Shown here piece by piece: positions 1-64,000 of a stretch of 64,000 nucleotides of DNA (positions are counted from its first letter, which is position 1; each line of letters starts with the position of its first letter). Source of the stretch: Mesostigma viride (lineage: Eukaryota > Streptophyta > Mesostigmatophyceae > Mesostigmatales > Mesostigmataceae); contig RPFO01000175.1 in NCBI GenBank assembly GCA_009746045.1, forward strand, positions 2,785,634-2,849,633. Reading direction: 5' to 3'. The position numbers and the translations under genes are program-made. The notes beneath the pieces are model-generated. The model was not told the DNA's origin. It searched no databases and was given only the letters and a program-made list of their open reading frames with translations.

Positions 1-3000
1 TTGGTCAAAGCATCAGCAGGATTGTCAACCCCAGGGATATGCTCAATATTGGCCAAGGAGGACAACTCCTTAAGAAGGAGATAATCCAAGTCCCTACTTC
101 TGGCCATCTGCCTGTGCACAAACTGCACCATCCCCATGGAGTCTGTTTTTAGAAGAGTGGTAACCTGAAGTGGCCAAGGAGTGTTAGAAGTCATCTGATG
201 AAGCAACTCCTTCAGATAAAGGCTTGTGTGAATGCCTTCACAAATAGCCCTGCATTCTGCCACATCACTGCTGACAGCCACCCGTTTGTGCAGGCGACTA
301 AACCAGCTCACCAAACTCCCCAGGCCTTCCTGTCTGAGCACAAAGAGCCCTGCAGCCCTGCCCCTGACCTTGGAGACCTGCCTGCTGTCCATTGAGCTAT
401 CCACATACAGCTCCATGCAAATGGGTTGTGATAAATCCACTGCAGACAACAGAATGCCAGATGAAGCCCTGACCTGATCAGCCACCTTGGCAGACCCTAG
501 CTCCACCAGCATGTCATCAGGCAACCTGGCTATGACCATAAGGTCTGGCCTGGAAATGCCTGCCACCCAAGCAACCATGCCCCTCACCATGGGACACAGT
601 GCCTGTGTGATGGTTGGAGGAAGCTTGCTAATGAGGGTCTCTTGATAGTCATTGCCCCCCACCAGCAGCATACGCCACTCCCCTCCCTTCTTCACCAGTG
701 TGGCCTCCATGCCCACAAACAGCAGAGGCTCATTCTCCACCTGCCATTGCTCCCTACCCAGAGGAAACTTGGACTTAATGATGGAGATCAGCTCCTTAAG
801 CCACGACGTGGGAGCTATCAGATGTAGGTCATCCCCGTGCAGCGAAGCATACACTGGCAGGCCTTCCCATTGCCCCAGAAACAGACAGGGGTCTACAGGA
901 GAGACCTTCAAGTTGCAATGCTCCTTCAGGAAACGGTTGAGAGTCTCCCTCCAGATTATTGGACTTGACCTCAGGCCCTCCAGGCCCTTGAGGATTTTAA
1001 GGAACTCCGTGTGGATGTCCCTTTTCCATACAGCAGGCACCCTAACATAGAAAGGCGTCTTGCCCTCCCACTTTTCCTGTGCCACATCTGCATCACCCTC
1101 CAGAAATGCCCTCTTGAAGTCTATCACCACTGAGCCATAGTCCAAGCCCTTGTTGAGAAGGCCTAGAAAGACACACAGCAGCAGCCTCCAAGTATCATGC
1201 AGCATGCCAGGGGTATACAACTCCTCAGCAGTGCACTCACCAGTACCCTTGAACTCATTCAGCACTGGCCTGACATGTGGTACCTTGACCCCGTCCACCT
1301 CCTTCATCTTGATGACAAACTTGAGCTTGAGTAGACGTCGTGCAGGAGGCAGGTCATTGACAGGTTCCACGCATTTCTTGGAGATCCAGTCCTCCCCAGA
1401 TTTAATCAGACCCAGTGTGACCTGGGGACACATAATGGGAGAGGACATGAGCTTCACCAGGCCTTGGTAGTTGATAGGGCTGTGTCCAGCAAGTGAGTGA
1501 GGACCAATGCCCAAACTGCTTGGATGACTAGCAGCTGGCAGTATGAGGTCATCAACCAAGGGCTCCTGCCCCTGGCACACTTGCACACGCTTAACCGTCC
1601 TGGTTACTGCACGTGATAGGTGAGTGGTCCTGAAATTAATCAGTGGGACCTGACCAGCCCCTTCCTTAGTCAGGAGAGAGGACGTGATCACTACCCCATC
1701 CTGGCATAGGAAATTCTGCCCCAGAAGAGCAGGTCCTTGATAGCCCTCCAAGACACAAAAAGCAGTGTCCTGTCCAAGGATAGGAATGAATACCTCACCC
1801 AGTACCTTCACGTGTACCCCGCCACTGAAGTCAGACACAAACTGATAGCTGGGTTCAGACATGCTGTACCCTGCTGCAGCCCTGGTCCCAATAATGGAGA
1901 CCTGAGAATTAGTGTCTACCTCTAAGGCAGTGTCCAGCCCCAGATTGCCATGCCACCTGAGCTTGGCTACCTTGGGCTGCTTCTTGGCCCTTTGTAGAGC
2001 CCCAATCAATCCAGCCAAACTTGTCCCCCTGGGCTTGGTTAGTGCCTTGGGCTTGACAGTTGACTCCCCAGCTGTTGACCTTGCAGCCTGTTCAACAAGT
2101 ACCTCTGCAACCTGGCCAGGGCTGACAGATTCCCCTGCAACAGATGTGGTCGTTGCGTCAGTGATGTCACCTGGGACCTGAAAATCCTGCAGATCCTGTG
2201 AGCCTTGTGCCTGACTGCCCTCATTCATCAGGTTAGGCTTGACATATGACCAACTCAGCCGGTGTACATGCTTTGGTTCGTCCTCCATGCTGACCAAGCA
2301 TGCGTGGCTAGCTTCATCAACCTGGGTAACCACCCCAGGACTCCAGCTACCACGTTTGCCATAAAGGCTAGGTTCCTTCCAAGCTAGGACCTTCTGACCC
2401 ACTTGTGGCTCCAGCATCTTCCAACCCCGGTCCTTCTCCCTCAGCTTGGCAAAGGTGACATGTGCAGCATGTTTCCAGCCCTCCAGCACATGTGGTGGGC
2501 ACAGGCCATGATATAGACCCATTGGGCTGACAGCAACTCCATCATAGTAGAAGTTAACCCTGCTGTTCAGCTGCTGCTCCACGTTCCTCAGCCATGCACT
2601 CCTGACAAGTGCAGGTGCAGACAAGGGTACCCAGTCTTCAGAGATGATCAATTTCTTGACCTCCTGGATTGCCCTCTCGATAGCACCCTGCTGCCCATGA
2701 GCCTCCCTAGGTGTAACCAGCAACTCAGGAAGGGTAGGATCACCCTTGAGATGCTGAAACTGCATGTCCACCTGGATCCTTGTGGTAGGAAACTTGGCTC
2801 TTACATTCTGCAGGGCAGCCAGCAAGTACCTGTTCTTCATAGAAGGTAAATGCTCCAGCACCTTGTATTTCGTGTACCTGTCCACGCACACCAACAGTTG
2901 CATGCCCCTGATGTGTTGGATATCACACTGCAGATCACCAATGCTCTGAGGTAGAGCTTTGGCATGTGATTTCCTGGGCTTGTTGGAGGACAACTGGCAC

Positions 3001-3554
3001 TTACACCGTGAGGCAGCTTGCTGACACGCCTTAAGAAGGGGTGCCCTGCCCATACGGAAGGCAAAGTTGTTTGACAGAGAAGTGGCATGCCCAAACATGT
3101 TGTGGATTCGGGCACCCAACTCCTGGTACACAGAGGAAGCAGTCCCTGGCACAGTCAGGACTGTGCTGTCAGGTTGTCCAGCATCACCATGCTGACTTCC
3201 ATCCTGTTCTGACTCAGAGCCTGAGTCACCCTGCTCATGCCCAACACCTGGACCGCCAGCAGGGACCACATGCATACCACCAGAGGCCTTCACACCCCTC
3301 TGTGGTTGTACATTGGTTTCTCTCAAAATGAGAGGTCCACCCTCGTGCCCAGCACGAGGATGCATAGGGTCAGACATTCTTACAGCTGCATCAGCTGTCA
3401 AGGACGTCTTCATAGGAACCTGTACCTCTCCAGGTGACCTGGGGCCACACTGAACCTGGAGATCACCCTCTTGTTGCCCAGATATAAAATCTGCATTGGA
3501 GCACCTGGCCTCCCCCTTGGGTGAATTAAGGTGTGTAGGGGTTGCCTCAGACAG
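1..3554 (-). CDS. Copia-A pol: integrase, protease, RT, RNase H (partial)
   Basis: The frame is continuous with gag apart from the UGA at 3557-3555 and stays open to base 1. Integrase: H-x4-H in HNMFGH (about 3104-3084), a CKCQ pair with CxC spacing, D in CDIQH (about 2935), D in VDMQF (about 2775) and E in QQGAIERAI (about 2677), followed by a C-terminal GKRG-type basic domain. Protease follows, not precedes, integrase: EVDTNSQVSIIG at about 1922-1887 and the later LLGQNFL strand. RT: DFKRAFLEGDA (about 1110-1080) and catalytic box HGDD (839-828). RNase H: YVDSSMDS near 400, ending at NPADALTK. The first in-frame ATG lies about 50 codons after the UGA, so readthrough is the likely route to the product. 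Family is certain; activity is not known. Confidence 0.85.
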   Translation of the reverse strand, partial: MSEATPTHLNSPKGEARCSNADFISGQQEGDLQVQCGPRSPGEVQVPMKTSLTADAAVRMSDPMHPRAGHEGGPLILRETNVQPQRGVKASGGMHVVPAGGPGVGHEQGDSGSESEQDGSQHGDAGQPDSTVLTVPGTASSVYQELGARIHNMFGHATSLSNNFAFRMGRAPLLKACQQAASRCKCQLSSNKPRKSHAKALPQSIGDLQCDIQHIRGMQLLVCVDRYTKYKVLEHLPSMKNRYLLAALQNVRAKFPTTRIQVDMQFQHLKGDPTLPELLVTPREAHGQQGAIERAIQEVKKLIISEDWVPLSAPALVRSAWLRNVEQQLNSRVNFYYDGVAVSPMGLYHGLCPPHVLEGWKHAAHVTFAKLREKDRGWKMLEPQVGQKVLAWKEPSLYGKRGSWSPGVVTQVDEASHACLVSMEDEPKHVHRLSWSYVKPNLMNEGSQAQGSQDLQDFQVPGDITDATTTSVAGESVSPGQVAEVLVEQAARSTAGESTVKPKALTKPRGTSLAGLIGALQRAKKQPKVAKLRWHGNLGLDTALEVDTNSQVSIIGTRAAAGYSMSEPSYQFVSDFSGGVHVKVLGEVFIPILGQDTAFCVLEGYQGPALLGQNFLCQDGVVITSSLLTKEGAGQVPLINFRTTHLSRAVTRTVKRVQVCQGQEPLVDDLILPAASHPSSLGIGPHSLAGHSPINYQGLVKLMSSPIMCPQVTLGLIKSGEDWISKKCVEPVNDLPPARRLLKLKFVIKMKEVDGVKVPHVRPVLNEFKGTGECTAEELYTPGMLHDTWRLLLCVFLGLLNKGLDYGSVVIDFKRAFLEGDADVAQEKWEGKTPFYVRVPAVWKRDIHTEFLKILKGLEGLRSSPIIWRETLNRFLKEHCNLKVSPVDPCLFLGQWEGLPVYASLHGDDLHLIAPTSWLKELISIIKSKFPLGREQWQVENEPLLFVGMEATLVKKGGEWRMLLVGGNDYQETLISKLPPTITQALCPMVRGMVAWVAGISRPDLMVIARLPDDMLVELGSAKVADQVRASSGILLSAVDLSQPICMELYVDSSMDSRQVSKVRGRAAGLFVLRQEGLGSLVSWFSRLHKRVAVSSDVAECRAICEGIHTSLYLKELLHQMTSNTPWPLQVTTLLKTDSMGMVQFVHRQMARSRDLDYLLLKELSSLANIEHIPGVDNPADALT

Positions 3555-3557
3555 TCA
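3552..3557 (-). promoter_or_regulatory. Candidate stop-codon readthrough site between gag and pol
   Basis: On the minus strand the context is CAG UGA CUG. The UGA is the only stop I find between the gag start (4670) and the left edge in this frame. UGA followed by C, especially CU, is a known leaky context. Readthrough would make Gag-Pol, as gammaretroviruses do with UAG. An acquired nonsense mutation is the alternative. Confidence 0.5.
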
Positions 3558-4670
3558 CTGCTCCTTGTTGTCTTCTTGCTGACTGCCCTTTGAAGGCTGG
3601 CCTGCCTGGGACTTGTTGTTGTTCTTCTTGTTGTTGTTGTTATTCTTGTTGCTGCCCTGGCCCTGGGACTTCTTGAAGCTGGGACACTCCTTCTTGATGT
3701 GCCCCCACCCCTTGCACAGGTAGCATTGTATCTTGGACTTGCCCTGGCCACTGCCCCCATTGTCAGACGCGTTGCCCTGCTTGGGCTGACCACCCACCCG
3801 CCTGAACACCGACTTGGAGTGTGACCTCCTGTCAGAATCAGGTGAATGATCTCCCTTGCGCTTGTGATGGTTGCCCCTACGCCCTCCTTGGCTTCGGTCA
3901 GCCTCAGACGTCTTGGAGCCACCCTGGGTACGCCCGCCTGCCTGGGTAGCCTTCACTGCTGGCACTCCACCCTCAAACAGCTCCTCTGCCTCGAGAGCTT
4001 GTTTAATGATGACCTTGTAGGCCTTCAGGGTAGAGTGTGGGGCACACATGACTTTTAAGGAGCCACGTGTCGCCTTATCCAGCCCAGAAACCTTGAGCCA
4101 GTTGGTTAGGGCTATGTTATCAGCGACATTAAAGCCGTGAGCCCTGCCCTCCTCAACCATCTTACAATAGTTGAGAAAGTTCTGGATCAGGTCCCCCTTG
4201 ACCTCCCACCCTTGGTACTTGTCCTGCCAATGGATGCCGACCTTCTTTCGTTGGTCCTCCAGCAGCTCCTTCAGCTCAGCCACGTACAGTGCCCAGGCCT
4301 TATTGGCCTTTTTGCACTCCCTGGTTAGGTCCTTAATCTGGTCAGTACACTTGCCAAAAGTGCTACTGCCTATCCAGATTTGATAGTAATTTGTACCACC
4401 GTACAAGCTAGGGAACCCTTCCAATCCCTCCACAAACTCTTCAGCCTGCTTAGGCTTGGAGTCTGAGGTTACAGGCTGCAACTGATTGACAATTAAAAGA
4501 CCCTGTGTGGTAAGATCAAAGCCATGAATAGCTTGTGCATTATTATTATTGTGAGGAAGGTTGGTAATCTCTCCGGTAAGCCCCACGTCATCTACGTGAG
4601 CGGTTCCACTACCAGCACCCCCATTATTATTCCCACTGGCTGGACCCTTGCTACGGCGTCCCTCAGCCAT
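3555..4670 (-). CDS. gag: Copia-A Gag with one CCHC zinc knuckle
   Basis: A 371-residue ORF from a true ATG. The N-terminal half is a helical Gag-like region. The C-terminal part is basic and carries one zinc knuckle, CYLCKGWGHIKKEC (C-x2-C-x4-H-x4-C, about residues 315-328), then a low-complexity tail rich in N, K, Q and S. Gag forms the virus-like particle and the knuckle binds element RNA. It ends in UGA and the same frame continues into pol, so it is probably made both alone and as a Gag-Pol fusion. A separate 236-codon ORF lies upstream, unlike the other Copia copies, where gag starts 20-25 bases after the LTR. Confidence 0.85.
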   Translation of the reverse strand: MAEGRRSKGPASGNNNGGAGSGTAHVDDVGLTGEITNLPHNNNNAQAIHGFDLTTQGLLIVNQLQPVTSDSKPKQAEEFVEGLEGFPSLYGGTNYYQIWIGSSTFGKCTDQIKDLTRECKKANKAWALYVAELKELLEDQRKKVGIHWQDKYQGWEVKGDLIQNFLNYCKMVEEGRAHGFNVADNIALTNWLKVSGLDKATRGSLKVMCAPHSTLKAYKVIIKQALEAEELFEGGVPAVKATQAGGRTQGGSKTSEADRSQGGRRGNHHKRKGDHSPDSDRRSHSKSVFRRVGGQPKQGNASDNGGSGQGKSKIQCYLCKGWGHIKKECPSFKKSQGQGSNKNNNNNKKNNNKSQAGQPSKGSQQEDNKEQ

Positions 4671-4839
4671 CCTGCACTACCAGCTATTCAAAGAACACCT
4701 TAACAAAGCAGCAGAAAATATGTACAAAATTTTTGTGTCGCCACTGCCGCCTGCGCCGGTGTCGCTGCCGCCCCGCGAATTGCCGCTGAAAATTCGACAA
4801 AAAAATGTCGACGAGTACTGCAGAAGAAAATTAGGCCGA

Positions 4840-5550
4840 CTAGTAGTCAAGGCCCCTGAAGTCGCAGTACGTGTATACGAACTCACGATCCTCCATATCC
4901 AGCTCCGGACCTGCACCGGTATGAATTAAAACCGGCGTGCTCCCCGCCGCGTAAGTTGCGACGCGCCGACGCGCGACGAGGCGCAGAGGATGTGTAAAGA
5001 TCGTCAATAATTCCCACCCCGCGGGAATCCACTCTCGCACAGAGGCGAGAAATGCCACCAGGTTAATTAAAACCTGGCGCTCGCGACTGCGTACGCCGCG
5101 AGTGAGCAGCGATAACAGCGCGAGATCCTGAAACAAATTTGTTGACACCGCCGGCGCGCCCCCCGTGCGTAGCGATGCCCAGTTTTGCAGGTTTCTCTGG
5201 TAACCGGTGAGTGAAGAGAGGACGTTGTCCAACTCCTCAATGGCAGTCGTGACTTCGGTCACCGACCGCAAACCTCCCCGCACCTGGACCGTAAATGTCG
5301 ATAAAATGTTTCGAATCTGGTCCAACAGGTTGCGGATTGCCGGCACCAGTGCTGGCAAATCGGGGTCCTCGGGGTTATCCCCGAGCAATGCGTGAGCTGC
5401 ACGCTGCTGACGATGAAGCTCGTCGAGCGAGACCGTTACTTCGTCGAGCAATTGCTGCCACGACGGCACCGTCGGTCTTGACGAAGAACCAGCCGGCGGA
5501 GCGGCTATTTCCTCATCGTCCGGAATCCGAAATTCTTCCGAATTTGGCAT
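4840..5550 (-). CDS. Extra 5' ORF of Copia-A, unknown function
   Basis: A 236-codon ORF from an ATG 24 bases inside the inferred 5' LTR, where gag begins in the other copies. I do not recognise it. It has an acidic N-terminus with a Pro/Ser-rich stretch (to about residue 28), a predicted helical middle (about 30-125) rich in Leu, Arg and Gln, and a hydrophobic segment near LINLVAFLASVREW (about 160-173). No zinc knuckle, protease or TM-plus-signal layout is visible. A 169-base untranslated stretch separates it from gag. It could be an accessory ORF or a duplicated or captured Gag N-terminus. The absence of stops over 236 codons in GC-rich sequence suggests coding, but is not proof. Confidence 0.55.
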   Translation of the reverse strand: MPNSEEFRIPDDEEIAAPPAGSSSRPTVPSWQQLLDEVTVSLDELHRQQRAAHALLGDNPEDPDLPALVPAIRNLLDQIRNILSTFTVQVRGGLRSVTEVTTAIEELDNVLSSLTGYQRNLQNWASLRTGGAPAVSTNLFQDLALLSLLTRGVRSRERQVLINLVAFLASVREWIPAGWELLTIFTHPLRLVARRRVATYAAGSTPVLIHTGAGPELDMEDREFVYTYCDFRGLDY

Positions 5551-5574
5551 CTTTTTGACAGAGCGTGTAATACG

Positions 5575-6191
5575 AGTTGTGAGGGTAAGAATGCCACGAA
5601 TTCCGCCATGGTTCTTGCAGGAAGTTGCCTTTATTAATAATCAGGAAACACAGACGTAAGTCACGTCACTTCCAAGACTGCACGCAGCACAGACGACAGG
5701 GTCGCAGTGCCAAGAGAACGTGCACGCAAGAACTAGCGTCCCGGTGTGACCAAGTCACTCATATAGCTTACTAGGGACGCGTCCAAGTATTCAGCTGCAC
5801 TGTCACAGCTGAACTGTCAATCAATTGATTACACAGACTCTGGCACGCCTTTGGCGCGCAGATCTATCAATTGTCCATACGGCTAGTCCTGTGGACCTAT
5901 CCGTACACTAGTCAGCATCAATTGTCTCATAGGTCCTGGCGCGCTACAGTGCGCCTACCTATCAATTGACCATCAAGTCCTGTACAAGTCCTGTCAACGT
6001 CCTGCGGACTATCAAAGTGACACTTGTACATCCTGTGTCCGTACGCGCCCACAGTGGCGCGCCGGGTACTGTCGGCACAGCCTAGGAAACGTCATAACTT
6101 TTACGTTCCTTAACCAAATGAGGCGTTCAAGGTGCCGTTGGAAAGAGCGTAACAATCTCTATCCATCTAACGTAAATCCTTTACGTTAACT
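5575..6191 (-). repeat. Probable 5' LTR of Copia-A
   Basis: Inferred, because the partner LTR is outside the window. The inner edge (minus strand ...CACAACT) lies 24 bases before an ATG, as in the other Copia copies. The outer edge is placed at TTAACT (minus AGTTAA), giving the AGTT...AACT termini seen with target duplications elsewhere here. A minus-strand AATAAA (5635-5630) about 55 bases before the inner edge matches the spacing in the Copia-B LTRs. Length 617 bp, close to the 644 bp of the Copia-C LTR. Confidence 0.55.
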
Positions 6192-7475
6192 GTTATAGGT
6201 TACAATCCGCTTAATTAACATGCTTACTTAGAACGATGCGGTTGAGAATGACAGTCGGATCCTTGTTCTTGACGTGCGCCCAGGCCGCCAGCTGCGCGGG
6301 CCAGCTCAAGAAATATTATATATTAAAGGACGGTGACGCGTGGGAAGCACCCAGCCTTGCGGCAAAAGAAAAATATGGCTCGCGCTCGCTCTGGTTTTTG
6401 CCAGGCGCGACTGCGACATCACGACGAAAAAATAGAGACTCTTTGACGCATGCAACTGCCCAGGTCCCTCTTCTCCCCATGTCGCCCATAAGCCCAGAAG
6501 CGTACCATAACCCATACTCGCAATATCCGCAGCGCCTGGGCGGAAAAAGAAATTGTAAAACCGAACTGCGAACTGACCTGTCATGCGATCTACTTAGCTC
6601 TCAGATTTTCTTCAACAATCCCAAAATCCGTTCATGAACAAAATTTTGGACATATACAAAGCACCTGCACGTGAAGAATAGCATCTTCGAAATCACTAGA
6701 TGACGATCTAAAATGCTGTCTTCGCTCGGGGCAAATTAATGCCATATAACATTCAGGCAAGCCTCGGAACTGGCACGACCCCATACTGTAGCCGCCACTC
6801 GACAAAACACTCGATTGCATTGCGATGTTCTTGCTATTGTAGGTACTTTTCGTCGCCTCATACTTTCCATGTACGGTCGACCCCTGTCGACCCCAGAGGC
6901 TTGGCGCGCTCAGTACCTATCCCAGTTTCGCGCCAAAACCCACCAAGGGACCCTAGGACCAAAATTGGCGCCAAAACCGCGCCCCTGAACCCCCCCCCGT
7001 CTCAAATGAGGACATTTGGTTTTTGGACACTACATAGGCAGGCAATGATCTGCAATTCTTTCCCCTCCCTCCCACCCTGGAGGCTTCTTGCTTCCGCGTG
7101 CGGATTGAGAAACCTTAAGGCCACTGTTAACTGCTGCATTTGTGGCAGGGCTCCACTTATTGTATTCAATCACATGCTGGTCTTCTTGGGATCTCAGTGA
7201 TCTTAATGCTAATATTCCAAGGACGCGCATCCGCAGTCCGGCTGCCAATGAAGTCTTCTTGGTCGCCAGCTGTGCACAGAGGAGTAACAGCTAGAGACGC
7301 CAAATTGCGAACAATTAATTACAAGTACAAAGCGCAGGAAGCAGATGGCTATGCATCAACAATTACTTCCGCTCGCCCTCGTATTTAGCCAGGTCTATCT
7401 GCCCAAACTGGGTAAATGTTTTGCGATCGGTGAAATCGGCACTGTAGTGACTTACTTTCCCAGAAAGTGTCCATT
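6192..7475. other. Gene-free spacer
   Basis: Between the inferred Copia-A LTR and the TSD of Copia-B. Only short ORFs without recognisable motifs. It holds an AT-rich patch (about 6310-6330), several GGCGCC/GCGCGC-type short palindromes (6900-6990) and a run of nine C near 6990. No RNA gene seen. Confidence 0.6.
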
Positions 7476-7756
7476 CACACAGTTGTAAAGCATTACAAAT
7501 TATGCTGGGCTCGGAAAAATACTGTCGAAACGACACGTTGAAATAAACGTATGCATTATTCTGTCCCGGTTTTCTGTTATGCAATATATCAGTTTGCCGC
7601 GCGTGATGTTGATTACCTGGATGCGGACAATGAATCCGGCGAGACTCATGCATGTCGCTGGGCACAATGGTTGCCACAATGGTTGCAGTCTCGCCACGGG
7701 TTGTTAAGATATAACCATGGCGTCTGGTGTCTAGAAGGTTCCATGTGCACATGAAC

Positions 7757-9907
7757 TTGTTGAGCTTCGCTCATTTTATATATGACGCGTGGACGGGCTC
7801 GAAGGGGACCGACCTGCCGTAGGCAGCGTAAGACTAGCGCTTGTCACGAGGGTACTGCACCGGCCGGCCCTTTTTGCGGCTGAGTGTGGTTCCGGAGTGC
7901 AGGCCTAGGTAGCTTCTAACGTACGTCACTAGACCTTGTACCTGCGCTAGCCGCCAGGCGTGGCTCAACTGTGATGGGCAGTCAGTCACCTTGTACTTAA
8001 TTGCGCCATGCAGCCGGCAGGCCTGCGTGGCGCAATGTGAATGATAGTCAGTACTTAGAGTGGTGTAGGGGACGTAGGGAGGCCTCTTTTCAGCTTCGCA
8101 ACTTGATCCCAGCATTTGCTGGCAAAGTCGGCTGGCCGCTATGGCGGCTGCGCTGAATGTAAGACGATGCTATCGGCCTCTCCGGGCGTCGAGAGGCCTG
8201 GAATAAAGTTCTTTATGTTCGCCACCTACCGTTACAGGCCACGGTAATGGTTGTTGGGTGGGGGGCTCTACGATTTGAGTAAAAGGGTGTGATTTCCGGC
8301 GCTGGGCCCACTGACGATTCCCCTCTACCCCTGGGTGCGGCAAGCAGCTTCCTGACACTGGGGAAGCTGCGTTTTCAGTCGGACAACGTCAGGGAAGGAG
8401 CCATACAGGCCAGGGCCAGCGGCTACGGTGGAAAGAATCACAGGTGGAGGCGAATCTGCCTTAAACGTGGAGATGGCTAGCGCGGGGTGCCAGGGTAGCC
8501 CATAACTGCCAGGAGCCTGACAGCGGACCCGATCTTTCGGCCTGTGGCCAGACGGGAGTGTCGGGGAGGATGCGGGGCTGGAGCGAATCTTGGTGGGAGG
8601 AGCGCGCTCTTCATCATTGCCCAGTTTTTCAGCAAAGAATGTTCGCCTGGCGGGGCTGAAATTCTTGCTGTTTTATCGCCTTGTTTTTATCCTGTATGAT
8701 GCATTATAGGAAAGGCAATAAAGAGTTCGGTTCAGCCAGGGGGGCATATCTATGCCATTAAAAAAAAAAAATCCTACAAAAACACAAGCCCTGGTCGGGG
8801 CATTGGCTGAAGCAGTTTCCAAGCCAACGCCCCGGTAGGGTAGAGGGCCTATCGCCACAATGGCTTCAATGCCGGGAAATCCCAGCCTCAGGGGTGGGGC
8901 TGGTGATGGGTCCTGGGCTTGTGAGAGACGGTCCGGGGGCGTAAGGCCTAATGAGCAGCCGCTGGAAACCGCCCCCCTAACGGGGGGAACGACATGGGTG
9001 TCGCCCTGCGTCCGCCGGGAAACCGTAGCGGCCACACGGGGGCGGCAGTACAGCCGCGGCAGCATGCGGGAGGGGGGGCAGGGGCGGAAAGAAACTCGGC
9101 ACCAAGGTTGGCGATAGCCTTGGTGGCCAGGTAGTAGGTGTGGGGGCAACACCTTGTGTTCGAGTATGCTGGGCCCCCAGCATGGTGCTACAATAACCAA
9201 CTTGATAATGATGTGCACTGAGTTTGAAGGTGTGGTATAGGCTGTCCGTATAAAGCCTAGCACACAAAAATGTAAAATAAATGTTTCTCTTGGTGGGAAG
9301 GAACTCCAATGGACCAAAAACAAGAAATGTATTTGTTGAGCTTCGCTCATTTTATATATGACGCGTGGACGGGCTCAAAGGGGACCGACCTGCCGTAGGC
9401 AGCGTAAGACTAGCGCTTGTCACGAGGGTACTGCACCGGCCGGCCCTTTTTGCGGCTGAGTGTGGTTCCGGAGTGCAGGCCTAGGTAGCTTCTAACGTAC
9501 GTCACTAGACCTTGTACCTGCGCTAGCCGCCAGGCGTGGCTCAACTGTGATATGGGCAGTCAGTCACCTTGTACTTAATTGCGCCATGCAGCCGGCAGGC
9601 CTGCGTGGCGCAATGTGAATGATAGTCAGTACTTAGAGTGGTGTAGGGGACGTAGGGAGGCCTCTTTTCAGCTCCCACCCACCCACCCACGCTGCTAAGA
9701 GGGGCAACACCATGTGTTCGAGTACACACGAGTACTTGTGTATGCTGGGCCCCCAGCATGGTGCTACAATAACCAACTTGATAATGATGTGCACTGAGTT
9801 TGAAGGTGTGGTATAGGCTGTCCGTATAAAGCCTAGCACACAAAAATGTAAAATAAATGTTTCTCTTGGTGGGAAGGAACTCCAATGGACCAAAAACAAG
9901 AAATGTA
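7757..9907. repeat. Tandem two-unit insertion inside the 5' LTR of Copia-B
   Basis: Two head-to-tail units begin TTGTTGAGCTTCGCTC and end AAACAAGAAATGTAT. Unit 1 is 7757-9332 and unit 2 is 9333-9907. They share the first ~340 bp and the last ~200 bp. Unit 1 has about 1 kb in the middle that unit 2 lacks. That middle has no gene I recognise; it holds AATAAA near 8710 and a 12-13 base A run near 8760, as at a retroposed 3' end. The 3' LTR of Copia-B shows the empty site. No clear target duplication. Element class unknown. Confidence 0.7.
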
Positions 9908-10000
9908 TGCATAGTGCATTGCCATACTTGTAACGACAGTGCAGGATAAGGTTTCTAGGCATCTCTAGAAGGTTGACGCTGTAAATGTATAAATTAAAGC

Positions 10001-10006
10001 AATAAA
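10001..10006 (+). terminator. Polyadenylation signal AATAAA in Copia-B 5' LTR
   Basis: AATAAA occurs at the same place in both LTRs (10001-10006 and 48517-48522), about 57 bases before the LTR end and just after a TATAAATT. The 3' copy would direct 3'-end formation of the element RNA. Confidence 0.5.
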
Positions 10007-10088
10007 CAGCGGCCAAGGAGGCACAGCCATTGCAACCAAACCATTCCAAAGTCATTCTCGACTCGTACTCTTAATCACACATTTTACC

Positions 10089-11109
10089 ATGGCTCGTGGC
10101 CGTGCTGCGGAAAGCGCTGAGACTGACGCCATTGTCCTGACTGGACAGGACAAGAAGGAAATGAACAAATTAAAGCAGCACGAATTGGCAATGCGTTTGC
10201 TGCCCAAGCCGCTGCCACCCGGCAGCAAGGACCCGGAGAAGAAGGATTATTACGACGGCCTGGGGTACTGGTACGCGAAGACAGAGAGTTTCCTGGACAA
10301 CGACCACGTTGCTACGTTGCGATTCAGTGGACATGCACGGCTCGTCGGGAATGCCGGCCGGCCGTGATTTGATCGGGATTGCCCACGAGAAGAAGATGGA
10401 GTGGGCGGACTTTTACAGCCGTTTGAAGGAACTCCTGGTGCCCGAGGGTCTGCTCAAGTCTATCAAAGATATGATGCAGATCCTCACTTTTGAGGTGTCA
10501 GGCGACCCGGTCCAGGCGACACTGGCATTTGAGAGGATGCTGGAAGACACTACGTTGACTTTTCCACATGATTTCAGCGTCGTGCTTCTCCTGGGCAAGG
10601 CCCTCGCCAGTGGTGTGATTACTGACAGCAGTATCCAAGGCCTGGCACCCGTCCTGACAATTAAAGGAAAAGCTGGAAAGCAGGACTGCCAGCTTTACTG
10701 CCATCCGGGAGGCCTTCGCCCTCGGTGGCGCGGCACAGGAATTGGCGGGAAGGGGATCTGCCACCAAGCCCGCGGGAACAGCAAGCATCAGTGCTGTTTT
10801 GGGGGAGGGCGACAGACGCGAGAAGTGCCCGAGGTGCCAGGGCACTGGCCACAACCGTGACAGCTGCAATGCCAACAAGAACTTTCCTCAATGTCGACCA
10901 ATTTGTGTGGCAAGTGCCACAAGCCAGGCCACAAGGCCAGGTTTTGCAAGTCCGGCAGGCAGCCGGACAAGAAAAACGATGCCTCTGCCGACGAGGGTAG
11001 GGCCGGGCCCATTAGGAGGCCTCGTCGGAGCATGCGCTGGGTTCGTCCCCAGCAGGCGCAGCAGGCGCAGCAGGCGCAGCAGGCGCAGCAGGCGCAGCAG
11101 GGAAACTAG
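10089..11109 (+). pseudogene. gag: Copia-B gag, frameshifted, with two CCHC zinc knuckles
   Basis: Starts at an ATG 25 bases after the LTR and changes frame near 10310-10370 and again near 10700. The helical Gag region is clear (WADFYSRLKELLVPEGLL). Two knuckles follow: CPRCQGTGHNRDSC (about 10825-10870) and CGKCHKPGHKARFC (about 10905-10950), both C-x2-C-x4-H-x4-C. Near the C-terminus a CAGGCG-type repeat (11053-11100) encodes QQAQQAQ. The other Copia copies have one clear knuckle, or one plus a variant. Probably not translated whole unless the frameshifts are sequence errors. Confidence 0.8.
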
Positions 11110-11232
11110 ACGGCCCAGGACAGGGCGTATTCGACAGTGATAGGGTTCTGCAGTCTAGCCCAGCGGAGCGGCCATTGGCGAATGCAAAGCAAGGGGCAGC
11201 ACAAGATTTATCGGACAGTGTACCCGTAACTG

Positions 11233-12410
11233 ATGGTAATGAAAAGCTTGTTTCTATTTACGGAATCGCCTCTCGTCTGCACACATTATTTGGCCATGGC
11301 ACAAATGCTTACAAATTTGCAAACGCATAATTTGGGTGGGGCAGAGCTTTTGGCAGCATGTCGAGATTGCTGTGCGCATTGTCCTGTGTGTCAGGCTACT
11401 GGGCCAAAGCTTCCCCGCCACCATGCTAAGCATCCCTCCGCATGCAAAGGGCAGATTGTAGGCGACGTACTGTTCTGGGCGTTTCTCACTTATTTTATAG
11501 CCATAGATAGGTATGCTCATAATGTAGCAGTAATCCCGCTGCGGGGTCAGTCAGCGGAAGATTTGGCGGAGGCTATTGACATTCTCTCTGCGTTTTTCTC
11601 TCCCATTGAGTCACTGCAAATGGACAGGCAGTTCGCATGCTTTGAGGGCAAGCCGGGGTTTGAGTACCTCCGGACAGTGGGCCGTCAAGACCATGAAGGG
11701 CAAGGTTTGGTGGAACGTGCTGTGCAGGAATTTAAACAAGCTGCACGGCGGAACGGTGAGGCTGCTCTTGGTTCTTATGCTTCCCGTTTAGTGTGGGCTT
11801 TGCATATTTCTGCATGCCTATTTACCGCCGTGTGCTCCTTTCAGTGCCTTCACGCAATTGTGTTATCACTGCAGAGGGCTTAATTGCAGCATGGCCACTA
11901 CCAGGCTGCCTGAAGTAGAAGAGGAATGGGCACAGCATTTGCAGCAAAAGTTTGCCAATCTGGTTCGAAGGGATATGCGTAGGCCGGTTACCGCCTATAG
12001 CGTATGGGACCAGGTTTGGATTCATGATGAGGGCTCCTTTGGCAAGAGGGGACAATGGGAGGGCCCAGCCACTGTGGAGGCTGTGGACGTGCATGTACGC
12101 AAGGCGATTGTGTCCTTGCAGGGCAAGCAACACCACATTCCGGCTGGAGCAGACTCAAGCCTTACCTGCCGCACACGAGCGCATGGGAGCGACTTCTCCA
12201 CTACTACGCGGACGTGGCGCACTTCGTGCGAGAGCCAGGTGATGCTCCCACCTCTCCCCCTCGTTCTCTGCCTGCCTCTGACCCTGTGGATGTCTTTGTG
12301 GGGAATAGCAAGGATGATGGTGACGTAGATGATGATGGGGATGTGCGGGCTCTAGCGGAGGATGTTCGAGGCGTAATGAGCGAGCCCCCTGCTGACCTGC
12401 GCGAGGGTAG
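11233..12410 (+). pseudogene. Copia-B integrase, broken by Copia-C
   Basis: The zinc-binding part begins before 11300 in another frame (HTLFGH) and continues to CPVCQ. Catalytic residues: D in VGDVLF, D in QMDRQFAC and E in GQDHEGQG-LVERAV order, downstream in GRQDHEGQGLVERAV. A C-terminal WDQVWIHDEGSFGKRGQW domain is at about 12005-12060. A frameshift lies near 12150; the frame then reads an acidic linker to REG at 12410, where Copia-C inserted. Without Copia-C the frame continues straight into the protease at 32192. Integrase inserts the cDNA into chromosomes. Confidence 0.8.
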
Positions 12411-12598
12411 AGTTAAGAACAAAGCCCAGAGCGTGAGCTCCTGGTCTTTCACACTACGGGATGAGCCAAAGTTGCAGGCAGCGACCTTTTAACCCGTGCA
12501 CCAAGTCACGACCACGGTGGTCACTTCCACGTCCAATGTGGGCGCCCACGCTTCGTGCTTGCCAAGATAGCTGGTCATCCCCATGACCAAGCTATATC

Positions 12599-13080
12599 AG
12601 TTAGTCTCCATGCTTTGCTGTAGACTAAGTCTCAAAGGCATTGTGAATACAACGTATGAATAAGCCTTGTAAACCTACGTTGGTATGTGAATATAAATAC
12701 CACGTGGGCTATGCAGATAGGAATGCTAGTCGAGTCGCATACGTTTCCCTAGATAGGTACTTTGGGTACTGGGGTACGTGACAGATGTTAGTACCCAGTA
12801 TACGTAGTGTCCTGTCATTGGACGGTACTAGAGTATCCTAGATAGGGACCGTACTGCAGCGTGCATTGATCTGTGATCACACGATGCAGTGACTAGACTA
12901 CGACCTGTCATCGTGCGGCCTCGGGCCAACGGTCTGCACCCAACGGTCACTGGCGGCGCAGCCAGTGAGAGGAACGTTGATAAAGGGTAAACCTATTTTC
13001 TAATGAACCAAGCAATTCATTGCTCTCAGCACGCAGTGTTCTCAAGCATTATACTACGTCGTTCTTTCCATTTACTAACT
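12599..13080 (+). repeat. 5' LTR of Copia-D
   Basis: 482 bp, AGTTAG...CTAACT. Positions 12776-13080 are repeated at 16093-16397 with one difference. It contains TATAAATA at 12692-12699. The gag ATG follows at 13100. Confidence 0.85.
12692..12699 (+). promoter_or_regulatory. Candidate TATA box of the Copia-D 5' LTR
   Basis: TATAAATA in the plus-strand LTR upstream of gag. Transcription would start about 30 bases downstream. The damaged 3' LTR lacks this part. Confidence 0.4.
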
Positions 13081-13099
13081 TGAATTTTATCTGCTACCA

Positions 13100-13531
13100 A
13101 TGGCTATCCAGAACAAGAACGTTTCCAAGAAGCTGAACTTTAACGATGATGATGATGGGCAGGATCGGCGGATGCCCAAGGACAACAACCAGAAGCCGGC
13201 TGGGGATGCGGCTATTTCTAAGAAAAAGAAGAAAAACAAGAAGCACAACAATGTCTGCCAGGAGGAGGGGACGGCGGCCGCAAGGCCGACCGACCTACCC
13301 CCCTCCCCTGAGAAGCCGGAGGACGAGACGGCTCCCCCCCGGGGGACCGACTTACCCTCGACTCCGGCGGCTGCAACAGCCGAAACCACGGCTGGAGCAG
13401 CCATGGCTGCGGAGCCCTCGGCGGTCACCCCCCCCGAGGCTCCCCAGTTCGGCCCTCAGTTGCCTTTCTTTCCTCATGCATGCTCTGATATAATGCTCAA
13501 GAGCGGTGGCTATCTTTTCAACATATCATAA
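13100..13531 (+). pseudogene. gag: Copia-D gag remnant
   Basis: A 143-codon ORF from an ATG 19 bases after the LTR. It is charged (DDDDGQDRR, then a KKKKKNKK block) and Pro/Ala-rich, ending at a stop soon after the LPFFPHA region. No zinc knuckle within it. A half knuckle, CLRCFQTGH, appears about 900 bases later (14435-14480) just before the integrase ORF, so the original gag was longer and the middle is rearranged. Confidence 0.55.
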
Positions 13532-14468
13532 CCAAACAGAAAGCTATCGCTGCAGCATGAGGAGCATAGAAACGCTCCAGCGTTATGTTTATGTGATAAA
13601 AGCACTCCTGGCCTATCTATCCCCATCGCCGGCGGTGGGCGGCCTGGGCTGGACGGCATATGCAAACGAGCATATCTGAATGAATGTCATGTCTTTTGAA
13701 CGCAGATCTCCCCATTTTATTTGGGATGAGTGTAAGGGTATTGTTGCTTTCTTGGCAGCACAGCCTCTACCCTCTAGGGAGACTGTTGATCCTCTCTATG
13801 TCAGGGCTGAGGGCCCTTAATCAAACCCACTGCTGTCAACTCCCTAGACATGGAGCTTGCCCAGCCGCCGCACATAATCAATAACGCATGCAGTAGTGGC
13901 AGAAGCCATTACCAAACGCATGTACTTGCGGGTAAAGACATGGCTGGTGCTAACGCTCAAGCAGCGCCGGGAGGCAATAACAAGAAACACTAACAGAAAA
14001 CAAACAAACAAACAAAACTGTTACCAAACCATGGTTGGTGTTGAGGCAGCACAGATGCTGTCCTCCCACTACAAACAAACAAACGAAACGGTTACCAAGC
14101 CATGGTTGGTGTTGAGGCAGCACGGCTACTGTCCTCTCACTACCAACAAACAAACAAAACGGTTAACAAACCATGGTTGGTGTTGAGGCAGCACAGCTAC
14201 TGTCCTCTCATTACAAGCAAACAAACGAAACTGTTACCAAACCATGGTGGGTTTTGAGGCAGCAAAGATACTGTCCTCTCAATCAATACAATGAACAAAC
14301 AAGAAAAGCTGCGATTAATTAACAACAACAACAGTTAAAAAAAAAAAAAAAAAAACCAACAACCGGCCCCAACAGGGCATTAACAACAACAACAACAACA
14401 ACAACAACAATAGGCAACCTGGCAACCCTGGAAGGGTCAGGTGCCTGAGGTGCTTCCAGACGGGGCAT
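13532..14468 (+). repeat. Rearranged gag/INT stretch with a four-copy minisatellite
   Basis: About 13990-14290 holds four ~70-bp tandem units of the form AAACAAACAAAACNGTTACC... followed by ATGGTTGGTGTTGAGGCAGC. The part TTGAGGCAGC...CTGTCCTC recurs once in the intact INT coding region (about 14687-14712). Sequence near 13830-13870 also resembles 14750-14800. The stretch is therefore a degraded partial duplication of this element's own coding sequence. An A run (14337-14355) and a CAA microsatellite (14384-14410) follow. No intact gene. Confidence 0.6.
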
Positions 14469-15731
14469 GTGCAGCCGCAACCAGTGCAACCGCAACCCTA
14501 CACTGGGCAACAATGTGGATCTCTGCCCTGGCAGGCTGCCACTACACGAGGCGCAACCTGGCCAGCTCCAGGCCGCCGTTGCAACAGGCCTCGCTACCCA
14601 AATCAATGTGAGTTCTCTCACCTTGCTTACTCTGAGGATGATGATCTCATTAACCTTGGGGATGGCAGCCAGGGCATAATTGATTTTGAGGCAGCAACCT
14701 TACTGTCCTCCCAACACCCTGTACTGGAACCATACATAAAAGCACTAACCCCTACTGTTGACAACTCCATAGATATCAAGGAGCTTGCTCATCAGCTGCA
14801 CCTAGCCATGGGTCATGAAACAGTGGCTGAGGAACTGGCCAGACGGCTGGGGGGTAGTAGCATGGGAAAACCACTCAGGAATGCAGTAAAACTGGCTAGA
14901 CAACACTGTCAAGAATGTCAGTTTAACAGCCCCAAACCTCAAAAATGGCATACTGCAACTCCTTCCACCACTAGAGGCATGATAGTGGGGGATGTGGTGC
15001 ACATCAACAAAGATGTCCAACCCTACCTGATCCTAAAAGATTCATGGTCCAGGTTCACAGTAATGGAACCCCTACCTGGCATGTCTGCAGGGCAGCTACG
15101 TGTTGCACTCATGATTGCTTTACCCAGATTCTACCCAGTTGACAGAATTTTGCTTGATCAACAATTTTCTTGTCTGACTGACCTGGAAGGGTGTGAAGCA
15201 ATAGAGATTGCTGGGCTGGAAGATCATGAGGGTCAGGGGGTCATTGAAAGAACCATCAGATCTGTCAAAACCCTACTGGCCAAAAATCCTTCCAAGGATG
15301 CTACTTCAGGGGTCTATTGTGACAGGGCACTCTGGTGTCATGAAATGTGCACAACCCTAAACATGAGACCTGTCTTACATGCCAAGTGGGGTGAAATAAT
15401 CCCAGCAGGCCTGCAGGCAGGTGTATATCCCCCAGAGGTGATAGCACTGTACAACACTGCACGTGCACAAACCTCAGCAAAACTGGCAGAAAAAGATAAA
15501 ACCCATCCCAGGCCAGTATTCCAAAAAGGTGATCAAGTCCTCTATTACAAGGAAAACAGCTTTGGTAAGGTTGGAACTTGGCTAGGTCCAGTTACCATCC
15601 GTGGATTTACCAAAAACAACAAGACCGTGGAAGTCAAGCACAATATCAATGGGAAGCGTCACAGGGTGAGCTGTCATAGAATTAAGAAGTATTATTCTCC
15701 CATGGCAGACGTGCCTGGGGAAGAGTCTTGA
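14469..15731 (+). CDS. Copia-D Gag C-terminus and integrase
   Basis: A 420-codon open frame (first codon not ATG). The integrase zinc domain has HLAMGH (H-x4-H) and CQECQ (C-x2-C). Catalytic residues: D in VGDVVHI, D in LLDQQFSC and E in HEGQGVIERTI. A C-terminal FQKGDQVLYYKENSFGKVG domain ends the ORF. This is the best-preserved integrase in the window with canonical spacing. It directly follows a Gag half-knuckle with no protease between, supporting GAG-INT order. Integrase alone could act only with helper RT and Gag. Confidence 0.8.
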   Translation: MQPQPVQPQPYTGQQCGSLPWQAATTRGATWPAPGRRCNRPRYPNQCEFSHLAYSEDDDLINLGDGSQGIIDFEAATLLSSQHPVLEPYIKALTPTVDNSIDIKELAHQLHLAMGHETVAEELARRLGGSSMGKPLRNAVKLARQHCQECQFNSPKPQKWHTATPSTTRGMIVGDVVHINKDVQPYLILKDSWSRFTVMEPLPGMSAGQLRVALMIALPRFYPVDRILLDQQFSCLTDLEGCEAIEIAGLEDHEGQGVIERTIRSVKTLLAKNPSKDATSGVYCDRALWCHEMCTTLNMRPVLHAKWGEIIPAGLQAGVYPPEVIALYNTARAQTSAKLAEKDKTHPRPVFQKGDQVLYYKENSFGKVGTWLGPVTIRGFTKNNKTVEVKHNINGKRHRVSCHRIKKYYSPMADVPGEES

Positions 15732-15734
15732 AGC

Positions 15735-16092
15735 ATGGACTCACTACTTCTATCTGGCAACTCCAGCATGCCCAGCAGTAGCCATGAGCCACCAATTACT
15801 GCTGTTGACAGCACCACAGCACCCTCTGTGAACCCTTCCACCCTCAGTGAAGCCAGGCCCACTTCACAACCTGGGGATAGCTTAACCAGGCACGAGGTAG
15901 CTGGGTTGGAAGCATTAGCTCAGCCCCAAGGCACCAAATTGTCTGCCAACCCTCCCGCTCTGAGGTCAAGATTGGCAGTCGCCTTGCAAGCATTACACAG
16001 GTCACATAAGCAACAAGCTGCTGTGGCCGAAGGGCTGGCAAAAGTCTCAGCTGTGTGCACTAGTCAGGACCCCTGGACCCTGGCAATAGGTG
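15735..16092 (+). pseudogene. Copia-D INT-PR linker, cut before the protease
   Basis: The reading continues through a Ser/Thr/Pro-rich linker and a helical stretch (LRSRLAVALQALHRS) to DPWTLAI. In Copia-E the equivalent text PWQLVAVDTQ leads into the protease, so the coding part breaks off at the protease start and fuses to LTR sequence at about 16093. Confidence 0.6.
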
Positions 16093-16397
16093 ACGTGACA
16101 GATGTTAGTACCCAGTATACGTAGTGTCCTGTCATTGGACGGTACTAGAGTATCCTAGATAGGGACCGTACTGCAGCGTGCATTGATCTGTGATCACACG
16201 ATGCAGTGACTAGACTACGACCTGTCATCGTGCGGCCTCGGGCCAACGGTCTGCACCCAACGGTCACTGGTGGCGCAGCCAGTGAGAGGAACGTTGATAA
16301 AGGGTAAACCTATTTTCTAATGAACCAAGCAATTCATTGCTCTCAGCACGCAGTGTTCTCAAGCATTATACTACGTCGTTCTTTCCATTTACTAACT
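16093..16397 (+). repeat. Truncated 3' LTR of Copia-D
   Basis: 305 bp matching 12776-13080 with one mismatch, ending ACTAACT before TSD ATATC. Its first ~177 bp are missing through the deletion that removed PR-RT-RH. Confidence 0.85.
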
Positions 16398-16858
16398 ATA
16401 TCCCCTTCGTTGTTCCTTGTTCCCATCGGCGTGACGAGGCACGTGCAGGCGTGCAAGCAAATCCCCAACGTCCACTGGCATCAGTGCAGAGCCAGGACGA
16501 GCTGGATTTGCCTAGACTCCTGCAACCTAGGAAGTACAGGACCTGTCACAAGCCTGCAAGGTCTAGTATCCTTGCAGTCCTGTGCCAGCTCCAGTACCCC
16601 ACCAGTCACAGGCTGCTGCTCCTCCTGGTCTACGGGACCACAGTCACGTGATGGACAGGCTAAGCCTGTGCAGGCACGACCTGCCACGTGTCCTGTCCAC
16701 TACACCAGAGGATTGCACCCTCGCCGGCCGCGGACGGCTAGGACTTCGGGACCTCATATCTTTCTCGTCCCTTGTCTGTTTCAGGCGGTCAGCACGGCGT
16801 TGGAAAGGTCTTTCCAAACTGCATCCACTTAGCATATTGGCTGCCCAAAATGCTAACT

Positions 16859-17885
16859 CCAACCCTTTCTTCTTTTGGAGCTGGACCAGCTTGAAACAGG
16901 CCTAACCTAGCTTGTGCCCACTCAGCCACAGACCGCTTGGTCCCTTTCGAGGTTGATCAGACCTGTTAGGGCCCAGGTTCCTGCCTTCCTTTTGGGAAAC
17001 AACATATGTGCCCTTGGAACAGATTAGGTGTACTGGCCAGTGAATCAGAGGTCACCCCAGGTTATCCCCTGACCCCTTGGTCAGCTCCCAACCTTTCCTT
17101 GGGAACTTGGTGCTGGATTAAAGTCAAGGCACATTACCTAGTCGGCAATGGCTGGGATTAAAGGATGCCAAGAACGTACTATTGTGAGTTCCTGATCTTT
17201 CACAGTCATCACAGGCGCCCGTTCTTATGGCGCCCGCCTTGGCCAACCTTTCCCGTTATTGCTCACAGAACTCAGGTAGTACCCATGCAAATGCTGCCTT
17301 CTTGGGGAGCCCATGTCTTCACTGGGTGTTAAGCCCAGGAGTCATTCATGCACACCATGCTGTGGCTCTGCTGGGGAATTGAACCCCACCCCAACCTCCA
17401 GGTTTAAAGGTTACCTGGAACTGCATGTGAACAAGACAAACATTACAACGATGTCAACAACATGAGGACAACATGATTATGTTTTATTCAAGCATTATAT
17501 AACCCAGAATGTGGCTCCCTGCATGGCAACCATGTGCCACATGGTCACACAACCAGGTTCTTTATTAGCAACAGGTTGAAACAAGCACTAGAGAGACATA
17601 TAAACAGCAACCTGTAAGAACCAGCATTCGGGCTGCCCTTGCATGGCCTAACTGTTTGAGGCCAAAGGCGTCGACTTAAGTCCTGGCGACTCTTCTGAAA
17701 CCCCATGGGGAGGGCCAGGCAGGATTCTCAGTTGGCAGGAGTGCATTCCCATCCAACTCCTGTCCAGGAGGGTGTACCCAACCCTGAAGGACTGGTTGTC
17801 AACCACTAAGAACCAGTCACCACTTGGTCCTTTGGTCAAGCAACCCACTGGGGATCGACACCCAAACTGAAGCAAGACTTGGTCT
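16859..17885 (-). other. 3' untranslated part and polypurine tract of Copia-C
   Basis: About 1 kb between the RNase H stop and the 3' LTR. No ORF with recognisable motifs. The minus-strand purine run AAAAGAAGAAAGGG at 16875-16861 directly before the LTR is the likely plus-strand primer site. Confidence 0.6.
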
Positions 17886-20800
17886 CTATGGCCTCCCATG
17901 CAAGGGGTCCATGAGCCCACGGAGCAGAGGGTACTGCCGCTCAGCCTTCTCCTCCAGCTTGGTGAGGGCATCTGCGGGGTTGTCCACACCAGGCACATGT
18001 TCAATGTGAGCTAGGTAGGACATCTCCTTGAGCAGCAGATAATCAAGATCCCTGCTCCTGGCCAGCTGCCTGTGCACAAATTGCACCATGCCCATGCTGT
18101 CAGTCCTCACCAGTGTGTGCAGCTGCAACCTACAGGAAGCCTGGCACTTGACATAGCTGGTAGAAGAGCTCCCTCAAGTAAAGAGCAGTATGCAGCCCTT
18201 CACAAATTGCCCTGCACTCAGCAATATCACTGCTGGGTGTAACCCTGTTCTGCAACCGACTGTACCAGGTGACTATAGAGAGGTTTGATCTTGCTCCAGG
18301 GTAACAAGTGCTGCTGCTCTGCCCCTGACCTCTGTGACTTTCCTATTGTCCATAGAACTGTCCACATAGAGAACCATGTCAAGGGGCTTGTACAAATCCA
18401 CAGGACCCAGTATGAGAGGGGGAGACATCATGACAGCCTGCACCACACTCTCAGCACCCACCTCAACCGGCAGCTGGGAATCAGTAAGTCGACTCAAAAC
18501 CAGCAAGTCAGGGGCACAAATACTTGCAAGCCATGCCAGCATGCCCCTGATGGTAGCACACCTAGCCTGCGTGATGGGCTCCTGCAAAGCATCCACAATC
18601 TGCTGGGGGTAATCCTTACCACCCTCCATCTTGATGTACCACGCGCCCTGCTTCTGGAACAGCGTAGCCTGCATGCCACAAAATACCATGGGCTCATTCT
18701 CCACCATGTGCTGAATCTTACCCAGCTCAAAACGCTTCTGGATCTTGGCCAAAACAGCCTCTACCCAGGCTGGTGGACCTATGAGGTGCAGGTCATCACC
18801 ATCATGCAGGGAGGCAAAGTTAGACAGGGAGGCCCTCATAGGACCCTTGGAACAAGCAGGGGTCCACTGGAGACACAGAAAAGCCACAGGTATTCTTCAG
18901 AAATTTCTCTAGGCTCTTTCTCCAGATTATGAGACTGGACCTGAGACCTTCCAACCCTTTCAGAATTCTCAGGTACCTGGCCTTTATCTCTGCCCTCCAC
19001 ACAGCAGGTACAGTCACAAAGAAAGGAGGGATATCACGCCAAGTCTGCCTTAGTAGCCTGATCCTGGTCACCCTTAAGAAAAGCTCTCTTGAAATCAATC
19101 AGCACGGAGCTATAGGGCACACCCTTAACCAGAAAAGACAGAAAGATACATAGCAGAATCCTCCACGTGTCATGCAGCATCCCTGGAGTATAGAGTTCCT
19201 CATCCAACAACTGGCCACTGAGTGCCATGATATTCGGTCACAACTGGTCTGACATGTGGCACCTGGACACCATCCACCTCCTTGAGCTTGAGGACAAACA
19301 TCAATCTGAGCAGCTGGTGAACTTCTGGCAGCTCATCCACAGGTTCTGCACAGTTGGAAACTATCCACTCATGCCCAGACGCAACAAAGCCAAGAGTCCA
19401 TGCCTTGGCCATCTTGGGGCTCTGCATCATCTCGACTATAGCTGCTTGTAGTGGCGCCAGGGAATAGGACTGTGAGCAGCTATCTGGTACCTGTTTACCC
19501 CTAACTGCCGTGGATCAAAGGTGGTTGGGATGATCAACAGGTCCTCAGCTATGGGCTCCTGACCTTGGGGACCCTCGACATGCTGACTCTTAACAGCCTT
19601 GACCGCCACAGCAAGACCCTGGGAATAGTGATATCTTTCAAGGGGGAGGCTGCCTCTGCCTTCTAGTGCCAACTCTTCAGAGGTCAAGCTAACCCCTGGC
19701 ATGCACAAGAAGTTCTGACCCAGGATGGCAGGCCCCTGATAGCCCTCTACCACACAGAACGTGGTGGGCACCCCTAAGATAGGCACACTCACTTCTCCTA
19801 GGATCTTCATGGACACCTTTCCTGAGAAATCAGACACAGCAAGGCAACTGGGTTTGGACATCTGCAAGCCTACAGCATCCTCTTCCCTGATGACAGACAC
19901 CTGTGAGTTGGTATCTACCTCCATTGTAGCTGCCCAACACGACCCCCATCCCGTGAGCTTGGATACCTTGGGATCATGCTTGCTATGCATGAATGAGAGC
20001 TCGGATGACGTCCGCCATGACAGGCCCCCGGGCCTTAGGTGGCTGCCCCGCCCTCTCTGGCCTTGTGACAGGAATCTCAGCAGCCTCATCCTGCTCATCC
20101 TCCAGTAGGGACAGACCATCATCCACAACAGGAGTGTTAGCAGCTGCTGCCTGGCTCTGAGCTGGCTCCCCAACCCAACCGGGAGGGCCTGGCCCGTCTG
20201 CAGGCCAGATTGCATGTGGCCTTCTTTCCTTGACATGAGCCCAGGACAACCTGTACACGTGCCTTGGATCCTTTTCCAAAGCCACCAGGCAAGATCTATT
20301 GGCATCCTCCACACGAGTAACCACACCATCCTGCCACTTCCCCCGCTTGCCTGGAATAGATGGTTCCTTCCACATCCTGACCTTCAGCCCCACCTGAGGC
20401 CTCAGCACATTCCAGTTCTTGTCCTTTAATACGTCTCAGCTGGGCAAACAACCTGTCTGCCTTCCTAAGACTGGCCTGCACCACCCTATCAGGCAATAAG
20501 CTATACTGCAGGGCCAGGGGAGAGACAGCTACACCATCAAAGTAGTAGCCCTGTGGTTCAGCTGCTCCTCTATGCCCTTACACCAGGCTGCTCTCTCTAA
20601 GGCAGATGCCACAAGTGGCACTGTCTCTGCTGCTAGCACCACTGTCTTCACTTCACGTATGGATCTCTCCACAGCCCCTTGCTGCCCATGGCTCCCCCTG
20701 GGGACTACTACCAGCTTACAAGGCAGCTGGTCTCGATGCTTGAGCAAACAGTCAAACTGCAAGTCTGCCTGCACACTCTTGCACATGCACCCCAAAGCCT

Positions 20801-21374
20801 GGGATCAGGGCCTTCATACCCAACAATAAGTGATGCTCCTGCATACCAGGCAGAACGTCTATCAGCCTATATCTACTGAACCTGTCCACCCCCACTAATA
20901 TATACAAGCCCCTGATATGCTGGACATCCATCTGGATGTCGCCACGCTCCCTAGCTGGCTCCCTAGCATGGGACTGGCCAGGATGGGTGAACAGCATTCT
21001 CCTGGCATCCACAGTTCTCAGCAGCAGCCTGGGAAGCTTCCCACAGAGGCTCTCTCCCTAACTTCCAGGCAAACATTGCAGCCTGCCCAGAATGACCAAA
21101 CATGTGATGCAATCTATGGCCAGCCTCAGCATAGTTCAGCACTCTCTCAGTACTGACCTGGCGAGACGCCTGGACCGTGTGTGGGGACACATGATCCACA
21201 CCTGGGGTTCCAGGGCTCTTCTGCAGGCCCTCCTGACTCCCTGCATGAGCCAGATCCTGCTCCCTGGACCGCTCCAGGCCCTTCCAGTGCTCAAGGTCCT
21301 TTGGTCACCCTGGCCAGCACCTGCTGGAGACCCACCACCTGCAAGAGGCATAGGGGATTCAGCTGCAGCATTGT
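17886..21374 (-). pseudogene. Copia-C pol: INT, PR, RT, RNase H in broken frames
   Basis: Integrase: HHMFGH and CGCQ (about 21110-21030, CxC spacing as in Copia-A), E in QQGAVERSI (about 20680) and a C-terminal GKRGKWQDGVV domain (about 20350). Protease after integrase: EVDTNSQVSVI (about 19925) and AILGQNFL. RT: DFKRAFLKGD (about 19090) and a damaged catalytic box HDGDD (about 18803), one residue longer than HGDD elsewhere. RNase H: YVDSSMDN (about 18355), ending NPADALTK (about 17970). At least five frames are needed, so it is dead unless indels are errors. Gypsy-1 splits it from most of its gag. Confidence 0.8.
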
Positions 21375-21379
21375 TATTG

Positions 21380-22158
21380 TGTAACGACTAAAAATGATCA
21401 TCAGCATCATCCATAGTCCAAATATGAAAGATCTTTTACCTGGGTTGCTTTCTTGAGTTGCAGAACTTCAAGTATCCGAGCAACGTTGAGATGGAAATTC
21501 CACAGCACGTGATTTAGGGAATCACAACCCCTTGTAGACACAAAGACAAGCTCGTGTATAGACGACCTCTGTGGAACTGAAGGACGTCTATAGCCAAGGG
21601 GCTCTTATGAATGGACAACAAAGACAAGCTTTATTATACCATGATGAATCAAAACCAACGTAGCAACAATGGCGACCCACGTCCTTGATATCGACGTGCT
21701 TGTCGAACTTGCTCCAACCTTAGCCTGAAGAGAACCAATCAGAACCATGGAATCCTATACAAGATCTTCGTATCCATCCTAGTCACACAAAACAGAACAA
21801 CACCACACACAGCCTGGCAGAATCTTTCCATGAGATCCAAAATCTGTCGTGAGCACTGAAGTCCCAAAGGAGCATTTAAGACTCAATAGTACCAACTAAC
21901 AAACTACAACCCCACGTGGATCAGGCCACGACCAATGAGGGCTCCTATCAGTAGTATCAGCCAACAAACTACAACCCTACGTGGATCAGGCCACGACCAA
22001 TGAGGGTTCCTATCAGTTGGCTGACAAAGTATCAGCTCCAAGTACCGTCGTCTTAGAAACCTCATAACTTTCTCAATACTGATCCAAAAGTCCTCGAATA
22101 AAAGCCAAACATTCACAAAACAAAGGATGTAACAACAAAGTCATTTTTGCTTGTTACA
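21380..22158 (-). repeat. 3' LTR of Gypsy-1
   Basis: 779 bp with TG...CA ends. About 21892-22020 holds two imperfect ~65-bp tandem copies around GTGGATCAGGCCACGACC, also present in the other LTR, so the duplication predates this insertion. Confidence 0.95.
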
Positions 22159-22176
22159 TATCTCCCCCTCAAAACT
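22159..22176 (-). other. Polypurine tract of Gypsy-1
   Basis: Minus strand GTTTTGAGGGGGAGA directly before the 3' LTR; the expected plus-strand primer. Confidence 0.7.
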
Positions 22177-22549
22177 GGACCTCCCAGGTCCAATAGCCAA
22201 CTCTTGAAGGCAGAGGAACATTGAACAGAAATCCACCATCTCTTGGGAAAAGCAGATGGGTTTTTACATCCCTGAAACAGGGCCTCCTATCTCATAAACA
22301 TCTAGTCACAGGTCTCTACAGCAAACAAGTCACTACCTTATCTACTATAAAGCCAGATAAACACATCTCATAATACAAGGTCTTCCATTCAGCATCCTGG
22401 AACCTGGAACTCTGGACTGGAACATCAGAACTGGACTGGAGCCCCCCCCCATCATCCATCCTGGAATCCCCCCCTCACACCACAATCCAAAGCACCTTCC
22501 ATGCTCTTCCCCCATCCTTCCCCATCCTCTTCCTGCACAGCTCTGTTCT

Positions 22550-23692
22550 TCACAGGCTATACCAATCCCCATTCACACCATCCTTGCCCTTGGTCCCAAA
22601 CAAGGGAAACTGCTCCACCATGTGAACCAATTCTGGCCAGTTCCTGCTGACCTGCAGCACCATGCACGTCTCTGCAGCCCCTGCTGCCATCTGGGCAACA
22701 TAACGCAGGCATGTCCCTGGGTAGGAGAGAAGCACCACAGACTGGCTCTCAGGATCCATCACCCAAGTAGAAGACGTCTTGTGCCTGCTCACCCATGACC
22801 TGTACGCCCACCAGAACTGGAGAAAGGTCTTGACCACTGACCACTTAGCACCTATCAAAGGCACCAACACCCTCAATGGGGTCAGACGAACCTTGAGCTC
22901 CATGGTGTACTTAGGCAACCCTGGGCTGCAGAAAAGGTTGGATGTCTCCAAAGGGAAGCACCCCTTGACCGAGCTGGAAGAAGAAGGAGCCAAGTCAAAG
23001 TCTCCCTGCTGAACTGAAAACTCCAACAACTCCATGTAGGAGGCCTCACCCATGCTCACTGGCTGGAACTGCATGAAGGCTCCTTTCAAAGCCTCAGGCA
23101 AGGTGGTCAACATATCCTGCCCCTCTGCAGGTCTCATGTCAATCTCAGGTCCTGGAGTCAAGGCAAACATCCTGTGCAACAGGTGGCCCACAAAAGGAGA
23201 GCCAATCTCATACAGGCTGGTGTGCAACTGAGACAAGACCTCCTCCACATAACCCTCAGGGCTCACTTCCCCCTCCTCCCTGTTAAGGGCAGCCACTGCC
23301 TTGGCCAGCGTCTCACAATGCTCACAAGGTCCCGTGCACTTCCTGTGATCCACATAGGCCACCACATTCTTGACAGGTACCACATGACGAGGAATCTGAA
23401 TGATGGGAGTGCTGCTGGAGCTGAGAGCTATGTTAACACCACTCCCCATCTGGGGCTGGGACAAGGACAACCCCTGAAGAAGCTCCTGTAGCTTATCCTG
23501 CTTGGAGATCACTGAATGCAAGAGCTTGTTAATGGTATCCATCTGCTGACCCCTCCTAAGGTCACGCCTGACAATACTGTCAAACAGGGATTCCACATAA
23601 CTCATGGGGTTGGGGTCTGGATGCATACCCGTGACCCCTTCCTCCGTGGTGGCGCCCAGGCCCAAGTTGGGGTACGTGAACTCCTCCTCCAT
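22550..23692 (-). CDS. Gypsy-1 extra 3' ORF, unknown function
   Basis: About 380 codons from an ATG at 23692, sense strand, between integrase and the 3' LTR, the position of env-like genes. I do not recognise a family. Visible: an acidic N-terminus, a helical segment with HSVISKQDKLQELLQG, a Cys-rich motif CTGPCEHCETL (C-x3-C-x2-C), a Ser run (about residue 240), and a hydrophobic aromatic stretch (FLQFWWAYRSW, about 300-310). No clear signal peptide or strong TM helix, so env is not supported. It is one of the longest undamaged frames in Gypsy-1, which suggests it was kept under selection. An accessory or Gag-like function is possible. Confidence 0.6.
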   Translation of the reverse strand: MEEEFTYPNLGLGATTEEGVTGMHPDPNPMSYVESLFDSIVRRDLRRGQQMDTINKLLHSVISKQDKLQELLQGLSLSQPQMGSGVNIALSSSSTPIIQIPRHVVPVKNVVAYVDHRKCTGPCEHCETLAKAVAALNREEGEVSPEGYVEEVLSQLHTSLYEIGSPFVGHLLHRMFALTPGPEIDMRPAEGQDMLTTLPEALKGAFMQFQPVSMGEASYMELLEFSVQQGDFDLAPSSSSSVKGCFPLETSNLFCSPGLPKYTMELKVRLTPLRVLVPLIGAKWSVVKTFLQFWWAYRSWVSRHKTSSTWVMDPESQSVVLLSYPGTCLRYVAQMAAGAAETCMVLQVSRNWPELVHMVEQFPLFGTKGKDGVNGDWYSL

Positions 23693-23762
23693 CTGGGACC
23701 ACACAGCATGCACGAAGAAACCATTCGTTAGTCCTGAGATATAGGAAGGGGAGCAGTGGTTT

Positions 23763-25466
23763 TCACCAACTCAGTATACCAAGAAGGAAGAGTGAGCCCC
23801 TTCTTTGGCAATACTCCTGGACCACCTCATGGCAGTGAGTCAAGTCAGACAACCACAGCCATGTGGCAGTAGACTCTAACTCTCCTTTCCAGTGCACCTT
23901 AAACTGCAGCTGCTTGGTCCTACCCTTTCCTTTGACTCTGTGAGCCACCAGCTGCTCCACTTCATATATCCTCTCCCCCTCAGTATCCAGCTCAAATGGT
24001 AATGGAGCAGAAAGGCGTCCCTGCAAGGTATTGCGTTTATACAGTTTGAGCTGGGCCAGGTGAAACACGTTAGTCTTAAGCCTCCAGTGGGAAGGCACCT
24101 GGACTTGAACTACAGTCCCATAGTGGAAGGTGTCCAGGACAGGGTAAGGTCCCAACCACAAGGGTTGCAGTTTCCTGCATTGCTCCTTTTCAGGTAGCAC
24201 ACGATTAGCCTCCAAGAGCACCAGGTCACCAGGAGCCACAAAGGTGTGTGTAGCCAACATCTGTTGCCAAGCATTGTTTAAATACTTGTCCTGTGCATGC
24301 AACATCTGAGCAGCCACCATACTGTGAGCTTCCTGGAAGGATGCAATCAACTGGTGGACAGAGGTTAGGCGTCTTCTGAAGGGGCCTTCAGCATCCCTAT
24401 CAGGTAACTCCAGGTCAAATGGAGTCAAGGGGCACTGGCCATGGCAAATGACAAATGGAGACATTTGGTGAGGAGCCAGGGGTGAGTTGTTGATGGCAAA
24501 CTCTATGAAGGGAAGTTTCTTGTCCCATTCCTTGTTATCATGGGTACAATAGTGCTTCTGGCATTCCCGTACAATACGGTTCAGCCTCTCCACAGCCCCC
24601 GTGCTGGCACACCTGTATGCTACTCCAAAGGCCAACTTAGTGTCTAGGATGTCAAAGAAGGACTTCCAAAACCCAGACATCCACAAGGGATCCTGGTCAG
24701 TGATGATTACACGTGGCATGCCATGCAATCTGTACACCTCCTTCATGAACAACTCTACACACTGGGCAGCTGTGAGATGGGCATTGCAGGGGATGAGGTG
24801 GCACATTCTAGACAGCCTGTCCATCACCACTAGTATCCTGTCATTGCCAGCATCAGAAACAGGCAAGCCACAAATGAAGTCCATGGTCACACTGATCCAG
24901 GGTCGAAGGGGAATAGGCATGGCCATAGGAAAGATAGGCACTGCCTGAGTCCTAACCTTATTCCTTTGGCATGAGTCACAGGAAGCCACATAGGCTTTGA
25001 TATCACGAAACATGCCAGGCCACCAAAACCTCTCTTGTACTTCATGGAGAAGCTTAGCATACCCAGGATGACACGCAGTCACGTCGTCATGGAAGCAATG
25101 CAACACAGTGGGAATGGCCATTTCTGGCACATAGACCTTCCTGGTCACTACATGATCTGCATCCTGGGTGTGGACATACAGGACTCCCTCCCAGTACTCC
25201 ACAGGCCTGTTACCAAAGCTTCCTTCCTGAATGGCCTTAGTGGCCAGGTCCTCAGTTTTAGTGAAGGCCTTAATCACGTCCAGCAGGGCTATACTCATAG
25301 GGTTAGGCAGGACTAGCTGTTTGCCAGGTCCTAAAGGCTGCAGCTGCAGCACCTCACCCTCCTGCAGGTGACTAGTGACTAGATGCTTGGATGACAGAAC
25401 ATCAGCCACAGGTGTACGTGACTTCCCCTTGATCTCAGCTGCCAATCCTCTAGACTTGGTCAGCAT
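23763..25466 (-). CDS. Gypsy-1 integrase with C-terminal chromodomain
   Basis: 567 codons. Zinc-binding HHCC: H in VLHCFHDD, H in ACHPGYAKL and CDSCQRNK. Catalytic core: D in TMDFICGLP, D in ITDQDPLW and E in GAVERLNRI. The C-terminal domain has GDLVLLEANRVLP and LQPLWLGPYPV. It ends in a chromodomain, YEVEQLVAHRVKGKG then FKVHWKGELESTATW (about 23960-23850). Chromodomains of chromoviruses bind methylated histone H3 and bias integration toward heterochromatin. The ORF looks complete. RNase H precedes it in another frame. Confidence 0.9.
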   Translation of the reverse strand: MLTKSRGLAAEIKGKSRTPVADVLSSKHLVTSHLQEGEVLQLQPLGPGKQLVLPNPMSIALLDVIKAFTKTEDLATKAIQEGSFGNRPVEYWEGVLYVHTQDADHVVTRKVYVPEMAIPTVLHCFHDDVTACHPGYAKLLHEVQERFWWPGMFRDIKAYVASCDSCQRNKVRTQAVPIFPMAMPIPLRPWISVTMDFICGLPVSDAGNDRILVVMDRLSRMCHLIPCNAHLTAAQCVELFMKEVYRLHGMPRVIITDQDPLWMSGFWKSFFDILDTKLAFGVAYRCASTGAVERLNRIVRECQKHYCTHDNKEWDKKLPFIEFAINNSPLAPHQMSPFVICHGQCPLTPFDLELPDRDAEGPFRRRLTSVHQLIASFQEAHSMVAAQMLHAQDKYLNNAWQQMLATHTFVAPGDLVLLEANRVLPEKEQCRKLQPLWLGPYPVLDTFHYGTVVQVQVPSHWRLKTNVFHLAQLKLYKRNTLQGRLSAPLPFELDTEGERIYEVEQLVAHRVKGKGRTKQLQFKVHWKGELESTATWLWLSDLTHCHEVVQEYCQRRGSLFLLGILSW

Positions 25467-25665
25467 CCCTGGCTCCAGTATCCACTTCCTGGGCCGTCCC
25501 TTCCCCTCCTAGGATTCTCTGTGCTTGGTTGTGTTGTGAGAGTGGGCTGGCTACCAGCAGAACCCTCCCTAAGACTGCTCTGCAGTGACTGACCCCCACC
25601 CTGGACGCCTGTCGACCCTGGGACAGAGCCCTGGTCAATGAGCATCTCGTGACTAAAGCTAGCCT

Positions 25666-26163
25666 CTACAGGGGGTGGCTCAGCTTGGAGGTTTGCTGGT
25701 TAGCTGCCTGTGCCCTGGTGACAGCACCACACTCTACTACAGAAACCATGGCAGCACAAATATCCAGATCCTCGTGAAATGCTCCCATCAGATCCCTTCT
25801 TCTAGAGAGGGCGTCTGGCACCACATTCTGTGATCCTGGGACATACTGCACAGAGAAAGGATAGAATCCCCCTAGGTACTCCATCCACCCAGCCATCCTC
25901 TTACTCATCCTACTCTGTTCTAGCACGTGCACCAAGGGCCTGTGGTCAGTCATCAGGGTGATAGACTCTTGCCCTAGCCCATCTGTAGCACTGCTAGCCA
26001 CAGAAAACTGAGCTCCCTTCAACAGATGCTCCCACTTGTGACATGCTACCACTAAACCCAGCAACTCCTGCTCGTGTACAGGGTAGTTACGTTCAGCTGA
26101 GCTCATGGTTTTAGACATGTACTCCACTGGCTGTGGTCCATAGCCATGGTCTTGCATCAGCAC
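25666..26163 (-). pseudogene. Gypsy-1 RNase H part
   Basis: Ty3-type RNase H after RT, in a shifted frame. YMSKTMSSAERNYPVHEQELL carries the conserved Glu-containing helix, followed by LMTDHRPLVHVL and VPGSQNVVPDALSRR. It removes element RNA during cDNA synthesis. Confidence 0.8.
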
Positions 26164-26168
26164 AGCAC

Positions 26169-27107
26169 CTATGGCGCCTTGAGAGGCATCTGACCTAACC
26201 TGATAAGGTAGATCTGGTTGGGACCCACTAGCACAGGGGTGGATGTGAGCTTCTGCTTCAACAGGTCAAAGGCCTGCTGACACCTATCTGTCCACTCAAA
26301 CTGAACATCCTTCTTGATTAACTCAAGCAAGGGGGTGGAGATGGCAGCCATGTCAGGGATAAAACGCCTGTACCACCCCACCATGCCCAGGAAGGACTTG
26401 ACATCATGTGCAGACTGCAACACAGGCCACTCAAGGATGGCAGCAATCTTAGCATTGTCAGGTGTCATACCCAAGGAACTCAACTTGTACCCTAGGAACC
26501 CCACTTCATGCCCCCACTCCACCTTAGACCTCTTGACAGACAAGTGGTAGTGCTGGATGACCTTCAGGACCTCCTCCACGTTCTCCAGATGCTCCTTGAA
26601 CGTCTTTGAGTGCACCAGGATGTCGTCCATGTAGGCCACCACGCAGGTCCTGAACACGGGTCTTGCAGGGTCACACAGGTGGGCAATGTCTTTGAACCTG
26701 GGATTCCTGAGATCAGGGGAGATCTGAGGCAGAGAGTTCCCTGTCAGATGGCCAAAGATAGCATTCACAAACATCTGCATAGTAGCTGGGCTGTTGGAGG
26801 CCCCCATGGGCATCACAGTCCACTGGAACTGACCCCAGGGTGTGGAGAATGCAGTTTTTGGAATGTCCTCAGTAGCTATCCTGATCTGCCAGAACGCGTG
26901 TCTAAGGTCAAACTTGGTGAAGTAAGATGATCCAGCTGTCCTCTCTAGCAGCTCATCAATCCGTGGCAAGGGATACTTGGACTTCACTGTGACCTTGTTC
27001 AGGCCTCTCAGATCAATGCACAACCGCCATCCACCATCATGCTTGGGGACAAGCAAACACCCAGAGCTGAAAGGACTATTGGCAGGAAGAATGAGTCCAG
27101 CTTCCAA
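26169..27107 (-). pseudogene. Gypsy-1 reverse transcriptase
   Basis: Ty3/Gypsy RT with all boxes: CIDLRGLNKVTVKSKYPLP, FDLRHAFWQI, FQWTVMPMGASNSPATMQ, catalytic YMDD in VAYMDDILVHSK, FLGYKLSS, then the RT-RNase H link FEWTDRCQQAFDLLK. About 312 codons open, with frame changes at both ends. A 21-residue-scale insertion after the NAIFGHL region is unusual but does not touch the catalytic box. Confidence 0.85.
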
Positions 27108-28095
27108 CAGCCTGTCAAGATCACCTTCAGCTCTGCCATCTCAGCTGGCCCCATCCTGTACATGGGAACAAAGGGAGGCCTGGCACCATCCACAAGCTTG
27201 ATGACATGAGTGATTGGCCCTTCAGGAGGGTACTGTGGCATTTTGTCCTCAAAAATGGCAGCAAACCTGTCCAAAAGGGCATCATGCAGCTTCTGCTCCT
27301 CCTCTGTGACAGCTGGTACTGGGTTCACAGCATTCACCGTGTGGCCATGAGTCTCATCAGAGGGTGAGTTAGGAACCAGCTGTAAGAGAAAGACGTGTTC
27401 CACTGGGTAAGTAGCCAGGTAAGACAAGGTGTGATTGGCAGACCATACGTGCTTAAGTAATGCAGCACGTTTCTCTTCCAGTGAAGGCACCTTGACGTCC
27501 TCCTTGGCACCTGCAACCCCTCTCCCATCATTGACAGCCTCATTAGTAGAACAGCACTCTGTGACTGGTCTTTCTCCCCCCTTAATCACTGTGGTGGCGT
27601 CCCACACTGACCCATCCTGAAACTGCACCACCTTCTCAGACCACAAGATGGCAGGATTAGCAGACTCCAACCATGGCATCCCCAGAATCACATCAGCAGC
27701 AGTGAGTGGAATGACATCTGCTGTGACAGACAAGGTTTGACGTGAGCACACTTGAAAAAGCAGTTGCACGTAGCCAGGTGAGTTACTCTGCCTACCATCA
27801 GAATATTGGACCTTAACAGGCACAGGGTGGGGAGCACTGGTAGATGCAGCTCCTGCACCAAGGAAGTGGAAATGTAGTTACTTCCTGCACCTGAGTCAAT
27901 CATGAAGAGACATAAAGGCTGAGCCAAAGGGACTGGCACGTTCAACAGCCTAGCCTGGAACTTCAAGAGTTGACTGGGAATAGGAGGGCCCAATGGGGTG
28001 GTGGAATCAGAGGCAGACAAGTTGTTCACAGGACGGACATGCACAGCAGGCAAACCAGTTAACTCCACCGCTGGACGTAGTCCTGGGGGCTCCAC
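27008..28095 (-). pseudogene. Gypsy-1 protease and linker
   Basis: Retropepsin start at LFMIDSGAGSNYISTSL (about 27910-27860), with D-S-G active site and the later VILGMPWLESANP (about 27690). The domain crosses a frameshift near 27750. The following linker leads to the RT N-terminus, GARPPFVPMYRMGPAE. Confidence 0.8.
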
Positions 28096-29839
28096 TAGTT
28101 TTTTGGCAGCTCAGGAGGATGATCTGAAGACGAGCTCCCCACTGAAGGCTGCACCTGCTGATCCTCTATGCCGTCTGCCTCTCCTTCTCCCTCCTCCTCC
28201 TCTGCTAGGAGGTGCCACAGGGCGTTGACCATCCGACGCCTGTCTTGCCTGCTGAAGCCCTTGGGCTGGAATGGTCCCTTGCCCGAAGCCTGGAAGTTGG
28301 GTCTAAACCCAGGCTGTGCCCTGTGGTCGCTCTGGCTCACCCCAGGAGGGAAGGTGGATGGTCTGGTGAATGGAAGAACCCCCTGAGGACCCTTGGTGTC
28401 GCTGGGAACTGGTCTCGCTTGGGGCAATCCCGTGCAAAGTGTCCCAGCTGGCCACACGTGAAACAGGCTCCTTTGGACTGCTCCATGGCACTGAGCTCCT
28501 CCATCACAGCGTTCAGCTGGTTCAGGGGCTTCTTAACAGCAGGCGCCTGGTTGCCTGCAGCAGGCTCCCACTTGAGGGAAAAGTCAGGGACACGGCACAG
28601 CGTGAGGGCATAAGACAGCACAGTATCCCACTTCCACTCGACATAGTCGAAAGGGGAGAAATGCTTGTCAATATCCACCCTGACTTGAGGGGAGAGCCCA
28701 TGCAGAAACCTGTGAAGAGCTTCAGAATCAGAGCACTGGGGGATTTTGGCCCTCAGGTTGGTAAACGTCTCTACGTATTGTGGTAGTGTCAGGCCGACTG
28801 AGTACAGTTGGCCAACGCGTCCCGGTCCAGACGGAGCTGGTCCTGGGGAAGGAGAAAACGTCGAAATGAAAGCATGAGAGATGGCAAATCCTTGCAAGTA
28901 TTACCTGCTGAGGATCGTAAAAACTCATCAAACCTGTCGGCTGCACTGTCGCTCATTCGCTGTCGAACCATCTTCTTCTGGATGTCCAGGGAAAGTCGTT
29001 CTTCCGCTCGTTTGCCGTAGTTAGCAAAGTGGATAGCGAACACATCCTGGAATCGAGTAGAGAAATGATCGAAACTGCGGTGGGTTAGATTGGTGAGCGA
29101 CAGCTTGTCTACGGATTCGATTTTTGGAAATGGCGGGGCGGAACCTTGATGCGGTGGTATAGTGACGGTCACGGGGACGTCGCTGGCGGGGGTGGTGAAG
29201 GTGACCGAGGTCGTCTGCGCTGGATCCTGCCTATCGCTATCCTGCGTCTCATTCCTCGTAGTAACTGCGGTACTATTAGGTAAAACCCTTCCGTCACCCA
29301 ACCGAGGAGCCTCTCTCCCCAATCCAGCAACCATGTCACGCATGGCCGCCTCCTCCTCCTCAATTCTCTGACGAAGTCTTCCCACATCCTGTTCCACCTC
29401 CTCCACCATCTTTCTATACATCGCTGCGTGTTGTTCATCGTGTAATAATCTGATTTTAGCTGCTGAGAGGCGATCCGCTGCAAGTCTGGTCCCGTCTCTT
29501 CCAGGCGTGGTATTTAGCGGGAAAAGAAATGAAGATGCACTCGGCACAGGACTCGTTCGCGCGCTTGGAATCCTGGGCGACAGTGACGCTCCTCGACCCA
29601 CGCCTGTCAGCGATGGCTCGCCTGGTTGGAGACCAGATGCAATGACGGAAAACTTGGGCCCTATGGACAACGAGGGCCGCCTCACTTCAGACATAGAAGT
29701 ACGGTTGAAATCAAGTTGACGCCGTGGAGTACGAGCAGTTGTCTCAGCACCTTCCCTAGCAATGGGTTCCAGAGATGATGACGGATCGCTCACCTTGATT
29801 AGTAGGGGGTAAAGGTGATTGTGTCTTCGAACTACTCAT
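28096..29839 (-). pseudogene. gag: Gypsy-1 gag
   Basis: Probable ATG at 29839 (MSSSKTQS); the longest frame (29793-28789) continues after an indel near a five-base G/C run. Residues about 115-175 form a coiled-coil-like region (EEVEQDVGRLRQRIEEEE). A Gag capsid-like domain follows, then the knuckle CFTCGQLGHFARDC (about 28460-28420). Two more frame changes occur near 28800 and 28400. Gag packages the RNA. Confidence 0.75.
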
Positions 29840-29898
29840 ACTTCCACATGGAGTCGCGATCGTCTGCCTAGTAGAGACAACGGTTACGGCTGACTTCT

Positions 29899-29949
29899 AG
29901 TGTTACAGAGCAAGACAGTCACATCAGGATGTGTCTCTCTCTGTAACAC
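29899..29949 (-). other. Leader hairpin of Gypsy-1
   Basis: GTGTTACAGAG and CTCTGTAACAC pair perfectly over 11 bases around a ~29-base loop, between the 5' LTR and gag. The position suits an RNA packaging or dimerisation signal; function is inferred. Confidence 0.4.
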
Positions 29950-30047
29950 CGTAAGTTTTCCGCAACTCTATGAATCTTCTCGGATGACAGACATCTGATC
30001 AACGTTGTACTACCCGGAAGGTTGCGACTTCAAGAGAAACACCAAAG

Positions 30048-30067
30048 TAGAGATCCTCCGATACCAA
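30048..30067 (-). other. Primer-binding site of Gypsy-1
   Basis: Minus strand TTGGTATCGGAGGATC directly inside the 5' LTR. It resembles the initiator-methionine tRNA site TGGTATCAGAGC used by many plant and fungal elements. Confidence 0.6.
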
Positions 30068-30843
30068 TGTAACGACTAAAAATGATCATCAGCATCATCC
30101 ACAGTCCAATATGAAAGATCTTTTACCTGGGTTGCTTTCTGAGTTGCAGAACTTCAAGTATCCGAGCAACGTTGAGATGGAAATTCCACAGCACGTGATT
30201 TAGGGAATCACAACCCCTTGTAGACACAAAGACAAGCTCGTGTATAGACGACCTCTGTGGAACTGAAGGACGTCTATAGCCAAGGGGCTCTTATGATGGA
30301 CAACAAAGACAAGCTTTATTATACCATGGTGAATCAAAACCAACGTAGCAACAATGGCGACCCCACGTCCTTGATATCGACGTGCTTGTCGAACTTGCTC
30401 CAACCTTAGCCTGAAGAGAACCAATCAGAACCATGGAATCCTATACAAGATCTTCGTATCCATCCTAGTCACACAAAACAGAACAACACCACACACAGCC
30501 TGGCAGAATCTTTCCATGAGATCCAAATCTGTCGTGAGCACTGAAGTCCCAAAGGAGCATTTAAGACTCAATAGTACCAACCAACAAACTACAACCCCAC
30601 GTGGATCAGGCCACGACCAATGAGGGCTCCTATCAGTAGTACCAACCAACAAACTACAACCCTACGTGGATCAGGCCACGACCAATGAGGGTTCCTATCA
30701 GTTGGTTGACAAAGTATCAGCTCCAAGTACCGTCGTCTTAGAAACCTCATAACTTTCTCAATACTGATCCAAAAGTCCTTGAATAAAAGCCAAACATTCA
30801 CAAAACAAAGGATGTAACAACAAAGTCATTTTTGCTTGTTACA
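30068..30843 (-). repeat. 5' LTR of Gypsy-1
   Basis: 776 bp, TGTAAC...GTTACA, about 98% identical to 21380-22158 by eye, including the internal ~65-bp duplication. Confidence 0.95.
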
Positions 30844-30848
30844 TATTG

Positions 30849-32114
30849 CAATCCAGTGGAAGAACAACATCTTTAAACCCTTGGTCCTGCACAAGGGGCA
30901 CACCCCTATCCTTATGTACATCCAACACACCTTCCCCAAGGGGTGACTGACTATTTACAGGGGATGGCGTATCTAGTCACTGCTGCCCAGACTAGCCCCC
31001 TGCCCCAGCAGGCTTGGCCTTGTTCCTGTCAGGGCACTCACGTCGCCAGTGACCCTCCTTGCCACACACAAAGCACGCTCCACCCTTCTTCCCAGACCCA
31101 GCCCCCTTGCCAGGCTTCCCCTGGCCTCCCTGAGACTGCCCACCCTAGCTGCTTGCTCTGGTTGCCTTGAGCTTGGCCCTTGCCTTGCCCCTGGCCACCC
31201 TTACCCTGCTGACCACCAGCTTGCTGCCCCCCAACCCCTCCTTGGGAACCTTGCCCTTTTCCACCCTGAGCCCCATTCCTCTGGCGCCTGAAGCGCTTAC
31301 GCTTGTTAGGCCGTGCCCCACCACGGGCTGGTTACCCGGGGACATCACCTTGGCCCTGCACAGCGGAGGTGGCATTGCTGCCGTGGGACTGGATGGCCTT
31401 GCAAATGTTCAGGGTCTGGCTTCCTAATGATGCTGAGGATCACAAGCTCCAGAGCACGCAAGGAGCCATCAGTCTGGTTAAGAAACATTCGGGCGCTGTT
31501 CCTGCCATCCACACTCAACCCATACGGTCCAGGAAATAATCTGCTAAGGCCCTATCTGTGACCAGGAAGCCATACTTGGCCCCCTTGTCCCTGATACGGT
31601 TGAGCCTTGCCCATTCCTCTGCTACAGGGCCCACCACTATCTCAAAGGTGTCATACTGGTGCTTGTAATAGTTAATTGGTGAGGTTGAGAACCTTATCAG
31701 AGAATTCTTCCCTCAACCTATCCAAGAACTGAGCCCAGGTTAGCTTATCTTTGACAGCCGTCCTAGTCTTCTCCCTGACAAGCTCTGAGGAATCCCTGTT
31801 GCATGTGGATGAATGGAACACCTGCACTATAGGTTGACAGCGGGGTTCACGGAGAGCACATGAACCACCTCCATGTCCTCTAGCCACTTTTCCAAGGCCT
31901 CCTGTGCTAGTGGTGGGTTGAGAGGCTTCTGCCCATTCATAACAGAAACTGCACTCATGTGAGGCCTCGACCCCGGCAGTGCCTTTACTGGCTCCCCCAC
32001 AGCGGGTGTCACAACAACAGCACCACTAGGGCCAGCAGGCGTAGGGGAGGGCACATCAACATGGAGCCTCTTACCATTGCCGTCAGAGGAGACATCCCTC
32101 TTACGCTTCTCCAC
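30849..32114 (-). pseudogene. gag: Copia-C gag, cut by Gypsy-1
   Basis: The first readable codons (VEKRKRDV..., 32114) directly abut the truncated LTR, so the true start is lost. The region shows a basic N-terminus, a Gag-like helical stretch (LTWAQFLDRLREEF) and a zinc knuckle, CFVCGKEGHWRREC (about 31080-31035). The stretch between is low-complexity Gly/Gln-rich. Several frames are used. Gypsy-1 inserted after the knuckle. Confidence 0.65.
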
Positions 32115-32120
32115 GGCTCA

Positions 32121-32186
32121 CACGGCGTTGGAAACGTCTTTCCAAACTGCATCCACTTAGCATATTGGCTGCCCAAAATGCTAACT
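32121..32186 (-). repeat. Remnant 5' LTR of Copia-C (66 bp)
   Basis: Matches the start of the 3' LTR (16793-16858) with one difference, ends GCTAACT before TSD GGTAG, then jumps straight into gag. About 580 bp of LTR, with R-U5 and leader, are missing. Confidence 0.75.
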
Positions 32187-32191
32187 GGTAG

Positions 32192-32992
32192 TAGGGCGGG
32201 CTTTACTCCTGCCGTTAGCCAGGATCCGGCTGCCGTTAGTCAGCCTAGCCGGGGGCGTGGTGGTTTGCTGAACAAGATTGTGCTAGGGCTGAGGCGCCGA
32301 GACAATACCATGGGGCTTGCTTCCCTTCGCAACCCAACCTGTGCAATGGGCAGTGCACCACCTCAGCTTGACCCGAGCATCGCTGTGATTTCCTCACTCT
32401 CGGCCACTTGGTCACTTCAGTGTGGGCTTCTCGTAGACACCCAAGCCCAGGTCTCCATTATTGGGGAGTATTGTGTAGATGATGATTGTCCCTTGTTTCC
32501 CTCCCGGTGGACCCAGGTCACTGACTTTGCTATAGGTCGGGGTCTTACAAGGTCTTGGGGGAGATTCCACTAGAGATCCTGGGTGTTGAGACGCCTATGC
32601 ACATGGTGGAGGGATACGAGGGGCCAGCACTTTTGGGGCAGCCATTCTTGTCCCTACCCGGGGTCACAGTTAGTAGCACACAGTTGTCTCGAGCGGGATT
32701 TGGTTACCTGAGATTAAACAATTTCTCCCTTGATGTAGCGACTAGGGGCCTCTCCTTGCCTATGGTGGCAGCCCTGAAAGGGGTAGAGTACAATGATTCT
32801 GAGTTGCCTCCTGCCCTTGATCTCATTACCCCTAAGGCCCTTACCCCTGAAAGCTTGGGGCTTAATTTCCATGACTTTGCTAAAGAGAGCCCCATGTCCT
32901 TCTTTGATGTACTAGCCAGGCACGTCTCGACTGAGGAGGGTCTAGACAATACCCAAGGTGCCATCTTGGCTGCGTGGGGGAACGATGGCTAG
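32192..32992 (+). pseudogene. Copia-B protease
   Basis: Resumes in frame from the integrase linker (GSRAGFTPAV). The active site reads LLVDTQAQVSIIGEY (GAC at 32436-32438), followed after a frameshift near 32555 by ILGVETPMHMVEGYEG and ALLGQPFLSLPG, the second hydrophobic Gly strand of retropepsins. The DTG glycine is replaced by Gln. It leads on through the conserved SLGLNFHDFAKESP text, shared by the sister copies, toward RT. Confidence 0.75.
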
Positions 32993-33583
32993 GGCTGGGA
33001 TGTGTGGAGCCTGTGGACGTTGTACCGAGCCTGGGATGGCAGATTGCTTCGCTTTAAGTGGACATTTCAGATGAAGCCCGTCCCGGGCACTGATAGGAAA
33101 GTAGAATTTGCTAGACCTGTAGTGCTATAGAGTTTTCTGGATCTTCTGACCTGCCCCCTTCGGCCTTGACTGCGCCAGGTTTAATAAACAAAGATACGTG
33201 GCGCATGGTAGTGTGCTTTCATCTAGGGCGCTTGAATAGGGGTATGCCACATGGGTCCGCTGTGCTAGATTTTTCAAAGGCCTACCTCCACGGGGATGCC
33301 AATGAAAGTGCTCGGCTATGGGATGGCACCACACCCCTCTATGTTAGGACACCCAAAATCTGGGAGCCTCTTGTAGGAAAGAAGTTTATGCGGCTGATAC
33401 TGAAGGCGGTTGATGGGACCGTGGCTGGTCCACGGGCTTGGCGCCTGAGCCTAGAGCGCCTTCTCCTTGACACAGCTCGCATGGTGTACAGTGACTTGGA
33501 CCCCTCCTTGTTTGTGGGCGTCTGGAAGGGCGAGCTGGTGTTTGTGTTCGTGCATGCGGATGACTGTGATTGCTTTGGCCCGC
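32993..33583 (+). pseudogene. Copia-B RT, part 1, cut by Gypsy-2
   Basis: FKWTFQMKPVPGTD then FARPVV (33050-33120), a frame break, then INKDTWRMVVCFHLG, AVLDFSKAYLHGDA (motif with the first catalytic Asp, about 33265-33305) and the box VHADD (HADD at 33553-33564) in place of YVDD. The coding sequence reaches FGP, where Gypsy-2 inserted 19 bases after the catalytic box. It resumes at 44697. Confidence 0.8.
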
Positions 33584-33721
33584 TGTCGCGTCTGCGTGCC
33601 ACAACCTCCGACGCCACCATGCGGCTGGCCACTCAGCTTTGGTAAAACCCAAATGAGCTGAGCTGACGTGCCTGCCTTAACTGCATGCCCTGTGGGGTGG
33701 GCGAGGACCTGTCCCATGATT
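33584..33721 (-). repeat. Repeat B2 of Gypsy-2 (outer end)
   Basis: 138 bp starting TGTCGCGTCTGCG; matches B1 at 34973-35115 at about 95%. It abuts TSD CCGC on one side and A2 on the other. Confidence 0.85.
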
Positions 33722-34970
33722 AATGAAAAGAGGGCTCTCAGCCGAGGACAAGGAACTGTCCCTCGTGCCTGATGACCACCTTCTTGATCCCCTTGTGTAC
33801 CGTCGCGTGCCGCGTTTGAATATCCTTGCTGGGGCGTTAACTAGACGCTCCAACTACTCTAATTGCGACAATATGATGGTGCAAGAGGGTGCTTTTGCCT
33901 CCCCTGCTATAGAACAATGCTTTCACAACACACACTTTGCACAGTCTGATGATGAAGCCGCACATGCGGAATTTATTGAGAAAGTTAATACAATTACAAC
34001 ACGTTGATAGTCTCAATATCGATGCACTCCATGCTCACGAGCCCGCAGTTAGGCAGCGCTCCATGACATGCTACCGGCCTTGCTCCCAAGGAAAGGGAGA
34101 AACACGAAGGCCACTAACGAGAGACTCGAAGAGACTACACGCTGCGTGAGAGTCCTCTTCGACTATGAACCAAACCATTCGTCATGCCACACGCATGACA
34201 CACGCCACACTTGTCAGTCCAGCCAGGAATGCCAAAACTATCTTGCTGCCTGAACCATGCAAATAGAAACCGCATTCCAGTTGCCGTCCTGGCTTTCTAC
34301 CACACATGCCAACAAAAGCAGGAAGGCATCCCGACAAATCTAAATTGCTACCCTGTTGCCGATCTCATCTCCTAGAGGCTCCGGCATTTCTGTCCCTGGG
34401 AATGTCCGGCATTGAGTCACGTCCACCAAGGTCGAAGCATAATATCCTTCAGACAATCTGCACGCTCACACCTTGCGTGTGAGTGGCCCAGCAAACATTG
34501 CGTCTAATCGTTCCTTTCTAGAAGAAATCCCTTTGTAGGGCTGCCAGCGATTTCGCATTCATTCCAGCGATCTGGCTCCGCACCGCAAATTGTCCTTTTC
34601 CATTTTCTGTCCAGTCCTCATAACGTTGACCCGCTATTCTACACCACAAAGACACCTGGCCTGTCAATAGCCTCGGCGCTGTTGAAGTCCAGCAGTCCAG
34701 CTTCAGCTCCAGCTCCAGCTCCTAACACGCGTATGATCCTCTCGACGCTGCGCACTTGTGCTGCCGTCCGCTCAAGTCAGTGCTGCGCGCCCAGCTGTGC
34801 CTGGCCCGGCGCGCGCGCACGTACACTTTCGTCCGCTCTTATGCTGCAAGTGCTAGTGTCCCCCCCGGTCACTAGCCTTTGTCGAAAATGCGTAGAAAAC
34901 AAATTCCTTGCGCACGTCACCGGTCTTGTGCATAGTGGGCGCCCGGATGACATAGCTCGCGTCCGTGACA
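33722..34970 (-). repeat. Repeat A2 of Gypsy-2
   Basis: 1249 bp, about 99% identical to A1 (43441-44692). It contains no ORF with a recognisable motif. It is joined to B1 through the perfect palindrome GACAGCTGTC (34967-34976), the junction expected when two element ends meet. Confidence 0.9.
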
Positions 34971-34972
34971 GC

Positions 34973-35115
34973 TGTCGCGTCTGCGTGCCACAATCTCCGG
35001 CGCCACCATGGCGGCTGGCCACTCAGCTTAATTTGGTAAAACCCAAATGAGCTGAGCTGACGTGCCTGCCTTAACTGCATGCCCTGTGGGGTGGGCGAGG
35101 ACCTGTCCCATGATT
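34973..35115 (-). repeat. Repeat B1 of Gypsy-2
   Basis: 143 bp; starts (minus) AATCATGGGACAGG right after the polypurine tract, so it behaves as the start of the LTR U3 region. Confidence 0.85.
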
Positions 35116-35130
35116 CCCCCCCTCGCTGGC
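35116..35130 (-). other. Polypurine tract of Gypsy-2
   Basis: Minus strand GCGAGGGGGGG directly before B1; marks the 5' edge of the LTR proper. Confidence 0.65.
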
Positions 35131-35141
35131 GACCGGCCCCA

Positions 35142-36110
35142 TCACGAAGACAGCGATCGTACCAAGACAAGGGCAGCGGTGACCGCAGTCAAGCTGCGGG
35201 AGGTAAACTGCGCAGCGGTGCACACTGGACAAAACCAATCCCCCTCCGGAATGCTGGTGACCACTGGCTGCAAGCACTGCATGTGCCAACCACAGTTACA
35301 CTGATCACACAATAACATGGACTCCGCCTGATCGACCCGGTGACAAACCTGACACTGGGCGTCCTTGACTCGGCGAGACGTGTGCGGTTGGAGGTCGTGG
35401 ACCAAATTGGGCAGCGAGCAGGGACTGAGATTGCTGAGGTTGTCAGTCGTACGGCTCCCGTCGGCGCCCTCCAAAATTGCCACTCCCGATGGTTTGATAG
35501 CCACAATGCGCAAAATGGTGGGCCCCGCCTCCACATCCAAAGTGTGCTTCAGCTGAGTGCGCAGGAAAACATACTGCCCTGGCCTAAACCGCAGCTGGCG
35601 AGCCATGTATGCGCCCCCCCGGCGCTGAGCGTAGCGCAGGGAGTCCCTGTGCTGAGCAATGAACAAGTTGTTCATCGCGATGGGCATGACCTTCTTAAAA
35701 GTCTCTGCCCTGGCCAGCACCTCAACCAAAAATTGCTGAGCGTTGTCGAAGGCCATGGGTTCGGGGTGCGCAACCTGTGCCTCCGTAGGCAAAAGAGGAT
35801 TACGCCCGAACAGAAGGAAATACGGGGAGAAGGTAGCGAGAGACTCCTGGGGAGACATGCGATAACCCATGGCAATCCATGCCAACTCGCGATCCCACCT
35901 GGCCGACTCCGGCACCTGCAGGCTCCACTTGCGCAGCGCCTGCTTGACGGTCTGCACCAATCTCTCAGCCAAACCATTGGCCTGAGGATGCTCCCGAGAA
36001 GTGCGACGGTGATCAATAAGACATCCATCCAGCAACTCCTGGAACTCACCCCTGAACTCACCACCCTGGTCCGTGACTACCTCCGCGGGAGCCCCAAACC
36101 TGGTATGATG
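35142..36110 (-). pseudogene. Gypsy-2 integrase C-terminal half with PHD finger
   Basis: Continues the integrase after an indel near 36095. Catalytic D in VVTDQGGEF (about 36070), then the E region SREHPQANGLAERLV and WIAMGYRMSPQESL. A C-terminal RFRPGQYVFLRTQ domain follows. The ORF ends with a PHD-type Cys/His array (35360-35220): CQVCH, MLLCDQCNCGWHMQCL, GDWFCPVC, fitting C4-H-C3 with the conserved Trp before the last Cys pair. PHD fingers read the histone H3 tail, often K4 state. Where chromoviruses carry a chromodomain, this element carries a PHD finger, probably to steer integration. It stops 26 bases before B1. Confidence 0.85.
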
Positions 36111-37900
36111 TCCGCAAAATGCTTCGCTGTGGTAGCGGCATGCTTGTCAGCAATGGGGATCAACTCAACCCATTTGCTAAAGCTCTCCACGCATACCATG
36201 ACATAGAGGTTGCCGTCAGGGCTCTCCTGAAACGGCCCGCACAGATCGACGTGCCAGCGATAAAACAAGCCCTTGATGGGAAGCGACATCAGCTCCTTGG
36301 CACCATGATCTGCGCTAAAGTTAGCCTTGGTTCGAGCACACGGGACACAGCTGGCCACTACCTGGGCCACCGTGTGTCGCATGTTATTCCACCAATAGCT
36401 GGTCCGTACGAGGCTGAGCGTGCGATTGCCACCCAAGTGACCATACCGCTCGTGGTACGCCTGCACTATAGCAACGCGCTTGTCAGGCGGTGGGACGACC
36501 ACCCTACGCTTGCCCAACAGCTTGTACAAAACCCCATCTTCCCAACCATAGGTTGCAGCCCTGTGCTGCACCCTGTTCAACTCCGTTGCCTTCTGAGCAG
36601 GAGTCCAATCGACTGGAGTAGGAGTCAAGACAGCACCCTGCACTTGCTCCAACACTCGACCATCTAGCCAGATATCAGCGGTGTAGCAATCAGCAAGAGA
36701 GCTACGCGCTAAGAGAGCCTGCACAGCGATCAGCTGCTGCAGAGAAGGATCAATGTCAAAGGACAGAGACCTACCCTCTTCCATAGCGCACACAGCTTTG
36801 GATGGCGTGAATGGCGACGGCCGCACCGGGTCGTCGCTGATGCCGAAGTCCGCCACAGAGTACTCGACACTGCGCCACCACGCCTCCTCCTCATCGTCGG
36901 CCGCATACCCAGCAGCGTTCACAAAGACCACAGAACCAGACGAGCCCTCGGCACCCATGGCCCGGGCTCCAGTGTGGTCAACAGTGGTAGGCATGGCGTA
37001 TCGGGATAGCACATCGGCGTTGACATGGTCCTTGCCGGCCCGATGCACAATGGTCATGTGGTACTCCTGGATAATCATGGCCCATCGGGCGAGCTTACCC
37101 GTCAGGTTGGTGTTGGTCATTAGCCACTGAAGCGGCTGGTGGTCTGTCACCAGAGTAAACACGCGCCCAAATAAATACGGGCGAAAGTGCTTGATGGCCC
37201 ACACCACAGCCAGTGCCTCCCCCTCATAGGAAGAATACCGGCTCTCCGCTGGGTTGTTGCTGCGACTAGCATAAGCAATAACGTGCTCGCGCCCATCACC
37301 ATCCTTTTGCGCCAAGACCGCACCCAGTCCTACCTTGGACCAGTCGGTATATAACACAAATGGCAAAGCATAGTCAGGGGCGCGCAGAATCGGTGCCGAC
37401 GTGAGCTCCTGCTTGATTGTCTCGATGGCGCGTTGCTGTGCGGGACCCCACGCCCACACGCACCCCTTCTTGAGTAACTCGGTCAAGGGCTTCACCTTGC
37501 TGCTGAAGTTCTCAATGTAACCTCGGTAATAGCCAGCCAAACCCAAATACGCCCGCACCCCTGAGACATCCGTGGGTACGGCGGCCTGCGCAATGGATTC
37601 GACCTTGGCGGCATCAGGCGTCCGGCCACCCGGCACAATCTGATGACCAAGGAATGAGAGGGTCCGCTGGGCGAACTTGCACTTCTCAGGGTGCAGCCGC
37701 ATATTATGCTCCTCGAGAGCCAAGCGAACCTGCTCCAAGTGCGCCAGGTGCTCCTCAAATGTCGCGCTAAAGACGATTACATCATCAATGTAACAAGCGG
37801 CGAAAGGAAGACCTGCAAGCACTTTGTCCATAGCTCGTTGGAAAACAGCACTAGCGTTGCGGTGCCCAAAGGGCATGCGCACCCACTCATACAAATTGCC
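36077..37900 (-). CDS. Gypsy-2 RT C-terminal part, RNase H and integrase N-terminal half
   Basis: 605 codons open. RT boxes: YEWVRMPFGHRNASAVFQ, catalytic YIDD in ACYIDDVIVFSATF (about 37795-37755) and FLGHQIVPGG. RNase H: VLYTDWSKVGLGAVL (Asp), SRYSSYEGEALAVVWA (Glu) and FTLVTDHQPLQWL (Asp). Integrase zinc domain: H in YHERYGHLGG and CVPCARTK; first catalytic D in WHVDLCGPF. The 5' end is joined to the upstream frame across a G6 run (about 37905) and the 3' end breaks at about 36095. Both are single-base shifts. Confidence 0.85.
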   Translation of the reverse strand, partial: GNLYEWVRMPFGHRNASAVFQRAMDKVLAGLPFAACYIDDVIVFSATFEEHLAHLEQVRLALEEHNMRLHPEKCKFAQRTLSFLGHQIVPGGRTPDAAKVESIAQAAVPTDVSGVRAYLGLAGYYRGYIENFSSKVKPLTELLKKGCVWAWGPAQQRAIETIKQELTSAPILRAPDYALPFVLYTDWSKVGLGAVLAQKDGDGREHVIAYASRSNNPAESRYSSYEGEALAVVWAIKHFRPYLFGRVFTLVTDHQPLQWLMTNTNLTGKLARWAMIIQEYHMTIVHRAGKDHVNADVLSRYAMPTTVDHTGARAMGAEGSSGSVVFVNAAGYAADDEEEAWWRSVEYSVADFGISDDPVRPSPFTPSKAVCAMEEGRSLSFDIDPSLQQLIAVQALLARSSLADCYTADIWLDGRVLEQVQGAVLTPTPVDWTPAQKATELNRVQHRAATYGWEDGVLYKLLGKRRVVVPPPDKRVAIVQAYHERYGHLGGNRTLSLVRTSYWWNNMRHTVAQVVASCVPCARTKANFSADHGAKELMSLPIKGLFYRWHVDLCGPFQESPDGNLYVMVCVESFSKWVELIPIADKHAATTAKHFADIIPGLGLPRR

Positions 37901-38770
37901 GCCCCCCAGAATGCAAGCTTCCGCTGATCCTCCGGCGCAACTGCGATCTGATGAAAGCCGCTACGCAGGTCCAGCGAGGACACAAACTTCACATGAGGAG
38001 ATATCTTATCCAGGACATCATCCACACGTGGCATGGGGTAACGGTCCACGGGTGTGTGTGCATTCAGCAACCGCAGATCGGTGGCCATGCGCATACCCGT
38101 CCATGCCCCGGTGATAGCGTCCTTCTTGGGCGCAACGACAACGGCAGCAGCATAGCTGGAGGAAGATTGCCTGATGATACCGGCATCCTCTAACTCCTTG
38201 CATTGCTCGGCTACAAAATCCAACTCGGCCTGACTCAGGCGATGCTGGCGTCGGAACAAAGGAGTGTCAGTGTCCAATGGAACACGCATGGTCCCACCAT
38301 TGAAACACCCCAGTTCATCACTTGTGAAAGCGAAGGCCCCCCTTGCAGTGCCTAGCCACTTTAGCATGGCTGAGCGCTGCGCATCAGAAAGGTGTTCGCC
38401 AATAGCCCAGGGGTGCGTATCCGCGGGATCACCCACAGCTACCGCATGTGCCTCAAGATGCGGCGCCCTAGCCGCATCGTCGTGGAACAAGGAAAAGGCT
38501 GCCACACCTGGTGTGACACCCACCGCCGGAGCCTCGCGTGCCGCACGGTGTATTACCCGATGCAGCGTGGGCTCGCCGGCCAGCACGGTGCTGGTCAGCA
38601 GGGCGGTCATGAGAATGATAGTCCACACCTGTCGCAGACGCCACCCCCATGCTGATGAAGTCCCCGTCGCTGCAGGGCGCTTCAGTTTGGCTGCGCGCGC
38701 CTCAACCTGCTGAGGCGGATTGGCTGGGGACGCCCCCCCAGACTGGCGCACGGCAACCGATGCAAGCAGC
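37900..38770 (-). pseudogene. Gypsy-2 linker and RT N-terminal part
   Basis: After the methyltransferase comes a basic patch (AAKLKRPAAT, like half a nuclear localisation signal), then a hydrophobic run VWTIILMTALLTSTVLAG (about 38635-38580). Then a linker with the RT entry VPLDTDTPLFRRQHRLSQ, LEDAGIIRQSSSSYAAAVV, MATDLRLLNAHTPVDRYP and SSLDLRSGFHQI. It breaks at a G-run indel just before the YEWVRMPFG box. The hydrophobic run could be a buried helix or a membrane segment; neither is usual between protease and RT. Confidence 0.75.
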
Positions 38771-39735
38771 ACATACCCGACCTGCAACACCGACATAGCC
38801 TGGCCTATCAAAGACCAGCGCTCACTCTCGAGCACGCCCGGCAGCGCCGAGGCCCCGACATGAAAACCCATGCTGGCCTCACGAAATTCTGCGGGTGGCT
38901 GCACCAACAGACCGGTGGTAGTGTCCCAAACGAGACCCTTACCCCGATCACGGTATGCTGTCGACCCTTGGTAACTGACCAGGGTCGGCAGTGCACACAT
39001 GGGGCTCCCGACCCGGTTGACGCGTGCATACGGTGGGCGATCCTCGCTATCCACCTTCTGCGTGACTAGGTGGGAAGGCAATGCTACCTCCGCAGACACA
39101 CTCGGATGCTGCCTTGCTACGGCCCCAAAGACCGCCTGCACACCGGTCGCACACGCCACGTTGGTCCAATAGGCACGCAAACGATGCGTGAGCCCACCCA
39201 GCCCTGCGTTGTCACACACGATGGGCTCCCCCAGGAGTGCCACGATTGTAGCCCAGTCCTCCCGCACCGCCTGATGTGGGCTGTCACCCGCCACAACGTT
39301 CTCAAACAGATACGCAGGCGGATGGGGCTGACGCGACTGCAACAGTCCCACCACACGCAACAGTTCCCAGAACAGCGCGCTACGCGGATCGGCTAGCCCC
39401 CGCCCTTGCCCTGCCTGGCTCAGGCCCTGGCACTCCCAACCCGCATTACCAAGTCGATGGCATGATGCCTGCGCAACAACTGCTGCACCTGCACCTCACC
39501 GATGGCTCGGATATCTTGAGGACATTCCCCAAACGGGTCACGCCATGCTGATGGCGGAAACTGCGCGGGATACTCTCGCGACAACACGCCACAGTGACTG
39601 AAGTACACCTGACGCGCCTTGTGCGATGGCTCTACCGCGATGAGTTTACGGCACACGCCGCCTGCGGCCAAAAAGCCTGCAATGCCCCCTCCGATCCCCG
39701 CAAACAGTTCCAACACTACCGCACCCTTGGCAAAA
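38770..39735 (-). pseudogene. C5 cytosine DNA methyltransferase domain in Gypsy-2
   Basis: Motif I, VVLELFAGIGGGIAGFLAAG (about 39722-39660), binds AdoMet; VEPSHKARQVY follows (motif II). Motif IV with the catalytic Cys reads GWECQGLSQAG (Cys codon 39432-39430), Glu replacing the usual Pro of PCQ. Motif VI is FENVV (about 39305), motif VIII RLRAYWTN (about 39180), then a recognition region, EFREASMGFHVG (motif IX) and RWSLIGQAMSV (motif X, about 38820). All core motifs are in order. A single-base shift near 39440 separates motif I from motif IV. It would methylate cytosine in DNA; the full motif set suggests a recently working enzyme. The call rests on motif order, not alignment. Confidence 0.85.
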
Positions 39736-41756
39736 TCAGGGGCCTGCGGTAAGATTGCAGCAGAAAAATTACCTTGGGCCTCCGAGACACCCGGTTGCAC
39801 CAAAGTGAGGCCATGGCTGGCCATCTGAGGAATGGTGACGACGGCTTCAGTCACCCGCTTGCGCATAGCCAGCTGCCGCGTGGACGTCACAGCATCCAGC
39901 GACCACTGCGTGCGCATCTTGGCAATGCTCGCCGTTGGCTGAGGCAGCACCGTCCGATGCTTGTCCCACGCCGATGAGCCCGCCGCCCGTACCTCCACCA
40001 TGCTGACCTCCACCACGCCCGCAGCCGCTGAAGGGTTGAGGCGTGCAGCCCCGGCTGAAGAACTGAAGCATGAGACCGGCACACTGGCCCGCTTCAGGCC
40101 AGCCCCATCCCAATCAGGGATGTAAGATGCCTCCTCCGCCCTATAGTCCACCTGAACCATGGCGCGAGCAAGGACATCCACCCCGAGTAGTGCGGAATAT
40201 CCACACTTGTTGACCACCAGCGCATACGCGGACACGGTGGTCATGCTAGAGGCGCGCAACGGATTGAAAATCACGTTGACTTTAACCGCCGTCATAGCGT
40301 ACGGCTTACTAGCCGGACCCTGCCAACCTGACACAGACACGGGGCTTTCCACTAAGCCACCGTTCTCGTAGGTCAGGTTCAGCATGGTGGCCAAGTCTGT
40401 GCTGATGACTAGCGGCTGAGCACCGCTATCAAGCTTGACTGCGCCAACCAACGGACATGTCACCATGTCGCTCCATACATCTCCACAGGCTCCAACTGCT
40501 TGGAACGCTATGGACGGCTCACCATTGGGGTATGGAACCACCGTGGGAACCTGGGGAACTGCACTAGTGCGCTGCTGGCTACTTGTGCTGACCACTCCCG
40601 CTTGCACCACGGGCACTGCGGCTTCTACCGGCTGACGCCCGTAGGTGACGGACTCAGAATTGCGCAAGGTGCGCACATCATGCCCATCTGCGAACAACTG
40701 GATCTCGGACACAACCGACCCCAGCCACTCAACCCCCTTCTGCCCGAAGGTGTCGACCACCTGCCGTGCTGAAAACATGGGTACGTCCACAATGAACGGC
40801 ATTGGGTACACAGGCGCCAATCGCCTACGCTGCTCCAGCCCAGCAGGGTTCGCATGCTCAAAAGCAGATTGCACCCCAGCCAGCGGCATGGAAAAGGACG
40901 CGGGCAACTGCCCGGCAGGCAACATGGGTGCCTGCTGAAAAGAAAGCGGGCTGCGTGCCTGCTTGCCTTTGGTAGCCTCCGCAGCGTTGATCTCGACGTC
41001 ACCCGGCATGGGCGCCCAGAATGGGTCCTCCCGGTACACCGTCGCGAATTGGTTGGGGGGCGCCGTCGCCTCCTCACCATGCTTGATGGCAGCCACCTGG
41101 GCTTCCATCGAGTCGGTCTTGCCCGCCATCTCGGCGAAGTGGACCGTCTTGATGCCCGCGGCTGGACACTTGTTCATCAGGTGCCACTTCGTGTCTGCCC
41201 CATGCGGCTTCGTGCAGCGGCTTGGACACTCGCGACTAAGGTGCCCATCCTTGTCGCAAAGGTAACATTTACCGCGTGACGGGGTGGGTGCGCCCAGCGC
41301 GCCTTGCACGCCCTGCGCCTCCTGAGTCCCATCCGATGACGGCGGACGACCGCCTCCGCCTCGACCACCACCGCGACCCCGACCACCGTAGCCACTGCCG
41401 CCGCCACCACGACTGACACCGCCGCTGCCACCCTGACCGCCACCGCCGCTGCCCCCGTGACCGGCGTTGCCACCACCCTGAGTGCCGACATATTCACCGC
41501 GCCCCGCACCAGGCAGCCGCTGGCCACCCTTGACCGCGATGGCCTTCTCCATCTCAGCCATCTTCTTGCGCATCTCAGCCAGCTCAGACGAGATACCCTT
41601 CTCGCCTTCCGCACGCTTCCTGAGCAGCCGCTTGAATGCTGCACAGAGAGTCACCAAAGTCCACTCCCCACCGGGCGGCTCCGGAAGATCGATGGCCAGC
41701 AGGGGCACTGCACTCCGCCATAACCGGCAAGCCTTGGTCTGCGTATAATCAGGCAC
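39735..41756 (-). CDS. Gypsy-2 Gag C-terminus, zinc knuckle and protease
   Basis: The open frame from about 41756 runs through the protease into methyltransferase motif I at 39420. It has a coiled stretch (SELAEMRKKMAEMEKAI), a Gly/Arg-rich region, and the knuckle CYLCDKDGHLSREC (about 41270-41228). The protease site is VKLDSGAQPLVIS (DSGA at 40430-40419) with the later strand SALLGVDVLARAM. The frame is in phase with motif I, so protease and methyltransferase were one polyprotein. A Gag/PR/MTase/RT arrangement puts the enzyme where only a linker normally sits. Confidence 0.8.
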
Positions 41757-43281
41757 TTTGCCCGCAAACGCGAGAGCCGGTCAAGGGAGAAAGCCGGATC
41801 CTCACCCTCGGCGACGGTGAACGCTCCATTCCATTCCGCGATGGCCTTGACGTGCTCAACTGGGTACTCCAGCCGCAGTTGCTGCCACAGCTGCTCTGCC
41901 GGGTCGACATCGAAGATGATCGAGTCGAGATCCGGTGTGCCCATGTCCGTGAGCGCAAACCATATGTCCGTGCGATGACATCGGTCCACGAGCGCTCGGT
42001 AATGCTGGACCAAAACCTGGACCTTCTTCTTGGTCAGGTCATGGAAAAAAGGTGAATAAAATCCATCACCATCTCATGGCGAAGAGGATACCCCGAGGCA
42101 TAACGATAAGTGTTACAATGAGCTCGGAAGAGCTCATAGGCTTCCTCTAAAGTCGCACCCGTGCCTGCTGAGGTGAACTTCTCGCGAAGCTCCACCTTGG
42201 GCAGCGATGGCACACGAGTGGATTCGCCATGCACGCCGTACGGCATGCGGTGGGGTCGCTGGACGTCGTCGCCCTCACCCCATGGTATGCTGGCTACCTC
42301 CCGATCGACTTGGCCCCAGCCGAAGTCTGACCGAGTGCCGCCAAGCCTGGGCCGCCCTGCGGTGCCACCCAACGGCGTTGCTGCCGCCGTCATGGGTGGC
42401 CGACCTGTGCTAAACAAGCCACCTGATGCTCCCCCCCTGGGGGCTGCACCATACCCGCCGCGCCACGATAACGTGCCTTGGTTGGGTGCCCGTAGGTTCC
42501 CCCCCAGCGTATAAGATGCGTCGGCAGTCGACCGGGTGCCTACCCGACCGACGTTCGGCTGCAGCTCGTCATCCTGCGCCATTTCCCCGTCGCCCCGCCG
42601 TTGACCGCTTGGTCCGACGCGTGGCTGACTGGGCTCAACGTTGCGTAGTGGACCTGTCCCACTGCGCTCTTCGTCGAAGTGTCCGCGTTGGTCGCGCAGC
42701 GCCTCATGTCGCCGCGCTTCCTCGGCAGCGGCCTCCTCGTCGGCAGCCTGCCTGGCCTCGGCGTCGCGTTGGGCCGCAGCTTGGCAGGCGCGTGCAGCTT
42801 CCGTGGTTGCCTCCGCCTGCCGCCGTTGCTCAGCGCGCTCCGTAGCACGCCTCGCTTCAGCCGTAGATTCCGCGCGCTCCAAAGCAAGTCGCACAGTTTC
42901 TTCAACAAGCGTCGCCTGTTGCGATAACTGCGTCGCTTGCTGAGCTCGGAGTGCCGCCAGCTCTGCCGCTTGCTCTTGCAGCAGGCGCAGCACTTGGGTA
43001 AGAGCACCACCGTCCCCTGCCGAAGAAAGGGAAGGCGCTCCATTACCTAACAAAGCGGTGTCCGCACTAGTGCCGAGACGACCGCTGGGCGGGTCAGTTG
43101 CTTGACCGCCCGTAGCTGCCGGCGCTGACCCACCACTGCCTGATGCTGTGGGGTCAGTTCCTGACATGTTGATGGTGGTATCGACCCTGGAGAGCTCCTG
43201 CCCGTCGGTGTCGACGCCCGTGTTGGCACAGCCTGCGTGGCTTGCCAAAAACGCTGTGACCGACCTAGTGTGATATGACAT
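41651..43281 (-). pseudogene. gag: Gypsy-2 gag N-terminal part
   Basis: From an ATG at 43281 (or MSGTDPTAS at 43167). A long Ala/Glu/Arg/Gln-rich coiled coil covers about residues 95-205 (LLQEQAAELAALRAQQ). A Gly/Arg/Pro region follows, then a capsid-like segment (LEEAYELFRAHCNTY). Frame changes near 42040 and 41770 split it into three ORFs that read on into the knuckle-bearing part. Confidence 0.7.
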
Positions 43282-43426
43282 AAACTGCCACAACCACTAC
43301 CAAGTAGCAACGGTCTAATCTGAAAGACTTAATGGTTGATCAGGCCACTATGTGTGCTAGTCTTCCCCAGAAAACTGCACACCGTCTCTCTTTGCTGAAA
43401 TGAAAATGTTCCTTTGCAGATGGAGC

Positions 43427-43440
43427 TAGTCTCTTCGAGT
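43427..43440 (-). other. Candidate self-priming primer-binding site of Gypsy-2
   Basis: Minus strand ACTCGAAGAGACTA starts immediately after the A1 repeat, where a primer site belongs, yet has no tRNA-like TGG. Its exact 14-base complement lies within A1 on the same strand (43856-43843). RNA starting near 43856 could fold back and prime, as Tf1-type elements do. Confidence 0.5.
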
Positions 43441-44692
43441 AATGAAAAGAGGGCTCTCAGCCGAGGACAAGGAACTGTCCCTCGTGCCTGATGACCACCT
43501 TCTTGATCCCCTTGTGTACCGTCGCGTGCCGCGTTTGAATATCCTTGCTGGGGCGTTAGCTAGACGCTCCAACTACTCTAATTGCGACAATATGATGGTG
43601 CAAGAGGGTGCTTTTGCCTCCCCTGCTATAGAACAATGCTTTCACAACACACACTTTGCACAGTCTGATGATGAAGCCGCACATGCGGAATTTATTGAGA
43701 AAGTTAATACAATTACAACACGTTGATAGTCTCAATATCGATGCACTCCATGCTCACGAGCCCGCAGTTAGGCAGCGCTCCATGACATGCTACCGGCCTT
43801 GCTCCCAAGGAAAGGGAGAAACACGAAGGCCACTAACGAGAGACTCGAAGAGACTACACGCTGCGTGAGAGTCCTCTTCGACTATGAACCAAACCATTCG
43901 TCATGCCACACGCATGACACACGCCACACTTGTCAGTCCAGCCAGGAATGCCAAAACTATCTTGCTGCCTGAACCATGCAAATAGAAACCGCATTCCAGT
44001 TGCCGTCCTGGCTTTCTACCACACATGCCAACAAAAGCAGGAAGGCATCCCGACAAATCTAAATTGCTACCCTGTTGCCGATCTCATCTCCTAGAGGCTC
44101 CGGCATTTCTGTCCCTGGGAATGTCCGGCATTGAGTCACGTCCACCAAGGTCGAAGCATAATATCCTTCAGACAATCTGCACGCTCACACCTTGCGTGTG
44201 AGTGGCCCAGCAAACATTGCGTCTAATCGTTCCTTTCTAGAAGAAATCCCTTTGTAGGGCTGCCAGCGATTTCGCATTCATTCCAGCGATCTGGCTCCGC
44301 ACCGCAAATTGTCCTTTTCCATTTTCTGTCCAGTCCTCATAACGTTGACCCGCTATTCTACACCACAAAGACACCTGGCCTGTCAATAGCCTTGGCGCTG
44401 TTGAAGTCCAGCAGTCCAGCTCCAGCTCCAGCTCCAGCTGGCCTAACTCGCGTATGATCCTCTCGACGCTGCGCACTTGTGCTGCCGTCCGCTCAAGTCA
44501 GTGCTGCGCGCCCAGCTGTGCCTGGCCCGGCGCGCGCGCACGTACACTTTCGTCCGCTCTTATGCTGCTAGCGCTAGTGTACCCCCCCGGTCACTAGCCT
44601 TTGTCGAAAATGCGTAGAAAACAAATTCCGTGCGCACGTCACCGGTCTTGTGCAGAGTGGGCGCCCGGATGACATAGCTCGCGTCCGTGACA
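43441..44692 (-). repeat. Repeat A1 of Gypsy-2
   Basis: 1252 bp, about 99% identical to A2 (33722-34970); ends CGTCCGTGACA before TSD CCGC. It contains the 14-base complement of the primer site (43843-43856) and CAGCTC repeats near 44415. The B part is absent on this side. Confidence 0.9.
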
Positions 44693-44696
44693 CCGC

Positions 44697-44883
44697 GCGA
44701 ATGGATTGCCTGGTTCCATAGCATTGTGCATGCCAGGTACCCTGTGGGCAAGCTTATTTTCCGTGAGCCGGGCAAGGTGGTTCAGTTCATGGGCATGGAC
44801 ACTGTCATGGATCACGATGAGCACGGCAAGTGGGCGATGTTGCTTCAGCCCAAGGGCAGCTATTATGTGCAGGATTTGGTTAA
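44697..44883 (+). pseudogene. Copia-B RT, part 2
   Basis: Continues RT from FGP at 33583: PREWIAWFHSIVHARYPVG, then VVQFMGMDTVMDHDEHGKW and SYYVQDLVK. Sister copies have the same segment (FPLGR...VVFCGVQ) between the HGDD box and RNase H. It is cut at TTAA (44880-44883) by a DNA element and resumes at 47174. Confidence 0.8.
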
Positions 44884-47169
44884 GGGGACGGGACACCCCC
44901 GAATTTTTTGGCGCCAAAAAATTCGCGCCGGAGCCAAAGGTAATAAATTTCACGTGCACGGTGCGCGCACCCCTTGCGGAAGTGGCCATGGCGACTGCGT
45001 TCAGGCGAAACTACCACACTAGGGCAGGCGAAATGCAAAAATTTTACTCGAATCTAAAAGGAGATGAGTTTATGATGTTAGTTTGTGGCGGAAATCAGCT
45101 GGTTTACAATATCGCTGTTGTCTTTTTATGCCATCGGCATGGGGGGTAATCTGAATTTTTTGGTCGCGCGGAATGAAATAGAACTCATGATAGCGGCTGT
45201 AAAATAGCGGTTTTGGGGGCTGTTCTGACCTTGAAGCAGGCATTAATATCGGATGCATCGAATTCTAAACCGAGCTGGTGCTTTTTGCCAGATTTTCGGC
45301 CATTATCGGTAAGTAATTGTTCAGACCTGCGCAGTGCGCGTCTGACCTGTCCATGGAATAACGGCTGTTGTTGCGCGCCTGGGCGAGGGATTTACGAGGG
45401 CAAGGTACAGATTTGTCGCGAACGTTATCTGCTATCGGTGCTTTCTTCTATGAGCTCATCGTTCGAGGTTTTTTGCGTTCTTTTTGGGCAGTTTCCGCCA
45501 GCTAGCTCGCCGTCGCTTGCCGTTGTGTTGTCGAATACCTGGCAGCTTTAGATTGTTTTCGTTGATGTCGTGATCAGGGCCGCTTCAGTCGCAGCCTATA
45601 GCTCTTCGGGAAGGTATAAGGCATTTCATAAAACGTGTTCTGGCAAGGATGTTGTGCGTATGGACGCTTCTTGCTGTGTGAGAGTGACGCACCCTCTCCT
45701 CACAGGCCGCAGCGGCATCACAGCGCTCATGCGGTGAAGGGCCGCCAATGGTTTCTTTGCATTTTATCGTGCAGGGATGGAAGTGTTATAGTGATGATGA
45801 TGTTGGAGATATTGCATTTGTGTGACTGCATGTAGATAGCTGGCACCAATGGTTGTTTGAGCTTTCCTTTGTTATGATGATGTGACAAGACTACAATGTG
45901 CTGAGCTAACCATGGTTGACATGCATGACTGCATGCAAGCTATATATAGCATGTTCCTACTTGGTTCCTTGCCCTCCATAGTCCCAGTTTGTCATTCATG
46001 CCGGGGAGGACAGTTTAGGAGGTGTTGTTGAGCTGATTAGCTTGGTTGGCATCAACCTTACTCTCTAACCTGGGAGAAACATATGAAATGCTGCTTAGGC
46101 ATGTTAGGGCTACCATTGTCAAGGCTATGAACATATTTATAAGGCTGGCCATGCTGGAGGGATGATGAAGACATATGAGGTGCGTGGCCACCCCTTTGTA
46201 CATTGTAAACATACTCAGCATGGTTTTGGTGCATGTTGGATGGCATATGAAGTGGCACTGTGGGGTTACTAACTTACTGAGTGGTCCTTAGCGCCTTGTC
46301 AGGTGGTCATATAGGAAACCCATCAACTTGAGTAGTTCTTGTCTCAATGACCCCCACGTTGAGCATGCGTTGCCGTCAGCGTGCAAGAGTCAATTATGTG
46401 TGCTTTGGTCAGTTTGCAGATGTCTTTGATGAAGAAGGAGGTGCCAGTGTGGCTGAATGGTTACTATAGTTTCCTTGTAGTGTCTACATGGGTGGCCGTC
46501 TTAGAATGGTTGTAACTTGGGCAGTTCTTGTCAGAACGTCGTCAAACCTTGAACATAGGAGGTACCATATGTGCAGAGGATGGTAGTACGTGGTTTGGCC
46601 AGTTTTCACGTGGCTTAGATGTATAAAGGGGTGTTAGTGTGGTTAAATACTAGCTAAAACCTCCGTCAGCGTCATCACAGGTGGCAATCTAGGAATATCC
46701 ATCAAATAGGGCTGCGCTTGTCAGAATGACCTGAAAATTTGGGGCTGCATGTCCCCCAACCTCTAGTATTTGGGAATATATGATTTGGCACTATTCCATG
46801 TGTTTATGATTTGATTTATTTTTTTTTAATTAAAAAAGTACCCTTTTTGCGGGAAAATCCATCAATGTGTCTAAACATCATTATTTTGTGCTCAAAATTA
46901 GGCAGGCTTTCTCAAAAGTCAGGGAACTATGCGGGAATATATGATTTGGTCCCAATATGTTTGCCCATTGTCCTAGGAAAAATGTGACTAAAATAGCGTC
47001 TTTTTCTATTTTTAGCGCGTAACCGGTGTATGGTGGGGGCTAGTACCACCCCCAAGTGGCTGGAAATTTTTTTTTTTATCATATTTATGGTCCCCAATCA
47101 TCTTTGGATTTTTAGCACATGCATAGGTATGGTTTCCAGAAAAGTGCCCTTTAGGGGTATCCCCTCCCC
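44884..47169. mobile_element. TTAA element 1, non-autonomous, piggyBac-like
   Basis: TTAA at 44880-44883 and 47170-47173. Terminal inverted repeats GGGGACGGGACACCCC and GGGGAGGGGATACCCC (14 of 16). Removal restores Copia-B codons LVKEVMSS in frame. The 2.3-kb interior has only short ORFs with no transposase motif, an AT-rich patch near 46810 and no RNA gene. TTAA duplication is the mark of piggyBac transposition; relation to a named family is not shown. Confidence 0.75.
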
Positions 47170-47173
47170 TTAA

Positions 47174-47908
47174 GGAGGTGATGAGCAGCGGTGGGCCGCT
47201 TCTTGCGTCTGAGTGTGGGACATTGCGTGGCAAGCTCAATTGGCTGGCCTGCACCACTAGCCCTGATTTGGCTGTCCTTAGCCGACTGCCTGACAATGTA
47301 CTGTGCCTTATTGACCGTGCGGTGATTGTGCAGTACCTCCTGGCCTCACCCGGGTTGATGTTACAAGGTGTAGACTGGGATAAGCCCGTGGTGCTTGTGT
47401 CTTATTGCGACAGTTCCCTAGCTAGATGCCCGCGTGCTCACCAAGATGCGTGGTAGGTGCGCTGCTGTCACTACCATTTGCAACGCTGACCAACCCACGA
47501 TGTCTTCCATCTTTGCATGGTACTCCCGTTTGCACCGCCGCGTGTATGTGGGATCCGACACTGCTGAGGCGCGCGCATACTGCGAGGCTGCGAGCGAGCT
47601 GTCCTACTTCCACGCGCTCATTTGCTGGATTCTCGCGGTGGGCGGCACCACTCCGCATCTCCGTCGCGTGATACGCACGGACAGCCAGGCGGTTGTTGAT
47701 TTCATTGAGAACCCTTATGCCCGCACACGGGACTTGGACTTCCTCAGGGTCAAGGAGTTCTCTGATTGTGTCGGTATATACCCAGCATGTGCCGGGCGAA
47801 AGGAACTACTCCGATGCCCTTACTATACTGTATAGCTCAGCTAAGGCACAGTACCCGCTTCTGCGACACACGATGAATAGGCTATCACTGGGTCAGTCTT
47901 CGCACTAG
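47174..47908 (+). pseudogene. Copia-B RNase H
   Basis: GTLRGKLNWLACTTSPDLAVL (about 47220-47280), LVSYCDSSL (catalytic Asp region), then frame changes through WYSRLHRRVYVGSDTAEAR, RTDSQAVVDFIENPYARTRD and the end NYSDALT, the counterpart of NPADALTK. Copia-type RNase H with two frameshifts. Confidence 0.8.
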
Positions 47909-48114
47909 TTGAATTGCGTTGAACCATAAATGGCCCCGCGCCACGGGTTTTCAGCCTTGGTAGGTTTTCCCCGGGGGTGATTACCTTTTGTATAATAATT
48001 TTCAGTGGGCATTACCCTCTGAGACTATGTCGGTGTTGTAGTTGCTATTCATGATGGCATGGCCCACGCGGCCGTTAATGACTGATAAGAGTACGCTGGC
48101 CATCTTTGCCACAT

Positions 48115-48132
48115 GAGAAAGAAAAGTGCTGG
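48115..48132 (+). other. Polypurine tract of Copia-B
   Basis: GAGAAAGAAAAG at about 48115-48126, a few bases before the 3' LTR start AGTTGTAAAG. Confidence 0.6.
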
Positions 48133-48579
48133 AGTTGTAAAGCATTACAAATGATGCTGGGCAGGGCTCGGAAAAATACTGTCGAAACGACACATTGAAA
48201 TAAGCGTATGCATTATTCTGTCCCGGTTTTCTGTTATGCAATATATCAGTTTGCCGCACGTGATGTTGATTACCTGGATGCGGACAATGAATCCGGCGAG
48301 ACTCATCATGTCGCTGGGCACAATAGTTGCCACAATGGCTGCAGTCTTGCCACGGGTTGTTAAGATATAACCATGGCAGGCTTAAGTTTGGCGTCTGGTG
48401 TCTAGAAGGTTCCATGTGCACAACGCATACTGCATTGCCATACTTGTAACGACAGTGCAGGATAAGGTTTCTAGGCATCTCTAGAAGGTTGACGCTGTAA
48501 ATGTATAAATTAAAGCAATAAACAGCGGCCAAGGAGCCGCAGCCATTGCAACCAAACCATTCCAAAGTCATTCTCAACT
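48133..48579 (+). repeat. 3' LTR of Copia-B
   Basis: 447 bp uninterrupted, AGTTGTAAAG...TCTCAACT, with AATAAA at 48517-48522. TSD CACAC follows. It shows the empty site for the tandem insertion in the 5' LTR. Confidence 0.9.
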
Positions 48580-48827
48580 CACACGACAACCGACTCCCGC
48601 TCACACGTCGTGAGGAGTTGCTGATCGGATAAAGAAGCCGAACGATGAATTGCTGTACATAAATGCCACGCTAACGGCGTCGTGAACTGACTTCTTGCAA
48701 TCACGATTAAAGTGCCCGGCCCAATAACAAATTGGAGACACACGACCCCGCAACTGGAAACGAGTATGGCCACATTGATATACACGGGTTTGATAAAGTA
48801 AAACCTCGCATTCGGTTCAGGCTAGCC

Positions 48828-49279
48828 AGTTGGAACGTCGAGAATGCGATGGACAACTCACAAATGCTGAGAGAGAGAATGAGATTGTATTAGGCAAATA
48901 ATACAACGAAAGCGAAGAGCTCAGAATGGAACTGTGCGACTCGGTGCTGTGGCACTCCCCAGTGCTACGCCTATATGCCTATGGCAGCGCTCCATGCACT
49001 GCAGCGCCTACCAGTGGACAACTGTACACTGCAATGCCATGCGACCACGTCACTAGCAACAGCTACACTCGGCCCGTCAGACCCGGGTAACCCGGATCTG
49101 GCGGGTCGAGCTAGAGCCTAGGAACAGTCTGGCACTAACTGCACGTCAGTCCACATGACACCTCAGTACCGTACGACCTGCCGTACAGTACTGAGGTGTC
49201 CCGCTCAGCCGCGGTAGGCAGTATGCGGCGCGCAGCTAGGCCGGAAATCCGTGTGTCAGCCTAAGCATCTCATCTAACT
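48828..49279. repeat. Solo LTR, TSD TAGCC
   Basis: 452 bp with termini AGTTGG...CTAACT, flanked by TAGCC at 48823-48827 and 49280-49284. No internal region. The termini match the Copia LTRs of this window. It contains a strong hairpin, ACACCTCAGTAC / GTACTGAGGTGT (about 49158-49200), and the near-palindrome CCCGTCAGACCCGGGT / AACCCGGATCTGGCGGG. Orientation not assigned. The 238 bp before it (48585-48822) show no gene. Confidence 0.7.
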
Positions 49280-49284
49280 TAGCC

Positions 49285-51980
49285 TCAAACGCATGCGCCC
49301 TGAAACCTTTATCCTCCTGGCGGCCACAGTATCTCGGACCTCTTGTTCCGTTGGTCGTGCAGCGTGCCAGACACTCCAGTCCCAAGACCAGCCCTCAAAA
49401 TTCAAATTCTAGTTGTTCGAGAGAACCTTGTCGGCACGGCGACGGCACGAATCATGATGGCAGGCCGGGCTGCATGGGCCGCACAGCTGCACGGATAACC
49501 TCTTTAGAAATATAACTGAAGGACCCGACGAGGCGACGACGTTTACGGTGAGATGTTTGGTTTGAAACTGACCACTTGTTCTGCCGCCGTCGGATTGCTT
49601 TGACGTTGGCTAGCCACTATCTGTAGCCAAGCCGCACGGACTGGGTCAGTCCAAGAAAAATACCGGGTTATAAAGACAACTAGTGGGACCCGCTGGCTTC
49701 GCCGGCCCAGCCAAAAAAAGTCACTTTGGGGCGGTAGAGAGACCTTTTAGGCAGTAGTAGAGGAGTGCCCGCTGCCCGCTACCCGCTGCGTAGTACGCGG
49801 TCCTTTGCTGCGCTCCGGAGAGGGGAACAGTACGGTGCTCGCTTCGCTCGCTGCCCGCTGAATAGTACAGTGCTCGCTTCGCTCGCGGCCCGCTGAACAG
49901 TACGGTGCTCACTTCGCTCGCCGCCCGCTGCGCTCGCTGGGCGCTTCGCGCGGGTTGGTGGTCAGTCGGTCCTCTCCTTTCGTAGTGGCGTTCAGTAATT
50001 CCCAGCCTTTTTGGATTGGCGGGGAAGTCGCGATGCCCTGAATAGTGCGGGATACTGTGACATTGCTAAATTAATATATAGGATATCTCACCGTACACGT
50101 CAGCACGGCCAGCCTACAATAGGCTGGGCACACCCGCGTATACCGCATGTCATAGGATACTACTACCAAGTACCAGCCTACTAACTATTACAACGGGCCT
50201 GCATTCTAACCCGACTTTTTGTCTTTCTGACTCATTAGATTTTTTCATAACCCACCGTTTTTCTCTTCGTAACCCAGCGTTCAACTCGGCCTGACCAGTC
50301 CTTGGCGCAAATACATAGCCTTCTCCCTATCTCACGCACTCCAAGGAAGCTGCCCAACGTGGCCATTTTTGAGAGGCCGCAACATGCCTATGTACTTATA
50401 ATCATTTCTATTATTAACCGTGGAACTCAAAAGGCAGGCCACATCCCGGCCGCCGATGCTCATGGGAACACTTATTGCTTGGCAAAGGCTAGCCTTACCC
50501 CCAAACACGCAGGGAGGGTGGGCGGGAAAAGAAAAGAGGCCGACCTTAGCTAGGTGGGTTTGTTTTTGTCCTTTTTTGCGTGTCATGCGGCCTTGGCCCG
50601 GACGGCATTTTTTCGCCACGCAAATGTTGCGTCTGAACAAATGACGCAATGTGGCGTTCTAATTGCCGGCAGCTTACGTAAAGCTGCCGGGGCTATTAGG
50701 TCACATATTGCGTGAGAGAAAGAATCTAGATCTAGTTAATCACTACGCCATGAGCCAAGAAACCTAGACAGTGGCAGGTTTATATCTCAACGTAGCTCCT
50801 GCCACCTGGCCAAGAAAAACTGGCCAAAGTTTTGGCCACGACTGATCTGGATCAGGCCGCACCGGCCTCAAAAGGTAAGTCACGTGAACCCAATAACCTA
50901 GCTATAGCGGCTACCCTTCCATCTCACTATAAAGAAACTATGTTCAGAGAACCACGATTGTAAACATTTGCCAAACATTTGTAAGCATTTGTACTTTTTT
51001 TGTAACCAAATGACGGAAATGGTAATCATATAACGGTCAGGATCACGTGCTTGTCTGCATATGATCGATTGTCGAGACAAGGTGCACTACCCAACAAGAT
51101 GATGGAGTTGTTGGGCGTAGAAATTTATATCTGTGGGCAGGTTGTGGGTTATATTGATGCAGGAACCCAGATACACAAGGCAAAGGGGGGCATCGTATTT
51201 TACTAGTCGGCAATGCGGTTTTGAGATGTGATGGGTCGGGCAGACGACCTCGCCACAATCCGCTGGGCTCAAGCTTCGCATCTCCCGGCAGCCATAAAGC
51301 GCAGAATGATTAAGCGAGGGGAGCGAGCTAGAGGGCTCAGAATCGTTGCTAACGCAAGGCAGCTTAAGTAAGTAAGTAAGTAAGTAAGTACTTGCGTGTC
51401 ATGCGCAAAGGCATGCCACGGAGTACTATGCTAATCTCATTAGAAAAATAATTACACAAAAGTTTAAACAAATATCGTCTGCATCATCCCCCAACCGTTA
51501 AGCACTAGATGGGGATGTAATCCTCATCCGAGCTGTCCTCTACTGTAACAAGGCAGCTTCTCAAAGGGTATAGAGATGGATTTATATGACCTTCTCAAGG
51601 GCATTCTGCAGTGGTTATTGCCACCTTCTCCAGATAATTGCCCTTGTCTTTCTGTTTTGAAGAGGGATAGGAGAACGTTTCCAACCTTGTTGCTCATTCA
51701 TTACTGCATGTGAAGAAAGAGCCTTTTCAGTTGCTGACAACGAGGTGGACGGAAGCTGCCTCATGCAAATTTCCCAGCCGATGCAAGTGATGCAAGGTGA
51801 GGCCATGCATGGCTGATATTGCCTTCATGCGTAGTTGAGCAGGTGGATGGCTTGGTGAGCGGGGCGTGTACACATGGGGTATTGCGATGGTGCGGGCATG
51901 CAAGGGCAAATGGGCGGGCACATGCCTGGCTGGTTTGGGTGCTGCGGGGTAGTTAGGTGGTTCAGTGATGAGGTAATTGA
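49285..51980. other. Gene-free region with short repeats
   Basis: Only short ORFs without known motifs. About 49830-49930 has three imperfect ~40-bp tandem units around CAGTGCTCGCTTCGCTCG. A GTAA tract with GGCATGCCACGGAGTAC (51366-51424) recurs beyond Copia-E at 60490-60547. No tRNA or snRNA recognised. Confidence 0.55.
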
Positions 51981-52452
51981 GTGGTTGGTTGGTTGGTTGG
52001 TTGGTTGGTTGGTTGGTTGGTTGGTTGGTTGGTTGGTTGGTTGGTTGGTTGGTTGGTTGGTTGGTTGGTTGGTTGGTTGGTTGGTTGGTTGGTTGGTTGG
52101 TTGGTTGGTTGGTTGGTTGGTTGGTTGGTTGGTTCAATGGTTGGTTGGTTGGTTGGTTGGTTGGTTGGTTGGTTGGTTGGTTGGTTGGTTGGTTGGTTGG
52201 TTGGTTGGTTGGTTGGTTGGTTGGATGGTTGGTTGGTTGGTTGCTTGGTTGGTTGGTTGGTTGGTTGGTTGGTTGGTTGGTTGGTTGGTTGGTTGGTTGG
52301 TTGGTTGGTTGGTTGGTTGGTTGGTTGGTTGGTTGGTTGGTTGGTTGGTTGGTTGGTTGGTTGGTTGGTGGGTGGGTGGGTGGGTGGGTGGGTGGGTGGG
52401 TGGGTGGGTGGGTGGGTGGGTGGGTGGGTGGGTGGGTGGGTGGGTGGGTGGG
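51981..52452. repeat. GGTT microsatellite passing into GGTG
   Basis: About 385 bp of (GGTT)n with three interruptions (near 52135, 52225, 52243), then about 85 bp of (GGTG)n. Period four gives open frames in all phases, so the long WLVG and NQPT reading frames are artefacts. Flanking DNA on both sides of Copia-E is GGTN-rich. Confidence 0.95.
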
Positions 52453-52600
52453 TCAAGGGTGGGTACGTGGCCGGATGGGTGCATATGGGGCCAGCTAGCT
52501 GGGTGTTTAGGTGGTTTGGTGGTTGGCTCATTGGATGGGTGAATGCCTCCTTATTACCTTATTGGTGTGTGGGTTGCGCAGGTGCCTGGGTGGTGGGTGA

Positions 52601-52949
52601 AGTTAAAGCCCCCGACCGGCTGAGCTATGGCGGTCGGTCACGTTGAGCTTGGGATAAGGTGAACACAGAGAACTGCTGTCGGAGCTGGCCAACCACTGGT
52701 TTGTGTCTTAGCCAGCAAAGCCTATCCGGTTAGCTGTAACCGTGGGACAAGCTAGCTGTCCGTATACCGACCCGGATAAGGCCCCGGACTGGGGCCTAGG
52801 TGGCGCCGGCCCTAGGCGCCGCCCTTAGACCGGTCGACCGCATCGGACCGCCGAATTATAGCCGGCGGCTTAGCGGACGCTAGCGGAAGGCGTGCGGACG
52901 GACATGGGGAACTTAGAGCCAGATCCTAGGGCTCTAGAGTTACTCAACT
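52601..52949 (-). repeat. 3' LTR of Copia-E
   Basis: 349 bp, AGTTAAAG...TCAACT. One 2-bp indel (TA near 52765) and a few substitutions separate it from the other LTR. The 380 bp between it and the RNase H stop (53330) are untranslated, with an A-rich stretch near 53125. Confidence 0.95.
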
Positions 52950-53329
52950 CCGACATACTCTTTTGTTTTTTGATTAATTATCAAAATAATTACATCAAAT
53001 GCAGACCATACAAAACCCTCTAAGGTAGGGAACTCAAGGGGGCCTCAAGGCCGTCAAAATCACCACGGTATCGACCCGCGCCCTTGTGATCACACATGAA
53101 TAGTGATGTAATAAGTATCGAGAAAAAAAAACCAACTATGCCACCAGACAAAAGGTGACCCATTTATTAGGACCAGTGACCCGCCGACGGGCCCAAGGCA
53201 CCGTCCAACGTGGCTAGGGTATGGTCAGGACAAGCAAAAAAACTACCACCATGATATTCGTGAATGCTAGCAACACAGGGTGAGTTATGGCTGTATTCAT
53301 AAAGCGCCCGAGCCGTAACCCTGTGTGGC

Positions 53330-55690
53330 TCACGGGTGTTGCATCGTCATGCGCTTGCGCAACACTGCGTACTGCGGGGCAGCCTCCCACGCCTCCTTGG
53401 TGAGTGCATCCGCGGGATTGAGTTCATCCGCGATGTGCTGGAGACGCGTGACGCAGGAGGCCGCCTCAGCGAGTACGAGGTAATCAACGTCCTGTGACCG
53501 CGCATAGGGATTGTCAAGGAAGGCCAAACAACTTTGTGAGTCAGTGTGCACCGTGCTAGTCCAGTGAAGAGTGAACCCACACGAGCCAAATACCCAACCC
53601 AGCAAGTACCGCAGCCACATGCCATGTGAGATAGCTGAAACAATGCCCCGGCATTCAGCCGTGTTGGGGCTAGTGGCAATGCGGCTGTGCAAGCGCGAGT
53701 ACCAATCTAACAACATGCCAGGCTGGCCCTCATTGCTGATAAAGAACAGTGCCCCCATGCGGGCCCGCACTTGGCTGACTGTGCGCGTCTCTAGATTAGC
53801 ATCCGTCACTATCTCGAGGTGCACCGGCTGTGAGCAATCGAGCCCACGAAGCACAATGCCGGGCGTCATGGCCAGCTGCCGCCGAACATGAATGGACCCT
53901 AGTCCTTCCAGCACATCATCGGGCAGGCGAGCGAGCACTGCCAAATCAGGTGCCACCGTGTCCGCCAACCACCCGAGCTTGCCCTTAACCGAGGGCCCAT
54001 GGGTTGCCAACAGCGGGGACGGGAGGTCGGCCAGCAGGTCAACCACATAGTTGCGGCTATCCTGCATGTGCATGACCCATTCGCCAGAACGCGAATCCCG
54101 CTGCAACGTAGACTGCACGCCGCAAAACACCACGGGTTTACCCTCCTCATGATCCACCGCCCTGCCCAGGGGAAACTTAGCCGCCACTGCAGCAAGAAAC
54201 TGGGTAGCAAAGGTGCGAGGTGCCACCAGCTTGAAGTCATCGCCATGCCACACGAAGAGGGCTGGCTCGCCAGGGACGCCGGTGGGGACCACAAAGAAGT
54301 TAGGATCCGCGCGATGGTACGTGGCCCCTAAGCTCTGCAAGACCTCCTCCGCGGAAATGCGGAAGATGATGGGAGAGCTCTGCAGCCCCTCCACCCCTGT
54401 CAACAGCTCGATATACTCGCTGCCAATGGTGCCATCCTGCCAGACCACCGGGACCTTCACCACGTAGCGGGTGCCTTGCCATGTTTGCTGCGCGACCCCA
54501 GCGTCGCTGTGGAGGAATGCCCGCTGAAAGTCACCGCACCACATCCCGTAGTCCTTGCCCGCGTTCCGCTTGCCCAAGTAGATGACCGTCAGTAGCCGAT
54601 GCGAAACATGGTTGAGCCCAGGGGTATAAAGATCCTTGGCGTCCAGCGGGGAGGACCCCTTCGTCTCCGTGACCACGGGCCTTACCCGGAACACCACCGA
54701 AGAGTTGGTCTCGTCCGGCTTGTAGGTGAGCACGAACTTCAACCGCAACCGCGTGGCCCCGGCTGGCACACTCTCCAATCCTCGGTAGACCTCGCGCTCT
54801 CGCCACTGCTCCTTGGCTCGAATGAACGCGTCGCGCCACAAAGCAAACTTGAGAGGATCTTGACAGTCCAGGACAAGTTGCTCCCACGTCACAGGGCTAT
54901 CCGCCGCCAGTGAGTGTGAGTGGAGGCCGAAGCTGCGCGGGTGCCAATCCTGAGGCTGAATGATGGACTGGACGAGCGGCGGTGTGGAAAACGCCGCCAT
55001 CGGTAAGCGCCGCACGACGCCGGGCTGCCCGACCACCACCCCCAATGGAGCGTGGTACTCGCGAAGCGGGATGCTGCCCACCCCCGCGACTGACAGCAAG
55101 TCAGCGGACACTGAGAACCCCGGGTATGATACGAAAGGTTCGCCCAGCAAGGCCACATCCTCGTAGCCATCCACGACGTGAAACGGCGTGTCAATGCCCA
55201 ACACCGGCAGCACCACCATCCCGGTAACTTGATATGCCGAAGTGCCTGCAAAGTCGGTCACCGATTTGTACGGCGACTCTAGCACTGGATACAGGGTGGC
55301 TGCCCGACGAGAGATAATAGACACGGATGCTTGCGTGTCCACAGCCACCAGCTGCCACGGTCTACACGTAGGAAACAAGGCTGACTTAACCGGCCTGACC
55401 CCCTGTGAGAGAGTTTTGACCTGAGCCACCCCTGATGCAGCTTTCGCTTTAAGCGCCTGAGCACGCCACAAGGCCGTGACCGTTGAAGCCAGGTCCCTAG
55501 GTGGGCGAGGCGCATGGGCAGGACCCTGACCCTCCGGCGAGGCCACGCTAGGCGGGCCTCCCACATTATCCGTGGCTAGCACAGGAGGTGAGTCACTACG
55601 TGCACTAGGTCCCGTCAAACCCACCCCATCCTCATCCCACCCATCCACGGGGTCATATTGGGGCCCAGGGGAGGGGGGGGTGTAGCTGTG
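53330..55690 (-). CDS. Copia-E protease, RT and RNase H
   Basis: About 772 codons open. Protease: LVAVDTQASVSIIS (about 55350-55315) and VALLGEPFVSYPG. RT: RLKFVLTYKPDET, WCGDFQRAFLHSDA (first Asp) and catalytic box HGDD in VWHGDDFKLV (54247-54236). RNase H: IVTDANLETRTVSQVRARMG, WYSRLHSRIATSPNTAECR, VHTDSQSCLAFLDNP, ending ELNPADALTKE. It has no usable ATG near its start; it overlaps the upstream ORF in the -1 frame, so expression by frameshifting is likely. It reads through without other breaks, the best RT-RH in the window. Confidence 0.85.
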   Translation of the reverse strand, partial: HSYTPPSPGPQYDPVDGWDEDGVGLTGPSARSDSPPVLATDNVGGPPSVASPEGQGPAHAPRPPRDLASTVTALWRAQALKAKAASGVAQVKTLSQGVRPVKSALFPTCRPWQLVAVDTQASVSIISRRAATLYPVLESPYKSVTDFAGTSAYQVTGMVVLPVLGIDTPFHVVDGYEDVALLGEPFVSYPGFSVSADLLSVAGVGSIPLREYHAPLGVVVGQPGVVRRLPMAAFSTPPLVQSIIQPQDWHPRSFGLHSHSLAADSPVTWEQLVLDCQDPLKFALWRDAFIRAKEQWREREVYRGLESVPAGATRLRLKFVLTYKPDETNSSVVFRVRPVVTETKGSSPLDAKDLYTPGLNHVSHRLLTVIYLGKRNAGKDYGMWCGDFQRAFLHSDAGVAQQTWQGTRYVVKVPVVWQDGTIGSEYIELLTGVEGLQSSPIIFRISAEEVLQSLGATYHRADPNFFVVPTGVPGEPALFVWHGDDFKLVAPRTFATQFLAAVAAKFPLGRAVDHEEGKPVVFCGVQSTLQRDSRSGEWVMHMQDSRNYVVDLLADLPSPLLATHGPSVKGKLGWLADTVAPDLAVLARLPDDVLEGLGSIHVRRQLAMTPGIVLRGLDCSQPVHLEIVTDANLETRTVSQVRARMGALFFISNEGQPGMLLDWYSRLHSRIATSPNTAECRGIVSAISHGMWLRYLLGWVFGSCGFTLHWTSTVHTDSQSCLAFLDNPYARSQDVDYLVLAEAASCVTRLQHIADELNPADALTKEAWEAAPQYAVLRKRMTMQHP

Positions 55691-58014
55691 TCTGCCCCTG
55701 GGAGCGACCCGTGGGGTACCACCTCAGATGCTACGACAGGCGCATTATCCTTCACTACCCACCCCAGTGCCCTGTTGGCTGCCAGCTCACTCTCCATGCT
55801 ATCCCCTTGCTTATAGCCTGCCACCGATGCCCATGGTACCCTATACACCCGATCATTCCACTCTATGTCTATGACCCGCAGCGGCCAGTCTAACTTTGTG
55901 ATGGCCCCAGGCCCCTGCATGGTGCCCCGTTTGCCGCTGGGCGAGCTCTCCTTGTGGAACATGACCAACTGCCCGACCTCAAAAGCGCTAGACAAATCAG
56001 GCAGCGTGGCATCCTTGAGCCGCAGCTTGGCGGCGGTATCCTGTAGATGCTGTTGGTATGCCTCTACTACCTCGGGTGAGTAGGTGCCCGCTGACAGCCC
56101 CCGAGGCGTGACTAGCCCAAAGCCCTTGACATCAAGCACGTGCCTATGGTTGCACACATGCATGAGCTCCTTGCACCACGCCGTCTTGACCGCGTAGGAT
56201 TTGCCATGTGGGTTATCCTGTCGCTTGGCTGCCACAGTCTTGACATAGCTTACAGTGCGATCTATCATGCCCATATTGCCGTGATCCTCACGCCCCACGA
56301 TGACCACGGCCTCCATCCCCGGCAAACCTTGCACACAGCGGAACTGCTGGTCTAGCATGAGCTCCACTACGGGATGAAAGAAAGCCAGGCTGATCTTGAT
56401 AGCCCTGTGCAGGTCAGCCTCAAACATGTGGGGCAGCGGCTCAATGTAGGTGGCCTTGCTGAACCTATCCTTGACTATGAAATAGGTGTCCCCCCCTTCC
56501 ATGTGCATGACATCCCCCACAAGGTACCCTCGCTCCAAGGGTGGAGTCTTGGCATGCCGCCTACGCGACTTCTTCCTGATCTTGATGCAGGCAGGACACT
56601 GAGCACGCACATTCTTCAGCTCGTTGTATAAAGGTGCCCCCAACATGTGTGCCCCCTCTACCTCGGCTTGGGCCTCATGCCCGTATGCACGGTGCATCTG
56701 GTATGCTAACAGTTTCAGGGTGACAGCCTGAGGTGCAGTGGCATTGTCAGGATTCTCAACAGGTGGGGTGACTACTGGGGTAGTGACATTGGCTAACTGG
56801 GCAGCTTCAGAGGCTGCACGAAAGGCCGCCCGTGTGAGCACCTTGCCAATGTGAAGATCCACACTAGGGTGGTGTGTACCGAGAACATCTGCCCGCCCAG
56901 CATTCTCTTGCACTGTCACAACATTCCTCATAGGCCCAACCGCCCCAGTATCTAGCTGGGGTGCTGCAGTAGTGCTTGGTCGCTCGGCGTTGTACACACC
57001 CGACCTAGAAGACACCACATTGCTTAGGTCACGCATTGTAGACCCGTGCTCAGGAAGCACGTGATCCTGGCGCGACAGAGCCAGAGCAGCATCAACGGAT
57101 TGCGTGAGCACATCACGGAATGAGACAGAGGATGCAGTCACGTTGCTTTTAGGAACGACGTCAGGCTCTACGACGGCCCGGTTCAGCGTGACGCATTGAG
57201 CAAAAGAAGGGGTATCGAGCGTGCTCTCACCTGACTTTCGTGCTGCCCGTCGCTCTGCCCACTCCTCGCGTGTGCCGTGGACGACGATGCGCTTGGCCTT
57301 GCACGCCTCCACGCTGTGACCACGCAGAACGTCGTGGCACTTGCGGCAAAGGTTGTCCTCGAGCTCCAGGTCCGGGCGAACTCGGCAGTCATCCCGGACA
57401 TGGCGACGTCCGAAGCAGCGCTCACAGCGTTGCTTGCGGTCAGTAGACGCCCCCTGCTGCCGCTTGGCCGGGGGATTATCACCCTGCTTGGCGTCGCCAC
57501 CATGCCCGCGCTTGCGCCCTCGCTGGCCCCCGTTGTTGCCGTGGCCGACGACCTTTTTCAGGATGGCCGTAAGCTCCGACCGCGTAATTGGAGCCTCTGC
57601 GCCTGAAGAAGAAGACGCGCCGGCATCCACCTTGCGCAGGGATGGCAGAGCAGCCGAGGCAGCCGGCTTGGACTGCGCACTCTTGAAGCATGAGATCAAA
57701 TACAGCATGCCCTCGTCGAAACTGACGGCACTCTTCTTTTTGAGTTCCGTCGCTATGGTCAGATGCACATCCGACGACAGGTCGCATTTCTTGAGAAATC
57801 GATTGCACAGGAAAATGGGCTTGAGAGTATCTAGCAGCTTGTGCTTGTGCACGAAGACCTGGAAATCACGTGCAGCCCCGGGCAAATTTGCCTTATTAAC
57901 TGCATAGCCCTCGAAGTCGTTGAAGGCTTGCTCGTCGGCCTCTTCCTTAGACCGCGACAAGTGGGCATCTAGACCGTTGCAAAAAACTTCCCAGGTTTGT
58001 TTGTTGTCGTCCAC
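55615..58014 (-). CDS. Copia-E Gag and integrase
   Basis: 799 codons. The Gag helical region leads to knuckles CERCFGRRHVRDDC and the variant CRKCHDVLRGHSVEAC (about 57440-57310). Integrase follows directly: MHRAYGH, CPACI, D in VGDVMHM, D in LMLDQQFRC, then GREDHGNMGMIDRTV, where the third catalytic residue is Asp (codon 56262-56260) instead of Glu. The C-terminal SPSGKRGTMQGPG domain is present. The ORF ends at 55615. A frameshift near 58150 separates it from the first ~100 Gag codons. Integrase here is encoded with Gag and before protease. Confidence 0.85.
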   Translation of the reverse strand: MDDNKQTWEVFCNGLDAHLSRSKEEADEQAFNDFEGYAVNKANLPGAARDFQVFVHKHKLLDTLKPIFLCNRFLKKCDLSSDVHLTIATELKKKSAVSFDEGMLYLISCFKSAQSKPAASAALPSLRKVDAGASSSSGAEAPITRSELTAILKKVVGHGNNGGQRGRKRGHGGDAKQGDNPPAKRQQGASTDRKQRCERCFGRRHVRDDCRVRPDLELEDNLCRKCHDVLRGHSVEACKAKRIVVHGTREEWAERRAARKSGESTLDTPSFAQCVTLNRAVVEPDVVPKSNVTASSVSFRDVLTQSVDAALALSRQDHVLPEHGSTMRDLSNVVSSRSGVYNAERPSTTAAPQLDTGAVGPMRNVVTVQENAGRADVLGTHHPSVDLHIGKVLTRAAFRAASEAAQLANVTTPVVTPPVENPDNATAPQAVTLKLLAYQMHRAYGHEAQAEVEGAHMLGAPLYNELKNVRAQCPACIKIRKKSRRRHAKTPPLERGYLVGDVMHMEGGDTYFIVKDRFSKATYIEPLPHMFEADLHRAIKISLAFFHPVVELMLDQQFRCVQGLPGMEAVVIVGREDHGNMGMIDRTVSYVKTVAAKRQDNPHGKSYAVKTAWCKELMHVCNHRHVLDVKGFGLVTPRGLSAGTYSPEVVEAYQQHLQDTAAKLRLKDATLPDLSSAFEVGQLVMFHKESSPSGKRGTMQGPGAITKLDWPLRVIDIEWNDRVYRVPWASVAGYKQGDSMESELAANRALGWVVKDNAPVVASEVVPHGSLPGADTATPPPPLGPNMTPWMGGMRMGWV
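55668..55675 (-). promoter_or_regulatory. Candidate -1 frameshift site in Copia-E
   Basis: Minus strand ACA CCC CCC CCT: a C8 run in the overlap of the two ORFs. A -1 slip here leads exactly into the protease-RT-RH frame. It fits X XXY YYZ with all C. A homopolymer length error is the main alternative. Confidence 0.4.
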
Positions 58015-58082
58015 AATGCGAACTAGATTGGCAATGTTTGGGTGCTTGGTTGTACTGCAGAATACTGCACGGAACTTGCCAA

Positions 58083-58400
58083 TCAGCTCCGAATCTTTGT
58101 CGGCGCGTCCATCGCGCAGACGCTTGAGAGCAGCCAGAAAATCTGCTGCGTCGTCCGCGCCGTATAGTCGGCAGGTAGATCAGCGGGCACCTCCGTTTGC
58201 TTCAGAGGGCCGCGATTCAGTGCATCGTCAGCAGCAAGCATCAAATGCTTGAACTGCTTGGCCAGTTCAGGTTGCGCCACGAGGGTTTGCATCAACCTCG
58301 TGGCCTCGTCCGCACTAAAGCGTGGCAGGACGGCCCCTGCGGCCTCGCCACTTGGCGTATCTGTGTGTTCGCCCGTGCGGCTCCGTGTACCGGAAGCCAT
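58083..58400 (-). pseudogene. gag: Copia-E Gag N-terminus
   Basis: Starts at an ATG 22 bases inside the original LTR edge (AG at 58420-58421). Helical, with FSADEATRLMQTLV and LAKQFKHLMLAADDAL. A one-base shift near 58150 moves it into the main Gag-INT frame (VDDNKQTWEVF). Confidence 0.65.
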
Positions 58401-58425
58401 CGGGATTTTTATGAATACAAGTTAA

Positions 58426-60143
58426 CTCGTCGTCTGTCCCTGGTCCTCTACGGAGGACTGAGTTGAACTCAGTCCTCTCTAGAGGACCGAGTTTTTGGGT
58501 TTCGTAGAAAATTCGCCCCGGTCAGAATGTTTGACAAAAAAATTCTCTCAAAATTTATTCAAATACTACGTGAAAAGATCTTTCTTGGACATATTTTTGG
58601 GATTTTTTTGGATTTGGTATGCGCGGCTAACTGTACGGTCAAAGTACAGGTGGTAAGGGTACTTTTCCACGTGAAACGCGAGTTCCGGAAATGCACGACC
58701 TAGCCATGGCGGCTCGCGCCCATGCATGCAGTTTACGTTTGCGGACGAGTTAGCCGTCCAAACTCAGTAAATAGATTTAAAATGCCCTAAAGATGATATA
58801 AATCAATTTTTAGCTCGCGGGGATGCGATTTACCCAGTGTCGGCACTGTTCTTGCTGGAAAAAACTGCGATAAGGCAGGTCGACGGAATTGATTACTGCG
58901 CTTGCTTTCCGGCGCAATTTCAATGGCTGATAGGTTTCTTTCTACATGTTAACATGAGTTGCATTAGAATATATTGAGTGACAGTATAGATTTGATGATC
59001 TCGACCATTCTGTCACGTCATGGTCTATGTGCCGCAAAGTGCCACTTTTGCGGGCACCGCCTGGGCCAAGGTAACGCCAGCCGTGCCAGGTAAAGCCGGA
59101 TAATCGTTGCCTCTTCGTTCCTTGATGTTCGTACATGAGTTTAAGCTTGCGAGGCGTTGTCAGGTTCAAGTCTTGATGCTCTTTCTTGACCGTTGCCTGC
59201 CCCTCTCTAAAACCCCCTTTTCAGATGATGTTAGCAGGCATTTGCCTTAACCCAGTGTAGTTGTGCAGGGTTTTAGGAGCTGTGCAGGTTTAAACACCTT
59301 CATAGATGTTAGTTATTCTTTTGCTACGTTCATACTGCATGATTGTGTGGCCACGGGCTGCGTCAAGGGTGCATTCAAGCTTTTACGGGTGAGTGAAAAG
59401 TCTTGGTGACAAACCACTGCCATCATGTGCCAGCAACTATGTTGGCCACATCATGGCAAGGCAAAACAGTTATAGCCATATCTATTGTTGTTTGAAACAA
59501 TGGAAATATGCTTAACCTACCCATTATATTGGTGGTTGACACTTATAACATAACCCTTTGTTGGTAGGTATCCAAGCCCATTCCCTACATGCATGCATAG
59601 GCTCTCACTACATGATAAGGTATGATATACCTGAAGTATGATGATGCAAGTGTGTTGTCCTGTAATGCTTGAAGGGAAATGAGTTGATTGGGATGGTTGG
59701 TGGCCACGGTGATGTAGTATGACCGCACTTACATGCTAGCAAAGTTAGCAAAAGCCCCATTCCTCTCCTGAGGACTGAGAGTTTTTTAATTGTTTCAGGC
59801 AGTTGCAGTGGCCAAATGGAGCCCAGTTTTTTGCCACGCTTCAAGAACTATGTTGTTTACATGCCTATATTTTTTCTTCATGCACCAGGATTTGATTAAA
59901 TTTTTCCCACTCGTTCTTATCCCGAAAAATGCAAATTCGCGAGGGGCGCCCAACGTCCGTGTAATTTTCAGGTGTTCGGGTCAAGTTTTCACATATGCAG
60001 TATTTTTGCCAACAAAATGATATCTAGTACACCCCAGATCCACATCAAAACATTTGGGATGGACCCCCCACCTAGTCGCTACACGCGGTTGAAAATTGTC
60101 AACTCAGTCCTCCTGTGAGGACTGAGTTGGGACAGACGACGAG
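58426..60143. mobile_element. TTAA element 2, non-autonomous, with terminal hairpins
   Basis: TTAA at 58422-58425 and 60144-60147. Perfect 15-bp inverted termini CTCGTCGTCTGTCCC. Just inside each end lies a palindrome of GAGGACTGAGTT / AACTCAGTCCTC (58452-58480 and 60103-60129). The 1.7-kb interior has short ORFs only, no transposase motif. It landed in the TTAA of AGTTAAAG at the inner LTR edge of Copia-E, parting the LTR from gag. It has different termini from TTAA element 1. Confidence 0.75.
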
Positions 60144-60488
60144 TTAAAGCCCCCGACCGGCTGAGCTATGGCGGTCGGTCACGTTGAGCTTGGGATAAGG
60201 TGAACACAGAGAACTGCTGTCGGAGCTGGCCAACCACTGGTTTATGTCTTAGCCAGCAAAGCCTATCCGGTTAGCCGTAACCGTGGGACAAGCTAGCTGT
60301 CCGTACCGACCCGGATAAGGCCCCGGACTGGGGCCTAGGTGGCGCCGGCCCTAGGCGCCGCCCTTAGACCGGTCGACCGCATCGGACCGCCGGATTATAG
60401 CCGGCGGCTTAGTGGACGCTAGCGGAAGGCGTGCGGACGGACATGGGGAACTTAGAGCCAGATCCTAGGGCTCTAGAGTTACTCAACT
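60142..60488 (-). repeat. 5' LTR of Copia-E
   Basis: 347 bp, about 98% identical to 52601-52949. Its inner end is displaced from gag by TTAA element 2. Confidence 0.95.
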
Positions 60489-61094
60489 GGTGAGTAAGTA
60501 AGTAAGTGCATGCGTGAACATGCACTGACGGCATGCCACGGAGTACCCGATGAGGTACTTTTCTAGAGACGCGGATACTTCACCCGCGAAGGCAAGTGGC
60601 ACGACTCACTCGCCCAGGTCTGGAGTCGCAGATCGTTAGCAACTCTGCGTGGTGGTGGGTGGATGTCCAAGTGAGTTGGTAGGTGAATGGTTGGGTGCCT
60701 AGGTGCACGTGTGGTGATATATGTAACTGTGGGTTAGCACGTGCGCGGCTGGCTGGCTGGGTGGGTGGACGGGTGGGTGCATGTCAGGGTGCACGGGTGC
60801 GCCAGTGCATAATTTGTGAGCATTTGTGTGGGTGGGTGGCCAGGTGGCTGCATGGCAGGGTGACTGCATGGGTGGCTCGGTGCGCATTAAGTACAAGAGA
60901 TGGAGACATGGGATGTATATTAAAAGTTATAATGACTTACATCGGATATATATTCATTGAGAATGATAAATTACGGAGGTGAGATAGGCATGCAACATAA
61001 GGAAAACCCTGAAAAGAAGAAGAACCCCGAAGAAATTAATAGGAATCTGACATGGACATCCAAGGATCACGCCAGCTGCACAAGGTACAACTAA
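60489..61094. other. Gene-free, GTAA- and GGTN-rich sequence
   Basis: Begins with TSD GGTGA, a short (GTAA)n and the shared GGCATGCCACGGAGTAC module. Then a degenerate GGTG/GGTT-rich stretch (60650-60880) like the array left of Copia-E, and AT-rich sequence. No gene. Confidence 0.55.
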
Positions 61095-61099
61095 CTACA

Positions 61100-61876
61100 T
61101 CACAAAACTACAACATCGCTGCCGGCCCACCATGCAGGCCTGGGAGGGATCTAGACCGCATGGCCGGGTCGCGACAAAGTCGGCCCGGGTGCGGCGGAAT
61201 AACACATCAGCCACGGTGCGAGTGAGGGCGAGGGACAGGCGCTGCCGCCAATACGAGGACCACGTACGTGCGGGCAGACCACGGGGCGGTCTGACCCTCG
61301 AGGTCGAGGCGGTCTTCACGGCGCTGGCAGCACTCGTGGAAAAACTCCGCTGTCTTGGGGCCCATGGCCCCGAACTCCTCAAGGACAAAGGGGATGACCC
61401 GGTGGGGCCCCACATTGCCGTAGGAGGCAAACTTGGCGCGCTCAGCCACAGCGGCAGCAGCGCCGGCATCCACAGCCGCCCGGAGGATGTGGCGACCGGA
61501 GAGCGGCCGAGCTACGGAGGCATCGATGAGCAGGTGGCAACCCTGCCCCTCGCAGTCAAGCACGGTAATGTCGGGGCGGTGGTTGGGTGAGTAGAGGGCG
61601 GCCCCATCCGCGTCCTCGCACTTGATGGTGGAGTGGGGAAAGACCGACCGAACCATGGCACACACCACCCGGAGGAGAGCGGTATGGAGATAGAGGAACC
61701 AGTTCTGGCTCTGCTGGCCACCCATGCACGCGATGTAGTGCGTCCCAGTAGTATCGAGAGCAAGCCCGCAGCTGCCGCAGGACGCACCCGCTGTGATGAG
61801 AGGTTGCGGGGCAAATAGCTGGTGGCGGAGAGCGATGGCGTAAAGGGCCGGAACCAGGGTTGACCAAAGGGCTCAT
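61100..61876 (-). pseudogene. 5'-truncated LINE: zinc knuckle and restriction-like endonuclease tail
   Basis: Minus-strand frame open from about 61876 to 61207. It has LRHQLFAPQP and a Cys/His cluster CGSCGLAL...THYIAC (C-x2-C-x9-H-x3-C, about 61765-61710). Then RPDITVLDCEGQGCHLLIDA (PD...D core) with a later Lys (ERAKFASYG) and VIPFVLEEFGAMG. This is the C-terminal layout of LINEs that carry a PD-(D/E)xK restriction-like endonuclease after RT. A TGA just upstream, and the lack of RT, suggest 5' truncation. The endonuclease would nick target DNA for target-primed reverse transcription. Confidence 0.65.
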
Positions 61877-62619
61877 GAGAAATGCGGACCCCACGCTCCC
61901 CTCAAGGGCAACGGAGTGAAGCCAAGCCTTCCCCTGATGATGACCTACTCAGACTCCCCGGCCCAGCTAGTAATCAAGAACGGTTTGCTGGGCAGCGACG
62001 CAGCCGTCCAGGCCAGGCACGATGGCAAGAAGCCTCTACGTCCGCGCCTCGTCAACGACACCCCCGTGCTCTTCATCAACGGTCAGCACACGGATGTGCA
62101 GGCTCCTAACAAGCGGCACAAGCCGGGCCGTCCCAAGCACGCCCCAGCTGCGTCATCATCGTCCACGCACGTCCCGGGTATATGGAGGGCGCCCGGTAAG
62201 GGCACACCCTCGCGGCCTCGCGGTACAATAGGCTTTGGACATAGCCTTTAATAAACAAGCCCCTTTCCACCCTCATGTCGCACCGTGCGAGCATGATGAG
62301 GATGCAAGGTCGCCAGGCACGCCACGGTCAACCTTAATTCCCGCCAATTTACCAGCCTTAAACGCCTCCTGGCCCGCCTTGAGCGGGATGAGGCCCAGTC
62401 GACACGCCGGCGACCCCAGCCAGGACGGAGATGACGCATATCCGCCCTGAAAGAAAGACTCCATGCGTTGACAAGCATTCACCCCAATCGCCACCCTCCC
62501 CCTCCCCCACCCCCCCCACCCCCACCTCCAGCACTACACCTCCAGCACTTCTGTACCCTTCTCCACCCCCACCCCCACCCCCACCCCCCCGCTAATAGGG
62601 CAACGGCCCATTCTTGGTA
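61877..62619 (+). pseudogene. Probable LINE ORF N-terminal region and C-rich microsatellite
   Basis: An ORF at 61916-62251 (111 codons) has a basic motif KRHKPGRPKH resembling an AT-hook; function unknown. From 62252 to 62486 nothing is recognisable. About 62487-62592 is a CCCCAC-type microsatellite just before the endonuclease domain. Confidence 0.4.
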
Positions 62620-63447
62620 TTGCAAGCTTTAATGTGCGCACCCTCCCTGCAGATCCTTCTACGAGCGGCGGCACCCCAGCACGCCACCGCGTCGATGATC
62701 GAGCTGATCGCCTTGTTGTGCGCCGACAACAAGATCGCTGTCCTCGGGGTCCAGGAGCACCGACGCACCGTTGACCCTCAGCATGCAAGGGGTCAACGGT
62801 CTGCTGGTCGACGACCTTCGTGCGGGCTGGCGGTTCCATTATGGTGGAGGCGACGCGCTGGGTCAAGGTGGCCGGTGTGGGCCTCTTGTGCTGGCCGGCA
62901 GCATCAGAGCAGCTCCAGTCCATCGTGCTGCGGTCCCCGCCTGTGCTAGTGGCCACTTTTTCGGCCACTGAGGGCCATTCACACCACACGCTAACCGTTA
63001 TCGTGGGATATGCTCCACATGCGGGTCGAGCTCAGGCGGAACGTGAGGCCTTCTTCAACGCCCTCAAGGCCGGAGGAGGCCAACATCCCAGCTCGGCACT
63101 TCCTGGTTATGCTGCTCGACGCCAACGCCACGCTGCCAGTTGGAACTGGGGGCGCTCAGTACTCCCCAACCAACACGACAGCCAACGGTAACACGGCTTT
63201 ATTTGCGAATCTGCTGGCAGAATCTGCGCTGGTTGCATGCAATGCTTCCTTCGCACGCCCCGCTGAGCAGCTTGCCACCTTTTTTGGGCCGTCGGATCCG
63301 GGGTGGTGTGCCTTGACTATATCTGCGTACGCCGGGCTCATCGCCCCTCAGTTGTCGATGCTCGCGTCCTGCAAGATTCTGTCAGCACGGTGGAATCTGA
63401 TCACCGTCTCGTGCTCGCTCGCATCAGATTGCGGTTTCCTGGGGTGA
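62620..63447 (+). pseudogene. LINE apurinic-type endonuclease domain
   Basis: Plus strand, in broken frames. IAVLGVQEHR (QE motif, about 62740), a Gly-rich GVGLL strand, VIVGYAPHAG (about 63000), LLDANATLP (place of GDFNA, about 63115), ATFFGP, then CLDYICVRR (about 63310) and SDHRLVLARI (catalytic Asp-His, about 63398-63425). These are the ordered motifs of LINE EEP/APE endonucleases. At least three frame changes. It nicks the target to start reverse transcription. Confidence 0.7.
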
Positions 63448-64000
63448 AACCGTCGCGACAGCTGGCGCCTCAGCCAGATCTCAAGGTGCTCCGGATTGTG
63501 CTGAAGGATGCCGACAAGATGTCAGCAGAAGAGCAGGCCGCTATGTCGCACAGGGATGACTTTCTGGCCGTCTTCGACGCCAGGGGCAGCCGCCAGCAGT
63601 TACACGCCATTCCGCCGCCGGGTGATATTTCAGTGATCCTCCGCGGTGTCGCTGCCAAGTATCGCCTGGCTGTTCGCACCCTCCCCTCCTTGTCTCCGCG
63701 CCGACAGCTTGCTGTCCACCGTCACGCACCGACAGTGGTCGCCGCTAGGCAGATGCTCCGCCGCAACAGGGATCCGACCGCCAAACCTGGGCTGCAAGCA
63801 GCTCTGAGGGTCGCCTACGAGCAGGCTGAGAAGGCAGACGCTCAGCAGATGGTCAAGGACCTGCGCAGCTGCCAGCAGAAGCACGACGGCAAGGGGGCCT
63901 GGTTCTGGTACAAGCGCCTCGGGCACCCGGACGGCCTCGGCCGGCCCCACCGCCACTACGTCCCTGGCGCCCCCGCCAAGCGGCTTCGTACCTGGGCCGC
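63448..64000 (+). CDS. LINE region between endonuclease and RT, runs off the window
   Basis: Continues from the endonuclease in the frame of FPGVKPSRQL without a stop I can see to base 64000. Basic and helical (MLRRNRDPTAKPGLQ, KDLRSCQQKHDGKGAWFWYK), typical of the linker before LINE RT. The RT domain should start just beyond the edge. Confidence 0.55.

Follow-up and report, generated by a model that had tools for sequence, protein, structure and literature searches.

The window analysed here (the whole stretch of 64,000 nucleotides from Mesostigma viride) contains a Gypsy retrotransposon in which a C5-cytosine methyltransferase (MTase) lies between protease and reverse transcriptase (RT), as a sequence-only reading had claimed. 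On the minus strand this focal element runs from repeat A1 through a putative primer site, a gag-like ORF, a CCHC knuckle, protease, MTase, RT and RNase H, followed by integrase, a PHD finger, a G-tract and repeats B1-A2-B2. These features are given below in that order, with the target-site duplications and a second Gypsy element that served as control.

33584..44692, minus: whole element, from its repeat boundaries, with termini TGTC...GACA
44693..44696: CCGC (plus strand), target-site duplication flanking the element upstream, from equal flanks
43440..44692, minus: repeat A1 (about 1.25 kb), 99% identical to A2
43844..43856, minus: 13 nt in A1 that pair perfectly with the primer site; with Tf1-like priming, the 5' end of the RNA would lie here
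43427..43439, minus: putative primer-binding site for self-priming, immediately following A1, from complementarity
42037..43296, minus: gag-like ORF, N-terminal part
41226..41270, minus: CCHC zinc knuckle of gag (PF00098, E 8.3e-5)
40173..40433, minus: aspartic protease (DSGAQ...LLGVDV), from its motif and from alignment with the protease region of P0003 and P0004
38791..39713, minus: C5-cytosine MTase domain, motifs I to X, with ECQ at motif IV (motifs, PF00145)
39713-39687, minus: motif I, LELFAGIGG
39444..39461, minus: stretch where the reading frame changes between motifs I and IV, from frame comparison
from 39444, minus: motif IV, AGWECQG
within 39312-39292, minus: motif VI, FENVV
within 39189-39160, minus: motif VIII, HRLRAYWTN
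38898-38863, minus: motif IX region
within 38808-38791, minus: motif X, GQAM
36080..38256, minus: RT, RNase H, integrase zinc-binding domain and start of the integrase core (Pfam), with an extra frame change within RT
35145..36146, minus: rest of the integrase core and C-terminal PHD finger (Pfam)
35220..35354, minus: C-terminal PHD finger of the integrase (PF00628, E 1.1e-9)
35116..35122, minus: polypurine tract GGGGGGG
34973..35115, minus: repeat B1, from repeat comparison
33722..34970, minus: repeat A2, from repeat comparison
33584..33721, minus: repeat B2, from repeat comparison
33580..33583: CCGC (plus strand), target-site duplication flanking the element downstream, from equal flanks
21380-30846, minus: second Gypsy element, of the chromodomain type (RT, integrase, chromodomain)

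The pol domains followed the Ty3/Gypsy order (RVT_1, RT_RNaseH, Integrase_H2C2 and rve, the last one below its own cut-off), and the element likewise displayed the integration signature of this group, namely TG..CA ends and a 4-bp target duplication. Its limits were searched among 12 x 13 combinations of ends around the repeat boundaries, the criterion being identical flanks of 4 to 6 bp; only TGTC...GACA with CCGC on both sides was retained. Removal of the element and of one CCGC rendered the interrupted plus-strand ORF (33281-33583 and 44697-45000) continuous and in frame. The protein deduced from the joined flanks was 34% identical, without a gap at the join, to an RVT_2-bearing protein at positions 3-3554 of the window; since this joined protein had no Pfam match, the term copia-type for the interrupted ORF derives from the alignment alone. 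Filing among DIRS/Ngaro (tyrosine-recombinase) elements was ruled out by the DDE-type integrase and the 4-bp target duplication. At the protein level, a Pfam search of the gag-like ORF gave no match and the focal protease scored below the Pfam cut-off (E 0.028). The best matches of the PHD finger among solved structures were BAZ2B, Lid and BAZ2A. A PHD finger also occurs in REM1 of Chlamydomonas, a Gypsy-related algal element that is not known to carry an MTase. Between MTase and RT (38575-38628, minus), a hydrophobic stretch, VWTIILMTALLTSTVLAG, resembles a membrane helix by eye.

The terminal repeats depart from the conventional LTR layout of one full-length direct repeat per end, being arranged as A-coding-B-A-B. 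Over 1253 nt, A1 and A2 differed by 8 substitutions and 2 indels; over about 140 nt, B1 and B2 (95% identity) differed by 2 of each. As clues to the replication route, all of these numbers are small. Gypsy elements of the Tf1/sushi type prime their own reverse transcription by pairing the nucleotides that follow the 5' repeat with the 5' end of their RNA. Here, the 13 nt after A1 pair perfectly with positions 837-849 of A, a length of pairing reached anywhere in A by only 1 of 5000 mononucleotide shuffles. By analogy, this pairing is a putative sign of Tf1-like self-priming; the likeness ends there, since repeat layout and MTase set the focal element apart from that type. No TGG-type tRNA primer site was found in the 40 nt after A1, which speaks against a tRNA-primed minus-strand start, and ARAGORN detected no tRNA in the window. 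The putative primer site, taken with the G-tract before B1, implies that the LTR of reverse transcription would be B+A, with the start of A and the end of B as integrated ends.

All six motifs that the sequence-only reading had named for the MTase (I, IV, VI, VIII, IX and X) were located in order on the minus strand, from 39713 to 38791, in good agreement with its interval of 38770-39735. Motif I lies in frame 2, which it shares with the protease motif LDSGAQ, again as proposed. The domain is split between motifs I and IV by a break in frame, absent from that reading; motifs IV-X lie in frame 1, as does the 5' part of RT. The HMM search that it had put forward as a check gave a PF00145 match for the motif IV piece (E 3.8e-6, 27.0 bits for a cut-off of 22), the motif I piece remaining below cut-off (E 0.041, 13.8 bits). 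In NCBIfam, dcm matched only far below its cut-off. The catalytic Cys of motif IV, the ENV of motif VI and the RxR of motif VIII are all present; the Pro that precedes the catalytic Cys in canonical active C5 MTases is absent, being replaced in ECQ. On these sequence features, the focal MTase is filed as a C5 MTase homologue. Frame changes occur in gag, between motifs I and IV, in RT and in integrase, so the focal copy does not encode a full polyprotein. We infer that they reflect damage or sequence error in this copy rather than a property of the family. The 99% identity of the A repeats indicates that little time has passed since insertion, i.e. that the insertion is young. The CpG observed/expected ratio was 0.86 in the element, 0.64 in the whole window, 0.45 in the left flank and 0.80 in the right flank; this lack of CpG depletion means that the element bears no mark of past methylation.

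A catalogued M. viride protein (P0001, Mesvir1 gene set; a database entry with 4 member sequences) was 99% identical and in frame across the MTase break, the focal gag-protease-MTase pieces matching it at 97-99.6% identity. It matched PF00145 at E 1.6e-11 (44.6 bits, above cut-off). Its gene model stops before motif IX; motifs IX-X being missing, no near-identical catalogued protein holds all motifs in one frame. More diverged relatives displayed the same neighbourhood. P0003 and P0004 each combine protease and MTase in a single protein, with both scores above the Pfam cut-off, and so does P0007, in which the protease lies below it (E 1e-4); in P0006, P0011 and P0015, the C-terminal part of the MTase is joined to the RT region (RVT_1 was detected by Pfam only in P0015, the RT region of the other two being placed by alignment). 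From motif IV onward, the focal MTase shared 45% identity with P0002 and 56% with part of P0003, and the focal RT pieces were 43-44% identical to P0015. The MTase thus appears conserved about as tightly as RT, in a comparison in which P0002 and P0015 are different proteins and maybe belong to different elements. Over motifs I-VIII, P0001 and P0002 shared 41% identity; the focal stretch from protease through linker to motif I was only 21-32% identical to relatives other than P0001. P0008 scored below the PF00145 cut-off. A chance fusion in one copy, which the sequence-only reading had tied to all other copies lacking the domain, was ruled out by these diverged relatives, found among catalogued proteins, with an MTase beside protease or RT. 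The same enzyme at the same place in related elements suggests that the element needs it. A protein search with residues 650-880 of P0001 returned only P0001 itself and the bacterial-type P0018 and missed P0003, found by an earlier search, so absence from such protein searches is weak evidence.

Motif IV could be read in 7 of the 8 retroelement MTases (P0001-P0008). ECQ, which had been singled out as an unusual variant of PCQ, proved real: it occurred in five of these seven (P0001, P0002, P0003, P0004 and P0008), the other two (P0005 and P0007) displaying PCQ. The seven residues AGWECQG were identical across P0001-P0004. Cys and ENV were kept in all five ECQ proteins, and Cys, the ENV Glu and the motif VIII RxR together in P0001, P0002, P0003 and P0008. 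In P0007, Lys replaces the motif VI Glu, and in P0004 Pro replaces the first Arg of motif VIII. A tree grouped ECQ under a single origin with only 56/81 support. Viral contigs yielded at least 584 relatives in at least 600 stretches, of which 80 were kept (26-32% identity); Pro precedes Cys in all 80 (79 SPCQ and one SPCV), a count far from 80 independent cases since the 79 usable translations formed only 2 clusters at 65% identity. In a search for prokaryotic or viral carriers, a DNA pattern for AGWECQG hit 58 stretches on genome contigs and 7 on viral contigs; when P0001-P0003 were compared with all 65 by tblastn, no such carrier emerged (best E 0.20).

Among solved MTases, DNMT3 was the best match by alignment profile and by fold, as obtained with alignments and with a model of P0002; P0001 on its own gave weak matches only, none of them to a DNMT3 chain up to an E of 1. 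The closest solved match was the catalytic domain of vertebrate DNMT3A/3B/3C, and DNMT2-type chains were far behind in profile comparison (E 1e-6 vs 5e-20 for DNMT3-type chains). In the structural model, the motif IV loop had a pLDDT of 49. DNMT3 displays PCN at motif IV, unlike the ECQ of the focal MTase and the ECQ or PCQ of the retroelement set, and identity between DNMT3A and retroelement MTases was 24-32%. They did not group with DNMT3 in the tree either, being separated from it by a branch, with only two DNMT3 rows included. C5 MTases of viruses that display SPCQ, such as IMG/VR locus L001, share the DPRSALF and YWTN stretches with the retroelement MTases. L001 was 24-38% identical to them and outscored DNMT3A against all 7 members, a comparison biased towards viruses because L001 had been chosen as the best viral match. 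Among phages, family phrog_116 matched P0001 at E 5e-18 and phrog_363 is also comparable; the best viral model match was at E 9e-12. The viral enzymes differ in having kept Pro in all of the kept loci and in showing no visible retroelement context. Only a few reference sequences bore on whether the MTase came from a host DNMT3, a virus or another source.

The second Gypsy element of the window has conventional LTRs (0.78 kb, 98.5% identity), and its RT was only 28-38% identical to the focal one. Five of its ORFs were scanned for PF00145, without a match at E up to 0.01. Its chromodomain stands at the place occupied by the PHD finger in the focal integrase C-terminus. Another copia-type element lies at 3-4676 (minus), with RVT_2 and CCHC both below cut-off. 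The 2.2-kb stretch at 7751-9908 displays A-x-B-A-B repeats (7751-8095 = 9327-9673; 9164-9332 = 9740-9908), and its flanks match 48133-48422 and 48425-48580, which looks like an empty site; it is possibly a small non-autonomous split-repeat element. Self-comparison showed the pattern of a short-period tandem array at 51982-52481, close to a segment (52601-52949) that is repeated at 60142-60488.

The nearest published system is KnitGypsy-Dnmt3 of Klebsormidium nitens, a Gypsy element whose Pol includes a Dnmt3-type domain and whose repeats are arranged as A-coding-B-A-B (de Mendoza et al. 2018, PMC5890265). As described in the available part of that paper, it shares with the focal element a charophyte host, the Gypsy domain set, a Dnmt3-type MTase within the Pol ORF and repeats laid out as in DIRS. 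By this description, the focal element is of the published kind, a Gypsy with a Dnmt3-type MTase in Pol, and the occurrence of A-coding-B-A-B in both argues that the layout is heritable. Key residues of KnitGypsy-Dnmt3 are reported there as conserved, in contrast to ECQ here, and the available text describes for it no self-priming site, TG..CA ends, 4-bp target duplication or PHD finger (PMC5890265). Judged by sequence, our results would add the conserved ECQ, the protease-MTase-RT order in several diverged elements and a wider spread. In Symbiodinium, SymbioDIRS-Dnmt3 and SymbioLINE-Dnmt are also retrotransposons with a cytosine MTase, which the former has in Pol; these dinoflagellate elements are of tyrosine-recombinase or LINE type, whereas the focal one is a Gypsy (PMC5890265, available part). 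M. viride has 5mC, mainly at CG, and the accessible portion of Liang et al. names only CMT/DMT genes (PMC6947507). No retrotransposon MTase from Mesostigma was found in the literature searched, and M. viride is likely a new host for such elements.

Domain order, motif set, conserved ECQ, carriage by diverged elements and a 4-bp target duplication at insertion are directly supported, as are the DNMT3-like profile and modelled fold of the relatives. We consider it rather probable that a Ty3/Gypsy lineage took in and long kept a DNMT3-like MTase in Gag-Pol, between protease and RT, which would methylate the element's own cDNA. The enzyme would be made as part of Gag-Pol, be cut out by the protease or stay joined to RT, and be packaged with RNA and RT. 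It would then methylate cytosines, most likely at CG, on newly made cDNA, before or at integration, so that new copies would enter the genome already bearing the host's mark. Such a mark could shield the cDNA, could guide silencing or put it off, or could lessen the harm done to the host; targeting to chromatin would additionally come from the PHD finger that follows the integrase. Several observations go against this proposal: the focal copy is frame-broken, its Pro-Cys pair is altered, its CpG ratio of 0.86 shows no depletion, the motif IV loop is modelled at low pLDDT and P0001 alone recovered no DNMT3 chain. Individual relatives also deviate, as seen above for motif VI of P0007, motif VIII of P0004 and the Pfam score of P0008. 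Moreover, KnitGypsy-Dnmt3 gave no methylation in yeast, a negative that its authors do not treat as decisive because human DNMT3B failed there too, and SymbioDIRS DNMT3 domains methylated CG in the same host (PMC5890265, available part).

That yeast result, the replacement of Pro by Glu beside the catalytic Cys in five of seven readable MTases and the loss of the motif VI Glu from P0007 would also suit an MTase that no longer methylates and has become a DNMT3L-like SAM- or DNA-binding scaffold aiding RT or integrase with the cDNA. We regard this as a minority possibility, given that Cys and ENV persist in every ECQ protein, with RxR as well in four of them, and that an identical AGWECQG across P0001-P0004 is unexpected for a dead enzyme. 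The same non-canonical motif IV, with a fusion directly upstream of RT, could instead make ECQ an adaptation to RNA or to the RNA:DNA hybrid of reverse transcription rather than to duplex DNA, and the authors of SymbioLINE-Dnmt suggested RNA methylation for that element (PMC5890265, available part). This is quite improbable in our judgement, as the closest folds are DNMT3-type DNA enzymes and DNMT2-type chains (tRNA enzymes) match far more weakly. A neutral passenger, with no role in one recently burst family, would account for the broken state of the only copy in the window and for a neighbouring Gypsy that does without an MTase; relatives at about 28-56% identity that keep its position and invariant residues make this very improbable. 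A bolder version of the proposal, which we hold to be unlikely, is an old, single protease-MTase-RT Gypsy lineage whose Pro-to-Glu MTase acts on nascent cDNA or on the RNA:DNA hybrid, the split repeats reflecting circular or DIRS-like replication through a DDE integrase.

If the single-lineage version were true, the lineage would extend beyond the single charophyte case published so far. The spread over diverged protease-MTase-RT elements makes it testable whether the enzyme was captured once long ago or several times. The combination of split repeats, TG..CA ends and target duplication poses a separate question, that of how such Gypsy elements replicate. The conserved ECQ raises a sharp biochemical one, as it affects a residue thought to be near-indispensable in C5 methyltransferases. 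Cytosine methylation normally silences transposons; with a DNMT3-like enzyme of its own, such an element would have turned a tool of silencing into a transposon part.
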